Positions 1 to 55,729 of a stretch of DNA of 55,729 nucleotides are shown in pieces (the first letter of the stretch is position 1; each line of letters begins with the position of its first letter). The translations under genes and the position numbers were made by a program. The stretch is from NCBI GenBank assembly GCA_017431035.1, contig JAFRLW010000020.1, forward strand, positions 1 to 55,729, given 5' to 3'. Origin of the DNA: Clostridia bacterium. Its GTDB lineage: Bacteria; Bacillota; Clostridia; Oscillospirales; Acutalibacteraceae. The notes under the pieces were generated by a model that searched no databases, was not told where the DNA came from, and saw nothing but the letters and a program-made list of their open reading frames with translations.

Positions 1-1418
1 TATAACAATAAAAGCAAACGGTCATACTCCGGGCGCTATCGTTAAAAGAAAACGAAGTTTCCGCTTCTTGTACTGTTGACGGCGGATATGATAATGTAGT
101 TTATTGCACGGTATGTAATGCGGAACTTAGCCGTGAGCATATAACAATTGATAAGATACCTCATAATTATATTACTACGGTAACCGAGAGAACCTGTACC
201 GAAGGCGGATACACAACCCATACCTGTTCGGTTTGCGGTGATAGTTATATTACCGACGAAGTACCTGCTTCGGGACATAACTGGGATAGCGGCGTAGTAA
301 CAAAGGCGGCTACTTGTACCGAAAGCGGTATCATAACTTATACTTGTCAAAATGACCCTACTCATACAAAAGAAGAAGTTATAAACCCCACCTCACACAA
401 CCTTAAAACGAGATGCGAAAATAAAATAGCCCCCACCTGTACTGCAAACGGAAGCGTGGTAAAGGTTACATATTGTACAGTATGTCAAACCGAAATCAGC
501 CGCACAACCGAAGTTTTGACGGCACTCGGTCATAGCCCGTCCGGTACAATAAGTATATATAATAAAGGACACGGCTATAGATGTACCCGTTGCGGAGAGA
601 TAGAACTTTTTGACCATACCTATGGCGAGGGAACTTGTGTAAGAGAAGCCACCTACGCCTTAAAAGGTAAGTACGAAAGCGTATGTACCGTATGCGGTTA
701 TAAAGGCTATTATGAAACTAAAGCTTTAGAGATAGAGGGCGAAATAGTAGACGGCGTTTACTATGAAAACGGCGTTCCCACCCATAAAGGACTTATCCTT
801 ATGGAAGACGGATATTATTACTATATCGACGCTAATGGTAATCTTGTTAAAAACACTACAAGATTTGTCGGCAACAAGTGGGCAAATTCAGGCGTTAAAG
901 CAGGCGAATATACCTTTGATGAAAACGGAAAAATGGTAGTAAATACTACTGTAGAGCCTACCGACAGAGAGGGCATAATTGACGGTATTTATTATGAGTT
1001 TAATGAGCCTGTACATAAGGGTGTCATCAAAGTAGACGAAGATTACTACTATGTAAAATCACTCGGTATTGTTGTTAAGAATACAACTAAATATATAAAC
1101 AAACAGTATTCAAACGGAATAATTGAGCCGGGTACCTATGAGATAGATGAAAACGGCAAGATTATAAACCCGAAGGTAGTAGGCGAGGAGCCGGTAATTG
1201 ATACATCCCTTAACGGAATAGTAGGCGACTACTACTATGTTGACGGAATACCGACCCACGTTGGCTTTATCAAGATAGGCGACTATTATTACTACATTGA
1301 GTCGGGCGGTAAGGTAGTAAAGAACAAAACAAGATTTGTTTATAACAATATGACAAACGGATTACTACCGCAAGGCTTCTACTCCTTCGACGCAGAAGGC
1401 CACGCAAATGTGAAATAA
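1..1418 (+). CDS. Cys-rich repeat surface protein, 5'-partial, with apparent frameshift
   Basis: The gene enters the window from the left. The reading frame is open from base 2 to about 44 and then continues one frame over from about 45 to the TAA at 1416-1418. A run of four A where three would keep the frame (about 44-47) explains this: with one A removed, the repeat reads on smoothly (GHTPGAIVKENEV). The N-terminal part consists of repeats carrying CxxC pairs (YCTVCNAEL, TCSVCGDSY, YCTVCQTEI, CTVCGYKGY). The C-terminal part holds three repeats of about 70 residues (roughly 735-950, 966-1172, 1209-1415) with a shared GxYYxxGxPTHxG...YYYI...VKN.TR pattern, resembling wall- or glucan-binding style repeats. 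No LPXTG-type signal is visible at the C-terminus. The function is unknown; a secreted or surface role is inferred. The frameshift could be real or a sequencing error. Confidence 0.7.
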
Positions 1419-1447
1419 AAAAATCGCCCTTCGGGGCGATTTTTTTA
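1419..1447 (+). terminator. Rho-independent terminator of the surface-protein gene
   Basis: An 8-bp stem AATCGCCC (1422-1429) and GGGCGATT (1434-1441) with a TTCG tetraloop is followed by a T run. It starts directly after the stop codon. Confidence 0.92.
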
Positions 1448-1458
1448 TCAGATATTAT

Positions 1459-1525
1459 GTAGGGCAGGCGCTCTGCTCCTGCCGTTTATAATATAAAACG
1501 GGCTGTCGAGGGCGCCAGCCCCTAC
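1459..1525. repeat. Paired inverted intergenic repeat
   Basis: Two related units face each other: 1459-1484 on plus (GTAGGGCAGGCGCTC...) and 1499-1525 read on minus (GTAGGGGCTGGCGCCC...). Both follow a GTAGGG(G)-x-GGCGC-TC-...-CCG pattern. They lie between two convergent terminators. From memory, GTAGGGGC-type intergenic repeats are common in Clostridia genomes; no second copy was noticed elsewhere in this window. Confidence 0.6.
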
Positions 1526-1533
1526 GGTAAGGA

Positions 1534-1559
1534 AAAACGGGCGGAAAACCGCCCGTTTT
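1534..1559 (-). terminator. Rho-independent terminator of the serS-sortase-larA run
   Basis: An 11-bp perfect stem (AAAACGGGCGG at 1534-1544 with CCGCCCGTTTT at 1549-1559) has an AAAA loop. Read on minus it follows the larA-like stop and ends in a T run, closing the minus-strand transcript. Confidence 0.88.
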
Positions 1560-1562
1560 ATA

Positions 1563-2816
1563 TTATTTATTATTTACTCTCGGCAAGGTTGAGCCGCCGT
1601 ATGGCATAGCGATAACTGTGGCGTTTTCGCCATATTTTTTTATAGCGTCGTCAAAGGCTGACTGAACACTCTTATACGGTTTCATAAAAATGCTTTTTAC
1701 TAATTCTTCGTCAAGTTCGCTTACAAGATATATATCGGCGTTTTGAAGTACCATAGCGATAGCAGCCGCCTTATGTCCGCCGAGTTTGAACTCTTTTCTT
1801 ATTCTCTTTATTAGGCTGTCGGGCGTTTTTGCGGTAGTTATCCACTCTTCAAAAGTCTTTTCGCCAAGTCCCTCTTTGCAGGAGCCGACAAGAATTACCG
1901 TTCCGCCTTTTTTGACGGCGTGTTTGGCATTATCAAGCGCTTTTTGGGTTTGATAAAGATTCAGGTCTTTCGGCGCTCCGCCTTGAGAAACTATAACGAT
2001 ATCCGCTCTTTCCTTTATGGGTTTTAAGTACATTTTATCAAGGTATGAACAAGCGGTACGGTGCGCCTTTACGGCGTCGCCTGCGGCGGCAAAGACAATG
2101 TTTTTCTTTTCGTCTAAAACAACATTAACAATAAAGTCAACGCCCACCATTTTTCCCGCTTCTTCAATGTCACGGCGAATAGGATTATCGATTATATTTC
2201 CGGCACAAGCCTTCTCGTCCACCATAAGCGAGTGGTTTTTTTGTATGGCGTCCCTTGTAGAAACACCCGGCATTATCGCCTTAACACCGCCTGAATAACC
2301 TGCAAAATAGTGGTATTCCACGTTGCCGAGACAAATCCTTATATCAGCGTTTGCCACCTTTTCGCAAATATCAACGGGGGTCCCGTTTTTTGTGTATCCA
2401 AAGTGCTTAAATCCAAAATCGGTAGAGTCGGCAAGAGCTATCTCTTTTGCGGCTTTTTCTCCGGCTAAATGCTCTTTTTCCTCTACTGTTTGTTTTCGGT
2501 GATTGCCAAGCGCAAAAATCAGCGTGATATCCTCTTTTTTCACACCGCCTTCATATAACTCTTCAAGCAAAGAGGGCATAATGTGGTAGGTGGGAAGAGG
2601 TCTTGTGATATCGCTTGTGACTATAGCAACGGTGTTGCCCGGCTTTACAATATCTTTAAGCCTTTTTGAGCCTATCGGGTTAAGTATGGCGTCTTTCACC
2701 GCTTCTTCGTTTAAGAGTTTATGCTCTATCTTTGTCGCTCTTAATACGTCTATAAGGTTATTATCATTAACCTCTACAGTCTCTACGGTTTTGCCAAATC
2801 CAAATTGAAGTTCCAT
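1563..2816 (-). CDS. LarA-family nickel-dependent racemase (DUF2088)
   Basis: A 417-residue protein of the LarA family, which racemises or epimerises 2-hydroxyacids using a nickel-pincer nucleotide cofactor. Visible signatures are SDITRPLP (68-75), GNHR (104-107) and the block HYFAGYSGGVKAIMPG. H106, H169, K179 and H195 have the same relative spacing as H108, H174, K184 and H200 recalled for Lactobacillus LarA, so the cofactor lysine and metal-binding histidines appear intact. It is the last gene of a run after serS and sortase, 13 bases downstream of the sortase stop. No larB, larC or larE cofactor genes lie in the window. The substrate could be lactate or another 2-hydroxyacid, since the family is broader than lactate racemase. 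Confidence 0.85.
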   Translation of the reverse strand: MELQFGFGKTVETVEVNDNNLIDVLRATKIEHKLLNEEAVKDAILNPIGSKRLKDIVKPGNTVAIVTSDITRPLPTYHIMPSLLEELYEGGVKKEDITLIFALGNHRKQTVEEKEHLAGEKAAKEIALADSTDFGFKHFGYTKNGTPVDICEKVANADIRICLGNVEYHYFAGYSGGVKAIMPGVSTRDAIQKNHSLMVDEKACAGNIIDNPIRRDIEEAGKMVGVDFIVNVVLDEKKNIVFAAAGDAVKAHRTACSYLDKMYLKPIKERADIVIVSQGGAPKDLNLYQTQKALDNAKHAVKKGGTVILVGSCKEGLGEKTFEEWITTAKTPDSLIKRIRKEFKLGGHKAAAIAMVLQNADIYLVSELDEELVKSIFMKPYKSVQSAFDDAIKKYGENATVIAMPYGGSTLPRVNNK

Positions 2817-2829
2817 TTTAATTCCCTTA

Positions 2830-3600
2830 TTACTTAGTTTTAATGTCTTCTACAAGTTTTGCTACGACAATGTATCTAAGATCATCTGAATAGTTATCCG
2901 TGCAGGTTGAGAGCACAAGTAACTTGTCTCCCCATTTCGGTACGGCGCTTTGTTCAACAAATGCGGTGTAAATTGTCTTGGGGTTGACACAGTCGTTTAC
3001 AAAACTGTTGAAATCCTCTTCTTTATTAAAATCAAAAGAGTTCAGTATATGTCTACTGTCATAGGTAAACGCCGAAAAAATCTCATACTTTAACACGTGA
3101 CCCGGCGTGCATACCGTCAAATTGCGATTTGCATTAAAGAAATCGGCGTCACGGTATTTCCTGAGTTCCGAAAACATTTCCGAGCCTGCTCTGGTGTTAT
3201 GGCCGTAAAGCACGGTACAGTTATCGCTGAAGTCTTCGGCATTTGCTTTTTGCATATAAATACTTCCGGCAAACTTCGGATTTCTGAGCCAGTCGTGGTC
3301 AAGATAAAAGTCGTCATCAGTTTCATCACCCGGACGAAGAACAGGGTTGTCAACTACTGTTCCGTCTATGGTTATATAGCCTACAACATCGCTGTTTTGC
3401 GCCTTTAGTTCGTCAAACTTTATCGGGTTTTCAGGCAGTTCGCCCGACGTGGTAGAACTGATAGAGTTTGTGTTTTTACTGTTTTTATAACTCTTGTCGG
3501 GAAAACCTTTTATTAAAAGAATAACAGCACAAACTAAAAATACAGCGCCGAAAACTATCATTAAAACAAGTGATATTCTTTTTTTCTTTTGATTATCCAT
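2830..3600 (-). CDS. Class B sortase
   Basis: A 256-residue membrane-anchored transpeptidase predicted to attach surface proteins to peptidoglycan. An N-terminal signal anchor spans about 9-30 after a KKKR cluster. The sortase fold follows with all three catalytic residues visible: H134 (LYGHNTRAG), C233 (VLSTCTD) and R242 (DDLRYIVVAK). The TLxTC-like motif and the long distance between His and Cys fit class B. The start ATG has AGGG about 9 bases upstream and is 5 bases after serS. No obvious substrate with a sorting signal is encoded nearby, so this may be a housekeeping or general class B enzyme. Confidence 0.9.
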   Translation of the reverse strand: MDNQKKKRISLVLMIVFGAVFLVCAVILLIKGFPDKSYKNSKNTNSISSTTSGELPENPIKFDELKAQNSDVVGYITIDGTVVDNPVLRPGDETDDDFYLDHDWLRNPKFAGSIYMQKANAEDFSDNCTVLYGHNTRAGSEMFSELRKYRDADFFNANRNLTVCTPGHVLKYEIFSAFTYDSRHILNSFDFNKEEDFNSFVNDCVNPKTIYTAFVEQSAVPKWGDKLLVLSTCTDNYSDDLRYIVVAKLVEDIKTK

Positions 3601-3605
3601 AAAAA

Positions 3606-4916
3606 TCAGCCCTTAAAAACTTTTTTAGCCTTAATAAACTCAGTTCCGCCCATATAGGGTTGTAATGCTTTCGGAATTTTTATACCGTAATATTCACCGT
3701 CAAAGGTGAGGTTGTTTTCAAGAAGTGCTATCAGCATACGAGGGGGAGCCACAACGGTGTTATTAAGGGTGTGAGCCAAATATTTTTGACCGTCCTCGCC
3801 TTTAACCTTTATGCCGAGTCTTCTCGCCTGAGCGTCACCGAGGTTAGAACAAGAGCAAACCTCAAAATATTTCTTTTGTTTCGGACTCCATGCCTCAACA
3901 TCATAGGATTTAACCTTAAGGTCGGCAAGGTCGCCGGTGCAACATTCAAGTGTTCTGACAGGAATATCAAGACTGCGGAACAGTTCAACCGAATAACTCC
4001 ACATTTTGTTAAACCAGTCCATACTTTCTTCCGGTTTGCAAATAACTATCATTTCCTGCTTTTCAAACTGGTGTATACGGTAAATACCTCTTTCTTCAAT
4101 ACCGTGCGCACCCTTTTCTTTTCTGAAACAGGGGGAATAACTTGTAAGTGTCAGGGGGAGTTTTTCTTCAGGTGTTATGGTGTCGATAAACTTACCTATC
4201 ATAGAGTGTTCGCTTGTACCGATAAGATAAAGGTCTTCACCCTCTATTTTATACATCATGGCGTCCATTTCTTCAAAACTCATAACGCCGGTCACAACGT
4301 TGCTTCTGATCATAAAGGGCGGAATACAATAGCAAAAGCCCTTATTTATCATAAAATCTCTCGCATATGCCGTAACGGCGGAATGCATACGGGCAATATC
4401 GCCCATAAGATAATAAAATCCCTCGCCGGCGACTCTACCTGCCGACTCTTTGTCAATTCCGTCAAAAAGTGCCATAATATCGGTGTGGTAGGGAATTGGG
4501 AAATCGGGATTAGTCTGCTCGCCGAACTGCTCAACCTCAACGTTTTCGCTGTCGTCTTTTCCTACGGGAACGCTGCTGTCGACAATGTTCGGTATTTTCA
4601 TTTGAACTTCTCTCACTTTTTGTGTGAGTTCGGTCTCCTTTTCGGCAAGTGCTTTTAATTCGTCAGCCTGGTCGGTGACAAGTTTTTTGATTTTTTCCGC
4701 TTCTTCTTTTTCGCCCTTTGCCATAAGCATACCTATTTGTTTGCTTATTTTGTTTCGGTTGGCTCTAAGGTCGTTTGCTCTGCTTTCACAAGCACGTTTT
4801 TCGTCATATAGTTTTATGACCTCGTCAACAAGCGGTATTTTTTCATCTTTGAACTTTTTTCTTATATTTTCCTTTACAAGTTCAGGATTTTCACAAATAA
4901 ACTTAATATCTAACAT
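3606..4916 (-). CDS. serS: Seryl-tRNA synthetase
   Basis: A class II synthetase charging tRNA-Ser. The N-terminus (MLDIKFICENPELVKENIRKK) and the Arg/Lys/Glu-rich helical hairpin at about 25-105 are the tRNA-binding coiled-coil arm. The class II catalytic core follows (TSEHSMIGKF, FRKEKGAHGIEERGIYRIHQFEK, motif 3 near LNNTVVAPPRMLIALLEN). I start it at the ATG at 4916 because GGGGGA lies about 8 bases upstream; an in-frame TTG at 4931 would place that Shine-Dalgarno inside the gene. The resulting 436 residues are normal for the family. It is the first gene of the serS-sortase-larA run and has its own strong promoter and a leader palindrome. It ends in TGA. Confidence 0.96.
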   Translation of the reverse strand: MLDIKFICENPELVKENIRKKFKDEKIPLVDEVIKLYDEKRACESRANDLRANRNKISKQIGMLMAKGEKEEAEKIKKLVTDQADELKALAEKETELTQKVREVQMKIPNIVDSSVPVGKDDSENVEVEQFGEQTNPDFPIPYHTDIMALFDGIDKESAGRVAGEGFYYLMGDIARMHSAVTAYARDFMINKGFCYCIPPFMIRSNVVTGVMSFEEMDAMMYKIEGEDLYLIGTSEHSMIGKFIDTITPEEKLPLTLTSYSPCFRKEKGAHGIEERGIYRIHQFEKQEMIVICKPEESMDWFNKMWSYSVELFRSLDIPVRTLECCTGDLADLKVKSYDVEAWSPKQKKYFEVCSCSNLGDAQARRLGIKVKGEDGQKYLAHTLNNTVVAPPRMLIALLENNLTFDGEYYGIKIPKALQPYMGGTEFIKAKKVFKG

Positions 4917-4941
4917 TAGATTTTCCCCCAAAGGATAAATT

Positions 4942-4964
4942 ATGGCTTACCGATGATAAGCCAT
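4942..4964 (-). promoter_or_regulatory. 23-nt palindrome in the serS leader
   Basis: Inverted arms ATGGCTTA and TAAGCCAT flank a 7-nt centre. In the sense of serS it starts about +10 from the predicted start of transcription and ends 25 bases before the ATG. It closely matches palindromes at 40848-40870 and 41078-41100. It could be an operator or a leader RNA hairpin; it has no T run and is not a terminator. Confidence 0.6.
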
Positions 4965-4979
4965 TACTCATACATATTA

Positions 4980-5008
4980 ATTATATCACAGTTAGAACTT
5001 TATGTCAA
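4980..5008 (-). promoter_or_regulatory. serS promoter
   Basis: On minus, a consensus TTGACA (5003-5008) and TATAAT (4980-4985) are separated by exactly 17 bases. Predicted start near 4973. Confidence 0.8.
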
Positions 5009-5027
5009 AATATTATATAAATATAGT
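4999..5027 (+). promoter_or_regulatory. Putative promoter of the small orphan gene
   Basis: TTTATG (4999-5004), 17-base spacer, TATAGT (5022-5027), followed 30 bases later by the ATG at 5057. It overlaps the divergent serS -35. Confidence 0.5.
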
Positions 5028-5056
5028 TTACGGTAATAATATATAGGGGTGAAAAT

Positions 5057-5260
5057 ATGAAAAGACGAAAAAGAAGGCATATTATAGTTGTTTCAAGCGG
5101 AATTGAAAACTCGGAGTTTGAAAGAATAGACGAGGGTCACGCTATGAGCGAGTTTGATATTCAAAAAACGGCGGAAAGCGCAAATCTTTATCCCGCCATA
5201 GCGCAAGGTTACCCTGTAAACGGCTTCAAGGACGCTGTAAAAGAGGATAAGTTTGAGTAA
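5057..5260 (+). CDS. Small hypothetical protein (67 aa)
   Basis: I do not recognise this gene. It begins with a very basic stretch (MKRRKRRH), continues with a hydrophobic IIVVSS segment too short for a membrane helix, and ends in an acidic, soluble tail (AVKEDKFE). A good Shine-Dalgarno (AGGGGTG, about 6 bases before the ATG), a candidate promoter and a terminator immediately after the stop support a real single-gene unit. It is divergent from serS and convergent with the PP-loop gene. Confidence 0.6.
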   Translation: MKRRKRRHIIVVSSGIENSEFERIDEGHAMSEFDIQKTAESANLYPAIAQGYPVNGFKDAVKEDKFE

Positions 5261-5262
5261 AA

Positions 5263-5297
5263 AAAGAGGGCAAGGATATTTTTTCCTTGCTCTCTTT
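5263..5297. terminator. Bidirectional terminator
   Basis: A 14-bp stem, AAAGAGGGCAAGGA (5263-5276) with TCCTTGCTCTCTTT (5284-5297), contains one G-T pair. A-rich and T-rich flanks on both sides suit termination of the small plus-strand gene and of the convergent minus-strand operon. Confidence 0.8.
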
Positions 5298-5299
5298 AA

Positions 5300-6547
5300 T
5301 TATCTTTTTTCGATAAAATTAAAACTGCCGTCTTTGCTTATTCTTTTATGGACTAAACCCCTTAAAACTTTACTCTTTTTAAGTATTGCCATAAAAGAAA
5401 ACTTTATATAACCGGGCAAAGCTATTATATAACTTGCAAAGGGAATATGAACATTGTTGCGCTTTGCCTCCGCTTTGCATTCTTTGAACCATTTCCCTTC
5501 CATTTTGGAATAGGGAATATATTCTATTATTTTAGCCACTCTGCCGGCTTTATGCTTTTTGAAATCATCTACGTCAAATACTTTTTTATATTCATCTAAA
5601 AGATTAAGGCTATATAGTTCAAGTTCGGTTCTCAAACATTTAAGACATTTGTTTCCGCAATTATGAAGACTTCCGCTATCGCATACGTTGAGGTAATCTT
5701 TTGTGATAGCGTATTTTGATATTTCTTTTAGTTTTTCAAGTCTAGTTGCCTCACTGCCCGTGGTAAAAAACGTAGTGTTTTCGGTAGAAAGAGCATAGCA
5801 GTTGAGCAAATCATACCCCTCGCTGACACTCAAATCTATCATAAAAGAGTCTAAACTACGGCTTGAGGAAAAATAATAGTTGCGGAATAATTTTTGCAAA
5901 ACGAGTACCGCCGCAAAGCAACGGAAAGTAACCGAGACGTTAAAATCCATCATCAGTATTTCCGAAATATTAGAGTCAACGGGTAAAAAGGTGAGTCCTA
6001 GTTTCTCTGATAGTTCGCCGTAAACCTTGCATTTGTCGGTAAAGCGTTTTCTCGCTTCACTTCCACCATAGTAACCGAGCGCCCCAACGTTAAAAAATGT
6101 CAGGTGAGTAAGATTAAAACTTTTTGTGTTTTGATTACTTAAATTAGAAAAAATAGAGTAAAAAGAGTCAACCCCTGCGGAAATCGCCGTAGCGTTAGAT
6201 GTCGGATTATAAAAGGTGTTAGTGCTTTTAGCCTCTATTTTAACATTTTCTGTGTGTTGTGCGTGGGAAAGAAGGGTTTTTAAGTATAAAGAGTTTATGT
6301 TATAAAGCAGTTTTTCCGATACCGGCGCCATACATTTTATAGGCTCGTTTTTGCTGATAGCAAGAGGAAGAAGTCCTATCAAAAACCCGTCGCACCTGTC
6401 TAGAGTTAGGTATTCTTCAAAGGCTTTCGGAACGGTGAAAAAAAGCGTATTTTTGGTCTTGTCCGAAAACTCAATATCAGCGCAGATTTTTGAAAATGTA
6501 CCGTATTCGTTCGTTTCACTAGTTACGTAGGGCTTTGATATAATCAA
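5300..6547 (-). CDS. PP-loop ATPase-like protein with Cys cluster
   Basis: A 415-residue protein with a PP-loop type ATP-pyrophosphatase motif (TAISAGVDSFYS, about 120-131) and a downstream Cys cluster (CGNKCLKC) in a context that resembles the zinc site and RT motif of QueC-like enzymes (CLRTELEL). This suggests an adenylating enzyme acting on an unknown substrate; the family is common but poorly characterised. The start is TTG at 6547 with AAAGGAG about 9 bases upstream and no ATG nearby. It is the last gene of the thyX-to-PP-loop run, 14 bases after copA. The basic C-terminus (about 375-400) has a hydrophobic stretch. It lacks the hallmarks of LarE or ThiI. Confidence 0.65.
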   Translation of the reverse strand: MIISKPYVTSETNEYGTFSKICADIEFSDKTKNTLFFTVPKAFEEYLTLDRCDGFLIGLLPLAISKNEPIKCMAPVSEKLLYNINSLYLKTLLSHAQHTENVKIEAKSTNTFYNPTSNATAISAGVDSFYSIFSNLSNQNTKSFNLTHLTFFNVGALGYYGGSEARKRFTDKCKVYGELSEKLGLTFLPVDSNISEILMMDFNVSVTFRCFAAVLVLQKLFRNYYFSSSRSLDSFMIDLSVSEGYDLLNCYALSTENTTFFTTGSEATRLEKLKEISKYAITKDYLNVCDSGSLHNCGNKCLKCLRTELELYSLNLLDEYKKVFDVDDFKKHKAGRVAKIIEYIPYSKMEGKWFKECKAEAKRNNVHIPFASYIIALPGYIKFSFMAILKKSKVLRGLVHKRISKDGSFNFIEKR

Positions 6548-6561
6548 TATTTTCAGCTCCT

Positions 6562-8820
6562 TTATTTAGTCTTCTTTTTATCCTTGAAAAAGTTAAGCCT
6601 TAGTGCGTTTGTCACCACGCAGAAAGATGATAAACTCATCGCCGCAGCGCCAAACATCGGATTTAGTGACAAACCGAAAGCGGCGATAAATGCGCCTGCC
6701 GCAAGGGGAATACCGATAATATTATAAATAAATGCCCAAAATAGATTTTCGTGAATATTTCTAAGGGTCGCTTTACTCAAAGATATGGCGGTAACCACGT
6801 CCGAAAGTTTGCTGTTCACAAGCACAACGTCCGCCGCATCTATCGCAACGTCGTTTCCGGCGCCTATGGCGATACCTGTGTCGGCGGTAGTCAGCGCCGG
6901 AGCGTCGTTTATACCGTCGCCCACCATAGCAACCTTTCCGTTCTTTTTAAGGTCACGTATAACCGCTTCTTTGCCGTCGGGTTTTATACCGGCAATAACT
7001 TCGTCAACACCGGCTTCTTTTGCTATAGCCGCCGCAGTTTTTTCGTTGTCGCCCGTGAGCATAACAACCTTTATACCCATATTTTTAAGCCTGTTTATTG
7101 CTTCTTTTGAGTCTTCTTTTATAACGTCTGCAACGGCGATTATGCCGAGAAACTTGTTATCATAAGAGAAATAAAGCGGCGTTTCACCACTATCGGATAT
7201 CTTTTCGGCCATTTTGAGAAACTCTTTATCAATAGAAACCTTTTTTGAAACAAGTTCAAAGTTTCCGCCGAGAAGTTCTGCGTCTTTCTCTTTTGCCGTA
7301 AGTCCATTACCCGAAAGAATTGTGAAATCGGTTACATCTTTTGCCTTCAAACCGTTTTCCTCGCAATATTCCACAATAGCCCTGGCAAGCGGGTGTTCGG
7401 ATTTTTTTTCAAGCGAGTATGCGGTAGTAAGCAGGGTTTCTTTTAAATCCTCTGAAACGGGGTAAACGCCTTTTACTTTAGGTTCGCCCTTTGTTATAGT
7501 TCCCGTTTTGTCAAGGGCTACAACCTTGACCTTTCCTGTTTCTTCAAGAGAAACGGCGGTTTTGAACATTATGCCACGTCTGGCTCCTACTCCGTTGCCT
7601 ACCATAATCGCAACAGGGGTTGCAAGACCCAAAGCGCAGGGGCAACTGATAACAAGTACCGAAATGGCTCTTTGTAGTGCGTAGCCGACACTTTGTCCGA
7701 CAAGCAGCCAAATAACAAAAACAACAACGGAAATGTCTATAACTGTAGGCACAAAAACACCTGAAACTTTATCGGCTATTTTGGCGATAGGCGCCTTTGT
7801 CGCCGCCGCATCGCTTACCATTTTTATAATGCCGGCTATGGTGGTGTTTTCTCCCACCCTTGTTGCCTCGCATACCATATAGCCGTTTTCGTTTATGGTA
7901 GCGGCACTGACCGTGTCGCCTATATTCTTTTCAACAGGGATACTCTCTCCCGTAAGAGCCGATTCGTTTACGGCGCTCATACCTTCTACAACAACGCCGT
8001 CAACCGGAATACTGCTTCCCGGTCTTAAAACAAACTTATCGCCTATTTTAACCTTTTCAACCGGAACCTGTTTTTCCTCGCCGTCAATAAGCAAAACAGC
8101 CGTTTTCGGCGATAATTTCATCAGTTCTTTAAGGGCGTTGGTAGTTCTGCCTTTAGAGATTGACTCAAGCAGTTTACCTACGGTTATAAGGGTGAGTATC
8201 ATAGCGGCGGACTCAAAATAAAACTCGTCCATAAGTGCAATTACTCTTTTACTGTCGCCGGTATGTTCGGCGGCGCTCATAGCAAAAAGGGCATATACGC
8301 TGTAAATAAATGATACGGCAGACCCCATAGCGACAAGAGTATCCATATTCGGCGCCCTGTGTATAAGACCTTTTGCTCCGCTTATAAAAAACTTTTGGTT
8401 AACAACCATAACCGCCGCCGCAAGTATCAGTTCATATATACCCATTGCGACGTGGTTTCCGTCCAAAAAAGGAGGTAGCGGCCAGTTCCACATCATATGT
8501 CCCATAGATACATACATAAGCGGGAGAAGAAGTAAAACTGAGGCTATAAGCCTTTTTATAAGCAGAGGTGTTTCGGTATCGGTTAAGGCGTCGTCATTAT
8601 TTTCGGCGCTACTATTATTATCTTTTTCTAACGAGGCGCCGTATCCTGCGTCTTTTACCGCTTTTATAATAGCGGCAGGCTCGGCGGTTCCCTCAACACC
8701 CATAGAGTTTGTAAGCAGGCTGACAGCGCAACTATCAACGCCTTCTACCGCCATAACCGCCTTTTCAACACGTGCTTGACAGGCGGCGCAACTCATACCT
8801 TTTACTTTGTATTTTTGCAT
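6562..8820 (-). CDS. copA: Copper-exporting P1B-type ATPase
   Basis: A 752-residue membrane pump that moves Cu+ out of the cytoplasm at the expense of ATP. One heavy-metal-associated domain is at the N-terminus (GMSCAACQ, C11 and C14). Transmembrane helices follow from about 88, then the actuator TGES (290-293), the ion-binding CPC in helix 6 (C393, C395, SCPCALGLATP), the phosphorylated D437 in DKTGT, and the nucleotide/hinge motif GDGINDAPAL. The last two helices lie near the C-terminus. All key residues are present. There is no adjacent CopY/CsoR regulator or CopZ chaperone; the gene is embedded between a U32 protein and the PP-loop gene in one transcript. Confidence 0.94.
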   Translation of the reverse strand: MQKYKVKGMSCAACQARVEKAVMAVEGVDSCAVSLLTNSMGVEGTAEPAAIIKAVKDAGYGASLEKDNNSSAENNDDALTDTETPLLIKRLIASVLLLLPLMYVSMGHMMWNWPLPPFLDGNHVAMGIYELILAAAVMVVNQKFFISGAKGLIHRAPNMDTLVAMGSAVSFIYSVYALFAMSAAEHTGDSKRVIALMDEFYFESAAMILTLITVGKLLESISKGRTTNALKELMKLSPKTAVLLIDGEEKQVPVEKVKIGDKFVLRPGSSIPVDGVVVEGMSAVNESALTGESIPVEKNIGDTVSAATINENGYMVCEATRVGENTTIAGIIKMVSDAAATKAPIAKIADKVSGVFVPTVIDISVVVFVIWLLVGQSVGYALQRAISVLVISCPCALGLATPVAIMVGNGVGARRGIMFKTAVSLEETGKVKVVALDKTGTITKGEPKVKGVYPVSEDLKETLLTTAYSLEKKSEHPLARAIVEYCEENGLKAKDVTDFTILSGNGLTAKEKDAELLGGNFELVSKKVSIDKEFLKMAEKISDSGETPLYFSYDNKFLGIIAVADVIKEDSKEAINRLKNMGIKVVMLTGDNEKTAAAIAKEAGVDEVIAGIKPDGKEAVIRDLKKNGKVAMVGDGINDAPALTTADTGIAIGAGNDVAIDAADVVLVNSKLSDVVTAISLSKATLRNIHENLFWAFIYNIIGIPLAAGAFIAAFGLSLNPMFGAAAMSLSSFCVVTNALRLNFFKDKKKTK

Positions 8821-8821
8821 A

Positions 8822-10054
8822 TTATACCTTCATTCTTAGCATAGATCCCGCTTTGATACTTCTGTCAAACGGGATTTTAACGGTCATCATAGGTCGGTTT
8901 GCGACTTCGATAGGCTCGTTAGTTTCGTCGAGTAGAATATCTGTGTTTATATTAAAGGGAACGCTTCCCGCCTCTAAGCAGTCAAGTATTTGTCCCTTTT
9001 CAAATCGGTTTTTAAGTGTTGCAATTATATATCCGTCGCTATAACCTGTGACCACTGCCGCAAGAGCATAATCCCTTATATATCCGGCGCTTTCATAGGT
9101 TTGTGCGTTTTTGGGCGTTCCGAAATAAAAACCGGTGGAGTAGGTGCGGTGGCTTATTTTATTCAGTTCATCCATAACCCACTGCGGCACTTTCCAGTTG
9201 TTTTCACCTTTTGCCAAAGAGTCAAGAGCGCCACGATAGGCGTTTGTGGTAACGGCGACATAATAATCGGTTTTGGCTCTGCCCTCTATTTTAAGGGAGT
9301 CAACGCCTGCCGCCGCCATTTTGTCAAGATATGGCGCCATACATAAATCGTTGGCGTTTAGTATATAGGTGCCTTTACTATCCTCGGTTATATCATAGTA
9401 TTCACCGGGGCGTGTTGCCTCCATAAGTGAATAACTCCAGCGACACGGCTGGGCGCAGTCGCCACGGTTTGCATCTCGTCCTGTCATATAACTTGAAAGC
9501 AAACATCTCGCCGAAGAGGAAATACACATTGCGCCGTGCGCAAAGCACTCTATCTCCAAATCAGCGGGTATATTCTTTCTTATACTCTCTATCTCTTTAA
9601 GGGATAACTCTCTTGCAAGAACAACCCTTTTAGCCCCCATATTATAAAAGGCTTTTGCCGACTCGGAGTTTACAATACCCGACTGCACCGAAATATGCAA
9701 ATCAACGTCCTTTGCATAACGGCTGACCATATTTATAACCCCTATGTCCGAAGCAATAACGGCGTCGGCGCCTATATCGTTTATAAAGGTTAAAAAGTCG
9801 GGTAGTCTCGGTATTTCGTCCTCACGGGGAAGTGTGTTGCAGGTTATATGAACTTTAACGCCGCATTTATGGGCGTATTCCACACCTTTTATAAGGTCGT
9901 CTCTCGAAAAATTAGCAGGGGAGGTGCGCATACCGAACTCTTCTCCCGCAATATAAACGGCGTCCGCCCCAAAATCAACGGCGGTTATAAGTCGCTCTAA
10001 ATCCCCTGCGGGACAAAGCAGTTCAGGCACTTTTATATCAGTCGAAGTTTTCAT
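8822..10054 (-). CDS. U32 family protein (peptidase/tRNA-rRNA hydroxylation family)
   Basis: A 410-residue U32 family protein. It opens with the typical ELLCPAGDLERL segment and carries the family signature around IECFAHGAMCISSSARCLLSS, with further cysteines (GDCAQPCRWS) that fit an Fe-S site. Members include collagenase-annotated PrtC-like proteins and, as recalled, RlhA/TrhP-type proteins needed for RNA hydroxylation, so protease activity should not be assumed. Its first 17 bases overlap the end of mltG, suggesting translational coupling. MltG and U32 genes are also neighbours in Bacillus (yrrL and yrrN/yrrO, from memory), which supports the assignment. Confidence 0.85.
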   Translation of the reverse strand: MKTSTDIKVPELLCPAGDLERLITAVDFGADAVYIAGEEFGMRTSPANFSRDDLIKGVEYAHKCGVKVHITCNTLPREDEIPRLPDFLTFINDIGADAVIASDIGVINMVSRYAKDVDLHISVQSGIVNSESAKAFYNMGAKRVVLARELSLKEIESIRKNIPADLEIECFAHGAMCISSSARCLLSSYMTGRDANRGDCAQPCRWSYSLMEATRPGEYYDITEDSKGTYILNANDLCMAPYLDKMAAAGVDSLKIEGRAKTDYYVAVTTNAYRGALDSLAKGENNWKVPQWVMDELNKISHRTYSTGFYFGTPKNAQTYESAGYIRDYALAAVVTGYSDGYIIATLKNRFEKGQILDCLEAGSVPFNINTDILLDETNEPIEVANRPMMTVKIPFDRSIKAGSMLRMKV

Positions 10055-11237
10055 AAATCCAGTTATCTTCCGCTTTCAGTTTTTCTATAATCGCATTGTG
10101 TTCATCAAGAGTTTTTCTATAGTAGAAGTTCATACTCTTGTCGGTCACAAAATAGTAGTAGTCAAAATCTTTTTCGGGATTTGCCGCCGCTTTAATAGAG
10201 CTGAAACTCGGGGAACATAGTGGTCCAGGGGGCAAACCTTGTGTTTTATAAGTATCGTATCTTCCGTTTCCGTACGGATATTTTATGGTCGGTGAAGAGC
10301 CAAGGGTTGAAAACTCATCGCTCTCAAGTCGGTTATAAAATACAGCCGCAACCTTTGACATCTCGTCAGGGCTTCCTCCCGCCTCAAGTTCAACAATAGA
10401 AGCCATAGTCATAATCTCGTGTAGAGAATAATCGCTGTTTTCTATATCTGCACTTATTTTTTTTAGTTTTGTATCAAGGTTAGATAGCATTGTGCTTATC
10501 GCTAAATGCGCACCCTCTTTTGAGTCGTCGCAAACGTATAGGTTGTAGGTATCGGGGAAGAGGTATCCCTCAAGCCTGTAGTGTACCGTCTCTACCGGTA
10601 TGCCGCTAATAAACGAATACTCAAAGTTTCCGTTTTGCACCTCATCGATAAAATCTTCCTTTTCGCAAATGCCGTTTTTCTCAAGTATATTCGCAATATC
10701 GTCTACATTTGCCATTTCGGGTATGGTGACGGTCTTGCTCTTTGCGTGAGCGCCGCCCTCCATAAGCATATCGGCAATACCCTCGTAGCCGAGTTCGTTA
10801 TTAAAGGTGAACACGCCGTAATTATATTTTGCGTCATATCCCTTTATTTTTGAATAAAGTCTGAACAAAATAGGCATTTTCACCGTTCCGTTTTCATATA
10901 AAGCGTCGGCAATATAAGCGGTGGAAGAGCCCTCGGGTATATCCATTATGCAAGCCTTTCCACGCCCGAACCCTACGCCTAAATAATCGGCGCCGCCGAC
11001 AATGACAAAACCTGCTAAAACAAGCGCAACTAAAACAAGAATAATAGCCTTTATAAAGCCTTTTCCCGAGCCGCCCTTATTCTTTTTGTCGTTCTTATTC
11101 TTTTCCCTTTTAGGTTCCTCTTTTTTTGTAGGCAACACAGAAACATCAAAAGCCTCTAAGGGTTTTTGCTCAATTTCTTCATTATCCGTTTCGTTTGCAA
11201 ACAAATCTTTATCTATATTAAATCCCTTATCTTCCAT
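10038..11237 (-). CDS. mltG: Endolytic murein transglycosylase MltG
   Basis: A YceG/MltG protein cleaving nascent glycan strands at the membrane. The charged cytoplasmic N-terminus (about 1-60, Lys/Glu-rich) precedes one transmembrane helix (about 62-84) and an extracellular YceG domain. The catalytic segment ASIVELEAGG lies near residue 280, followed by YDTYKTQGLPPGPL and the C-terminal EHN of the active-site region. I prefer the ATG at 11237, because AAGGA abuts the ATG at 11243 with no spacing but sits 6 bases from the second; this gives 399 residues. It lies between the DJ-1 gene and the U32 gene. Confidence 0.92.
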   Translation of the reverse strand: MEDKGFNIDKDLFANETDNEEIEQKPLEAFDVSVLPTKKEEPKREKNKNDKKNKGGSGKGFIKAIILVLVALVLAGFVIVGGADYLGVGFGRGKACIMDIPEGSSTAYIADALYENGTVKMPILFRLYSKIKGYDAKYNYGVFTFNNELGYEGIADMLMEGGAHAKSKTVTIPEMANVDDIANILEKNGICEKEDFIDEVQNGNFEYSFISGIPVETVHYRLEGYLFPDTYNLYVCDDSKEGAHLAISTMLSNLDTKLKKISADIENSDYSLHEIMTMASIVELEAGGSPDEMSKVAAVFYNRLESDEFSTLGSSPTIKYPYGNGRYDTYKTQGLPPGPLCSPSFSSIKAAANPEKDFDYYYFVTDKSMNFYYRKTLDEHNAIIEKLKAEDNWIYENFD

Positions 11238-11252
11238 ATTCATTCCTTTTCT

Positions 11253-11792
11253 TTAGAGATATTGCATATCCTTTTTTACTTTACTTGAAATACTTTCGCC
11301 CTTTATCGCTTTAAGAATACTAAACCCAAACTCCGATGCGGCGCCGGGTCCCTTTGCGGTAATAATATTCCCGTCGGTAACAACCGGTTGTTCGGTGATT
11401 TTAGCACCTTTTAGGTACTTTTCAAAGCCGGGGTAACAAATTGCTTTTTTACCCTTTAACAGTCCCATTTTGCCGATAACCGACGGTGCGGCGCAAATAG
11501 CGCAAATGAGTTTGCCGTTTTCCTTTGCGTATTCTATAGCGGATAAAACCGCTTTGCTTTTCCCCAAATTGGCAGTTCCCGGCATTCCGCCCGGAAGAAC
11601 TACCGCCTCTAATTCTTTATAATCTATATCGGTTTCTCTTATATCGGTGTTAAAGGTTATATTATGGGCGCCTTTTACAGCAGAGTTTTGGGCGCCTACG
11701 GTTTTAACCTCGACACCGCCTCGCCTTAAAATATCGATAGGGGATATGGCTTCGATTTCCTCAAAGCCCTCGGCTAAAAACACGTATACCAT
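11253..11792 (-). CDS. DJ-1/PfpI family protein
   Basis: A 179-residue DJ-1 superfamily protein. The nucleophile elbow CAICAAPS places the reactive cysteine at C100, and E14 (EGFEEIE) matches the conserved Glu that activates it in DJ-1. Similar bacterial proteins have been reported as protein deglycases or chaperones, or have unknown roles; the exact activity cannot be told from sequence. It is 1 base after tmk and 15 bases before mltG, so it is expressed with the dTMP genes. Confidence 0.88.
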   Translation of the reverse strand: MVYVFLAEGFEEIEAISPIDILRRGGVEVKTVGAQNSAVKGAHNITFNTDIRETDIDYKELEAVVLPGGMPGTANLGKSKAVLSAIEYAKENGKLICAICAAPSVIGKMGLLKGKKAICYPGFEKYLKGAKITEQPVVTDGNIITAKGPGAASEFGFSILKAIKGESISSKVKKDMQYL

Positions 11793-11793
11793 A

Positions 11794-12459
11794 TTAAAGC
11801 ACCTCTTTAACAGTCTTAAATATCTCTTTGCTTATGTCTTCAATACTTCTTGCGTTCATATCAGAAGTGGCGCAGTTTATAACCTTGAAATTACCTATTT
11901 CGGCTGCAAACTTTGCCGCTTTTCTGCATTTGCCGAGATACTCTACGTCGCTTTCGTGAATATCTTTTTTGTTATCGTCACCGCCATAGCGATTTTTTAA
12001 CAGTTTTTGAGAAACCTCAATCGGCATATCAAGGAATATAACAAGGTCAGGTTTTGGTATTCCGACCTTTTCATATTCAAGGTTATAAAGCCAGTCGGTG
12101 AAATGTCCCCAGTCTTTTTCATCCATTTTAGAGGTTTGGTGTATGGCGTTTGAGGTTGTGTACCTGCCGGAAATTATCACTCCGCCGTCATTATAAAACT
12201 TGCCCCAGTCGGTTTTATATGAGGCATAGCGGTCAACGGCATAAAATAGCGAAGCGGCAAAGGGATTAACGTCGCCGGGGGAAGAGCCGAACTTTCCGCC
12301 GAGATACATTTTGACAAGTGCGCTTGAGTCACTGTCATAATCGGGAAAAGATACACGGCGGATATTTACACCGTCATTTTTAAGCTTTTCACAAAGTATA
12401 TCAAGTTGGGTGGACTTTCCGCTTCCGTCAAGCCCCTCAATAACTATAAGTTTACCCAT
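11794..12459 (-). CDS. tmk: Thymidylate kinase
   Basis: A 221-residue kinase converting dTMP to dTDP. The P-loop is GLDGSGKST (9-17), the DR motif lies in AVDRYASY, and SGRYTTSNAIHQ forms the dTMP-binding region. The LID segment includes KNRYGGDDNKKDIHE. The ATG overlaps the last 8 bases of thyX, so the enzyme making dTMP and the one using it are translationally coupled. Confidence 0.93.
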   Translation of the reverse strand: MGKLIVIEGLDGSGKSTQLDILCEKLKNDGVNIRRVSFPDYDSDSSALVKMYLGGKFGSSPGDVNPFAASLFYAVDRYASYKTDWGKFYNDGGVIISGRYTTSNAIHQTSKMDEKDWGHFTDWLYNLEYEKVGIPKPDLVIFLDMPIEVSQKLLKNRYGGDDNKKDIHESDVEYLGKCRKAAKFAAEIGNFKVINCATSDMNARSIEDISKEIFKTVKEVL

Positions 12460-13225
12460 TGTTTTTCAAGTCCTCATAAAACTTTTTCATTTCCTGCATT
12501 TTTCCGCAACTCATATTGCCCTCGCTGCATTTTCCTCTGACACAGGCAGGACCGGCTTTTGCAAATAGTTCGGGCGCAACTTTTGAAACAAGTTTTAACA
12601 TCAGGTTTGCAACTTCTCTTATTTCCCATTGTGCACGGTTGCAGCAACGAAGGGAGAAGAAGTTCAGAAGCGATCTTGTATTCATTGTAACAACCATTTT
12701 TGTTTCACAAGCATTAGGCAAAACAAATCGTGCATCCTCAATGGCTTTTTTCTGCGCCATTCTTGCGGCGGTTTTTTCGTCTTTTCCTTCTTTAAGAAAA
12801 GTCTCTTTGTGCTTTTTGGCGAGTGTGTAAGATAACTCGTCATAAACCTTTTGAGCGTCCGCCATTGACTTTTTGTATATTTCAAGCGCTTCGGGTATTT
12901 CGGCGATTTCGGGCGGAGTAACAAACTCAAACCCACCCTCTGAAACGTAGCGCTGACTCTTTACCGAGAAAGAGGCTATACGGTGCCTTGTAATTTGTGC
13001 CAAAAGCGCACGGGAAACACCCTCAATACCAAAGGTGAAAGAGGCGTGTTCTATAGGACTTGCGTGACCGAGATCGGATAGCATTTCGACAAAAGATTTT
13101 ACCTTTTCGTCGGTCAGCCCCTCTCGAAGATCGGCAATATTAGAAGAACTGTAGCATAGTTTTGCAGCACACGCCACCGTTTTGGCAGGTTCCGGCGTGT
13201 AGGCTAATAAAGTGACTGTAGGCAT
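12452..13225 (-). CDS. thyX: Flavin-dependent thymidylate synthase
   Basis: ThyX makes dTMP from dUMP with methylene-tetrahydrofolate, FAD and NADPH. The diagnostic ThyX motif RHRxxSxxxxSxRY is present as RHRIASFSVKSQRY (80-93), preceded by SPIEHASFTF (57-66), also typical. Length (257) is normal. The ATG follows a strong GAGGAGG. It is the first gene of the seven-gene minus-strand run and has its own promoter. ThyX use is common in anaerobic Clostridia. Confidence 0.95.
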   Translation of the reverse strand: MPTVTLLAYTPEPAKTVACAAKLCYSSSNIADLREGLTDEKVKSFVEMLSDLGHASPIEHASFTFGIEGVSRALLAQITRHRIASFSVKSQRYVSEGGFEFVTPPEIAEIPEALEIYKKSMADAQKVYDELSYTLAKKHKETFLKEGKDEKTAARMAQKKAIEDARFVLPNACETKMVVTMNTRSLLNFFSLRCCNRAQWEIREVANLMLKLVSKVAPELFAKAGPACVRGKCSEGNMSCGKMQEMKKFYEDLKNNG

Positions 13226-13258
13226 AGTTTCCTCCTCATAGACATAATAATTTATTTT

Positions 13259-13287
13259 ATTATATCAAATAAATTATATAATATCAA
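13259..13287 (-). promoter_or_regulatory. thyX operon promoter
   Basis: On minus: TTGATA (13282-13287), 17-base spacer, TATAAT (13259-13264). The whole 13226-13330 region is AT-rich. Confidence 0.65.
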
Positions 13288-13372
13288 TATATAACTTTTG
13301 TGTGCAGAACGTAAAAAGACAAAAAAAGATAAAAAAATTGTAAAAAAAAGTCTTTTTTATGTTGCGCCTTTG

Positions 13373-13381
13373 TGTTATAAT
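13373..13381 (+). promoter_or_regulatory. prs promoter, extended -10
   Basis: TGTTATAAT (13373-13381) is an extended -10 element (TGnTATAAT) with only a T-rich stretch at the -35 position. It lies about 35 bases before the prs ATG; an AAAGGGG Shine-Dalgarno lies between. Confidence 0.65.
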
Positions 13382-13415
13382 AATTTTACAAAATTAAATA
13401 TAAAAGGGGTATATT

Positions 13416-14570
13416 ATGTCTTCTGTTGAGTTTACACATACACCATACGGTGATTTAGCGCTTGTTAGTATGCGTGGTTGCGAGGAAATGGCTTCAAAGG
13501 TTGATTTCTATCTTAAGAATTGGAGAAATGCAAAAGAGGATGAAACCTTTGTTATCGACGCTAACTGTCCCCGCTTCGGAACAGGTGAGGCAAAAGCCGT
13601 CCTAAATCATACGGCGCGTGGACTTGATGCTTTTATTATTTGCGATTGTTTTAATTACAGCGTTGAGTATAAAATGTACGGCAGAAGCGTACCTATGAGC
13701 CCCGATGATCATTTTCAGGACCTCAAGCGTGTTATAGCCGCTTTCGGTGGTAAAGCGAGAAGAATTACCGTTATTATGCCTATGCTTTATGAGGGACGTC
13801 AACACCGCAGGACTACAAGAGAGTCTATGGACTGCGCTATGGCTCTTCAGGAACTTATCTCTATGGGCGTTAAGAACATAATCACTTTTGACGCTCACGA
13901 CCCCCGTGTAAACAATGCTATCCCACTTGACGGTTTTGATAACGTACAAGCCGCTTATCAGATGATAAAGGCACTGCTTAAAGAAGTTGACGATATCAAA
14001 CTTGACCGTGAGCATACTATTATCGTTTCTCCCGATGAGGGCGGTATGGGAAGATGTATCTACTATTCCTCCGTTTTGGGACTTGATCTCGGTATGTTCT
14101 ATAAAAGAAGAGATTATTCAAAAATAGTAAATGGCAGAAACCCCATAGTAGCCCACGAGTTTTTAGGTTCGGATATTACCGGCAAAGACCTTATCCTTGT
14201 TGACGATATGATTTCAAGCGGCGACAGTATGCTTGATATCGCCAAAATACTTAAGAAAATGGGCGCCGGCAGAATATTCATTTTCTCGACCTTCGGACTT
14301 TTTGTCGAGGGACTCGAAAAATTTGATGAATACTATGAAAAAGGCCTTATTTCAAAGGTGTTTACAACTAACCTTATTTATCAAACACCGGAACTGCTCT
14401 CTCGTGAATGGTATTGCAGCGTAAATATGGCAAAATACATAGCGCTTCTTGTTGATACTCTTAATAAGGACAACTCCATAAGCAAACTTCTTGACCCGGC
14501 TGACCGTATCAGGAATAAACTTAAAGAGTATGAGCATAACTGGAAAACACAAATGGAAATTGATATATGA
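13416..14570 (+). CDS. prs: Ribose-phosphate pyrophosphokinase (long clostridial form)
   Basis: PRPP synthetase, making phosphoribosyl pyrophosphate from ribose 5-phosphate and ATP for nucleotide, His and Trp synthesis. The catalytic GRQHRR segment (127-132), the ribose-5-phosphate region TFDAHDPRVNNAIPLDGFDN, and the PRPP loop LVDDMISSGDS (261-271) are visible. At 384 residues it is longer than the usual 310-320, matching a divergent group seen in Clostridia. It is monocistronic: own promoter and own terminator. Confidence 0.9.
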   Translation: MSSVEFTHTPYGDLALVSMRGCEEMASKVDFYLKNWRNAKEDETFVIDANCPRFGTGEAKAVLNHTARGLDAFIICDCFNYSVEYKMYGRSVPMSPDDHFQDLKRVIAAFGGKARRITVIMPMLYEGRQHRRTTRESMDCAMALQELISMGVKNIITFDAHDPRVNNAIPLDGFDNVQAAYQMIKALLKEVDDIKLDREHTIIVSPDEGGMGRCIYYSSVLGLDLGMFYKRRDYSKIVNGRNPIVAHEFLGSDITGKDLILVDDMISSGDSMLDIAKILKKMGAGRIFIFSTFGLFVEGLEKFDEYYEKGLISKVFTTNLIYQTPELLSREWYCSVNMAKYIALLVDTLNKDNSISKLLDPADRIRNKLKEYEHNWKTQMEIDI

Positions 14571-14591
14571 TAATGCGAGTATAGAATTAAC

Positions 14592-14622
14592 GCCCGATGG
14601 CAGATGCCATCGGGCTTTTTTT
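14592..14622 (+). terminator. prs terminator
   Basis: Perfect 11-bp stem GCCCGATGGCA (14592-14602) with TGCCATCGGGC (14605-14615), followed by seven T. Confidence 0.92.
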
Positions 14623-14632
14623 AACGCTATAT

Positions 14633-16708
14633 TCATTCTTTAATTACAATATAAAGTTCGCTCAATGCACGCGTATAAGAAACATATTTTTCATTATTGT
14701 CTAAATTCTCATCAAATACAAAAACGGCGTCAAACTCCAATCCTTTGGATTCTTTAACATTTAATACAGTTGCCATTTTATCAATCGCTAATTCGTTGTA
14801 AACACAATAGGGCATTATTTCCTCGGGTAAAGTGTCATTCTGTATAATTACGGCTGTTCTCTTTTTAAGAACTAGACTTATTATCACTCTCCAAATGAAT
14901 TCTTTTATAGAAATGACTTTTACAGGTCTTGTGTTCAATCCAAAAGACTTGTTATTCATAGATAGCTTTTTATTATAGTAATATATAATTTCCTCGCTAT
15001 TTCTATAATTTTCGTTTAATGTATATTTTTTTGTCTCTAAAGTTCTTTCAAGCATTTCCCAATTTTTAAGATTGTAATTATCGGGAAGAGTTTGATTTAT
15101 ATCTCCGTAAACATTTAATATTACCTGATTGCCATTTACTCTTAACATAAGAACATATTCTAATAAAGGAATATCTTGTCCTTCATCTATACACAACATA
15201 TAATCCTTGCTCGCAATTAATGGCTTTTCATAGTAATAATAAATTGCCAAAACTTTGCTATATAATACACATTCAATTGGCTCATCAACAGAAATATAAA
15301 TTCCAAAATGCTTAAATGTTTCTTCAAGGGCTTTGTTTAATAAAGTTTCGGCACCACTGATTTCATTGGTTGATTGACTTTTGAAAATATCATTTTCTTC
15401 AAAAATAATTGTATTCTCTTTGCTCTGGTTTATTCTCTTTTGGTACTTTAATCCTTTTTGCGGTATATCATTTACTTTTCTTTTTAGTATCTTTGCAAAA
15501 TCTGCTGAATATATAATTCCTTTTTCTTTTAACTGTGTATTATCGCTCTTATAAGTGATATTGGTGCGTTTATAAGGTTTCACACCGCTTTGAATACGAT
15601 AACGATAAATAATATCTTCCCAATACTCGCTTAAGGGCATCTTCTCTATTTTGTCTAAACGAAGATCCTTGGTTAAATCATCAATAAACAAATTAAAATT
15701 ACTGTTTGGGGTTATTATTTTTACTTTTGAATAATCGTAATCCGGATAATTATATTTCATATTTGCAAGCCTGTGAAGTAAAATCATAGTTTTACCACTA
15801 CCGGCGCAACCTTGCACAATAATATTTTTTTGAAAATCATAATCTATAATTGTGTTTTGATTTTGTTGTATTGAACGAATAATATTTGTTATATTTTTTT
15901 CGTTTTTCTTCTCTTCAAGGATTTTCAAAAGATAAGTATCTGTAATCTGTTTTTTTGATGCTTTCGAGTTTATGCTATAAACATCATAAAGTTCTCGGAT
16001 TTTTCCATCTTCTATATCTATATTTCTTCGTAGAATAACGTTATAGGAAACACCATCTTGATCCGCATAAGTATTCTGTCTCTTGTTTCTAAATGTTTTG
16101 CCGATTTCCGACCAAATGGATAATATAGAATAATTGCTGTTTTCGCAAATATATGGCGTTTCACCTATATAATAAGATTGGTCGCCTGACTTAGATTTTA
16201 AGTCTATCCTTGCAAAGTATGGGTTATCTTTTATTGATTGCAGAGATAATATCTGTTCGTTTTTCTTGTTGTTATAACGAATTCTTCTCAGGTTTTCGGT
16301 TTTTTGATCATAATCCATCCACCATGTTTCACTTTCAATAGGGTAAAGATCATCATTTTGACGTTCAATATCTTTATCTATATATGAAAAAGTTTGCTCA
16401 AGATGATTGCTTTCTTCACTGTAATTATCTTTACCTTTAGCCTTAAAATCATCTTCGGTAGGAGATTTATAAAACTTTTTACTTTTTCTTTTGTAAGTCC
16501 CTTCTGACAAGGATGATAATTCATCCCAACATACAAATTCTCTATTACGAGAGAAAAATTTGCTCATTTCTTTTGTTGCATCTTTATCGTTTTTATGATA
16601 AATCAGTTTTGCTAAACTGAGCATTTTTTCATTGTCATACATATCTAAATTATATGTGTATTTTTTTATAAATCTAAGCAGTTCTAAATCATTCTCGTTA
16701 TTTATCAT
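14633..16708 (-). CDS. HelD/UvrD-like superfamily 1 helicase
   Basis: A 691-residue SF1 ATPase. The N-terminal 250 residues have no standard helicase motif but contain PYFARIDLKS...YYIGETPY, which resembles the HelD segment before the ATPase core. Then come Walker A GCAGSGKT (300-307), a Walker B-like CIDEGQD (506-512), YGDINQT, LNENYRNSEEI and the late motif SKGLEFDAV. This best fits the HelD family (RNA polymerase-recycling ATPases) or a related helicase. Composition is clearly more AT-rich than the neighbours, with many AAT, AAA and ATA codons, suggesting recent transfer. It is divergent from a mini-XRE gene, sharing a promoter region with a perfect palindrome. A defence role is possible but not shown. 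Confidence 0.75.
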   Translation of the reverse strand: MINNENDLELLRFIKKYTYNLDMYDNEKMLSLAKLIYHKNDKDATKEMSKFFSRNREFVCWDELSSLSEGTYKRKSKKFYKSPTEDDFKAKGKDNYSEESNHLEQTFSYIDKDIERQNDDLYPIESETWWMDYDQKTENLRRIRYNNKKNEQILSLQSIKDNPYFARIDLKSKSGDQSYYIGETPYICENSNYSILSIWSEIGKTFRNKRQNTYADQDGVSYNVILRRNIDIEDGKIRELYDVYSINSKASKKQITDTYLLKILEEKKNEKNITNIIRSIQQNQNTIIDYDFQKNIIVQGCAGSGKTMILLHRLANMKYNYPDYDYSKVKIITPNSNFNLFIDDLTKDLRLDKIEKMPLSEYWEDIIYRYRIQSGVKPYKRTNITYKSDNTQLKEKGIIYSADFAKILKRKVNDIPQKGLKYQKRINQSKENTIIFEENDIFKSQSTNEISGAETLLNKALEETFKHFGIYISVDEPIECVLYSKVLAIYYYYEKPLIASKDYMLCIDEGQDIPLLEYVLMLRVNGNQVILNVYGDINQTLPDNYNLKNWEMLERTLETKKYTLNENYRNSEEIIYYYNKKLSMNNKSFGLNTRPVKVISIKEFIWRVIISLVLKKRTAVIIQNDTLPEEIMPYCVYNELAIDKMATVLNVKESKGLEFDAVFVFDENLDNNEKYVSYTRALSELYIVIKE

Positions 16709-16731
16709 ACCAACTCTCCCTCATATATATC

Positions 16732-16788
16732 TATATAAGTATATACTTATATAAGAGAATTGTCAAGTAAGGATATATTTATTAAAAT
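16732..16788. promoter_or_regulatory. Divergent promoters with palindromic operator
   Basis: On minus, TTGACA (16761-16766), 17 bases, TATACT (16738-16743) drives the helicase. On plus, TTGTCA (16760-16765), 17 bases, TAAAAT (16783-16788) drives the XRE gene. The two -35 elements occupy almost the same bases. A perfect 22-bp palindrome (16732-16753, half-site TATATAAGTAT) covers the helicase -10, an arrangement expected for repression. Confidence 0.75.
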
Positions 16789-16803
16789 GAAACGGGTGAT
16801 ATA

Positions 16804-17004
16804 ATGGTTAGTATAATAATAAATAAAACCTTAAAAGAATTAAACATCACAAGGTATGAACTTGCAAAACGCACAGGGATACAATATCAAATAATAGACA
16901 ATTATTACAAAAATAAAGTTGTGCGTTATGACTGTAATGTGCTTGATAAAATATGTCGCGCAATAAATTGTAACATTTCAGATATAATTGAATATAAAAA
17001 ATAA
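16804..17004 (+). CDS. Mini XRE/Cro-type transcriptional regulator
   Basis: A 66-residue protein that is essentially one helix-turn-helix domain (ELNITRYELAKRTGIQYQII as the HTH core, residues about 12-31) with the usual C-terminal CRAINCNISDIIEY. It resembles the YozG-like small Cro/C1 regulators. GGGTGAT precedes the ATG, giving a very short leader of about 9 bases. It probably binds the 22-bp palindrome between itself and the helicase gene and controls one or both. Confidence 0.85.
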   Translation: MVSIIINKTLKELNITRYELAKRTGIQYQIIDNYYKNKVVRYDCNVLDKICRAINCNISDIIEYKK

Positions 17005-17040
17005 AGCAACCGTGTTATATTAACGGTTGCTTTATTTTTA
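17001..17040. terminator. Terminator between the XRE gene and pnp
   Basis: A 13-bp perfect stem, ATAAAGCAACCGT (17001-17013) with ACGGTTGCTTTAT (17023-17035), then TTTTTA on plus; minus also has A/T flanks, so it may serve pnp as well. The left arm overlaps the XRE stop. Confidence 0.88.
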
Positions 17041-17046
17041 TGGTTT

Positions 17047-19230
17047 TTATCTTCTCTTATTAAAAGGTCTTCTGGGTTTTCTCGGGCGGTCGTCTTCTTC
17101 GCCGTCATCCTCAACAACAGCGCCGTTTACTTCAACAAGAGCGTCACGGCGGGAGAGGTTAATTCTGCCCTGATCATCAATTTCGGTAACCTTTACAAGC
17201 ACCTGATCGCCGACCGACACAACGTCCTCAACCTTGTTGACACGTTTAACGTCGAGTTTAGAAATATGAACAAGTCCCTCTTTACCGGGTGCAATTTCAA
17301 CAAAAGCGCCAAAGTTCATAAGACGGGTAACTTTGCCGTTATAAATAGCGCCGATTTCGGGATCGTTGGCAATAAGGTTGATAATTTCAATGGCTTGTTT
17401 AGCCTTTTCAATATCAATACCTGCAACAAATACCTTTCCGTCTTCTTCAATATTGATAGTGCATTCGCACTGTTCCTGAATAGACTGGATAACTTTGCCC
17501 TGTTTACCGATAACGTCACCGATTTTATCGGGGTTAATGGTAGTGGTGAGCATTTTAGGCGCATATTTTGAAAGTTCTTTTCGAGGCTCAGGAATACACT
17601 TGAGCATTACTTCATCAAGAATATAATCTCTTGCAATATGTGTTTTTCTGAACGCCTCTTTGATTATTTCGGGGGTAAGACCGTGTACTTTAAGGTCCAT
17701 TTGAATAGCGGTGATACCGTTTTTGGTACCTGCAACCTTAAAGTCCATATCGCCGTAGAAGTCTTCAAGACCCTGAATATCAACCATTGTCATAAAGTCG
17801 CCGTAAACACCCTCGTCGCCTGTGATAAGTCCGCAGGAAATACCGGCAACGGGAGCCTTAATCGGAACGCCTGCCGCCATAAGTGAAAGGGTAGAGCCGC
17901 AAACCGAGCCTTGACTTGTTGAACCGTTACTTGACAAAACTTCCGATACAACACGTATAGCGTAGGGGAACTCCTCAATAGAGGGGATAACCGGGAGCAA
18001 AGCCTTTTCAGCCAAAGCGCCGTGACCTATCTCACGTCTGCCTGGTCCACGGGAGGGCTTGGTTTCGCCTACCGAGTAGGACGGGAAGTTGTAGTGATGT
18101 ATATAACGTTTTTGAGTATCTTCATCAAGACCGTCAAGTTTTTGAGCCTCGCTTACCGAAGCAAGAGTGGTAACCGAGAGTACCTGAGTTTGACCACGGG
18201 TAAACATAGCCGAGCCGTGAGCACGGGGGAGAAGGTCAATCCTTGCGTCAAGCGGACGTATCTCGTCAATGCCACGTCCGTCAACACGCTTATGCTCGTC
18301 CTTGAGCCAAGCACGAACAACGTGCTTTTGAACAAGATACATAATCTCGTCAAGTTTGGCTTCGTTTCCTTCAAACTCTGCGTCAAACTTCTCGTGAACA
18401 GCCGCATATATCGGAAGAAGCGCTGCGTCACGAACATTTTTATCATCGGTATCAAGAGCTTTCTTTACGTCCTCAATGCAAAACTCCTCAATCCTTGCCA
18501 TAGTTTCGGGATCGGGGTTGCTTGATTCAAAAGTAAACTTCTTTTTACCTATCTCTTTAACTATACCGTTAATAAACTTAACAATTTCTTTGTTGACCTC
18601 GTGACCTGCCATAATGCAGTCAAACATAAGGTCATCGGGGATTTCGTTACCGCCAGCCTCTATCATGGCAACGAGGTCTTCGGTAGAAGAAACGGTAAGG
18701 GTCAAATCGGTTTTTTCCCTCTCGGCAAGTGTCGGGTTGATAACTATCTTGCCGTCAACAAGACCTACAAGGGTAGAGGCGATAGGTCCGTCCCACGGAA
18801 TATCGGAGACTGCAATAGCAGCCGAAACACCGATAGCGGCGGTGATTTCGGGTGAACAGTCGGGGTCAACCGACATAACAGTAGCAACAACCGAGCAGTC
18901 GTTACGCATATCTTTTGGGAATAGCGGACGAATAGGACGGTCAATACAACGTGAAGCCAAAATAGCCTTTTCACTTGCTTTACCCTCACGGCGCTGGAAA
19001 GAGCCGGGGATACGGCCTACTGCATAAAGTTTTTCTTCATAGTCTACTGAAAGGGGGAAGAAATCAACCCCTTCACGTGGCTTATCGGAAGCCGTTACGG
19101 TACAGAGAACACTTGTCTCACCGTAGGACGCCATAAAGGCGGCGTTTGCGAGTCCCGCCATCATACCGGTTTCAAGCTTAAAGGGTCTGCCGGCAATGGT
19201 GGTTTCGTAAACCTTGTAGTTTTCAAACAT
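17047..19230 (-). CDS. pnp: Polynucleotide phosphorylase
   Basis: A 727-residue 3'-5' exoribonuclease using phosphate, central to mRNA decay. Two RNase PH domains (about 1-230 and 310-540, with FTRGQTQVL in the second) are linked by a helical domain. A KH domain (IGDVIGKQGKVIQSI) and an S1 domain (GAIYNGKVTRLMNFGAFVE) follow, then an acidic and basic tail ending RRPFNKRR. Normal family length. It lies downstream of rpsO, a conserved pair, and its leader carries hairpins suited to autoregulation. Confidence 0.97.
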   Translation of the reverse strand: MFENYKVYETTIAGRPFKLETGMMAGLANAAFMASYGETSVLCTVTASDKPREGVDFFPLSVDYEEKLYAVGRIPGSFQRREGKASEKAILASRCIDRPIRPLFPKDMRNDCSVVATVMSVDPDCSPEITAAIGVSAAIAVSDIPWDGPIASTLVGLVDGKIVINPTLAEREKTDLTLTVSSTEDLVAMIEAGGNEIPDDLMFDCIMAGHEVNKEIVKFINGIVKEIGKKKFTFESSNPDPETMARIEEFCIEDVKKALDTDDKNVRDAALLPIYAAVHEKFDAEFEGNEAKLDEIMYLVQKHVVRAWLKDEHKRVDGRGIDEIRPLDARIDLLPRAHGSAMFTRGQTQVLSVTTLASVSEAQKLDGLDEDTQKRYIHHYNFPSYSVGETKPSRGPGRREIGHGALAEKALLPVIPSIEEFPYAIRVVSEVLSSNGSTSQGSVCGSTLSLMAAGVPIKAPVAGISCGLITGDEGVYGDFMTMVDIQGLEDFYGDMDFKVAGTKNGITAIQMDLKVHGLTPEIIKEAFRKTHIARDYILDEVMLKCIPEPRKELSKYAPKMLTTTINPDKIGDVIGKQGKVIQSIQEQCECTINIEEDGKVFVAGIDIEKAKQAIEIINLIANDPEIGAIYNGKVTRLMNFGAFVEIAPGKEGLVHISKLDVKRVNKVEDVVSVGDQVLVKVTEIDDQGRINLSRRDALVEVNGAVVEDDGEEDDRPRKPRRPFNKRR

Positions 19231-19285
19231 AACAATTCTCCTTTATTTTTTTCGGGAACAGTCTGTTTTTAGCAATAAATTCAAC

Positions 19286-19372
19286 TGCCGAACTTTCGGC
19301 AACTCAATTTACCGCTAAAACATAGAGTCCCCATTAAAATTGAAGGCAAGCCGAATAAAATATTCGGCTCGC
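19286..19372 (-). other. Hairpins in the rpsO-pnp intergenic region
   Basis: Two stems on the transcript: 19346-19372 (12 bp, GCGAGCCGAATA with TATTCGGCTTGC, one G-U) just after rpsO without a U tract, and 19286-19301 (TGCCGAA with TTCGGCA) about 50 bases before the pnp ATG. The G-U pair forms only in the minus-strand RNA. By analogy with E. coli rpsO-pnp they could be processing or attenuation sites; this is inference. Confidence 0.55.
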
Positions 19373-19386
19373 CCCGTTTTATTAAA

Positions 19387-19650
19387 TTACTTACGCAAAC
19401 CGAGTTTCTTAACGATTGCACGATATCTTTCAATATCATTCTTCTGGAGGTATGCGAGAAGGTTTCTTCTGTGACCTACCATTTTAAGAAGTCCACGGCG
19501 TGAGTGATGGTCTTTCTTGTTGTTTTCAAGATGTGCGTTGAGGTCGTTAATGCGTTTGGTTAAAAGCGCAATCTGTACCTCGGGAGAACCGGTATCACCC
19601 TCGTGAGTAGCATAATCGGTAAGAACCTGTTTCTTTTCTTCTTTGGTCAT
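19387..19650 (-). CDS. rpsO: 30S ribosomal protein S15
   Basis: Primary rRNA-binding protein S15. The whole sequence matches the family ([39 protein letters not shown]). I start at the ATG at 19650 (MTKEEKK, 87 residues), because the in-frame GTG at 19659 is part of the Shine-Dalgarno GGAGTG itself. It is followed by pnp. Confidence 0.98.
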
Positions 19651-19790
19651 TTCTTTCACTCCTTTTTTTATTTTTGTCCGCCGTATCCCGAGCCAAAGGC
19701 CGAAATATGAGTGTTCCGCTTTGCGGCAGATGCCAAAAGCACAGAAAACGGTAGCCTAAATACTATACCACCAAACATCTAAAATGTAAA
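19651..19790 (-). promoter_or_regulatory. rpsO promoter and structured leader
   Basis: On minus: TTTACA (19785-19790), 17 bases, TATAGT (19762-19767), predicted start near 19755. The roughly 105-nt leader is GC-richer than its surroundings and contains CCGCAAAGCGG, CGGCCTTTGGC and a possible closing stem (TCTGCC with GGCGGA). This is consistent with an S15 autoregulatory leader, though I cannot fold it or match it to a known class. Confidence 0.55.
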
Positions 19791-19830
19791 GTCTTTTTTT
19801 GAAATAATTATAAATTATTTATATATACAC

Positions 19831-19858
19831 TTGAAAATCACATAATATGTGATAGAAT
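19831..19858 (+). promoter_or_regulatory. htrA promoter with operator-like palindrome
   Basis: TTGAAA (19831-19836), 16 bases, TAGAAT (19853-19858). The spacer is filled by a perfect 8-1-8 inverted repeat ATCACATA-A-TATGTGAT (19837-19853). A protein bound there would block this promoter. The 120-base leader to 19981 also has an imperfect hairpin (GGTTTTGTC with GACAAACC, 19871-19894) and an AAGGAG Shine-Dalgarno. Confidence 0.55.
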
Positions 19859-19981
19859 AAGGTTTATCAGGGTTTTGTCTTTTTAATGACAAACCATTAT
19901 TAACATTTTTTTCACATTTTTTGCAAATAAAGGTAACAAATTGCGCTTATTATAACCTTATCAAACATCAAGGAGATAATT

Positions 19982-21226
19982 ATGGACGATTATAATAACA
20001 ACAATACAGACGGTTTTTATTCTAAATCCGAGGACGATATCGTGCAGGATAACGGCACAAACGGCGGATATGGATACTATCCTTATAATCCTCAACCCGT
20101 AAAACCCGCAAGACCTAAAAAATACGGACTTGGCGCCGTAGTTTTGGCTTCGGTACTCTCGGTTGTGATAGGACTCGGCTCCGCTTTTTCGGTTATGTTC
20201 GGTATGGGCGCTTTCAAAAACAGCGGCACCTCTTCCAAATCGGGCAATAATGCAAATGTCAGCATAAACATAGATGAACAGGCATCTTCAATAGCCGAGG
20301 CGGTTGCGAAAAAATGTTCCGATTCGGTTGTCGGAATAAGGACGGTTACTTCCGTTTCAAACTTTTTCGGCGGCAGTGAGGAAGAACAGGGCGAAGGCTC
20401 GGGCGTTGTTTATACAAAAGACGGATATATCATCACAAACTATCACGTTATAGAGGGTGTTGTTAAAGCGGGAAGCGGAAAAATAGATGTATACGTCGGC
20501 AATCTTGACGGCAAGTCATATAGTGCGACTGTTGTGGGATACCATATATCTTCAGACCTTGCCGTACTCAAAATAGATGCTGACGACCTTGTCCCCGTTG
20601 AGTTTGACGACTCCGATAAACTGACCGTCGGTCAATATGCCATTACTATAGGCGCCCCCGGCGGACTTGAGTTTATGGGAAGCGTGACCTACGGTGTTAT
20701 AAGCGGACTAAACCGTGTTGTTTCCACTAACCAGAGCGTTCCGCTTATTCAAACCGATGCGGCTATTAACCCCGGTAACTCGGGCGGCGCACTGCTTAAC
20801 TCGGAAGGAAAACTTATAGGTATTAACTCTTCAAAAATAGTATCCGAAGAGTTTGAGGGTATGGGTTTTGCCATTCCGTCAAATACCGTTAAAGAAAAAG
20901 TGGAAAAAATAATCAGTAAAAAGGATAGCGACGAGCCTTATATCGGCGTCAGCATAAGTGAAAAATACACTTCAAGCGTTCTTAATTTCTACGGTTATCC
21001 TGCCGGTGCGGTTGTCACCCGTGTTGAAAGCGGAAGTCCTGCCGAACAAGCGGGCATCAAGCGTGGCGATATTATCACCAAGTTTAACGGTAAAGATATT
21101 ACTGATTATAATGTTTTAGGCGAAATTATAAACGATTGTGAAATAGGTCAGACGGTTGAAGTTGTAATATACAGAAACGGTTCAAATAAAACCGTGAAAC
21201 TGACTATCGCTTCAAACTCAAAATAA
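19982..21226 (+). CDS. HtrA/DegP-like membrane serine protease
   Basis: A 414-residue envelope quality-control protease. The cytoplasmic N-terminus (1-47, Asn/Asp-rich, then PKKYG) precedes a transmembrane helix (about 49-75) and an extracellular trypsin-like domain. The catalytic triad is H155 (NYHVI), D192 (SSDLAVL) and S267 (NPGNSGGAL). One PDZ domain occupies about 320-410 (YIGVSISEKY, GSPAEQAGIKRGDII). The single PDZ and N-terminal anchor match Gram-positive HtrA. It is monocistronic with its own palindromic promoter and terminator. Confidence 0.95.
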   Translation: MDDYNNNNTDGFYSKSEDDIVQDNGTNGGYGYYPYNPQPVKPARPKKYGLGAVVLASVLSVVIGLGSAFSVMFGMGAFKNSGTSSKSGNNANVSINIDEQASSIAEAVAKKCSDSVVGIRTVTSVSNFFGGSEEEQGEGSGVVYTKDGYIITNYHVIEGVVKAGSGKIDVYVGNLDGKSYSATVVGYHISSDLAVLKIDADDLVPVEFDDSDKLTVGQYAITIGAPGGLEFMGSVTYGVISGLNRVVSTNQSVPLIQTDAAINPGNSGGALLNSEGKLIGINSSKIVSEEFEGMGFAIPSNTVKEKVEKIISKKDSDEPYIGVSISEKYTSSVLNFYGYPAGAVVTRVESGSPAEQAGIKRGDIITKFNGKDITDYNVLGEIINDCEIGQTVEVVIYRNGSNKTVKLTIASNSK

Positions 21227-21241
21227 AATAAACTTTACACA

Positions 21242-21276
21242 AAAAGCGGTGAGTAACACTACTCACCGCTTTTTTC
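21242..21276 (+). terminator. htrA terminator
   Basis: A 14-bp stem AAAAGCGGTGAGTA (21242-21255) with TACTCACCGCTTTT (21260-21273), ACAC loop, T-rich 3' side. The A-rich 5' side could also serve the convergent kinase gene. Confidence 0.9.
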
Positions 21277-21304
21277 TTGATATTTATTTTTACCGTCAAT
21301 AAAA

Positions 21305-22141
21305 TTACTTTAAGTCTAACATTTTTATAAGACCGGGAATTGCCTTTTCAAACTTAACGCCGTAGGTATGAGTCTCGTCATCAGCCGTCTTCTTCATACT
21401 TAAAACAGTATAATCAGCGGCGATTTTTGCAGCGTCATATTCTTTTTTTCCGCAAAGCAGGGCGCCCACAAAAGCTGAAGCGTAAACGTCGCCCGTTCCG
21501 TGACAACTGCGTGGCAGTTTTTCGTGGTTGTAGTAACTGTACTCTCCGTCCTTATAAACAACAACGCCGGTCTCGCCCTCTTTGTAGCCTACACCCGTGA
21601 GAATTACCGTTTTTGCACCGGCGTTTTCAAGGGCGCCGAGCAGTCCTTTAATATACTGTTCATCATAGATTTCTTTGTATTCATATCCTACAAGAAAAGC
21701 CGCTTCGGTTATGTTCGGCAAAATAATATCGGCGCTAAAACACAAACGTTTCATTTCATTTACGTAATCCATATCAAAAGCGGGATATAGCTTTCCGCCG
21801 TCTGCCATAGCAGGATCAACGATTTTTATTGCGTTTTCTCTTGCGTTTTTATTAAAAATATCAAGCACGTAATCTATTTGCTTTTTGCTTCCGAGATAAC
21901 CGGTGTAAAATGCGTCAAAGGTCACCTTTTCTTTTACCCAATGTGCGCTGATAGAGGGCATATCGTCGGTAAGATCTCTAAAGGTAAAACCCGAAAAACC
22001 TGCGGTATGGGTAGAAAGCACCGCCGAGGGCAATATAGCCGTTTCGTGACCGCAAGCCGATATTATCGGCAAAGCAACCGTTAGTGAACATTGTCCGAAA
22101 CAGGAAATATCCTGTATAGTCAAAACTCTTTTGTAACTCAT
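21305..22141 (-). CDS. pdxK: Pyridoxamine/pyridoxal kinase
   Basis: A 278-residue ribokinase-fold kinase phosphorylating pyridoxal, pyridoxine or pyridoxamine in vitamin B6 salvage. The N-terminus RVLTIQDISCFGQCSLTVAL and the AVLSTHTAGFSGF segment are typical of the Firmicutes pyridoxamine kinase group. The C-terminal anion hole and catalytic Asp lie in CHGTGDVYASAF. It is divergent from a MocR-like regulator, and that arrangement itself supports a B6 role because MocR/PdxR proteins commonly control such genes. Confidence 0.9.
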   Translation of the reverse strand: MSYKRVLTIQDISCFGQCSLTVALPIISACGHETAILPSAVLSTHTAGFSGFTFRDLTDDMPSISAHWVKEKVTFDAFYTGYLGSKKQIDYVLDIFNKNARENAIKIVDPAMADGGKLYPAFDMDYVNEMKRLCFSADIILPNITEAAFLVGYEYKEIYDEQYIKGLLGALENAGAKTVILTGVGYKEGETGVVVYKDGEYSYYNHEKLPRSCHGTGDVYASAFVGALLCGKKEYDAAKIAADYTVLSMKKTADDETHTYGVKFEKAIPGLIKMLDLK

Positions 22142-22158
22142 TTTTTTCTCCTTTTTTG

Positions 22159-22187
22159 TTGAACTTTTGACAAAAGCATTATATAAT
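22159..22187 (+). promoter_or_regulatory. Promoter of the MocR-like gene, overlapping the pdxK -10
   Basis: TTGAAC (22159-22164), 17 bases, TATAAT (22182-22187). The -10 lies in a palindrome (CATTATATAATG) that also gives TATAAT on minus (22178-22183) for pdxK, so the divergent promoters share bases; the minus -35 is weak. Confidence 0.6.
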
Positions 22188-22237
22188 GGATTTGATAATA
22201 TTAAAATAATCAGAAAGAGAGTTTTTTATATAACCAG

Positions 22238-23323
22238 ATGAAAACTGTGAACAGAGAAAAACCAAAGTATCTTTTTGTTTATGAAAAGATGAAAAAAAGC
22301 ATAATAGAGGGGACTTTTAAGTACGGTGAAAAACTGCCGTCCAAAAGGGTGCTCGCCGACCGATACGGAGTCAGCGTCATCACAAGCGAGCGGGCATACG
22401 AATTGCTGATTTCGGAAGGGTATGTTACATCGGTTCAAAAAAGCGGTTATTTTTGCGAATATAAAGGGTCGGATAGGTTTATGGCGGCGGTTAATGAGGA
22501 AACTCCGTTTTTAATAAAAAATACCGAGAATCCTGCCGGTTTCCCTTTTCCTTTATACGCAAAAACGGTTAGAAAAGTATTGTCGCTTTACGACAGTTCA
22601 ACCCTTTCTAAATGTTCGGGAACGGGTAGCGATTTTCTAAAAAGCGAGATTTGTTCCTATCTTTTGAGAAGTCGTGGTATAAAGACAACACCTCGAAATA
22701 TAGTAATAGGCGCCGGCGCCGAATATCTGTACGGTCTGATACTTGAACTTTTAGGCAGGGATAAAATCTACGCCGCAGAAGACCCTTCTTATGAGAAAAT
22801 AGAACAGGTCTATAAATCAAAGGGCGCCGTTTGCGAAATGTTGCCCCTTTCAAACAGCGGAATTAAAAGTGCGGCGCTAAAAAAATGCAAAGCGCAAATA
22901 CTCCACATAACGCCATATAGAAGTTATCCGAGCGGTGTCACGGCTTCTGCTTCAAAAAGAAATGAATATATAGATTGGTCAAAAACGAATAATCGGTATA
23001 TAATAGAAGATGATTTTGAGTCGGAGTTTACTCATACCGGTAAAATATACGATACGGTATATTCTCTTTCTCCATATAACAACGTTATATACTTAAACAC
23101 CTTTTCACGCACTGTTTCACCGGCTATCAGAACGGCTTTTATGGTTTTGCCGGATAATTTATCAAAAAAGTTTCAAAAAAAACTCGGCTTTTACTCCTGT
23201 ACGGTGCCAACCCTTGAACAGTTCGTTTTGGCGGAAATACTCAGAACCGGTGTCTTTGAACAACATATAAACAGACAAAGAAGAATAATAAGACAAGAAA
23301 GGAAATCAAAATGTACAGAATAG
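22238..23323 (+). CDS. MocR-like GntR regulator, truncated and lacking the PLP lysine
   Basis: An N-terminal winged helix (about 8-75, KLPSKRVLADRYGVSVITSERAY) is joined to an aminotransferase-like domain (from about 105). The context suggests a PdxR-type regulator of pdxK. Two oddities are visible. The segment that normally reads TFSKxxxPxxR is TFSRTVSPAIR, so R291 replaces the lysine that forms the Schiff base with PLP. The protein also stops at 361 residues right after HINRQRRIIRQE, where usual family members continue for about 100 residues of the small domain. The end overlaps the ROK gene start by 13 bases. It may be a PLP-blind or decaying regulator. Confidence 0.8.
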   Translation: MKTVNREKPKYLFVYEKMKKSIIEGTFKYGEKLPSKRVLADRYGVSVITSERAYELLISEGYVTSVQKSGYFCEYKGSDRFMAAVNEETPFLIKNTENPAGFPFPLYAKTVRKVLSLYDSSTLSKCSGTGSDFLKSEICSYLLRSRGIKTTPRNIVIGAGAEYLYGLILELLGRDKIYAAEDPSYEKIEQVYKSKGAVCEMLPLSNSGIKSAALKKCKAQILHITPYRSYPSGVTASASKRNEYIDWSKTNNRYIIEDDFESEFTHTGKIYDTVYSLSPYNNVIYLNTFSRTVSPAIRTAFMVLPDNLSKKFQKKLGFYSCTVPTLEQFVLAEILRTGVFEQHINRQRRIIRQERKSKCTE

Positions 23324-24261
23324 GCGTAGATTTAGGCGGAACGAACATAGCCGTCGGAATAGTAGACGAAAAGTATAAAATCATAGCCCAAAACAGCACA
23401 AAAACCAAAAGAGAAAGAGGGGCAAAGGCTATAGTAAAAGATATTGCCCTTTTGATAGAGGATTTACTTAGAAAAACAGGTATAAAGGTTGACGAGATTT
23501 GTTCCGCCGGAATAGGTGTGCCGGGTGCAGTTGATACAAAAAAGGGTGTAGTCACTTTTTCAAATAATTTTGATTTTAAAAGTACCGAACTTAAAAAAAT
23601 GTTAAAAGACACTACGGGGTTTGATTTTTTTGTCGCCAATGACGCAAATGCAGCCGCTTTCGGAGAATATATAGCAGGCAGCGGAAAGGGAAGCGATAAC
23701 TTTGTTTTAATGACTATAGGCACGGGTATCGGCGCAGGAATAGTAATAAACGGGAAAATATACACCGGTGTAAACGGTGCCGCCGCCGAGATAGGTCATA
23801 CCGTAATTGTCAAGGACGGAATACCCTGTTCCTGCGGAAGAAAAGGTTGTTTTGAAAGATATGCTTCGGCTTCGGCGCTGACCTCTATGGCGCAAAACGC
23901 CGCAGAAGAAAATACAAATAGTGAATTATATAAACTTTGCGGTGGAGATATTAAAAAAATAGAGGGAAGAACCGTTTTTGCGGCAATAGAAAAAAATGAT
24001 AAAACCGCAGGTGAGGTTTTAGATAAGTTTATAGAATATTTAGCCGTAGGCGTTACCAATATAGTAAATGCTTTGCAACCTGATGTTCTCGCCATAGGCG
24101 GAGGTGTTTCGGCGGCAGGGGATGTCCTTATAAATCCGCTGAAACAAAGGGTGCAAATTGAAGACTATGCAAGATTTTGTGAACTTAAAACAATAATCAA
24201 GGCGGCAGTCCTCTCAAATGATGCCGGAATAATCGGCGCCGCATATCTTGATTTGACATAA
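23311..24261 (+). CDS. ROK family sugar kinase (glucokinase-like)
   Basis: A 316-residue ROK kinase. The phosphate-binding motif GVDLGGTNIAVGI is at 4-16, the catalytic Asp lies in FVANDANAAAFGEY, and EIGHT precedes the ROK zinc site CSCGRKGCFE. This combination fits an ATP-dependent glucokinase, although N-acetylmannosamine or other hexose kinases of the family look similar. Its ATG lies inside the last codons of the MocR-like gene, after AAAGGAAAT. Confidence 0.88.
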   Translation: MYRIGVDLGGTNIAVGIVDEKYKIIAQNSTKTKRERGAKAIVKDIALLIEDLLRKTGIKVDEICSAGIGVPGAVDTKKGVVTFSNNFDFKSTELKKMLKDTTGFDFFVANDANAAAFGEYIAGSGKGSDNFVLMTIGTGIGAGIVINGKIYTGVNGAAAEIGHTVIVKDGIPCSCGRKGCFERYASASALTSMAQNAAEENTNSELYKLCGGDIKKIEGRTVFAAIEKNDKTAGEVLDKFIEYLAVGVTNIVNALQPDVLAIGGGVSAAGDVLINPLKQRVQIEDYARFCELKTIIKAAVLSNDAGIIGAAYLDLT

Positions 24262-24286
24262 GATATATCGACAATAAGTTAAGTAC

Positions 24287-24315
24287 AAGCAGGGAAACTC
24301 CCTGCTTTCTTTTTT
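24287..24315 (+). terminator. ROK gene terminator
   Basis: Stem AAGCAGGGA (24287-24295) with TCCCTGCTT (24299-24307), AAC loop, then TCTTTTTT. Confidence 0.9.
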
Positions 24316-24325
24316 GGCTGGACAT

Positions 24326-24354
24326 TTAGAAGGTATAATGTTATTATATATAAT
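24326..24354 (+). promoter_or_regulatory. Putative promoter of the signalling operon
   Basis: TTAGAA (24326-24331), 17 bases, TATAAT (24349-24354); another TATAAT at 24334-24339 lacks a good -35. Which one is used cannot be decided by eye. Confidence 0.4.
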
Positions 24355-24398
24355 AGACTTATAGTATCAAATAACTCAAAAAACGGAGCGTATAGTTT

Positions 24399-25880
24399 AT
24401 GCAATTTACTTTTTCGGTGGCTGATTTAATAAACACTATTTTCATTTCGGGTGGTATAGGTATCAGTTTGTTATCACTTCTTCAAATTACGGCGTCTATC
24501 CACCTCAAAAAGCAAGTGAGATATTATTTCCAGGTTTTCTTTACTTTAATTCTTTCATATATTTCCTGTCACCTTGCAAGAGAAATAATGAACGGAATGC
24601 CGGGCGGTGCCGTCCGTACGGCGCTTTATATAGTTACTTTTGCCGAAATAACACTTGCAGGCTTTATGGCGCATATTATGTCGCTTCTTGTAATCGCCGT
24701 TTCAAAACTTGATAAAAAGGCGAATATAAAACTTGTCGTTTTACTTTATAGTTTTCTTATAGTTCACATAGCAATTCTCGTTCTTTGTGAACCGTTTGAC
24801 CTTGTATATGGTTTTGACAAGGCAAATCTTTATTATCGCGGAAAATACTATTTGCTTTCAAACATTTGCCCTGTTTTGATGTTGATTTTTGACGTGGTGT
24901 TATTGCTTCAAAACCGCAAAAAAATCTCAAAACCGGTTAAAATTGCCTTTTGGAATTATATAATTGCACCGGTAATCGCTATTCTACTTCAGGCGTTTTC
25001 ACCCAGAATACAGTATATTATTTTTGCAACCGTCGGCGCTTCGGTTTATATGTTTTCGGTTATAATAAACAATCAAAACGAAGAGTATAACAGGCAAAAG
25101 GTTGACAATATGAGAATAGATACCGAACTCACTATGGCGTCGGCAATTCAGGCGGATATGTTGCCTAATATATATCCCGCTTTTCCCGACAGACCGGAGT
25201 TTGATATTTATGCCACAATGAACCCCGCAAGAGAAGTAGGCGGAGATTTTTACGACTTTTTCCTTGTTGATAATGACCATCTTTGTATGGTTATGGCGGA
25301 CGTATCCGGAAAAGGCGTTCCTGCGGCACTGTTTATGATGGCTTCAAAAATCATACTTGCCAATAACGCTATGATGGGTAAATCACCGGCTCAAATACTC
25401 ACCGATACAAACAATTCAATATGCTCTAACAACCGTATGGAAATGTTTGTTACGGTATGGCTCGGTATTTTGGAAATATCTACGGGAAAACTTACCGCCG
25501 CAAATGCAGGTCACGAATATCCAGCTATTAAACATGCAAACGGGGATTTTGAACTATATAAAGATAAACACGGTTTTGTAATCGGCGGTATGAGCGGTAT
25601 AAAGTATAAAGAATATGAAATAAACCTTGAACCGGGCTCTAAAATGTTTCTTTATACCGACGGTGTGCCTGAGGCTACCGACGCAGAGAATAAAATGTTC
25701 GGAACAGAGCGTATGCTTTCGGCACTCAATGCGGAAAGTTCGGCAGAGCCTAAAAAAATACTTGAAAATATAAAAACCACAGTAGACGGTTTTGTAAATG
25801 ATGCAGAGCAGTTTGACGATTTGACAATGCTTTGTATGGAATATACGGGAAATAAGGGAGGAGAAAAAAATGGCAAATGA
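24399..25880 (+). CDS. Membrane SpoIIE/RsbU-type PP2C phosphatase
   Basis: A 493-residue protein with about seven hydrophobic segments (roughly 10-30, 45-65, 73-102, 110-130, 152-170, 185-200, 205-224) and a cytoplasmic linker helix (VDNMRIDTELTMASAIQADML). The C-terminal SpoIIE phosphatase domain (about 265-485) has metal-site motifs REVGGDFYD (D283), ADVSGKGVPAA (D301), FLYTDGV (D421) and FDDLTM (D473). It should dephosphorylate the STAS proteins encoded downstream in response to a membrane or extracellular signal. It overlaps the next gene by 11 bases. First gene of a five-gene partner-switching operon. Confidence 0.9.
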   Translation: MQFTFSVADLINTIFISGGIGISLLSLLQITASIHLKKQVRYYFQVFFTLILSYISCHLAREIMNGMPGGAVRTALYIVTFAEITLAGFMAHIMSLLVIAVSKLDKKANIKLVVLLYSFLIVHIAILVLCEPFDLVYGFDKANLYYRGKYYLLSNICPVLMLIFDVVLLLQNRKKISKPVKIAFWNYIIAPVIAILLQAFSPRIQYIIFATVGASVYMFSVIINNQNEEYNRQKVDNMRIDTELTMASAIQADMLPNIYPAFPDRPEFDIYATMNPAREVGGDFYDFFLVDNDHLCMVMADVSGKGVPAALFMMASKIILANNAMMGKSPAQILTDTNNSICSNNRMEMFVTVWLGILEISTGKLTAANAGHEYPAIKHANGDFELYKDKHGFVIGGMSGIKYKEYEINLEPGSKMFLYTDGVPEATDAENKMFGTERMLSALNAESSAEPKKILENIKTTVDGFVNDAEQFDDLTMLCMEYTGNKGGEKNGK

Positions 25881-27447
25881 TGTAAACACCGTAGTAGTAA
25901 ATCTTGCAGGCAGAATAGACTCAAACAATGCGAACGATGTTGAAAAAGATATACTCTTAAAACTCGAACAAAAGGATAATTATGCGGTCATACTGAACGC
26001 TAAAAATCTTGAGTATATTTCAAGCGCAGGACTTCGTGTTATTCTTCGTGTAAAAAAATCCCACCCCGACCTTAAAATAACCGAGGTTAGTACCGAGGTT
26101 TACGATATTCTTGAAATGACCGGTTTCACCGAGATGATGACCGTTGAAAAGGCGTACCGTGTGGTATCGGTAGAGGGTTGTGAAGAGATAGGTCGCGGCG
26201 CAAACGGAACTATATACCGTATTGACCAGGATAACGTTGTTAAAGTGTATAACAATGCCGACGCTCTTGCCGATATTCAGCACGAGCGAGAGGTTGCCCG
26301 CCTTGCGCTTATACTCGGTATTCCCACCGCTATTTCTTATGATGTGGTGAAAGTAGGGGAGAGTTACGGTTCGGTATTCGAACTGCTTAACGCAAGATCT
26401 TTTTCAAAAATACTCTCTACCGAGCCTGAGCGTTTCGACTGGTGCGTTAAAGAATACGTAAATATGCTTAAAAAAATACATAGCACCATAGTTCCCGACG
26501 GCAAACTCCCTGATATGAGGGAAACTGTGCTTGAATGGGCAAACTTTATGCAAGACTATTTGCCCGAGGATAAGGCAAAAAAACTCCTTGCTTTAGTAAA
26601 CGAGGTGCCCTACGATAATCATATGATACATGGCGATTATCATACAAAAAACCTTGAACTTCAAAACGGAGAGGTTTTACTTATTGATATGGATACCTTG
26701 GCTATAGGTCACCCGATTTTTGAACTTGCCTCTATGTATAACTCGTTTATCGGCTTTTCGGAGACCAACCACGAGATAATAAAGAAGTTTCAGGGCTTTG
26801 ATTTTGAAACAGGCAAAGCGTTTTGGAGAGCATCTCTTTCAATGTATCTCGGTACTGATGATGAGAAAAAGATAGAAGAGGTAGAAAATAAAGCGAGAAT
26901 AATCGGCTATATTCGTTTGATACGCCGTTCTATCCGCCGCAAAGGGCTTGAAACGGCTGAGAGTAGAAAAGAAATAGAATACTGGAAGAGTGAACTGTTA
27001 GAACTTTTGGACAGCACAGATACGCTGCTCTTTTCCACAAACGAACTGCAGGTTGAGGCGGTAAAAGAAAATCTCCCGACGGTGCTTTCCTTTATTGAAG
27101 AGCATTTAGAAGAAAACGGCTGTTATCCTAAAGACCGGATGCAAATAGCTATTGCCGCAGAGGAGATTTTTGTAAATATCGCTAATTATGCTTATGCCCC
27201 GAAGAGCGGAAAAGCAACGGTCAGAGTCGAGGTTTCAAAAGACCCTATAAGAGTAATTATAACCTTTATGGATAACGGAAAACCCTTTGACCCGACCAAA
27301 AAAAGCGACCCCGATATAACACTCTCCGCCGATGAGCGTGATATAGGGGGACTTGGCATATTTATGACCAAAAAAATGATGGATAACGTTGTTTACGAAT
27401 ATAAAGACGGCAAAAACATTTTAACTATCGAAAAAATCCTGAAGTAA
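25870..27447 (+). CDS. STAS - APH-like kinase - HATPase three-domain fusion
   Basis: A 525-residue fusion. Residues 1-95 form a STAS anti-anti-sigma domain with the phosphorylatable serine in YISSAGLRV (S51/S52). Residues about 103-350 are an aminoglycoside/choline-phosphotransferase-like kinase: GRGANGTIYR, K125 (VVKVY), HGDYHTKN (254-261, with D256 and N261) and LIDMD (D273). Residues about 395-525 form an RsbW/SpoIIAB-like HATPase with N-box EEIFVNIANYAY, DNGKPFDP (D468) and DIGGLGIFM. Antagonist, kinase-like and anti-sigma-like parts are thus on one chain. I infer that the HATPase phosphorylates STAS serines and the SpoIIE protein reverses this; the APH-like substrate is unknown. Confidence 0.88.
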   Translation: MANDVNTVVVNLAGRIDSNNANDVEKDILLKLEQKDNYAVILNAKNLEYISSAGLRVILRVKKSHPDLKITEVSTEVYDILEMTGFTEMMTVEKAYRVVSVEGCEEIGRGANGTIYRIDQDNVVKVYNNADALADIQHEREVARLALILGIPTAISYDVVKVGESYGSVFELLNARSFSKILSTEPERFDWCVKEYVNMLKKIHSTIVPDGKLPDMRETVLEWANFMQDYLPEDKAKKLLALVNEVPYDNHMIHGDYHTKNLELQNGEVLLIDMDTLAIGHPIFELASMYNSFIGFSETNHEIIKKFQGFDFETGKAFWRASLSMYLGTDDEKKIEEVENKARIIGYIRLIRRSIRRKGLETAESRKEIEYWKSELLELLDSTDTLLFSTNELQVEAVKENLPTVLSFIEEHLEENGCYPKDRMQIAIAAEEIFVNIANYAYAPKSGKATVRVEVSKDPIRVIITFMDNGKPFDPTKKSDPDITLSADERDIGGLGIFMTKKMMDNVVYEYKDGKNILTIEKILK

Positions 27448-27459
27448 AGGGTATAGACA

Positions 27460-29223
27460 ATGATAAAAAAGGTTTTCAGACAAATGCTTGTTACACAAAT
27501 CCTTTCCGCTATGACGGTTATGATTTGTATGCTTGTAGACAGTATTATCATAGGACGTTTTTTAGGTGTAAACGCAATGGCGGCATACGGTCTTTCAAAC
27601 CCCGTGCTTCTCGTTTTTGCCGCAATAGGCAGTATGCTTTCAGCCGGTATTCAGGTTGTTTGCGGAAAATCATTGGGTTGCGGAGACAGAGAGGGAACAA
27701 ACCGTTGTTTTTCAGCGGCGGTGCTATTAGTCACGGCAATATCCGTAATCGGACTAGTGCTTGTTTTCATGCTTTCTTCACCCCTTTGCGTATTGCTTGG
27801 CGCCGGAAAACCGGGACCTGATAATGAGGTTTTCAGCCTTACAAAAGATTACCTTAGAGGATTTATAATCGGTGCGCCGGCTTTTCTGTGTTCAATGATT
27901 ATGGTGCCTTTTATGCAAATGTCGGGCAACCGCACAAGACTTGTTGTAGCCGTAGCGGCTATGACAGTATTTGATATAGTTTTTGACCTTTTAAACGTAA
28001 AGGTCTTTCATGGCGGCACCTTCGGTATGGGACTTGCCTCAAGCCTTAGTTACTATATTGCCTTTTTTATCGGCGGCGCATATTTTGTAAAGAAAAAATG
28101 TATGTTCCGCTTTAGCATTAAGGGAGTAAAAAAAGCCGTTTTCGGCTCAATTTTGAGAAACGGAATACCCACACTTGTAAATCAGATAAGTCTTGTATTC
28201 CTTGTTTTCTTATTTAACAAACTGTTACTGCTTATTCGTGACGGAGGAAACACGGCGGTAGCGTCCTATTCGGTTATTTCCACTATAGGAAATATATGCT
28301 ATTGCTTTGGCGCCGGCATAGGCTCGGTTGCTTTAACACTTGCCGCCCTGTTCCATAGCGATGAGGACAGAAAAAATCTTCAAACTGTTGTGAAAACAAT
28401 GAGTCACTATGCTATTTTGCTATCGTCTGTTGTGACCGTCACGGTTTTTGTTTTGGCTCCGTTTTTAGTAGACCTTTTTCTAAAAGGCAACGTAGAGGCA
28501 AGGTCAATGGCGGTGCTTGGAGTAAGGCTTTTTGTTCTTTCTTTGATACCGTGTTCCTTTAACACTTCTCTTAAAAACTATTATCAAGGGACAAACAGAG
28601 TGGGGTTCTCCGAGATTATTTCGGCGCTTCAAAGTTTTGTCTTTACGGCAATAGGCGCTCTTGTTTTAAGCCCCATACTCGGCACAACGGGCATTTGGCT
28701 TTCGTGGGTGTTCGGCGAGAGCATAACTCTTTTGTTTATTTCAATTATTGTTTGGAAAAAGAACAAAAAAATATCTCTTTCGGCAAATGCCTATGCTCTT
28801 ATACCAAACGATTTCGGCGCCAAGGCGGAAGACTGCCTCGATTTGACCGTGCGCTCGGTAGAAGAAGCGGTTGCGGCGGCGGAAAAAGCCGAAGAGTTTT
28901 GTAAAAATCATAACGAAACCGAGCGAAACAGCAAGTTTATCTCGCTTTGTATTGAAGAAATGGCAAATAATATAGTTGATCACGGCTTCAAAAAAGATAA
29001 AAGAACCGACCACGTTATCGAAATACGTCTTATATTCAAGGAAGATAAGCGCCTTATACGTATCAGAGATAACTGCGTAAACTTTGACCCTGTGGCTTAT
29101 ATGGATCTTCATAAAAACGATGATCCTACAGTTCATATCGGTATTCGTCTTGTGATGAAAATGGTTAAAGAGGCAAACTATGTTTGTTCGCTGGGACTTA
29201 ATAACCTTACACTTGTTATGTAA
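27460..29223 (+). CDS. MATE transporter fused to a C-terminal HATPase domain
   Basis: Residues 1 to about 435 form a complete 12-helix MATE-type antiporter (N-terminal MICMLVDSIIIGRFLGVNAMAAYGLS). After a linker (about 440-490), residues about 490-587 form an anti-sigma-kinase-like HATPase: N-box CIEEMANNIVDHGF (E499/E500, N504), the metal/ADP motif RIRDNCVNFDP (D537) and HIGIRLVMKM. The usual Gly-rich lid is short. An RsbW-like domain attached to a multidrug or lipid-type transporter is unusual; transport may be gated by a STAS partner from the same operon. It follows the three-domain fusion by 12 bases. Confidence 0.88.
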   Translation: MIKKVFRQMLVTQILSAMTVMICMLVDSIIIGRFLGVNAMAAYGLSNPVLLVFAAIGSMLSAGIQVVCGKSLGCGDREGTNRCFSAAVLLVTAISVIGLVLVFMLSSPLCVLLGAGKPGPDNEVFSLTKDYLRGFIIGAPAFLCSMIMVPFMQMSGNRTRLVVAVAAMTVFDIVFDLLNVKVFHGGTFGMGLASSLSYYIAFFIGGAYFVKKKCMFRFSIKGVKKAVFGSILRNGIPTLVNQISLVFLVFLFNKLLLLIRDGGNTAVASYSVISTIGNICYCFGAGIGSVALTLAALFHSDEDRKNLQTVVKTMSHYAILLSSVVTVTVFVLAPFLVDLFLKGNVEARSMAVLGVRLFVLSLIPCSFNTSLKNYYQGTNRVGFSEIISALQSFVFTAIGALVLSPILGTTGIWLSWVFGESITLLFISIIVWKKNKKISLSANAYALIPNDFGAKAEDCLDLTVRSVEEAVAAAEKAEEFCKNHNETERNSKFISLCIEEMANNIVDHGFKKDKRTDHVIEIRLIFKEDKRLIRIRDNCVNFDPVAYMDLHKNDDPTVHIGIRLVMKMVKEANYVCSLGLNNLTLVM

Positions 29224-29243
29224 TTTTTCAAAGGACTGTTGTT

Positions 29244-30110
29244 ATGACCTATCCTAAAAAAATTGATCTTCATATGCATACGGTTATCTCTGACGGAACA
29301 GATACGCCAAGTGAGATAATAGAAAAGGTAAAGGAAAAAGGAATAGAACTTTTTTCGGTCACCGATCACGATGCGGTAAAAAGCAGCGCACTTGTAAAAC
29401 AGTTGCTGAAAAAAGGCGACCCCGCTTTTGTACCCGGTGTTGAGTTTTCCTGCAAAGACAGTGAGGGAAGGTATCATATCTTAGGCTATAATTACGATAT
29501 AGATGCAAAACCTATAACCCAACTTGTCAATACGGGACATAACTACCGTATTGAAAAACTAAGGAAAAGGCTTGATTTTTTAGAGAGTGAGTTTTCATTT
29601 ACTTTTGGAAAACAGGATATAGACGCCCTTTTTTCGCTTGATAATCCCGGCAAACCGCATATAGGTAACATTATGGTAAAATACGGATATGCAAAGACAA
29701 AAGAGGACGCCATCAATAATTATATAAACCGTTTTCACTCAAAAAACGAATACGTAAAACCGGACGACGCCATAAAATCTATTCTTCTGTCAAACGGCAT
29801 ACCCGTTCTCGCCCACCCGGTCTACGGCAGGGGAGATGAACTCATTTTGGGAGAGGATTTGGTTTATAGAATTAAAAAACTCATTTCCTTTGGACTTATG
29901 GGCGTTGAGGCGTTTTATTCGGGATTTACCTCAAAACTTCAAAACGAGGTTTTATCACTCGCAGAGGAATACAATCTTCTTGTTACGGCAGGCAGTGACT
30001 ATCACGGCAAAAATAAAATGGTAACCTTAGGCGATACAAATCTTAATAGTGAAGAAAACTATCCTCAAAGCCTAAAAAGGTTTATCGATATGGTTTATAA
30101 TAAAAAATAA
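29244..30110 (+). CDS. PHP domain phosphoesterase
   Basis: A 288-residue PHP protein with metal-ligand motifs IDLHMHTVISDGTDTP (7-22), SVTDHDAV, GVEFSC, AHPVYG and AGSDYHG. This layout matches the YciV/TrpH-like PHP group that hydrolyses nucleoside 3',5'-bisphosphates or related phosphates. It lies in the signalling operon between the MATE-HATPase and STAS genes, so its product may belong to the same pathway; a second PHP gene sits with HATPase genes in the hydrogenase operon. Confidence 0.85.
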   Translation: MTYPKKIDLHMHTVISDGTDTPSEIIEKVKEKGIELFSVTDHDAVKSSALVKQLLKKGDPAFVPGVEFSCKDSEGRYHILGYNYDIDAKPITQLVNTGHNYRIEKLRKRLDFLESEFSFTFGKQDIDALFSLDNPGKPHIGNIMVKYGYAKTKEDAINNYINRFHSKNEYVKPDDAIKSILLSNGIPVLAHPVYGRGDELILGEDLVYRIKKLISFGLMGVEAFYSGFTSKLQNEVLSLAEEYNLLVTAGSDYHGKNKMVTLGDTNLNSEENYPQSLKRFIDMVYNKK

Positions 30111-30136
30111 TATTTCATATATACGGAGGAAAAACT

Positions 30137-30436
30137 ATGCTTAACATTACTAAAACAGGCGAAAACGAAAACCTTATTATTACTCTCGAGGGCAGACTCG
30201 ATACCACAACCGCACCCCGATTTGAAAGCGAACTCAGTTCGGCTTTAGAGGGGGTTAAATCCCTTACAATAGATATGGAGAAGTTAGACTACATATCTTC
30301 GGCAGGACTTCGTGTCATCCTCTCCGCCCAAAAACGTATGAATAAAGAGGGCGAAATGAAAATCAAAAACGTCGGCGACACTATTATGGAGATATTTGAG
30401 GTCACCGGTTTCTCGGAGATTTTGACTATAGAATAA
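30137..30436 (+). CDS. STAS anti-anti-sigma-like protein
   Basis: A free-standing 99-residue STAS domain with DYISSAGLRVIL, whose Ser pair is the phosphorylation site, and the usual ending EIFEVTGFSEILTIE. It is very similar in layout to the STAS domain of the fusion at 25870. It is the natural soluble partner for the two HATPase domains and the SpoIIE phosphatase upstream. GGAGG precedes the ATG. Confidence 0.93.
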   Translation: MLNITKTGENENLIITLEGRLDTTTAPRFESELSSALEGVKSLTIDMEKLDYISSAGLRVILSAQKRMNKEGEMKIKNVGDTIMEIFEVTGFSEILTIE

Positions 30437-30452
30437 TTATTTGTGTTATATT

Positions 30453-30481
30453 AAAGGTAGGTCAAAAATCGACCTGCCTTT
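30453..30481 (+). other. Hairpin between the STAS gene and uvrB
   Basis: An 11-bp stem AAAGGTAGGTC (30453-30463) with GACCTGCCTTT (30471-30481), one G-T pair. No T run follows, so it is not a standard terminator; it may mark partial termination or stabilise the upstream mRNA end. Confidence 0.55.
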
Positions 30482-30521
30482 AGAAAATAACAAGTAAACA
30501 TTAGGTAAGGGAAGTGAAATT

Positions 30522-32483
30522 GTGGCGGACAGGTTTATTCTGCATTCAAATTATAAGCCTACGGGCGATCAGCCTGAGGCAATAGATAAATTAGTTAAAG
30601 GTATCGAAAACGGCGATAAAGAGCAGGTGCTGCTCGGAGTTACCGGTTCGGGTAAGACCTTTACTATGGCAAACGTTATCGAGCGTGTAAACCGCCCGAC
30701 GTTAGTTCTTGCCCATAACAAAACACTTGCCGCACAACTTTGCAGTGAGTTTCGAGAGTTTTTCCCCGAAAATGCGGTTGAGTATTTTGTTTCCTATTAT
30801 GACTATTATCAGCCGGAAGCATACATTCCCGGCAGTGACACCTATATAGAAAAAGACTCCGCCATAAATGATGAGATAGACAAACTTCGCCACAGCGCCA
30901 CCTGTGCGCTATCGGAACGCAGGGACGTGATAATCGTCGCCTCGGTATCCTGTATATACTCTCTCGGCGACCCGATAGATTATCGGAATATGGTTATATC
31001 TCTCCGTAACGGTATGGAAAAAAGCCGTGACGAACTAATCAGAAAACTTGTCGATTTGCAGTACGAAAGAAACGATATCAACTTTGTAAGAAACAAGTTC
31101 AGAGTTCGTGGAGATACGGTAGAAATCTATCCGGCTTATGCTTATGAAAACGCAATAAGGGTAGAGTTTTTCGGTGACGAAATCGACCGTATAAGTGAGA
31201 TAAATCCGCTTACCGGTGAAACAAAACAAATCTTAAAGCACACCGCCATTTATCCTGCTTCGCATTATATTGTGCCGGGGGATAAGATGATGGAGGCAAC
31301 AGAGGATCTGTTAAACGAAATGGAAGAGCGTGTCAAGTTTTTTGAAGAAAACGGAAAACTTATCGAGGCTCAGCGTATAAGACAACGCACGGAATATGAT
31401 GTTGAGATGCTAAGAGAAATCGGCACCTGCAAGGGTATAGAAAACTATTCCCGTGTGCTTTCTCGCAGAAAACCCGGCAGTACGCCCTCAACCTTGCTTG
31501 ATTATTTCCCCGATGATTTTTTGCTTTTTGTCGATGAGTCGCACGTGACCTTGCCGCAAGTCAGGGGTATGTACGGTGGAGACAGGGGAAGAAAAGAAAA
31601 TCTTGTTGAGTACGGTTTTCGTCTGCCTTCGGCATTCGATAACCGCCCGCTTAATTTTGATGAGTTTTATTCCCATATAAACCAGGCGGTATTTGTTTCG
31701 GCAACACCCGGCGAGTTTGAAAAAGAACACGCCGCCGAGATTGTAGAGCAGGTTATAAGACCGACCGGACTTTTAGACCCTGAGGTTATAGTAAAACCGT
31801 CCGAAGGACAAATTGACGACCTTGTTTCCGAGATAAATGAGAGAAGCAGCAAGGGCGAACGTGTTCTTGTTACAACGCTTACCAAAAAAATGGCGGAAGA
31901 CCTAACCGAATATCTTGAAAATCTTTCCATAAAAGTTCGCTATATGCACTACGATATAGACACTATGGAGAGAATGGAGATTATAAGGGATTTGCGTCTT
32001 GGCGAGTTTGACGTTCTCGTGGGTATAAATCTTTTAAGAGAGGGACTTGATATACCCGAAGTATCGCTTGTCGCCATACTTGACGCCGATAAAGAGGGCT
32101 TCCTTCGAAGCGAGACTTCGCTTATTCAAACTATCGGTCGAGCCGCAAGAAATGCCGGCGGACAGGTTATTATGTACGCCGACAGCGTGACAAGATCTAT
32201 GGAAAACGCCATTCGTGAAACCGAGCGCCGCCGTGAAATACAAAAACGGTACAACGCCGAACACGGTATAGTGCCTAAAACCATTAAAAAAGATGTTTAC
32301 GATATTATTGAAATAGGCAAAAAAGTGCCTAAAGATAAAAACGGCAAACGTCTCTCCCGTGCTGAAAGGGAGGAACTTATCAGCCAGCTTACAAGAGAGA
32401 TGCAACAAGCGGCAAAAATACTTGAGTTTGAACACGCCGCCGCTTTGCGTGACCGTATAAATAAGTTAAGAAGCGGAAAGTAA
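30522..32483 (+). CDS. uvrB: Excinuclease ABC subunit B
   Basis: The damage-verification helicase of nucleotide excision repair, 653 residues. The P-loop [15 protein letters not shown], the beta-hairpin region [21 protein letters not shown], helicase motifs ([25 protein letters not shown]) and the C-terminal UVR motif ([22 protein letters not shown]) are present. The start is GTG at 30522 with AAGGGAAG upstream. uvrA is not adjacent here. I see no GAAC-N4-GTTC LexA box upstream. Confidence 0.97.
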
Positions 32484-32486
32484 ATA

Positions 32487-32524
32487 AAAACAGACAGGTG
32501 TCAAAGCCTGTCTGTTTTTTTAAG
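32487..32524 (+). terminator. uvrB terminator
   Basis: A 12-bp stem AAAACAGACAGG (32487-32498) with CCTGTCTGTTTT (32507-32518), followed by T. Confidence 0.9.
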
Positions 32525-32647
32525 TCTTATTTTGGAATATTTTTGTATAAATTGCTCTATATTTGAGTTTAGTAATGATTTTTTTTAAGAACTTTGTTAA
32601 AACTTTGCGACTTGACGTTAAAAATGCCTTTTACATAATTTACTATT

Positions 32648-32675
32648 TTGCAAACTCCTTTTAAGGATGTATAAT
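32648..32675 (+). promoter_or_regulatory. Promoter of the ceramidase-like operon
   Basis: TTGCAA (32648-32653), 16 bases, TATAAT (32670-32675). Another weaker candidate starts with TTGACG near 32613. The 220-base gap 32525-32744 is otherwise AT-rich with no other feature that I see. Confidence 0.6.
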
Positions 32676-32744
32676 TAAGTTGAGAAAAAATCCTTATATA
32701 AAATAACCTTTTATATATTGTTCTCTTAGCGAAAGGAGATTTCC

Positions 32745-34283
32745 ATGAAAAAAATCATTTCTTTAGTTCTTTTGGTACTTATTGTCGCTTCGCTTGTGTC
32801 TTGTGCGGGCAGTACCGCTACCACAGATAACAGTGCGCCCGATAAAATCGGAACGCTTGAAAGCGATAAGTACAAAGGAGAGTTTCGTGTAGGCTATTCT
32901 ATTTCAAGCATTACGCCTGCCGACCCGGCAGTTCCGCTAGCCGGATACGGCAACGAGCCTAATCGTATATGCCGTGGTTATCTTGATGAACTTTATACAA
33001 GAGCCACCGCAATATCCGATAAGGAAAACAATACGGTTATTGTTATGCAAATAGATATTATAAATATGGTGCGTGGAGATATCGCCGATAAGATTTTTGA
33101 GGGCGTGTCTGAGAATTGCAAAGTACCGGTTGATAATATCATATTCAACTGTTCACACACCCACTCCGGACCTGCGCTCAACCAAAATCAAATGCCTATC
33201 ATAAAGGCGTATGAGCCGATATTTATTAACACCATTGTAGCAAATGCGGTAAAAGCTATGAACGACCGTGCCCCCGCTTCTATGGCGTATGGCGATACTC
33301 AGGTTCCCGATCATAACTTTGTTCGTCATTATTATGCTACCGACGGCAACGGAGACGATAGGGTAGTGGGCGATAACCACTGGGACGTTTGGTTTGCCGA
33401 TTTGCCCGATAACAGCGGTAAAAAATATATCGATCACGCTGATAAAATCGACCAGACTTTCCATATTATAAAGTTTGACCGCAAAGACGCAGATGATGTT
33501 ATGTGGATGAGTTTTAGAGCCCACAACACCATCACAGGCGACGCTCAACAGTATCTTATGAGTTCCGACTGGACAGGTAAACTTTGCGAGTATGTTGAGG
33601 AGCAAATGCCCGGCACAAAATGTATGTACCTACAGGGCGACGCAGGCAACGTAAATCCCTCAACAAGAATGAAAGATAGAGAAAAGAGTTACGTTACAGG
33701 CAACAAAGAAACAATAGATGACCTTGTAAACTACTCTTCGACTTTGGCACCCTATGCGGTTGACTTGGCTAAAAACTTAAAGGACGTTCCGACAGGACTT
33801 GTCGGCGGTAAACGTTTCAGCATAATGCTTAAGGTTAACCACGACCGTGACAATTTGAAATCTAAAGCGCTTTTAGTTCAGGATTATTGGAAAAAGACCT
33901 ATGACTCCACCGCAACAAAACGATATGCCTATACTTTGGGACTCGTTTCGCAGTATGAGGCAAGTTCAATTATCTCTAACGCAAAACTCGGCTCCGAGAT
34001 AGAGTTCAAAGCGTCGGCTATGGTTATTTGCGGAATAGGATTTACCTTCTCGCCGGGCGAACTGTTTAACCAACTTGGCGTAGATATAAAGAACAGGTCA
34101 CCCTTTAAGACCACCGTTTCAATCAGTTATTCAGGCCAGACTTACGGTTACATACCCGACTCCGCCACCTATGATTACGGCAGTTATGAGGTTGATACCG
34201 CCCGTCAGGCAAAAGGCTCGGGCGAACAGCTTGTAGATAAGTTTATCGATGTGCTCGGTGAACTTAAAAATACAGTAAAGTAA
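32745..34283 (+). CDS. Neutral ceramidase-like lipoprotein
   Basis: A 512-residue lipoprotein: signal peptide with lipobox SLVSC (Cys 20), so anchored outside the membrane. The mature part matches the N-terminal domain of neutral/alkaline non-lysosomal ceramidases: VGYSISSITPADPAVPLAGY, NIIFNCSHTHSGP (zinc site), WMSFRAHNTI, MYLQGDAGNVNPS and the late PGELF. The eukaryotic-type C-terminal domain is missing, as is common in bacterial homologues. The substrate may be a ceramide or another acylated amine; this is not decidable here. It is followed after 27 bases by the 1650-residue surface protein gene and is likely cotranscribed with it. Confidence 0.82.
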   Translation: MKKIISLVLLVLIVASLVSCAGSTATTDNSAPDKIGTLESDKYKGEFRVGYSISSITPADPAVPLAGYGNEPNRICRGYLDELYTRATAISDKENNTVIVMQIDIINMVRGDIADKIFEGVSENCKVPVDNIIFNCSHTHSGPALNQNQMPIIKAYEPIFINTIVANAVKAMNDRAPASMAYGDTQVPDHNFVRHYYATDGNGDDRVVGDNHWDVWFADLPDNSGKKYIDHADKIDQTFHIIKFDRKDADDVMWMSFRAHNTITGDAQQYLMSSDWTGKLCEYVEEQMPGTKCMYLQGDAGNVNPSTRMKDREKSYVTGNKETIDDLVNYSSTLAPYAVDLAKNLKDVPTGLVGGKRFSIMLKVNHDRDNLKSKALLVQDYWKKTYDSTATKRYAYTLGLVSQYEASSIISNAKLGSEIEFKASAMVICGIGFTFSPGELFNQLGVDIKNRSPFKTTVSISYSGQTYGYIPDSATYDYGSYEVDTARQAKGSGEQLVDKFIDVLGELKNTVK

Positions 34284-34310
34284 AACAGTACAAAGAAAGG
34301 TGAATGGTTT

Positions 34311-37300
34311 ATGAAAAACAAACTCTTAAAACTGCTCAAAAACAAATGGACCATTATTATAGCAAGTGTATTGCTTGTAGCCATACTCGGTACTGTATTT
34401 GCGCTTAACTTTAATAATTGGTTCGGCACAGAAGATACAAGCGGCGAACTGTCTTCCGATATATTCTGGAACGTAAACCGCTTTGATTATGCCTATCAAA
34501 CGGGCAAAGCCTCCGACCTTGTACGTGAACGTGATAAGACAGACGGCACGTACCACATACTGTTTTGCGCCCTTTCTCAACAGGGACGTGCGGTTAACCG
34601 CCGTGCAAAAAACAGTACGGTTGTTGCAAAAATAGATATGAACACCGCTATGGGACTTAAGTTTGATGAGACTGGCGTTGTAGTTGACGTTGTACCTCTT
34701 GAAGAAATGGGATACAAAATCACCGCCGCCCGTGTATATGTAAACGGAACGCCCGAAAAGGGAAAACCCGTTATCATCAATACTTCTGACCGTGGCGACG
34801 GCGTTGAGAAAAAAATAGATATTCCGTCTTCAGTTCCCGTATATGATGTTTCGGGTACTACCGGTGAGCCGGGTACACGTCTTACAGAGGGCTTTATTGA
34901 CGGCGACTGTATCTACGTTGTAAGCGATAAAAAAGACAATATAAAATATGTTGTTGTTACCGAGCGTAACGTTGTAGGTACTATATACTATAATAAAGAC
35001 CGTAAATATGACTCAAGGTTCCAGAACACCACAAGAGAGCAAAGCGCCGACGGATACTATTATATTGATCTCGCTTATGAAGGCAAAGTTGAAACCTTCT
35101 ATACAAAAGATTATACACTTGTAAACTATATGGATAGAACGGCAGGTAGGGCGTTCGGACTTGAACTTGACGAAAACGACCCCCACCTCATAACCGACTA
35201 CTTCCGTACAAAAGAGGTTACAAAGGGTAACATCGTTGCCTCTTATTATAATGTAGTTAGTCTTGATAACGGCGTTTTGAAGGTTAGATATACCGGCAAA
35301 CGCAACTCGCCTAAGTTCGGCGATGAACAAACCTATACCCTCGCCAAAAACTGTCGCGCTATGGACGTTACGGGTATTGAGGGTGTAAACTACGGCGAGT
35401 GGACCGATGTAAGACCCGGCGATAAGGTACAATGCTACCTCAACGGCAGAGGCAAGATTTGCTTTATTCACGTAATAGCAAGTCGTACGGTAGGTTGTGA
35501 ACTCTACTGGAGTTTATCTCGCAAATGGAACACATCAACAAATACCTGGACCAGACAACCGGAGGCTGACGGAAAATACGTATTTAACGTTGTGGCAAAG
35601 AGCACACCCGGCGTTGTTAAACAGGTTTATACCTACAACCGTCAACTTGCCGAAGAGATAGACAGAAAATATGCGGCTCCCGTATTCGGACTTAAACTAA
35701 ACGGCAACGAGATAGTCGCTCACTATACACCGCTTCAGACAGTGGGCGGAACAAGTATAGCATCCTATTATAAGATAAGTTCAATAGACGGAAAAACGCT
35801 CAACTTTACCTCACCTAAAACCGGAGATAAAACCTGGGCGGATATGGTGGAAAAACCGCTTATATTTAACACCCAAAACCTATGTAAAGTTGATAAAGTA
35901 TCAGTAGGCGATAAAGTACATTCTCTCCTCAACTCTATGGGTGAAGTACAAATCATCTACATAATCGAAAAAGCCCCTGAGGTTGTAAAAACGGCATATT
36001 GCCCGCATTGTAACAGGACTGTTTCCTGGTATAGATTTAACGGCGGAAAAACAACCGAAGACGGCAGACACTATATAATGACCGAAGACTATGAGATCAG
36101 AAGCGACAAGGCGGCATTTATCGTAGGCGGCTCAAATACCGTATTTAGTTATAAAACTACAAATACCGTTCTTGACCTTAACGGTCATAGCATTACATCC
36201 GACTACCGCATACTTGATATAGACGATCATAACAGTCTTTACGTTATGGACTCTAAGGGCGGCGGAGTTATGCGCTCAACCAGTCAAAAATATACCGATA
36301 ACGGTATAGCCGTTCGTATGGGCGACGCTTCCGAGTTTACACTTGCAGGCGGCACTATAGATATGTCGGCAGTTACCGAAGTCGGTTGTCAGGGAATGTG
36401 CGTTTACGTGGCGCCCGGTTCAACCTTCAATATGAAAGGCGGCACCATTAAGGGATGTAAGTCACTATACGGAACTGCATATACAATAAGCGGAAAATCG
36501 GCTACCGGCGGAGGTATGGGCGGCTCGGTACACGTTATGGGTCCTGCTACCCGTACAAACGACAACGGTCAGTCGGTTAGTCTAACGGGCGCTGTATTCA
36601 ATATGTATGACGGCGTTATAACCGGCGGTCGTGCCGAGGGCACCAAAAACGGTGACGGCGGTAACATAAGCGTTCTAAGGGGCGGTACATTTAATATGTA
36701 CGGCGGTACTGTTAAGGACGGTTACAGTTCGGGTCACGGCGGTAACATCAACGCCTTCAAAGGCTCTAACGTCAATATGTACGGCGGTTCGGTAATAAAC
36801 GGTACTGCAAAAGGCAACGGCGGTAATATCAATGTTGCAACCGATAGTTTGCTTGATATGTCAGGCGGAAAAATCACCGGCGGTAAATCAAGCGCTAAGG
36901 GTAATAACGTTTACGTTGACGGAAAAATAAATCTTAAAGGCACATCAAAAATTACCGACGGCGATCTCTATATGGCGACAAGTTCAACCGTTACACCTAG
37001 CAATCTGAAAGACGGCGCTAAGTTTGAAGTAAGCCGTGTAAGAGCCGGTGTGTTTGCAAAGAATATAGAAAATGCAAAATCCTATGAAAAATACTTCAGT
37101 TCTTATCGTGACGGACTTGCGGTTGTCGGCAATAACAGTGAAAAGACCCTCTCGCTTGTAAACTCAGGTCACGTTCACGCAAAAGACGGTAAAGCAGCTT
37201 CTGAAGATGACGATAAGGTATATTATGAACCGCTCACTCAAAGCGATATTGACGATAGGTTCAGCGGTAAACTACCGACCCACGGCAGTTACTACCTTGA

Positions 37301-39263
37301 AGAAGACCTTGTAGTTACAGGTCAGACTTCCGATGACGGCGACCTTAACATTTGCTATAACGGTCATACCGTTGCAATATTCAGTAACGGTTCAAGTTCC
37401 GCAAGATTACTGCTTCTCGGCAACATAGAACCTGAGAAAATGTATGCAGCCGGAACAAGTAGTACCGAAATCAACCTTTGCGACTGTAAAGACGGCGGCG
37501 GAATGGTAAAAGCCGACGCTGAGAGCAAAGCAAAGGGCGGAATGATTTTGATAAATGGCACTCATAAAGTAACCCTTAATATTTATGACGGACTTTATGA
37601 TGCTTCCGGTATAACTTCCACAGAAAACGGACCCTTTATGGTTGTGAACGGTCCTAAATCCAAAGTGGCTGATGATGCGGCGGAAGTTAATATCTACGGC
37701 GGTCAGATAATCGGCGGTGAAACCACCGGTAAGGGCGGCGCTATCTATGTTGACTCAAGCCTTGTTTCCTTTAATATCAAAGGCGGAACAATAGAGGGCG
37801 GTAAGGCGCTTAAAGGCGGTAATATCGGCGGATATATTAAACTAAGTGCTAAAGACTGCATTATCAAAGACGGTATTGCCGAAAGTGCCGACGGCTCGGC
37901 AGAGGGACTCGGCGGAAACATATTTGTTGAGGGCTCCGGAAAACTAAGCCTCAATAACGTAACTGTTACAAACGGCAGCGCAACAAACGGCGGAAACATC
38001 TATATCGGCGGAACAAACACAACCGCTTCGATAGAAGACTGCTATATAACAAACGGTTCGTCAATAGAACAAAACTCAAAAGGCGGAAAAGGCGATAATA
38101 TCTATGTTAACGCCATAACCTTGAATCTAAAGGGCGATATGACCTTTGATGGAGTAGATACCGATAAAACCGATGTTTATTTGGCAAGTGAAAATGCTAA
38201 TATTAAAGTAGCCGATTTGGGCGACGATACCAAGGTTTCGGTTGAGTTTAACTATAACGGTACCGTAGTAGTAGGCGGCGCTGAATACTTCGATAAGTTC
38301 AAGTTTATTTCAGAAACGCAGGTGGAAAAATCGGGCGACGATATAGTCACCAAGGTTGACACCACACATGAGCATTGTGTTTGCGGCGGTGACACAAATG
38401 TCGGCGACCATACTTCACACAAAAAGGTGGTTTATGAACCGCTGACACAGGAGATTATAACCGATACTTATTCGGGCAAATTACCTGTAAAAGGCAACTT
38501 CTACCTTGAAGAAGACATAACGCTTTCCGGTCAAACGTCGGTTAACAGCGGAAGTCTTAACATCTGCTATAACGGTCATACAATGTCCATTAAGTCAAGC
38601 GGCTCAAGTGCTGACAGAGTTTTGATGCTCGGAAGATCTTCTACCACCACCAAGCAAACCGTTAACCTTTGCGATTGTAAAGGCGGCGGCGGAATGAAGA
38701 AGACCGACGCAACAAGTACTGCAACAGGCGCTATGATATATGTCAATGCCCAGAGACCTACAACCGTTAATATATTCGGCGGTGTATATGATGCAAGTGG
38801 CATTAAGACTAACAACAACGGCGGTCTTATCCACGTTGCTGCGACCAACACACCTACGCTTAATATTTACGGCGGTAAGTTTATCGGCGCTATGGCAAGT
38901 AAGGCTTCAACCGGTACAATTGTAAACGTTGCCACCGGTGCGTTACTTAACCTCTATGGCGGTGAGTTCACCTGTAATGATGGAACAGCCGAAAATGTTT
39001 ACGGTATAAACTATCCGACTGAGGACGAACTCACTATTTCAGGTAAAATCGTTATAAACGGTGAAAACGGTGCGGTGCTTCGCCTTGGCTCAAAAACCAC
39101 ACTTAAGGTCGGCGACCTTAAAGAAGGCTCAAAGATTTGCATACTGCCCTCAAGCGAAGGCGTGTTTGCAAAAGATGCTGCAAAATATAAGGATTTGTTT
39201 ACTACAACATCCGACTATAAAATAACCGTTTCGGGTGATGACCTGAAAATAGAAAAGAAATAA
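34311..39263 (+). CDS. Giant anchored repeat protein (1650 aa) with parallel beta-helix-like regions
   Basis: The N-terminus has a basic cytoplasmic end and one membrane anchor (about 14-33). Residues about 40-560 carry two similar units (HLITDYFRTKEVTKGNIVASYY and IVAHYTPLQTVGGTSIASYY) each ending in a GDKVxxxLNxxGxxxxIxxI segment. A CPHC motif at about 564 opens the first beta-helix-like region, rich in repeats such as GGTFNMYGGTVKDG and NGGNIN. Two further copies begin near 953 (HVHAKDG) and 1352 (HEHCVC), both followed by YEPLTQ...SGKLP...YYLEED...G.TS...LNICYNGHT. No LPXTG motif is at the C-terminus. I do not recognise a defined function; adhesin or polysaccharide-binding roles are guesses. 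Confidence 0.75.
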   Translation: MKNKLLKLLKNKWTIIIASVLLVAILGTVFALNFNNWFGTEDTSGELSSDIFWNVNRFDYAYQTGKASDLVRERDKTDGTYHILFCALSQQGRAVNRRAKNSTVVAKIDMNTAMGLKFDETGVVVDVVPLEEMGYKITAARVYVNGTPEKGKPVIINTSDRGDGVEKKIDIPSSVPVYDVSGTTGEPGTRLTEGFIDGDCIYVVSDKKDNIKYVVVTERNVVGTIYYNKDRKYDSRFQNTTREQSADGYYYIDLAYEGKVETFYTKDYTLVNYMDRTAGRAFGLELDENDPHLITDYFRTKEVTKGNIVASYYNVVSLDNGVLKVRYTGKRNSPKFGDEQTYTLAKNCRAMDVTGIEGVNYGEWTDVRPGDKVQCYLNGRGKICFIHVIASRTVGCELYWSLSRKWNTSTNTWTRQPEADGKYVFNVVAKSTPGVVKQVYTYNRQLAEEIDRKYAAPVFGLKLNGNEIVAHYTPLQTVGGTSIASYYKISSIDGKTLNFTSPKTGDKTWADMVEKPLIFNTQNLCKVDKVSVGDKVHSLLNSMGEVQIIYIIEKAPEVVKTAYCPHCNRTVSWYRFNGGKTTEDGRHYIMTEDYEIRSDKAAFIVGGSNTVFSYKTTNTVLDLNGHSITSDYRILDIDDHNSLYVMDSKGGGVMRSTSQKYTDNGIAVRMGDASEFTLAGGTIDMSAVTEVGCQGMCVYVAPGSTFNMKGGTIKGCKSLYGTAYTISGKSATGGGMGGSVHVMGPATRTNDNGQSVSLTGAVFNMYDGVITGGRAEGTKNGDGGNISVLRGGTFNMYGGTVKDGYSSGHGGNINAFKGSNVNMYGGSVINGTAKGNGGNINVATDSLLDMSGGKITGGKSSAKGNNVYVDGKINLKGTSKITDGDLYMATSSTVTPSNLKDGAKFEVSRVRAGVFAKNIENAKSYEKYFSSYRDGLAVVGNNSEKTLSLVNSGHVHAKDGKAASEDDDKVYYEPLTQSDIDDRFSGKLPTHGSYYLEEDLVVTGQTSDDGDLNICYNGHTVAIFSNGSSSARLLLLGNIEPEKMYAAGTSSTEINLCDCKDGGGMVKADAESKAKGGMILINGTHKVTLNIYDGLYDASGITSTENGPFMVVNGPKSKVADDAAEVNIYGGQIIGGETTGKGGAIYVDSSLVSFNIKGGTIEGGKALKGGNIGGYIKLSAKDCIIKDGIAESADGSAEGLGGNIFVEGSGKLSLNNVTVTNGSATNGGNIYIGGTNTTASIEDCYITNGSSIEQNSKGGKGDNIYVNAITLNLKGDMTFDGVDTDKTDVYLASENANIKVADLGDDTKVSVEFNYNGTVVVGGAEYFDKFKFISETQVEKSGDDIVTKVDTTHEHCVCGGDTNVGDHTSHKKVVYEPLTQEIITDTYSGKLPVKGNFYLEEDITLSGQTSVNSGSLNICYNGHTMSIKSSGSSADRVLMLGRSSTTTKQTVNLCDCKGGGGMKKTDATSTATGAMIYVNAQRPTTVNIFGGVYDASGIKTNNNGGLIHVAATNTPTLNIYGGKFIGAMASKASTGTIVNVATGALLNLYGGEFTCNDGTAENVYGINYPTEDELTISGKIVINGENGAVLRLGSKTTLKVGDLKEGSKICILPSSEGVFAKDAAKYKDLFTTTSDYKITVSGDDLKIEKK

Positions 39264-39271
39264 TATCTTAT

Positions 39272-39308
39272 ATGAAAACGGTTCTTAAAAAAAGAACCGT
39301 TTTCATTT
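39272..39308 (+). terminator. Terminator of the giant surface protein gene
   Basis: A perfect 15-bp stem ATGAAAACGGTTCTT (39272-39286) with AAGAACCGTTTTCAT (39292-39306). The T tract after it is short. Confidence 0.8.
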
Positions 39309-39318
39309 GTGCAAAGTG

Positions 39319-39343
39319 TTCATTTTTTTAATAAAAAAATGAA
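39319..39343. repeat. AT-rich perfect inverted repeat
   Basis: Arms TTCATTTTTTT (39319-39329) and AAAAAAATGAA (39333-39343) around AAT, 20 bases upstream of the SDR gene -35. It may be an operator, or a by-product of A/T runs. Confidence 0.5.
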
Positions 39344-39363
39344 TTATTTGTAAATCTGGTTAA

Positions 39364-39392
39364 TTGACCGAGAATTATATTGATGATATAAT
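39364..39392 (+). promoter_or_regulatory. SDR gene promoter
   Basis: TTGACC (39364-39369), 17 bases, TATAAT (39387-39392). Confidence 0.78.
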
Positions 39393-39430
39393 ATTATTGT
39401 TAAATATTTAATAAAAAGGGGTTTTAACAA

Positions 39431-40204
39431 GTGAAAAAGTATTTTAATTTGAAAGACCAGGTTGCTATCGTAACCGGATGCTCAACAGGACTTGGCGTAC
39501 AAATGGCAAAAGCGCTCGCTAACCAGGGTGCTAAAATAGTTGCCGTTGCCCGTCGTCAAAACCTTATTGACGAGGTTGCCGCTAAAATCAGCGAAGAGTA
39601 CGGTGTTGAAACACTTGCAATTCGTTGCGATATCACCGACACCGCTGCTGTTGAGGAGATGGTAGATAAGGTGCTTGATAAGTTCGGCAGAGTTGATATT
39701 CTTATAAACAATGCCGGTACAGGTGCCGTTGCTCCTGCTGAAGATATTACCGATGAGCAGTTTAATAATGAAATGAACATTGACCTTTTCGGTTCGTTCA
39801 GAGTTGCTCGTGCCGTTGCTAAAAAGGCTATGATACCTGCAAAATACGGCAGAGTAATCAATATCGCTTCTATGTACGGTCTTGTAGGTAACAAAATTGC
39901 CGGCTCGGCTCCTTATCACGCAGCAAAGGGCGGCGTTGTAAACCTTACCCGTGCGCTCGCTTCCGAATGGGGTAAATACAATATAACCGTTAACTCAATT
40001 TGTCCCGGTTATTTCTACACCGACCTTACTCGTGACACTCTTAACAGTGACTTCTTCCAGGCAAATGCCAAAACAATGATTCCGGAAGAGCGTTACGGTG
40101 AAGAGGGCGAACTTGACACAGCCGCACTCTTCCTTGCAGCTAAAGAGTCAAGTTATGTTACCGGTGTTAATCTTGCCGTTGACGGCGGATATACCGCAAT
40201 GTAA
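39431..40204 (+). CDS. SDR family oxidoreductase
   Basis: A 257-residue classical short-chain dehydrogenase. The cofactor motif is VTGCSTGLG (14-22), NNAG is at 93-96, and the catalytic residues are S147, Y162 and K166 (PYHAAKGG). The N-terminus (FNLKDQVAIVTG) and overall pattern look like the gluconate 5-dehydrogenase / 2-deoxy-gluconate dehydrogenase or FabG-like branch; substrate unknown. The start is GTG at 39431 after AAAGGGG. Monocistronic with its own promoter and terminator. Confidence 0.88.
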   Translation: MKKYFNLKDQVAIVTGCSTGLGVQMAKALANQGAKIVAVARRQNLIDEVAAKISEEYGVETLAIRCDITDTAAVEEMVDKVLDKFGRVDILINNAGTGAVAPAEDITDEQFNNEMNIDLFGSFRVARAVAKKAMIPAKYGRVINIASMYGLVGNKIAGSAPYHAAKGGVVNLTRALASEWGKYNITVNSICPGYFYTDLTRDTLNSDFFQANAKTMIPEERYGEEGELDTAALFLAAKESSYVTGVNLAVDGGYTAM

Positions 40205-40216
40205 AAAAACAAAAAA

Positions 40217-40243
40217 GACGGTGGCAAACCCACCGTCTTTTTT
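40217..40243. terminator. Terminator between the SDR gene and the lipoprotein gene
   Basis: Stem GACGGTGG (40217-40224) with CCACCGTC (40230-40237), A run before and T run after; works for both convergent genes. Confidence 0.88.
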
Positions 40244-40251
40244 TATGCCCT

Positions 40252-40809
40252 TTATTCAAATAGATTTATAAAGGCGTCCCATATATCGTTTGTAAAGTTC
40301 TTTATCTTTTTAAGAGAGCCTTCTACCGCTTCACGCACGGTGTCATAGTCGTCATCCGCCACGCCGTAATACTGTTTTACAAGGGCTTTGGCGTTCTTCG
40401 CAAGGTTTTTAAGCTCTTTTGAAGCGTCGGTTTCTCCACGCTCGGCTAACAGTTCGAGCTTGTGTGCATCTTTGTAAACCTTTTTGGCGGTTTCTTCGTT
40501 GCTGTCGGTAATACCGTTTTCAAGTTCCTTCATACCGCTTTCAATTTCGTTTACAAGGGTGTTTATTTCTTCTCTTGTAACCTTTTTGTTTTCGTCAATT
40601 TCACTCTTTGCTTCGGTTTCAAGTTTGGCGTAGTCATCCTTTACGCTATCCCACTTTTTGCCTATGGTACCGCTGAAACCTTTAACCGTGTTTTCAGGCT
40701 CGCTCATAGAACTTGTTTCACTGTTGTAATCCTGGTCTTCTTTATTGCCGCACGCCGCAAATGTGAAAATCAAGCCGAGTGCCAAAACAATACTTAATAG
40801 TTTTTTCAT
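40252..40809 (-). CDS. Small lipoprotein of unknown function
   Basis: A 185-residue protein with a signal peptide and lipobox TFAAC (MKKLLSIVLALGLIFTFAACG), then an acidic, Lys/Glu-rich, mostly helical mature part (about 40-150) that looks like a coiled-coil bundle. Function unknown. I start at the ATG at 40809, with AAAGGAAG about 7 bases upstream; an in-frame GTG at 40845 would add residues before a perfect signal peptide. It is divergent from the hydrogenase operon, with a leader that carries a palindrome almost identical to that of serS. Confidence 0.8.
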   Translation of the reverse strand: MKKLLSIVLALGLIFTFAACGNKEDQDYNSETSSMSEPENTVKGFSGTIGKKWDSVKDDYAKLETEAKSEIDENKKVTREEINTLVNEIESGMKELENGITDSNEETAKKVYKDAHKLELLAERGETDASKELKNLAKNAKALVKQYYGVADDDYDTVREAVEGSLKKIKNFTNDIWDAFINLFE

Positions 40810-40832
40810 ATACTTCTTCCTTTCAATTATGT

Positions 40833-40845
40833 GTGAATTATTCAC
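40833..40845. repeat. Short palindrome in the lipoprotein leader
   Basis: GTGAAT-T-ATTCAC, a perfect 6-1-6 inverted repeat just upstream of the Shine-Dalgarno. Confidence 0.5.
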
Positions 40846-40847
40846 CC

Positions 40848-40870
40848 ATGTCTTATCAATGATAAGCCAT
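40848..40870 (-). promoter_or_regulatory. 23-nt palindrome in the lipoprotein leader
   Basis: Sense strand opens ATGGCTTATCAT, the same first 12 bases as the serS leader element, and ends GATAAGACAT (arms CTTATC and GATAAG). It lies about +10 from the predicted lipoprotein transcript start, the same offset as at serS. Confidence 0.6.
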
Positions 40871-40885
40871 ATATTAAGGTTAACC

Positions 40886-40915
40886 CGTTTAGTGATTTTT
40901 ATTCATAACTGTCAA
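40886..40915 (-). promoter_or_regulatory. Putative lipoprotein gene promoter
   Basis: On minus: TTGACA (40910-40915), 18 bases, TAAACG (40886-40891). Good -35, weak -10. Confidence 0.45.
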
Positions 40916-40921
40916 TTTTTC

Positions 40922-40936
40922 GGAACAAACTGTTCC
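40922..40936. repeat. Operator-like inverted repeat
   Basis: GGAACA-AAC-TGTTCC, a perfect 6-3-6 palindrome, 6 bases upstream of the putative lipoprotein -35. Confidence 0.5.
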
Positions 40937-41015
40937 AAATGAAACCATTTTTACAAAAATATTGAAAATAATATAAAATAATTAAAATATTTATAAAAAA
41001 TATTAAAAAAACAGT

Positions 41016-41043
41016 TTGCAAAAACGTAAAAGTATGTTATTAT
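41016..41043 (+). promoter_or_regulatory. Hydrogenase operon promoter
   Basis: TTGCAA (41016-41021), 16 bases, TATTAT (41038-41043). Predicted start near 41050, giving a leader of about 84 bases that holds the 23-nt palindrome. Confidence 0.6.
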
Positions 41044-41077
41044 ATTTTTTGATAGAAAAATATCAATCTATAACTCT

Positions 41078-41100
41078 AGACTTATTGCCGATAAGTCATA
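41078..41100 (+). promoter_or_regulatory. 23-nt palindrome in the hydrogenase leader
   Basis: Arms GACTTAT (41080-41086) and ATAAGTC (41092-41098). It aligns base for base in length with the serS and lipoprotein leader elements, and the G-C to A-T change in one arm is compensated in the other. Confidence 0.6.
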
Positions 41101-41133
41101 AACTATTCATATTCATTATAGGAGGAACCGTTA

Positions 41134-41631
41134 ATGAAAAAGAAAATAAGCAAATTACCTTTCAAAGGTACAAGAGAACAAGAAGAGCAACTTATGGCTG
41201 TTATCAATGAGAATAAACACGATAAGAGCAATCTTATGGTTGTTATGCAAAAGGCTCAGGATATTTATGGATATCTTCCTTTTGAAGTGCAGGAAATGAT
41301 AGCAGAGGGAATGGATGTTCCGCTTGAAAAAGTATATGGCGTTGCTACCTTCTATGCTCAGTTCTCTCTTTCACCTAAGGGTGAATATAACATTTCGGTA
41401 TGTCTTGGTACCGCCTGCTATGTTAAAGGCTCCGGCGATATTTTTGATAAACTTTCCGAAAAACTCGGAATCGGTGCCGATGAGTGCACCGCTGACGGTA
41501 AGTTTTCTCTTACTGCCTGCCGTTGCATAGGTGCTTGCGGTTTGGCACCGGTACTTACCGTAAACGAAGAAGTATACGGCCGTCTTACTGTTGACGATGT
41601 TGACAGTATACTTGCTAAATACGGTGCATAA
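41134..41631 (+). CDS. hydC: Bifurcating [FeFe]-hydrogenase subunit HydC (NuoE-like)
   Basis: A 165-residue thioredoxin-fold [2Fe-2S] protein of the NuoE/HydC type. Cluster ligands are C90, C95, C131 and C135 (CLGTACYVKG and CRCIGACGLAP). The N-terminal helical part (VMQKAQDIYGYLP, VYGVATFYAQF) is typical. It passes electrons between HydB and the rest of the trimeric hydrogenase in the cytoplasm. AGGAGGA precedes the ATG. First gene of a ten-gene operon ending with hydB and hydA. Confidence 0.93.
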   Translation: MKKKISKLPFKGTREQEEQLMAVINENKHDKSNLMVVMQKAQDIYGYLPFEVQEMIAEGMDVPLEKVYGVATFYAQFSLSPKGEYNISVCLGTACYVKGSGDIFDKLSEKLGIGADECTADGKFSLTACRCIGACGLAPVLTVNEEVYGRLTVDDVDSILAKYGA

Positions 41632-41662
41632 TCCGCTTTAGTTTAAGGGGTAATAATAAAGT

Positions 41663-42019
41663 ATGAAAATCAGCAAGATTAAAGAATTACTTGATGCACA
41701 GGTTATCTGCTGCGAGGAAAACACCAATGAGGATGTTTTTTCCGCCTGCGGCAGCGATATGATGAGCGACGTACTCGCATACGTTAAAGATCAGGCCGTT
41801 CTTTTAACCGGTCTTGTAAACTCTCAGGTGGTAAGAACCGCCGAGATGATGGATATGCGTTGTATCGTTTTTGTCCGTTCCAAAATGCCTACTGCCGAAA
41901 TGATTGAACTCGCTCGTGAAGCCGGTATTGTTATTATGGCTACCAAAAAGAGAATGTACGAGGCCTGCGGTAAACTTTACAGCAACGGTCTTGTAGGCAA
42001 TAAGGTAAGAGATGTCTGA
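41663..42019 (+). CDS. DRTGG-domain protein
   Basis: A 118-residue protein that looks like a stand-alone DRTGG domain (LLDAQVICCEENTNEDVFSACGSDMMSDVLAYV), a small regulatory fold also found in HPr-kinase-like and phosphotransacetylase-like proteins. DRTGG genes often accompany [FeFe]-hydrogenase operons in Clostridia (from memory). Its last 8 bases overlap the HATPase gene. A paralogue lies at 43761. Confidence 0.75.
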   Translation: MKISKIKELLDAQVICCEENTNEDVFSACGSDMMSDVLAYVKDQAVLLTGLVNSQVVRTAEMMDMRCIVFVRSKMPTAEMIELAREAGIVIMATKKRMYEACGKLYSNGLVGNKVRDV

Positions 42020-42437
42020 ACTGTTAAAGTTTCATTTTGACGTTGACGGAACTGATTTTACTTCGGCAGGTCAGGCTTCCGTTCAGGTCAAAAAGAACTT
42101 AAGACAGCTTGGTATCCCGCCCGAAATTATCCGTCGTGTTTCAATTGCGATGTATGAGGGCGAGATAAATATGGTGATACACGCCGGCGGCGGTGAGGCG
42201 GACGTTATAGTTACCGAAACAGCTATAGAAATACGTCTTCACGACCACGGACCCGGTATCAAAAATATTGACCAGGCTATGCAGGAAGGCTTTTCAACCG
42301 CAACCGATACTATTCGTACACTCGGTTTCGGTGCGGGAATGGGACTTCCAAATATGAAACGCTATTCCGATGATATAGAAATACATTCGGAACTCGGCGT
42401 CGGCACCGATATTATAATGAGGGTAAATTTAACCTGA
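42012..42437 (+). CDS. RsbT/RsbW-like HATPase (anti-sigma-type kinase)
   Basis: A 141-residue GHKL ATPase domain only. The N-box region is RRVSIAMYEGEINMVIHAGG, the ADP site is HDHGPGIKN, and a glycine lid follows (LGFGAGMGLPNMKRYSDD). This layout resembles the RsbT/RsbW serine kinases of partner-switching systems. It overlaps the DRTGG gene and precedes the HydS-like hydrogenase. No STAS protein is encoded in this operon, so its target is unclear. Confidence 0.83.
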   Translation: MSELLKFHFDVDGTDFTSAGQASVQVKKNLRQLGIPPEIIRRVSIAMYEGEINMVIHAGGGEADVIVTETAIEIRLHDHGPGIKNIDQAMQEGFSTATDTIRTLGFGAGMGLPNMKRYSDDIEIHSELGVGTDIIMRVNLT

Positions 42438-42469
42438 TTTTAATTGTGCGCCGTATTAAATATAAGGTG

Positions 42470-42485
42470 TGACGGTTTACCGTCA
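42470..42485 (+). other. Hairpin before the HydS-like gene
   Basis: TGACGGT (42470-42476) and ACCGTCA (42479-42485) form a 7-bp inverted repeat just upstream of the GTGGGG Shine-Dalgarno, at the only sizeable intergenic gap (64 bases) among the first eight genes of the operon. It could be an mRNA processing or translation-control element. Confidence 0.5.
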
Positions 42486-42501
42486 ACGTGGGGTAACAAC
42501 C

Positions 42502-43755
42502 ATGAATAATTATGAACACTCGGTTTATCTTGATGAACAAAAATGTAATGGCTGCACCACTTGTTTGAAACATTGTCCTACCGAGGCAATTCGTATAAGA
42601 AACGGACACGCCGTAATCAGTCAGGAACGTTGTATCGACTGCGGCGAGTGTATTCGTGCTTGTACGCACAATGCAAAAAAAGCCGCTTGCGGAAATCTCG
42701 GCGACATGGATAAGTTCAAGTGGAAAATCGCCCTGCCTGCACCTTCACTCTACGGACAATTTGAAAATCTTGATGATGTTGACTATGTCCTTGCCGGACT
42801 TAAAAATTTGGGCTTTGACGATGTTTTTGAGGTGTCAGCCGCCGCAGAAATAGTCAGCGCCTATACAAGAAAATATCTAAAGGTTGAAGGGGTAAAAAAA
42901 CCGGCAATAAGTTCGGCTTGTCCCGTTATTATAAGACTTATTGCTCTGCGTTTCCCGTCTTTGACCGATAATATCATACATATGCTGCCTCCTATAGAGG
43001 TTGCCGCTCAAGCCGCTCGTAAAAAAGCGCAACAGGAACACCCAGAACTGAAACCTGAGGAGATAGGCGTTTGCTTTATTTCTCCCTGCCCGGCAAAAGT
43101 CAGTTATGTAAAAAACGGTTTTGCCGAGTATAAAAGTCAGGTTGACGTTGTCGTTTCAATGAGCGATATATATTTTCAACTCATAGCAAAAATGAAACCG
43201 GATGATAACGTTGAATCAATTTCCAATTCCGGTATGATAGGAATTGGTTGGGCGTCATCCGGCGGTGAAGCCACCGCAATTTTTAACGAGAGTTATCTTG
43301 CGGCGGACGGAATAGGGAACGTTATACGTGTTCTTGACCAGATAGAAAACGGCAATATTCCCCAACTTGAGTTTATTGAACTCAATGCTTGTACCGGCGG
43401 TTGCGTAGGCGGAGTTTTAACGGTTCAAAACCCGTTTATCGCAAAGGCAAGATTGCAGTCGCTAAGGAGATATCTGCCGGTTTCAAGAAACTTTATTACC
43501 GATGAAAACGAGTTTATCCCCGAAGATTATCTTTTTGATGAGATGCCTACCTATCATCCCATATCAAGACTATCCGACAGTATGGCTGAGTCAATGCGGA
43601 TGATGGCGGAAATCCAAAATCTTAAAGACAGTTTGCCGGGTATAGATTGCGGCTCTTGCGGCGCTCCGTCTTGCAGAGCGTTTGCAGAAGACGTTATAAA
43701 AGGTACTGCGTCAATAGATAAGTGCCTGATTAGACTAAAAGAAAAAACGGAGTGA
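42502..43755 (+). CDS. HydS-like putative sensory [FeFe]-hydrogenase
   Basis: 417 residues. Two [4Fe-4S] sites (C15, C18, C21, C25 and C44, C47, C50, C54) precede the H-cluster domain, with ligands C140 (SSACP), C196 (SPCPAK), C297 and C301 (ELNACTGGCVGG). The position before C140, normally the proton-shuttle cysteine of TSCCP, is A139, a feature recalled for slow, sensor-type HydS enzymes. The C-terminus has a further Cys motif (C383, C386, C391, C408) typical of an Fe-S domain and no PAS domain. I start at the ATG at 42502 after GTGGGG; a GTG at 42469 would add 11 odd residues. It may sense H2 or redox state and signal to the HATPase/PHP/DRTGG genes around it. Confidence 0.85.
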   Translation: MNNYEHSVYLDEQKCNGCTTCLKHCPTEAIRIRNGHAVISQERCIDCGECIRACTHNAKKAACGNLGDMDKFKWKIALPAPSLYGQFENLDDVDYVLAGLKNLGFDDVFEVSAAAEIVSAYTRKYLKVEGVKKPAISSACPVIIRLIALRFPSLTDNIIHMLPPIEVAAQAARKKAQQEHPELKPEEIGVCFISPCPAKVSYVKNGFAEYKSQVDVVVSMSDIYFQLIAKMKPDDNVESISNSGMIGIGWASSGGEATAIFNESYLAADGIGNVIRVLDQIENGNIPQLEFIELNACTGGCVGGVLTVQNPFIAKARLQSLRRYLPVSRNFITDENEFIPEDYLFDEMPTYHPISRLSDSMAESMRMMAEIQNLKDSLPGIDCGSCGAPSCRAFAEDVIKGTASIDKCLIRLKEKTE

Positions 43756-43760
43756 TAGCG

Positions 43761-44087
43761 GTGACAGTATCCGAACTTATAGAAAAAGCCGGTTTCAAAG
43801 CCGCTACATTGCCTGAACCTGACAAAGAGATAACCGGCGTTTATATAGGCGATCTGCTTAGTTGGGTTATGGGCAGAGCAAACTCAGGCGACGTTTGGAT
43901 AACCATTATGTCTAATATGAATATTTTGGCGGTTGCTTCTCTTGCCGATACTGCGTGTATTCTCGTGGCGGAGGATGTTGAACTGTCACAAGATTTGCTC
44001 ACAACCGCAAAACAAAAAAATATCAATGTTCTTCTTACCGAACTCGGTGCTTACGAGGCTGCGGTTAAGATATCTAAACTTATATGA
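43761..44087 (+). CDS. Second DRTGG-domain protein
   Basis: A 108-residue DRTGG-like protein (TVSELIEKAGFKAATLPEPDKEITGVYIGDLLSWVMGRANSGDVW in outline) related to the one at 41663. I prefer the GTG at 43761, 8 bases after GGAG, over the GTG at 43752 that overlaps the upstream stop. Its end overlaps the PHP gene by 4 bases (ATGA). Confidence 0.72.
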   Translation: MTVSELIEKAGFKAATLPEPDKEITGVYIGDLLSWVMGRANSGDVWITIMSNMNILAVASLADTACILVAEDVELSQDLLTTAKQKNINVLLTELGAYEAAVKISKLI

Positions 44088-44812
44088 ACCGTTATTATTA
44101 CGATTTACATATTCATTCCTGCTTATCCCCGTGCGGTGACGATGAGTCAACGCCCGATAGCATAGCGGGAATGGGCGAGTTGAACGGGCTTGACGTTATG
44201 GCGCTGACCGACCATAACACCACAAAAAACTGTCCTGCCTTTTTTGCTGCGGCAAAAAGACACAATATTATACCTGTTGCCGGTATGGAACTGACCACCG
44301 CTGAGGAAATACATATAGTTTGTCTTTTTCCGACGCTTGACAGCGCCCTCTCGTTTGACAGTTTTGTCGATTCTCGCCGTATAAAAATACAAAACCGTAC
44401 CGATATTTTCGGAAATCAGTATATTATGGACGAAAACGATAAAATAATCGGTACTGATGATAATCTGCTTTCAAATGCCACTACTATTTCTCTTGATGAG
44501 GTGCCGGACGCCGTTAAAAACCACGGCGGAATATGTTATCCTGCACACGTTGACAGAGAGGCAAACGGCATAATATCGGTTTTGGGCTTTTTCCCGAAAA
44601 CACCTGTTTTTCCCACAATAGAAGTTCACGACGAGAATAAAAGGGAAGATTTAGCCCTGCTTTGTAAAAAAGATATAAAAAAAGTGGTTACAAGCAGCGA
44701 CGCCCACTATCTTTGGGATATAAACGAAAAGACACAGTTCTTTGATCTTGACTGCAAAAAAGAGGACGTCGCACGTTGTCTTATAGAATATTTAGGTGGT
44801 GTATCAGGGTGA
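44084..44812 (+). CDS. PHP domain phosphoesterase of the hydrogenase operon
   Basis: A 242-residue PHP protein: DLHIHSCLSPCGDD (7-20), ALTDHNTTKNC, AGMELTTAEEIH, CYPAHVDR and SSDAHYLWDI supply the metal ligands. The substrate is unknown. It overlaps both neighbours by 4 bases, so it is coupled to the DRTGG and HATPase genes. PHP genes are recurrent neighbours of HydS-type hydrogenases (from memory), supporting a regulatory module. Confidence 0.85.
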   Translation: MNRYYYDLHIHSCLSPCGDDESTPDSIAGMGELNGLDVMALTDHNTTKNCPAFFAAAKRHNIIPVAGMELTTAEEIHIVCLFPTLDSALSFDSFVDSRRIKIQNRTDIFGNQYIMDENDKIIGTDDNLLSNATTISLDEVPDAVKNHGGICYPAHVDREANGIISVLGFFPKTPVFPTIEVHDENKREDLALLCKKDIKKVVTSSDAHYLWDINEKTQFFDLDCKKEDVARCLIEYLGGVSG

Positions 44813-45363
44813 AAGAATTATCGCTTAATATACTTGATATAGCGGAAAACTCCGTTAAGGCAGGCGCCTCGCTCACCGAGATAAGAATAGAAGAGGATGA
44901 AACTCACTTAACCCTTGTAATTAAAGACGACGGATGCGGTATGAGTGAAGAGGTGGTAAAATCGGTCACCGACCCGTTTTACACCACAAGAACCACAAGA
45001 AACGTCGGTATGGGCATACCGCTTCTTAAAATGGAGGCGGAGATTACCGGCGGAAGCTTCAGTATAACCTCTAAAAGTCAGGATGAATACCCAAACGATC
45101 ACGGAACAACCGTTACGGCGGTGTTTGATAAAACACATATTGATTTTACGCCGCTTGGCGACGTTTCGGCGAGTATTTTAACCCTTATACAAGGTCATCC
45201 CGACACAGACTTTCTATTCATACATAAACTTGCTGACAGGACCGTCACCCTTGATACAAGGGAAATAAGAGAAGTTCTTGAGGGCGTTCCGATCGGCAGT
45301 TATGAAATAATCAAATGGATCGAGGGTTTTCTCGATGAACAATACACAAATCAGGAGGAATAG
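44809..45363 (+). CDS. Histidine-kinase-type HATPase protein without kinase core
   Basis: 184 residues. N-box LDIAENSVKAGA, ADP motif KDDGCGMSEE, F-box-like DPFYTTRTTRN, and G2-like VGMGIPLLKMEAEITGG are a histidine-kinase-style GHKL ATPase; no dimerisation/His domain precedes it. The C-terminal 60 residues have no recognised motif. The start is GTG at 44809, overlapping the PHP stop (GTGA). It differs in type from the RsbT-like HATPase at 42012. Confidence 0.8.
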   Translation: MKELSLNILDIAENSVKAGASLTEIRIEEDETHLTLVIKDDGCGMSEEVVKSVTDPFYTTRTTRNVGMGIPLLKMEAEITGGSFSITSKSQDEYPNDHGTTVTAVFDKTHIDFTPLGDVSASILTLIQGHPDTDFLFIHKLADRTVTLDTREIREVLEGVPIGSYEIIKWIEGFLDEQYTNQEE

Positions 45364-45365
45364 CA

Positions 45366-45737
45366 ATGAAGTCATTGGCTGAATTAAAGGCAATCAAAGA
45401 AAAAATGAAGGATAAAGTTATCCTTCGTGAAGGCGCTAACGATGTACGTGTTGTTGTAGGTATGGCTACCTGCGGTATTGCGGCAGGCGCCCGTCCTGTA
45501 CTCAACACACTTGTTGAAGAGGTTAATGCCGGCGGTTTGTCCGACAAGGTAACGGTTTCTCAAACAGGATGCATCGGTATTTGCCAGTTTGAGCCGGTAG
45601 TAGAGGTTTTTGAGGCCGGTAAAGAAAAGGTAACCTATGTTAAAATGACACCCGAAAAAGCAAAACGTGTCGTTGAAGAACATTTAAAAGGTGGCAAGGT
45701 CATCGGTGAGTACACACTCGGTGGTCAAAACCTATAA
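45366..45737 (+). CDS. Thioredoxin-like [2Fe-2S] ferredoxin
   Basis: 123 residues, with an N-terminal helix and a thioredoxin-like [2Fe-2S] fold. Cluster cysteines visible are C36 (MATCGIAAGA), C69 and C73 (GCIGICQ); a fourth cysteine is not present in the usual place. It resembles the N-terminal domain of HydB and is the usual small gene before hydB in these operons. Probably an electron carrier or accessory subunit. Confidence 0.8.
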   Translation: MKSLAELKAIKEKMKDKVILREGANDVRVVVGMATCGIAAGARPVLNTLVEEVNAGGLSDKVTVSQTGCIGICQFEPVVEVFEAGKEKVTYVKMTPEKAKRVVEEHLKGGKVIGEYTLGGQNL

Positions 45738-45755
45738 TTTGGAGGTAACAAAAAT

Positions 45756-47570
45756 ATGATTCGTTCACATGTACTTATCTGTGGCGGTACAGGTTGTACA
45801 TCATCGGGCAGTAAAAAGGTTCAGGAAGAGTTTAGAAAAAACATTGAATCTTTAGGTCTTGCCGATGAGGTAAAACTTGTTCAGACAGGTTGTTTCGGCC
45901 TTTGTGCGCTGGGTCCGGTTGTTATTATTCATCCGGAAGGCACATTCTATAGCCGTGTTAAACCTGAAGACGTTAAAGAAATCGTTGAAGAGCACCTACT
46001 CAAAGGTCGTATCGTAGAACGCCTTGTTTATAATGATACCGGTGCTGAAGAAGTAGTAGGCAACGTTGCCCTTGGCGATACTGCTTTCTACAAATCACAA
46101 AACCGTGTTGTTTTGCGTAACTGCGGTGTTATAAACCCTGAGAGCATTGATGAATACATAGCAATGGACGGTTATGCCGCTCTCGGTAAAGTTCTTACCG
46201 AATGGAAACCTGAGGACGTTATAAAATGCGTGACCGATTCCGGACTTCGTGGTCGTGGCGGCGGCGGATTCCCCACCGGCTTTAAGTGGTCACTTTGTGC
46301 TCCTAACAAAGCACCTCAAAAATACGTTGTATGTAACGCCGACGAGGGCGACCCGGGTGCATTTATGGACCGTTCCGTACTTGAGGGCGATCCCCACTGC
46401 ATTATCGAGGCTATGGCTATTGCCGGTTATGCTATCGGTGCTACTAAAGGTTACGTTTACGTTCGTGCCGAGTATCCTATAGCGGTTAGCCGTTTGCAAA
46501 AGGCTATCGACCAGGCTCGTGAATACGGTCTTCTCGGCAAAAATATCTTTGATTCAGGTTTTGATTTTGACCTTGAAATCAGACTCGGCGCAGGCGCATT
46601 TGTTTGCGGCGAGGAAACAGCGCTTATGACCTCTATCGAGGGTAACCGTGGTGAGCCGAGACCCCGTCCGCCTTATCCGGCAGTTAAAGGTCTTTATAAT
46701 TCACCTACTGTTGAAAACAACGTTGAAACCTTTGCCAACATTCCGCAGATTATTCTTCGTGGACCTGAGTGGTTTGCCTCTATGGGTACCGAGAAGAGCA
46801 AGGGTACTAAAGTATTCGCTCTCGGCGGAAAGATTAAACATACCGGACTTGTTGAAATACCTATGGGTACTACACTTCGTACCATTATTGAGGATATCGG
46901 CGGCGGTATACCGAACGGCAAAAAGTTCAAAGCCGCTCAGACAGGCGGTCCTTCCGGCGGTTGTATCCCGGCTTCTCTTATGGATACCGAAGTTGACTAT
47001 GATAACCTCACAGCCATCGGTTGTATGATGGGCTCAGGCGGTCTTATAGTAATGGATGAAGACAACTGTATGGTTGATATGGCTAAGTTCTTCCTTGAGT
47101 TCACCGTTGATGAGTCTTGCGGTAAGTGTACTCCTTGCCGTGTTGGTACAAGAAGACTTCTTGAAATTCTTGAAAAGATTACTAAGGGTAACGGTACTCT
47201 TGAAGATCTTGACAGACTTGAAGAGCTTTGTATGTACATTAAACAAAACTCTTTGTGCGGTCTCGGTCAGACAGCGCCTAACCCGGTACTTGCAACACTC
47301 CGTTTCTTCAGAGATGAGTATATTGCACACGTTACCGATAAAAAGTGCCCTGCCGGTGTATGTAAAGATTTGCTTACCTTCACAATTGATAAAGATAAAT
47401 GTATCGGATGCGGACAGTGCGCAAGAAATTGCCCTGTTAATACCATCCACAAAACCGACTACGTTGCGGAAGGTCATAAACTTCCGTCTTATGAAATCGA
47501 CCCCTCCGCTTGTGTTAAATGCGGCGCTTGTATGGCTAACTGTAAGTTCAAAGCCATCAGCAAACAATAA
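45756..47570 (+). CDS. hydB: Bifurcating hydrogenase subunit HydB (NuoF-like, FMN/NADH)
   Basis: 604 residues. The N-terminal [2Fe-2S] thioredoxin domain has C9, C14, C46 and C50. The NuoF core has the FMN/NADH motif GRGGGGFPTGFKW and NADEGDPGAFMDR, and the [4Fe-4S] site is SCGKCTPCRVGTRR with SLCGLG. The C-terminus has two ferredoxin clusters (CIGCGQCARNCP and CVKCGACMANC). This is the flavin subunit where NADH and ferredoxin electrons are combined to reduce protons at HydA. GGAGGT precedes the ATG. Confidence 0.95.
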   Translation: MIRSHVLICGGTGCTSSGSKKVQEEFRKNIESLGLADEVKLVQTGCFGLCALGPVVIIHPEGTFYSRVKPEDVKEIVEEHLLKGRIVERLVYNDTGAEEVVGNVALGDTAFYKSQNRVVLRNCGVINPESIDEYIAMDGYAALGKVLTEWKPEDVIKCVTDSGLRGRGGGGFPTGFKWSLCAPNKAPQKYVVCNADEGDPGAFMDRSVLEGDPHCIIEAMAIAGYAIGATKGYVYVRAEYPIAVSRLQKAIDQAREYGLLGKNIFDSGFDFDLEIRLGAGAFVCGEETALMTSIEGNRGEPRPRPPYPAVKGLYNSPTVENNVETFANIPQIILRGPEWFASMGTEKSKGTKVFALGGKIKHTGLVEIPMGTTLRTIIEDIGGGIPNGKKFKAAQTGGPSGGCIPASLMDTEVDYDNLTAIGCMMGSGGLIVMDEDNCMVDMAKFFLEFTVDESCGKCTPCRVGTRRLLEILEKITKGNGTLEDLDRLEELCMYIKQNSLCGLGQTAPNPVLATLRFFRDEYIAHVTDKKCPAGVCKDLLTFTIDKDKCIGCGQCARNCPVNTIHKTDYVAEGHKLPSYEIDPSACVKCGACMANCKFKAISKQ

Positions 47571-47588
47571 GAAAGGAGCCTGAGAATT

Positions 47589-49343
47589 ATGGATATGTTA
47601 AATGTTAAGATTAACGGCATAGCCGTTTCTGTACCCCGTGGCTCCACTATTTTGGATGCTGCCCGTACTGCAGGTGTTGAAATCCCGACACTTTGCTTTA
47701 TGAAAGAAAAGAACGAAATAGGCGCTTGCCGTATTTGCGTTGTTGAGGCTAATGAGGGAAGAGGTTTCCGTGTTGTTACCGCTTGTGTATATCCTGTTAG
47801 CGAGGGTATGGAAGTTCTCACCAATACCGAGAAAATCCAAAAGGCGAGAAGAACAACCCTTGAACTTATCCTTTCAACACACGATAAAAAGTGTCTTTCC
47901 TGCGAGCGTTCCACCAACTGCGAACTTCAAAAACTCTGTCTTGATTACGGTGTAGAGGATTCAACCTTTGAAGGCTTCAAGCCGCACTATGAGCTTGATT
48001 TCTCAACCGCACATCTTGTAAGAGATAATAACAAGTGTATTCTTTGTCGTCGTTGTGTTGCCGCTTGTCGTGAGCAGTATGTAAGCGTTATCGGTGCTAA
48101 TGACCGTGGTATTGATACCAATATCGGTCAGGCGTTCAACCTTTCGCTTAATAATACTCCTTGTATTTCCTGCGGTCAGTGTACCGTTGTATGTCCTACC
48201 GGTGCATTAACCGTTAAAAATGATACCGATAAAGTTTGGGAAGCACTTAATGATCCCGAAAAGACCGTTGTTGTTCAGACCGCTCCGTCTGTTCGTGCCA
48301 CACTCGGCGAATGCTTCGGTATGCCTATCGGTACTAACGTTGAGGGCAAAATGGTTGCTGCTCTCCGTCGTCTTGGTTTTGATAAGGTGTTTGATACCGA
48401 CTTCTCTGCCGACCTTACTATTGTTGAAGAGGCTAACGAGCTTGTTGAGCGTATTAAGAACGGCGGCGTTCTCCCGATGATAACCTCCTGCTCACCCGGT
48501 TGGGTTAAGTTCTGCGAGTTCTATTATCCGGATATGCTTAAACACCTTTCAACCTGTAAATCTCCTCAGCAGATGGCAGGTGCGGTTATTAAGACCTATT
48601 GGGCACAAAAGGCGGGAATTGATCCTAAGAACATTGTTTCCGTATCGGTTATGCCTTGTACCGCTAAAAAGTTTGAAATCGGTCGTGCCGATCAGTCAGC
48701 TGCCGGCGTTCCCGACGTTGATATTTCTATCACCACAAGAGAACTCGGTAAGATGATTGAACGTGCAGGTCTTAAGTTCACCGCTCTTCCGGATGAACAG
48801 TTTGACAGTCCTCTCGGTGAAGATACCGGCGCAGCCGTTATCTTCGGCGCTACCGGCGGTGTTATGGAAGCGGCGCTTCGTACCGCTAACGACTGGCTCA
48901 CCGGTAAAGACAACACCGACGTTGATTACCATGCTGTTCGTGGTACTGCCGGACTTAAAGAGGCTACCGTTAATATCAACGGTCAGGATATCAAAGTTGC
49001 CGTAGGCTCCAGCGGATCTGCCGCAAAGGTTATTATGGATAAACTTAAAGCCGGCAACCCTGACGGTTGGACCTTTATTGAGATAATGGGATGCCCCGGC
49101 GGTTGTGTAAACGGCGGCGGTCAACCTATCCAGCCTCAATATATCCGTGATACCGTTGATCTTAAAGCGGTTCGTGCTAAAGCGCTCTATGATCAGGACG
49201 CTTCAATGCCGCTTCGTAAGTCACACGAGTCACCGGTTATCAAAACTCTTTATTCAGAGTGGTATGACGGTTTTGGCGGCCATAAGGCTCACCACGACCT
49301 CCATACAAGCTACGTAGCAAGAAAGAAGTTCAATAAAGAGTAA
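47589..49343 (+). CDS. hydA: Bifurcating [FeFe]-hydrogenase catalytic subunit HydA
   Basis: 584 residues. Order: [2Fe-2S] ferredoxin domain (C36, C47, C50, C66), His-Cys3 [4Fe-4S] site (H98, C102, C105, C111), two [4Fe-4S] sites (C150-C160 and C192-C202), then the H-cluster domain. H-cluster motifs are ITSCSPGW (C301), MPCTAKKFE (C357) and EIMGCPGGCVNGGGQP (C502, C506). The first motif is TSCS where clostridial monomeric enzymes have TSCC. Length and domain layout match the HydA of trimeric NADH/ferredoxin-dependent hydrogenases. The C-terminus has a Trp/His-rich extension typical of the group. Last gene of the operon. Confidence 0.95.
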   Translation: MDMLNVKINGIAVSVPRGSTILDAARTAGVEIPTLCFMKEKNEIGACRICVVEANEGRGFRVVTACVYPVSEGMEVLTNTEKIQKARRTTLELILSTHDKKCLSCERSTNCELQKLCLDYGVEDSTFEGFKPHYELDFSTAHLVRDNNKCILCRRCVAACREQYVSVIGANDRGIDTNIGQAFNLSLNNTPCISCGQCTVVCPTGALTVKNDTDKVWEALNDPEKTVVVQTAPSVRATLGECFGMPIGTNVEGKMVAALRRLGFDKVFDTDFSADLTIVEEANELVERIKNGGVLPMITSCSPGWVKFCEFYYPDMLKHLSTCKSPQQMAGAVIKTYWAQKAGIDPKNIVSVSVMPCTAKKFEIGRADQSAAGVPDVDISITTRELGKMIERAGLKFTALPDEQFDSPLGEDTGAAVIFGATGGVMEAALRTANDWLTGKDNTDVDYHAVRGTAGLKEATVNINGQDIKVAVGSSGSAAKVIMDKLKAGNPDGWTFIEIMGCPGGCVNGGGQPIQPQYIRDTVDLKAVRAKALYDQDASMPLRKSHESPVIKTLYSEWYDGFGGHKAHHDLHTSYVARKKFNKE

Positions 49344-49356
49344 ACATATAAAAAAA

Positions 49357-49384
49357 GCACCCGTCATTTGACGGGTGTTTTTTT
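49357..49384. terminator. Terminator between hydA and tmcAL
   Basis: Stem GCACCCGTCA (49357-49366) with TGACGGGTGT (49369-49378), A run before and T run after; serves both convergent genes. Confidence 0.88.
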
Positions 49385-49393
49385 ATATCTATT

Positions 49394-50539
49394 CTATATT
49401 TTAATATACTTTGCCTCAAGTTCACTGCCGGAGGGGAGAGCGTCTTCAAAAAACAGCCCGTAAATATCGGCGGCTTTGCACTCAAAGTCAAAAAGTTTTT
49501 TCGCTTCTTCGCCTAAATTGTTTATATCACTGACTTTAGAAAGCAGGGGATATAGTCTTGACTCGATTTTAACTCCCTTGCGACTCCCCAGCACCCTTGT
49601 ATATGGCGGAACTTTCAGGAAAAACGAATTATCAAACCCAAGCGCCGCATTGAATACAAGGCGTCTTATTCGTGCTAAAGTGTATCGCTTGGTTTTAACA
49701 TTTTCAAGCAGTTCGTCAATACTCTTTGCCGTTTTAATCGCTTTTATAAGCCTGTTTTCTATCCCTTCGCTAAGGTCGGGAAGCAGGGCAAAGTCTTCAC
49801 CTGTTTTTTCTCTTAAAAGGGCAAGAAGCGCCTTTTCTCCGCATTTTAGGTCGGCAGCAGGTGTTAAGAGCAAAAACTCGGCTTCTTTTGGTATATACTC
49901 TTTTGCTGTTTTTATATTACCGCTATATATCAGTTCCCTTAAATAATTTGATGAGGCGTAGCCTTTAGATAGTGTGCCGGTGTGTTTTGCGCCCTCTCTT
50001 TTTACGGCTTCAAAAGATAGGTCAAGACCAAGTGTCTTTGCGGCGATAATGTATTCAATACCGAGATTATCGTTCGGGTTTTTAAGGGTTTGTTTATCAG
50101 CACCGCATATCACGGCGGCTTTTTCTCTTTTTACGGCAAAGGTTGAGTTGTCGTCTTTAAGCGTGACAAGTGTTTTTTTGAAAGACTCACTCATCAAAAT
50201 ATCGGCAGTCTTTTGCAGTGCTTTTATATCTCCCGTTTCACTGCCGAAAACAATGGTGTCTGCGCCGAGATTATAAAGGGTTGACACTCCGCAAAGGGCA
50301 AAGTTTCCCGCAACGGATAGGCTGTAAACCGCAGGTATTTCCGCTACAATATCTGCACCGCAAAGAAGTGCGGATTTCGCCCTGTCATATTTTTTATATA
50401 TGGCGAGCGCCCCTCTTTGAACAAAGTTTCCGCTCATAGCGACTATGACCTTATCTCCATGCCGTTTTGCATAGTCGATAAGGTATTTGTGTCCCGTATG
50501 AATAGGGTTGAACTCCGCAATAATTCCGTAGGTCTTCAA
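49394..50539 (-). CDS. tmcAL: tRNA(Met) cytidine acetate ligase
   Basis: A 381-residue TmcAL (YlbM) protein, which uses acetate and ATP to make N4-acetylcytidine at the elongator tRNA-Met wobble base. The N-terminus GIIAEFNPIHTGHKYLI carries the HxGH nucleotidyltransferase motif, with MSGNFVQRGALAIYKKYDRA following. The start is TTG at 50539 with AGGAGA just upstream. It is divergent from ackA, a neighbourhood common in Firmicutes and metabolically sensible since both involve acetate. Confidence 0.93.
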   Translation of the reverse strand: MKTYGIIAEFNPIHTGHKYLIDYAKRHGDKVIVAMSGNFVQRGALAIYKKYDRAKSALLCGADIVAEIPAVYSLSVAGNFALCGVSTLYNLGADTIVFGSETGDIKALQKTADILMSESFKKTLVTLKDDNSTFAVKREKAAVICGADKQTLKNPNDNLGIEYIIAAKTLGLDLSFEAVKREGAKHTGTLSKGYASSNYLRELIYSGNIKTAKEYIPKEAEFLLLTPAADLKCGEKALLALLREKTGEDFALLPDLSEGIENRLIKAIKTAKSIDELLENVKTKRYTLARIRRLVFNAALGFDNSFFLKVPPYTRVLGSRKGVKIESRLYPLLSKVSDINNLGEEAKKLFDFECKAADIYGLFFEDALPSGSELEAKYIKI

Positions 50540-50563
50540 TATAGTTCTCCTGTAAAATAATTC

Positions 50564-50592
50564 TTGAAAAATGATGTAAAAAGTTGTATTAT
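50564..50592 (+). promoter_or_regulatory. ackA promoter
   Basis: TTGAAA (50564-50569), 17 bases, TATTAT (50587-50592). The 60-base leader contains ATCACAT-N4-ATGTGGT (50613-50630), similar in half-site to the palindrome in the htrA promoter. Confidence 0.65.
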
Positions 50593-50657
50593 TGTAAGGT
50601 CAAGTATATATTATCACATTTATATGTGGTCTTCAATGATTTTTTAGGAGGATAATT

Positions 50658-51866
50658 ATGAAAGTATTTGTAGTAAATGCGGGTAGTTCAACCCTCAAAT
50701 ATCAAGTGCTTGAGATGGACGATGAGTCGGTAATTTGTAAAGGTATTTGCGAGCGTATTGCCGCTAAAGACGGTAGTCTTGGAACTATTACCCATAAATT
50801 GCCCGACGGCAGAAAGGTTTACAGAGAAACCGCTATGCCTAATCACTCGGTTGCCTTTGCCGAAGTTATAAAAGAACTCACCGAGGGCGAACTCAAGGTT
50901 ATGGATAGTTTTGATGAAATCGGCGCTATCGGTCACCGTATAGTACAGGGCGGCAGTATCTTCAAAGATTCCTGCATAGTTACCAAAAAAGTTCGTGACG
51001 ATATTGCCGAACTCGGCGAACTCGCTCCGCTTCACAACCCGGCGCACGTTTTAGCTATTGATGCCTGCACCGAGATAGTAGGGGATAAAATCCCTCAGGT
51101 AGTTGTATTTGATACTTCTTTCCACCAGACCCTTGAACCTAAGGCATATATGTATGCTTTGCCTTATGAGTATTATGAAAAATATAAAGTTCGTAAATAC
51201 GGCGCACACGGTACTTCACATAAATACGTTAGCGACCGCCTTTGCGAGATAACCGGCAGAAAGAAAGAGGATATGAAAATTATCACCTGCCATTTGGGTT
51301 CGGGTTGCTCCATTTCCGCCATTAAAGACGGCAAATGATATGATACATCTATGGGCTTTACTCCTCTTGACGGTTTTATGATGGGTACAAGGTGCGGTAC
51401 TATGGATCCTTCCGCTCTTATTTATATCGCTAAAAAAGACAACATTTCACCTGATGAGATGAACGTTATCTGCAATAAAAAATCGGGTGTTCTCGGTATT
51501 TCAGGTATTACGGATGATAACCGCGACCTTGTTGATTTATCAGCCAAGGGCAACGAGAGAGCCAAACTCGCTCTTGATATGCAGACCTATCAGATAGTTA
51601 AGTTTATCGGCTCTTATATCGCCGCTATGGGCGGTGTTGACGCTATCGTGTTCACTGCGGGTATAGGTGAAAACAACCCCGAACTCCGTACAGATATTAT
51701 TAAAAATTTCAAATTCCTCGGAATTGAACTTAATGAGGAAAAGAACGCTCTTCGTGGTAAAGACGTTAAAATCTCTACCGACGATTCAAAGGTTGAAGTT
51801 TACGTTATCCCGACTAACGAAGAACTCGCTATCGCCCGTGATACTTTAAGAATTATCGGTAAATAA
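50658..51866 (+). pseudogene. ackA: Acetate kinase interrupted by an in-frame TGA
   Basis: Acetate kinase converts acetyl phosphate and ADP to acetate and ATP. The two parts (226 codons, then residues 228 on) are in the same frame and join without loss: ...ISAIKDGK, TGA at 51336-51338, YDTSMGFTPLDGF. In the family the TGA position is usually serine (GKSxDTSMGFTP), so a single TCA to TGA change explains it. Both halves are otherwise intact (VNAGSSTLKYQ, GAHGTSHKYV, FTAGIGENNPELR) with no other damage and normal codon use, so the change is recent, a sequence error, or read through. Internal reinitiation at the ATG at 51351 would yield only the C-terminal half. No pta gene is adjacent. Confidence 0.85.
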
Positions 51867-51882
51867 TATTTTTTAAGATAAT

Positions 51883-51919
51883 AAAAATCCGAAATGCAGT
51901 TTGCATTTCGGATTTTTTT
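51883..51919. terminator. Terminator between ackA and thrS
   Basis: A 16-bp perfect stem (51883-51898 with 51902-51917, core ATCCGAAATGCA), A run on one side and T run on the other; bidirectional. Confidence 0.9.
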
Positions 51920-51927
51920 ATTTGTTT

Positions 51928-53712
51928 TTATTTTCTGTCTTTTATTTGTTTTAAGAGTTTTTCCTTAAAGGCCAGTACACTCATAGAGGTTGTTTCGTCG
52001 GTATCTCTGTCTCTTACCGAGATAACGCCTTCTTCAATCTCTTTTGCGCCTACTATAATCATATACGGCACACGGTCAACCTGACGTGCCTCTCTTATTT
52101 TATAACCTATCTTTTCGTTGCGGTTGTCTAATACAACTCGAACGTCCTCTTTAAGAAGGTCGTTATAAATACTTTCGGCAAATGACTCGTCGGTACCGGG
52201 AAGTGTAAGAACTTTTACCTGTGTAGGCGCCAGCCATACGGGGAACTTGCCCTTTGTTTCCTCGATTAAGTATGCCATAAATCTGTCAAGACTGCCGAGT
52301 ATCGCACGGTGGAGAACAACGGGCGTTTTTTCGCTGCCGTCTTTGTCAATATATTTAAGGTTAAACTTAGCAGGCAAACAGAAGTCAAGTTGGCAGGTAG
52401 AAAGGGTGTATTCTCCGCCTATTGCCGGTTTAACGTTAACGTCAAGTTTCGGTCCGTAGAACGCCGCCTCGCCGATTTCTTCGGTATAATCTATATGGAG
52501 GTCGTTAAGCACCTCTCTGAGTGCGTTTTCGGCGTGATTCCACATCTCGTCATCCTGGTGGTATTTAACCTTGTCCTCAGGGTCACGGAGAGAGAGAACG
52601 CAACGGTAATCGGTGATACCGAAATCTTTATATACGTCAAAAATAAGGTCTACTACCGCACTAACCTCGCTCTTTATTTGCTCGGGTGTTACAAAGAGGT
52701 GGGCGTCGTTTTGGCAAAAATGTCTGCCCCTCTCAATACCCTTTAGCGTTCCGCTTTGTTCAAAACGGAAATCGTGGGCGATTTCACCTATTCTAATCGG
52801 CAAATCACGATATGAGTGAGGACGGTTAGCATAAATCATCATATGGTGGGGGCAGTTCATCGGACGAAGTACAAAGCACTCATCCTCAACCTCCATAGCG
52901 GGGAACATATTCTCTTTGTAGTGATCCCAGTGACCGCTTGTCTTGTATAGGTCAACGGTGCCGACACAAGGCGTCATAACGTGTTTGTAGCCTAAGAAAC
53001 GCTCTTTTTCCTTGATATAATTTTCAAGTTCTTGCCAAACCGTATATCCGTTCGGCAAGAACATCGGCAGACCTTTACCGATAAGGTCGTCGGTCATAAA
53101 CAGCGACATATCTTTACCGATACGGCGGTGGTCACGGCGCTCTGCCTCTTCCATAAGTTTCAAATGTTCTTCTAGTTCTTCCTGCGACTTAAAGGCTATA
53201 CCGTTAATACGGGTGAGCATTTTGTTCTTTTTGTCGTTTTTCCAATATGCGCCCGACTGTTGAGTTATCTTAAAGGCTTTTAGCGCCTTTGTGTAACAAA
53301 GGTGGGGACCTGTACACATATCAATATAATCGCCCTGTTTGTAAAAACTTATTTCCTCGTCGGGATCAAGGTCGCCTATATGCTCAACCTTGTATTTTTC
53401 GTGACGTTCTTCCATAAGTTTTATAGCCTCTTCACGTGGAAGAATAAAGGGCTTTATAGGCAGGTTTTCTTTTACTATCTTTTTCATTTCTTTCTCAATA
53501 GCGGCAAGATCCTCATCGGTGAGTTTTTTGTCGCCGAGATCAACGTCATAGTAAAAACCTTTTTCGGTAGCAGGACCGTAACCGAAATCGGCGTCGGGAT
53601 AGAGGCGGGAAATCGCCTGCGCCATAATATGCGCCGCAGTGTGTCTTATAACCTGCGACTCCTGTTCAGCTGTAGCCTCCGCTACGGTGCCGTCTTTGTA
53701 AATGATTTTCAT
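51928..53712 (-). CDS. thrS: Threonyl-tRNA synthetase lacking a TGS domain
   Basis: 594 residues. After a short beta segment (MKIIYKDGTVAEA) the editing domain begins at once (RHTAAHIMAQAI), so the usual N-terminal TGS domain of about 60 residues is absent. The class II core (RPMNCPHHMMIY, FRFEQSGTLKGIERGRHFCQNDAHLF, LHRAILGSLDRFMAYLIEE) and the C-terminal anticodon domain (PTQVKVLTL) are complete. I start at the ATG at 53712, with AGAGGA upstream and directly after the T-box terminator; an open frame continues upstream to 53823 but lies inside the T-box RNA. Confidence 0.96.
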   Translation of the reverse strand: MKIIYKDGTVAEATAEQESQVIRHTAAHIMAQAISRLYPDADFGYGPATEKGFYYDVDLGDKKLTDEDLAAIEKEMKKIVKENLPIKPFILPREEAIKLMEERHEKYKVEHIGDLDPDEEISFYKQGDYIDMCTGPHLCYTKALKAFKITQQSGAYWKNDKKNKMLTRINGIAFKSQEELEEHLKLMEEAERRDHRRIGKDMSLFMTDDLIGKGLPMFLPNGYTVWQELENYIKEKERFLGYKHVMTPCVGTVDLYKTSGHWDHYKENMFPAMEVEDECFVLRPMNCPHHMMIYANRPHSYRDLPIRIGEIAHDFRFEQSGTLKGIERGRHFCQNDAHLFVTPEQIKSEVSAVVDLIFDVYKDFGITDYRCVLSLRDPEDKVKYHQDDEMWNHAENALREVLNDLHIDYTEEIGEAAFYGPKLDVNVKPAIGGEYTLSTCQLDFCLPAKFNLKYIDKDGSEKTPVVLHRAILGSLDRFMAYLIEETKGKFPVWLAPTQVKVLTLPGTDESFAESIYNDLLKEDVRVVLDNRNEKIGYKIREARQVDRVPYMIIVGAKEIEEGVISVRDRDTDETTSMSVLAFKEKLLKQIKDRK

Positions 53713-53981
53713 AAGTTTTTCCTCTCTGAACTTAAAAATAAAAAAACTTCGCCCCAAATCTATAATGGGACGAAGATAAAATACTCTCCGCGGTTCCACC
53801 CGCATTCCTGAACATTCAGGCACTCATAGGTTTTAACGCAACCAAAACGGCCGGGTTTTTTACCCCACGGCACTCAAAAGGCGGTTTCGTTTATAGTACG
53901 GTTTGCGCCACTCTCACCAAATATAGCGCTCTCTTAAAAACCAAATACAGAAAACTACTTGTCCTTTGTCTTCGATTTCAT
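53713..53981 (-). promoter_or_regulatory. T-box leader of thrS
   Basis: The minus strand carries the T-box core GGGTGGAACCGCGG (about 53787-53800), followed by an intrinsic terminator: CTTCGTCCC and GGGGCGAAG (53747-53755 with 53767-53775) plus seven T. Upstream is a stem I region (GACAAAGGACAAGTAG, AGAGAGCG, GGTGAGAG) and a candidate specifier ACC in AACGAAACCGCC (53883-53885), a threonine codon. Uncharged tRNA-Thr would promote antitermination. Confidence 0.92.
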
Positions 53982-53987
53982 ATACCT

Positions 53988-54016
53988 ATTTTAAGCCCTT
54001 TTCCCCCTTTTGTCAA
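53988..54016 (-). promoter_or_regulatory. thrS T-box promoter
   Basis: On minus: TTGACA (54011-54016), 17 bases, TAAAAT (53988-53993). Predicted start near 53981. Confidence 0.8.
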
Positions 54017-54053
54017 GAAAATAAAGTTGATAAAATATGTAAAATATGCTAAA

Positions 54054-54185
54054 CTGAAATTGCCAAACAAAATTGCATAGAATATAAACCACCAAGCAAT
54101 GTTTTTTTATTTCGGTAAAAATGCATGCTCTGATTTTGCATACCTTTGCTTGATGGTGAATTATGTAAAATTTTGTTTGGCGACA
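54054..54185. repeat. Long imperfect inverted repeat
   Basis: Arms 54054-54098 and 54147-54185 pair over about 36 positions; the outer 14 are continuous (TGCCAAACAAAATT with AATTTTGTTTGGCG, one G-T) and the inner part pairs as AAGCA/TGCTT and ACC/GGT blocks. The 48-base loop contains a T run. It lies between the thrS promoter and a terminator. It could be a non-coding RNA/leader or a mobile-element remnant. Confidence 0.6.
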
Positions 54186-54205
54186 GTTGGAGCTGTGCAT
54201 TTTTC

Positions 54206-54236
54206 AGTGCGTAGGCTCCGCCTGCGCACTTTTTTT
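54206..54236 (+). terminator. Terminator or attenuator upstream of the orphan gene
   Basis: A 10-bp stem AGTGCGTAGG (54206-54215) with CCTGCGCACT (54221-54230), one G-T, followed by seven T. It ends only 5 bases before the AAGGAGG Shine-Dalgarno of the next gene, and no plus-strand gene lies upstream. GGAGC at 54189-54193 can pair with GCTCC at 54215-54219 in its loop region. Confidence 0.75.
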
Positions 54237-54257
54237 ATTTTAAGGAGGATGAAAACA

Positions 54258-54638
54258 ATGCTTAGAGGAGCAAAAAAAACCAGCCGTATTACCGCGTCAA
54301 TCACCAGAGAACAAGAGAATTGTGCAATAGAATATATAAAAGGGGCGGTACATGATCATTGCAACAATTTGCCGCATGAAGATTTTTCCGTGCGAATAAT
54401 GTTTGGCAGTAATAATAACGACTGGAACGGAACAGCCATTCAGGTTATTTATGACGAATTGCTTAAACGTGGAAGGATGTGCGGCAGATATTCAACAAAA
54501 GACGAAATAGTAAAGTATGCCAAAAATCGTGCATCTATTGACGTAGGAAAACTGTTAAAAGAAGTACTTATAAACGATAGAAGAAACTTTTATGTATCGG
54601 GAAAAGATACGGGTAAAAAATACAAACTTATGCCTTAA
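54258..54638 (+). CDS. Hypothetical protein (126 aa)
   Basis: I do not recognise this protein. It starts with a basic stretch (MLRGAKKTSRITASITREQE), has a mixed central part (HEDFSVRIMFGSNNNDWNGTAI) and ends in a basic, helical C-terminus (VGKLLKEVLINDRRNFYVSGKDTGKKYKLMP). It looks soluble with no signal peptide. I use the ATG at 54258, 9 bases after AAGGAGG; the ATG at 54249 directly abuts the Shine-Dalgarno. It is 12 bases upstream of the LRR protein gene and probably cotranscribed with it. A terminator-like hairpin sits in its leader. Confidence 0.65.
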   Translation: MLRGAKKTSRITASITREQENCAIEYIKGAVHDHCNNLPHEDFSVRIMFGSNNNDWNGTAIQVIYDELLKRGRMCGRYSTKDEIVKYAKNRASIDVGKLLKEVLINDRRNFYVSGKDTGKKYKLMP

Positions 54639-54650
54639 GGGGAAAAAGAA

Positions 54651-55729
54651 ATGTTTAAAACAAGAAAAATTTTAGCGATATTTTTATGCCTTACGGTTGT
54701 TGTTGAACTGAATTTGACCGCCTTAGGCGTTCAAAATGACGAAAGTATAAATGACTTTGTTACAACAACCGAGCCGGACAACAATCAGTATAATATAACT
54801 TCACCGGTAAAGTCATCTGTCACCTCGGCGGAACCAAAAAATGCCGCTACTTCGGGCACATGCGGTGATAATCTCACTTGGAAATATAACACATCTACAT
54901 ATACCCTCACCATATCCGGTACGGGCGTTATGTCTTCGTATTATCCTTCATACGATAATGTTACCACTGCGCCGTGGTGGGAGTATTATAACAAAATGAA
55001 AACTCTTGTTATAAACTCCGGCGTAACAAGTATAGGCTATTATGTGTTTTACAATTGCACCGGCCTTACAAGTGTCACAATACCCGATAGCGTAACAAGT
55101 ATAGGTGAGGGTGCGTTTTACGGTTGCACCGGCCTTACAAGCATAACAATAGGTAACGGCGTAAGAAGTATAGGCAGTGAGGCGTTTGACGGTTGCACCT
55201 CTCTTAAAAAAGTCTATTACACAGGAACTGTAGCCGATTGGTGTAATATATCTTTTGGTAGTTCTTATGCCAACCCGTTAAATAATGCAGAAAATCTTTA
55301 TATAAATGATAAACTTGTAACAGATTTGGTAATACCCGATAATGTAAAAGAGATAAAGAATTATGCGTTTTACCGTTGCACCGGTCTTACAAGCGTTACA
55401 ATAGGCAATAGTGTAAAAAGTATAGGTGAGTATACATTTTATAATTGCAAAAGTCTTAAAAGCATAACAATACCCGATAGCGTGACGAGTATAGGTGAGG
55501 GTGCGTTTGAGTATTGCACAGGTCTTAAAAAATTAAAATATACAGGAACTATAGCCGACTGGTGCAATATATCTTTTGGTGATTATAGTGCCAACCCACT
55601 ATACTACGCACATAATCTTTATATAAATGATAAACTTGTAACAGATTTGGTTATACCCGATACTGTTAAAAAGATAAATAATTGTGCGTTTGAATATTGT
55701 ACCTCTCTTACAAACGTTACAATAGGTAA
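54651..55729 (+). CDS. BspA-type leucine-rich-repeat surface protein, 3'-partial
   Basis: The frame stays open to the window end (359 codons), so the C-terminus is missing. An N-terminal signal peptide (MFKTRKILAIFLCLTVVVEL) is followed by a Thr/Ser-rich stretch, a domain with GTCGDNLTWKYNTSTYTLTI common in secreted gut-Clostridia proteins, and LRR_5 repeats of the TSIGEGAFYGCTGLTSVTIP type. A longer unit (YTGTVADWCNISFG...LYINDKLVTDLVIP) occurs twice (about 55215-55340 and 55548-55660), so LRR blocks and this insert alternate. Secreted or wall-bound; ligand unknown. Confidence 0.88.
   Translation, partial: MFKTRKILAIFLCLTVVVELNLTALGVQNDESINDFVTTTEPDNNQYNITSPVKSSVTSAEPKNAATSGTCGDNLTWKYNTSTYTLTISGTGVMSSYYPSYDNVTTAPWWEYYNKMKTLVINSGVTSIGYYVFYNCTGLTSVTIPDSVTSIGEGAFYGCTGLTSITIGNGVRSIGSEAFDGCTSLKKVYYTGTVADWCNISFGSSYANPLNNAENLYINDKLVTDLVIPDNVKEIKNYAFYRCTGLTSVTIGNSVKSIGEYTFYNCKSLKSITIPDSVTSIGEGAFEYCTGLKKLKYTGTIADWCNISFGDYSANPLYYAHNLYINDKLVTDLVIPDTVKKINNCAFEYCTSLTNVTIG

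Follow-up and report, generated by a model that had tools for sequence, protein, structure and literature searches.

Most partner switches described so far control sigma factors; in a few cases the target is a diguanylate cyclase or is unknown. Sets of HATPase_c_2, STAS, and SpoIIE proteins classically control sigma factors, and in Bacillus the switches SpoIIE/SpoIIAA/SpoIIAB and RsbU/RsbV/RsbW have SigF and SigB as outputs. What would such a switch control when no sigma factor is encoded with it? The question is raised by an operon in the window, i.e., the whole stretch of 55,729 nucleotides from a Clostridia bacterium that was analysed, with the following features:

24287-24307 and 24325-24354, + strand: terminator-like stem, followed by a promoter-like site (consensus match only)
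24399-25880, + strand: SpoIIE-type (PPM) phosphatase gene, 493 aa (ORF list and Pfam)
25870-27447, + strand: STAS·APH·HATPase fusion gene, 525 aa (ORF list and Pfam)
27460-29223, + strand: MATE–HATPase_c_2 fusion gene, 587 aa, with the C-terminal HATPase_c_2 at about residues 465-587
29244-30110, + strand: PHP metallo-phosphoesterase gene, 288 aa (ORF list and Pfam)
30137-30436, + strand: free STAS gene, 99 aa, with an ISSAGL phosphoacceptor motif (S54/S55)

The five genes are tightly spaced, with an 11-base overlap between the first two and later gaps of 12, 20, and 26 bases. Reading frames and Pfam agree with the domains that a preliminary description had assigned to them, and all domain matches in the five proteins exceed the curated cut-offs. 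The stem and promoter-like site constitute a possible operon start, though the promoter/terminator scan returns about as many such sites in shuffled sequences. As first described, there is no sigma gene within the operon, judging by the reading frames and by Pfam of the five proteins, and domain matches and kept residues bear out that the set of phosphatase, STAS, and GHKL kinase is complete without one.

The first protein matches Pfam SpoIIE (E 2.5e-47), and its GGDFY, DVSGKG, and TDG blocks are near-invariant in 47 distinct relatives. It had been described as a seven-helix protein; membrane helices are indeed predicted, but a crude hydropathy scan counts six N-terminal segments, so that their number is six or seven. 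We propose that this protein is a membrane sensor as well as the STAS phosphatase. The free STAS protein (Pfam STAS, E 3.3e-18) shares its SS motif with 59 of 60 distinct relatives. The second protein combines STAS (E 2.2e-11), APH (E 1.5e-14), and HATPase_c_2 (E 7.9e-23) in one chain, for which the AlphaFold model has a pLDDT of 87.9. Serines S51/S52 of the fused STAS are invariant in 31 distinct full-length relatives, with SS kept in 55/55 fused STAS domains, and the HATPase residues E432, N436, D468, and G493-G496 are invariant in 31/31 distinct full-length relatives. Likewise, H254, D256, N261, and D273 of the APH domain, which make up the HxDxxxxN and IDxD motifs, are invariant in the 31 full-length relatives and in 55/55 overall. 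By these motifs, the APH domain is probably an APH-fold small-molecule kinase; a fold search gives APH(2'') enzymes as top matches, a likeness to drug kinases that is silent on the substrate. The HATPase of this protein occurs in several contexts (fused to STAS–APH in 40 ORFs, to SpoIIE in 18, and alone in 11, duplicates included), as expected of physical partners.

Given the classical role of such sets, transcription might still be the output, with one or both HATPase domains binding a sigma factor encoded elsewhere and the MATE gene merely being co-transcribed. SigF and SigG, both present in this genome, would be examples of such a factor. Sigma70_r2 matches six genes genome-wide in this metagenome-assembled genome (95% complete, 44 contigs, so that a further sigma could be missed), with RpoD (SigA), SigG, SigF, SigK, SigE, and SigH as best NCBIfam names. 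All six pass the sigma70-ECF superfamily model, while the cut-offs of the specific names are passed only by RpoD (domain model), SigG, and SigK (subfamily model). As best named from these models, the set would thus be SigA plus the sporulation sigmas, and SigF already has SpoIIAA, SpoIIAB, and SpoIIE of its own. In BLAST searches, which could miss ECF-type sigmas, none of 21 core loci (defined below) has a sigma relative in the surrounding 6 kb, and of 80 loci that encode the MATE–HATPase fusion only two have one within 5 kb (L110, sigF with spoIIAA/AB; L124, sigK). Among the sigma matches listed for 24 core genomes, those on the same contig as the operon are at least 38 kb away. We therefore regard control of a distant sigma factor as decidedly unlikely.

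Which of the encoded proteins might be the output instead? We collected 40 STAS–APH loci, of which 21 encode the full STAS·APH·HATPase protein and serve as the core set, and counted neighbours within 6 kb. STAS is present at 20 of these loci, SpoIIE at 18, PHP at 15, the MATE fusion at 5, and a sigma factor at none, where several loci lie on short contigs, so that absences there make these counts lower bounds. The STAS, SpoIIE, and PHP genes are all on the strand of the kinase gene at 20/21 loci. Full-length STAS·APH·HATPase is found in 23 genomes; the 21-locus set omits the window and G055, both fusion-adjacent, and adding them would give a fusion at 7/23. At the genome level, a strong fusion match is absent from 27 of 45 genomes that encode STAS–APH. 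Thus the core of the module is SpoIIE, STAS, STAS·APH·HATPase, and PHP, and the MATE fusion is an optional arm. The MATE transporter had been put forward as the only effector of the switch, a claim that finds no support here, as the core often lacks the fusion. As candidate outputs, the APH kinase domain and PHP protein are better conserved.

Combinations of all five parts nevertheless recur more than by chance: a same-genus relative (L055/L066) has all five genes in identical order, and four others of the 80 fusion loci (L068, L069, L100, and L139) have all five within 5 kb in other orders. Conservation of the operon thus extends to its content, which recurs shuffled, but the exact order occurs only in the one near relative among the loci examined. 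A protein of about 200 residues is a recurrent neighbour at 13 of the 21 core loci, and the 5-kb counts are unchanged without it. We considered it as a degenerate HATPase and dropped the idea, as one member has no Pfam match (E 0.01) and the alignment is unconvincing.

The PHP protein (Pfam PHP, E 6.1e-09) has His and Asp residues that are near-invariant in 24 distinct relatives. The solved structure nearest to it by sequence is 3e0f (E 1e-27), and its best NCBIfam models, both below their cut-offs, are NF041577 (102 bits; cut-off 400) and NF047791 (98 bits; cut-off 375), placing it nearest to the nucleoside-bisphosphatase/RNase AM group. Three other assignments for the operon were rejected. 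An AMP ligase as general output was suggested by a STAS–AMP-ligase fusion in the same genome, but near-full-length relatives of that fusion occur in only 3 of 295 genomes including this one. A defence system was dismissed since the five proteins have no PADLOC match at E 0.001, and a riboswitch-controlled transporter because, at gathering thresholds, Rfam matches the window only once, with a T-box at 53763-53981.

We next turn to the MATE fusion itself. One chain matches both MatE (E 5.8e-26) and HATPase_c_2 (E 2.1e-07; 31.4 bits against a cut-off of 27.4), and a MATE fold is found for the transporter part. D27 and D176 align with D41 and D184 of PfMATE, which we take to be cation-coupling acidic residues, and both are identical in 81/81 fusion sequences (80 of them distinct). 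The same is true for E500, N504, and D537 of the HATPase part, and conservation is similar in the two parts (0.69 for HATPase, 0.74 for MATE); the fusion proteins thus form a conserved family. The HATPase part can be aligned with the HATPase of the operon's kinase across 115 columns, in which the E, N, and D residues coincide. Its glycine box is reduced to a single conserved glycine (G561, 79/81), and it may turn over ATP only weakly as a result. The invariance of E, N, and D leads us to reject an inactive domain for the main family, whereas inactivity is likely for the distant relatives L062, L063, and L064, from which the catalytic Asn is absent. A profile search of solved structures with this domain alone gives no match at E 0.01, and there is no HATPase among the best 50 matches of either fold search, one of which barely covers residues beyond 453. 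The assignment as a putative HATPase rests on Pfam (also in L107), predicted topology, and the alignment to the kinase. With Glu, Asn, and Asp kept in an RsbW-like HATPase, the notion that the transporter carries an anti-sigma-kinase-like domain stands.

Neighbourhood and genome co-occurrence both tie the MATE fusion to the switch. A switch gene lies within 5 kb at 40/80 fusion loci (38 on the same strand) compared to 0/20 loci of ordinary MATE genes chosen by hand (p 1.4e-5), and counting spoIIAA/AB in both sets gives 41/80 and 1/20. The full 5 kb on both sides is present at only 41 of the 80 fusion loci, 26 of which have a switch gene, and at 16 of the 20 control loci. Of the 20 genomes whose fusion match exceeds 400 bits, 18 encode STAS–APH (11 of 12 genera), compared to 45/394 overall (p 5e-17), where kinship among the genomes means that the Fisher p values overstate independence. 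Fourteen more of the 394 genomes match the fusion only more weakly, though over nearly its full length (176-307 bits), and 3 of these encode STAS–APH, for a total of 21/34. The two tests are not independent of each other, as the 80 loci overlap with the genome set (e.g., L066 is G008, L068 is G165, L069 is G079, and L139 is G349). In 41 genomes the fusion has no switch gene within 5 kb; 28 of them have STAS–APH elsewhere, and in 4 neither STAS–APH nor a related HATPase is matched at E 1e-25. L107 (Ruminococcus sp. FC2018, NZ_JHXH01000009.1), the only one of the 80 records titled as a strain and not as a MAG or an uncultured bacterium, has a MATE–HATPase but no switch gene detected within 5 kb, on a record that begins 367 bases ahead of the gene; elsewhere its genome (G444) has a kinase-type HATPase match at E 7.8e-60.

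The 40 of 80 fusion loci without a switch gene within 5 kb, together with the reduced glycine box, would suit a MATE HATPase that acts as an ATP or energy sensor, or that is a structural remnant, in either case with no STAS partner and with a neighbourhood that reflects shared regulation only. We consider this very unlikely in view of the co-occurrence with STAS–APH, both for strong matches and with the weaker ones included, and of the free STAS gene, which is the commonest neighbour of the fusion (33/80 loci). At four loci (L092, L095, L101, and L102; the fusions of the last two are identical), free STAS is the sole switch gene within 5 kb, so that no other output of a switch is seen there. 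The same four loci, and the reduced glycine box, argue against a further possibility that we rate as rather doubtful, namely that only the APH kinase and PHP protein are core outputs and that the MATE–HATPase is an input, either a membrane-anchored kinase or a STAS sink, by which the switch is informed of substrate or export status. Such a role would fit a fusion that is dispensable to the core and yet keeps its kinase residues.

The reading that we prefer, and to which we give about an even chance, is that of a sigma-free partner switch that acts directly on the APH-like kinase, with PHP, and, where present, on the MATE exporter. Its basis is gene content, domain architecture, conserved catalytic and coupling residues, conserved linkage, and the fact that no candidate sigma was found; its binding and phosphorylation steps, the direction of control, and the substrates we infer. 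The membrane SpoIIE phosphatase would sense a signal and dephosphorylate the STAS serine(s), while the HATPase of the STAS·APH·HATPase protein would rephosphorylate the STAS domain in its own chain, the free STAS protein, or both. In its unphosphorylated state, STAS would bind the HATPase domains and so set the activity of the APH-like kinase located between STAS and HATPase; this kinase and the PHP phosphoesterase may work in opposition or side by side. Wherever a MATE–HATPase occurs, that STAS would dock on the cytoplasmic HATPase of the transporter, and export would be opened or closed. Of the partner switch with transporter output that the preliminary description envisaged, the complete, sigma-free set and the HATPase-bearing MATE linked to it are retained, but not the transporter as core output. 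Second-messenger turnover, which that description named as another possible point of control, is a conceivable output.

More broadly, we tentatively suggest, at somewhat less than even chances, a widespread gut-Clostridia module in which a partner switch has left transcription altogether for post-translational control of a kinase/phosphoesterase pair and a HATPase-bearing MATE exporter. If true, secondary transporters would be gated here in a way that is new. With one HATPase welded to a MATE and a kinase to STAS and APH, switch logic in gut and rumen bacteria, which are poorly understood, would extend to transport and the phosphorylation of small molecules as directly controlled processes. 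Moreover, the fusion physically displays the target, so that the targets of sigma-less STAS switches become testable with single proteins.

The operon resembles the Bacillus SpoIIA and Rsb systems in its PPM phosphatase, its STAS with conserved serine, and its GHKL kinase with a Glu/Asn N-box. It differs from them in that no sigma factor was found encoded with the switch, the kinase shares a chain with STAS and APH, a MATE carries a second HATPase, and a PHP gene is part of the operon. Ties between STAS and transporters have precedents: in SulP/SLC26 transporters, a STAS domain is part of the transporter. In the MlaFEDB lipid transporter, the STAS protein MlaB is bound to the ABC ATPase MlaF, according to PMC7367683. 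Here, by contrast, a secondary MATE carries the kinase-type partner of STAS, and neither an ABC ATPase partner nor a SulP-fused STAS was found, the transporter being a MATE. For direct action on an enzyme, PMC8457831 describes SiaABC–SiaD of Pseudomonas, and also BgrV–BgrR and HsbA–HsbD, in which a STAS-like protein controlled by phosphatase and kinase acts directly on a diguanylate cyclase. Compared to these, the candidate targets here are the APH-like kinase, PHP, and the optional MATE, and Pfam finds no GGDEF domain in the five proteins.

Among the papers listed by searches of open-access full text, none deals in its title or abstract start with a fusion of MATE to HATPase or of STAS to APH and HATPase, which is weak evidence of absence. 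In one metagenomic clone (PMC3861447), STAS and MATE are listed as separate genes, an unrelated case. Relative to MATE transporters of the DinF/PfMATE type, the fusion is set apart by its C-terminal HATPase and its length, 587 residues compared to 440-499 among the MATE chains listed.

The five open reading frames of the preliminary description (24399-30436, plus strand, almost contiguous) were confirmed. In order, their products match SpoIIE; STAS, APH and HATPase_c_2; MatE and HATPase_c_2; PHP; and STAS, all above the curated Pfam cut-offs. A crude hydropathy scan gives six hydrophobic segments for the SpoIIE protein. The PHP protein is closest to the nucleoside-bisphosphatase/RNase AM group, with scores far under the curated cut-offs, and among solved structures its sequence is closest to 3e0f, a putative phosphoesterase. 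The operon adjoins uvrB (30522-32483), and the cluster at L064, a locus with a distant MATE–HATPase relative, likewise lies beside uvrB.

In the genome that carries the operon (1.48 Mb, 44 contigs, estimated approximately 95% complete), a search for Sigma70_r2 matched six genes and none beyond them. Their best NCBIfam names are RpoD, SigG, SigF, SigK, SigE, and SigH, some below the curated cut-off; judged by these names, the set is housekeeping plus sporulation. The SpoIIAA, SpoIIAB, and SpoIIE belonging to SigF are found on contigs C6 and C7 of the same genome. BLAST with the six sigma factors as queries, a set that ECF types could escape, detected sigma relatives within 6 kb at none of 21 STAS·APH·HATPase loci outside the window, and within 5 kb of MATE–HATPase at 2 of 80 loci (L110, sigF with spoIIAA/AB; L124, sigK). 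Among the same-contig sigma genes listed by a profile search of 24 genomes with the core genes, none lies less than 38 kb from the operon. No sigma gene was found beside the operon or its core relatives in these searches, which supports the proposal of a sigma-free switch.

The MATE–HATPase fusion is associated with switch genes. A gene for SpoIIE, STAS, STAS–APH, a kinase-HATPase, or PHP lies within 5 kb at 40/80 fusion loci, on the same strand in 38, versus 0/20 ordinary MATE loci taken from relatives (p 1.4e-5); when spoIIA genes are counted too, the figures are 41/80 and 1/20 (p 9e-5). The commonest neighbour is a free STAS (33/80), which is the sole switch gene at L092, L095, L101, and L102, although some of these contigs end early and the L101 and L102 fusions are identical sequences. 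SpoIIE, STAS, STAS–APH, and PHP are all present beside the fusion at five loci (L066, L068, L069, L100, and L139). The association extends to whole genomes: among 394 from the order, a fusion match above 400 bits is found in 20 and STAS–APH in 45, with both in 18 (p 5e-17), and at the genus level strong fusion matches co-occur with STAS–APH in 11 of 12 genera. In fourteen further genomes the best fusion match is weaker though near full-length; STAS–APH is encoded by 3 of them, and counting all fourteen makes co-occurrence less complete (21/34, p 4e-14). Kinship of the genomes inflates the p values for both neighbourhood and co-occurrence. In 41 genomes the fusion is separated from switch genes by over 5 kb: 40 have no such gene inside that distance, and in the other, L077, the operon is 6 kb away. 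STAS–APH is present elsewhere in 28 of the 41; of the remaining 13, 9 yielded a shorter match or a related HATPase and no more, and 4 gave no match at E 1e-25.

Around the 21 STAS·APH·HATPase genes, drawn from 40 fetched STAS–APH loci, we found STAS at 20, SpoIIE at 18, PHP at 15, and the MATE fusion at 5; SpoIIE, STAS, and PHP are complete at 13. At a sixth locus, L191, the contig end falls inside a MATE gene, and adding the window and genome G055 brings the fusion to 7/23. With the fusion at only 5/21 core loci, the transporter is a frequent companion and not the heart of the system. Strong fusion matches nearly always come with STAS–APH, while STAS–APH often occurs without the fusion, a nested pattern in gene content that is more consistent with an accessory under control than with an output that is always required. 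Of the preliminary interpretation, the sigma-free character stands and the transporter remains one likely target, but not the only effector. A family of approximately 200-aa proteins (L109:9161-9772 and relatives) also occurs within 6 kb at 13/21 core loci; the member scanned had no Pfam match. At the 19 loci where STAS–APH lacks the HATPase, neighbours include a SpoIIE–HATPase fusion (4) and HD_4 relatives (8; L199, L201, L202, and L205-L209), with PHP in none of these 8. HD_4 is an HD domain of the RelA/SpoT type, so these neighbours might point to a role for a nucleotide-like metabolite.

The sequences suggest how such a switch could work. Phosphoacceptor serines are retained in 59/60 free and 55/55 fused STAS domains, and the APH catalytic residues in 55/55. 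The kinase HATPase occurs fused to STAS–APH, fused to SpoIIE, and alone, the fusions providing domain-fusion evidence for contact between these parts; AlphaFold models, as single chains, are uninformative on partners. In the mechanism we propose, SpoIIE would sense the signal and dephosphorylate STAS, the HATPase would rephosphorylate it, and the phosphate state would set STAS docking. The PHP phosphoesterase and the APH kinase, which is flanked by STAS and HATPase in the fusion protein, would form a regulated enzymatic pair, and the MATE exporter may be gated via its own HATPase.

PMC8457831 describes a partner switch with direct enzyme output, from SiaC to the diguanylate cyclase SiaD, and regulation by STAS proteins for BgrR and HsbD; PMC8256260 lists SypA, RbaV, and HmpV as partner-switch proteins whose targets are not known. 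A precedent for binding of STAS to the ATPase of a transporter is MlaB–MlaF (PMC7367683). Searches of open-access papers listed none on MATE–HATPase or STAS–APH–HATPase fusions.

Other loci in the genome and window were as follows:

L050:50-7371 (contig C38 of the window's genome): genes for a free STAS, an Acyl_transf_3 protein, and a STAS fused to an acyl-CoA synthetase (AMP-ligase), together with ABC and FtsX/MacB genes
41134-47570: hydrogenase gene cluster encoding two DRTGG proteins, plus two HATPase proteins and one PHP protein additional to those of the operon
53763-53981, minus strand: T-box leader at the start of the threonyl-tRNA synthetase gene

The first is a second switch-like locus, its free STAS being 58% identical to that of the window; near-full-length relatives of the STAS–AMP-ligase are present in 3/295 genomes. 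At L103, MATE–HATPase is followed by an AMP-ligase that has no STAS. The distant MATE–HATPase relatives at L062, L063, and L064 have a degenerate N-box and neighbour a GNAT acetyltransferase and SpoIIE, at L063 as a SpoIIE–HATPase fusion together with an LPG_synthase_C protein. None of nine proteins scanned in the hydrogenase cluster is a sigma factor. A 1650-aa protein (34311-39263), without a Pfam match at E 0.001, adjoins a ceramidase-like protein. The T-box, an ordinary feature, overlaps the called start, so that the gene probably begins downstream of the called position.
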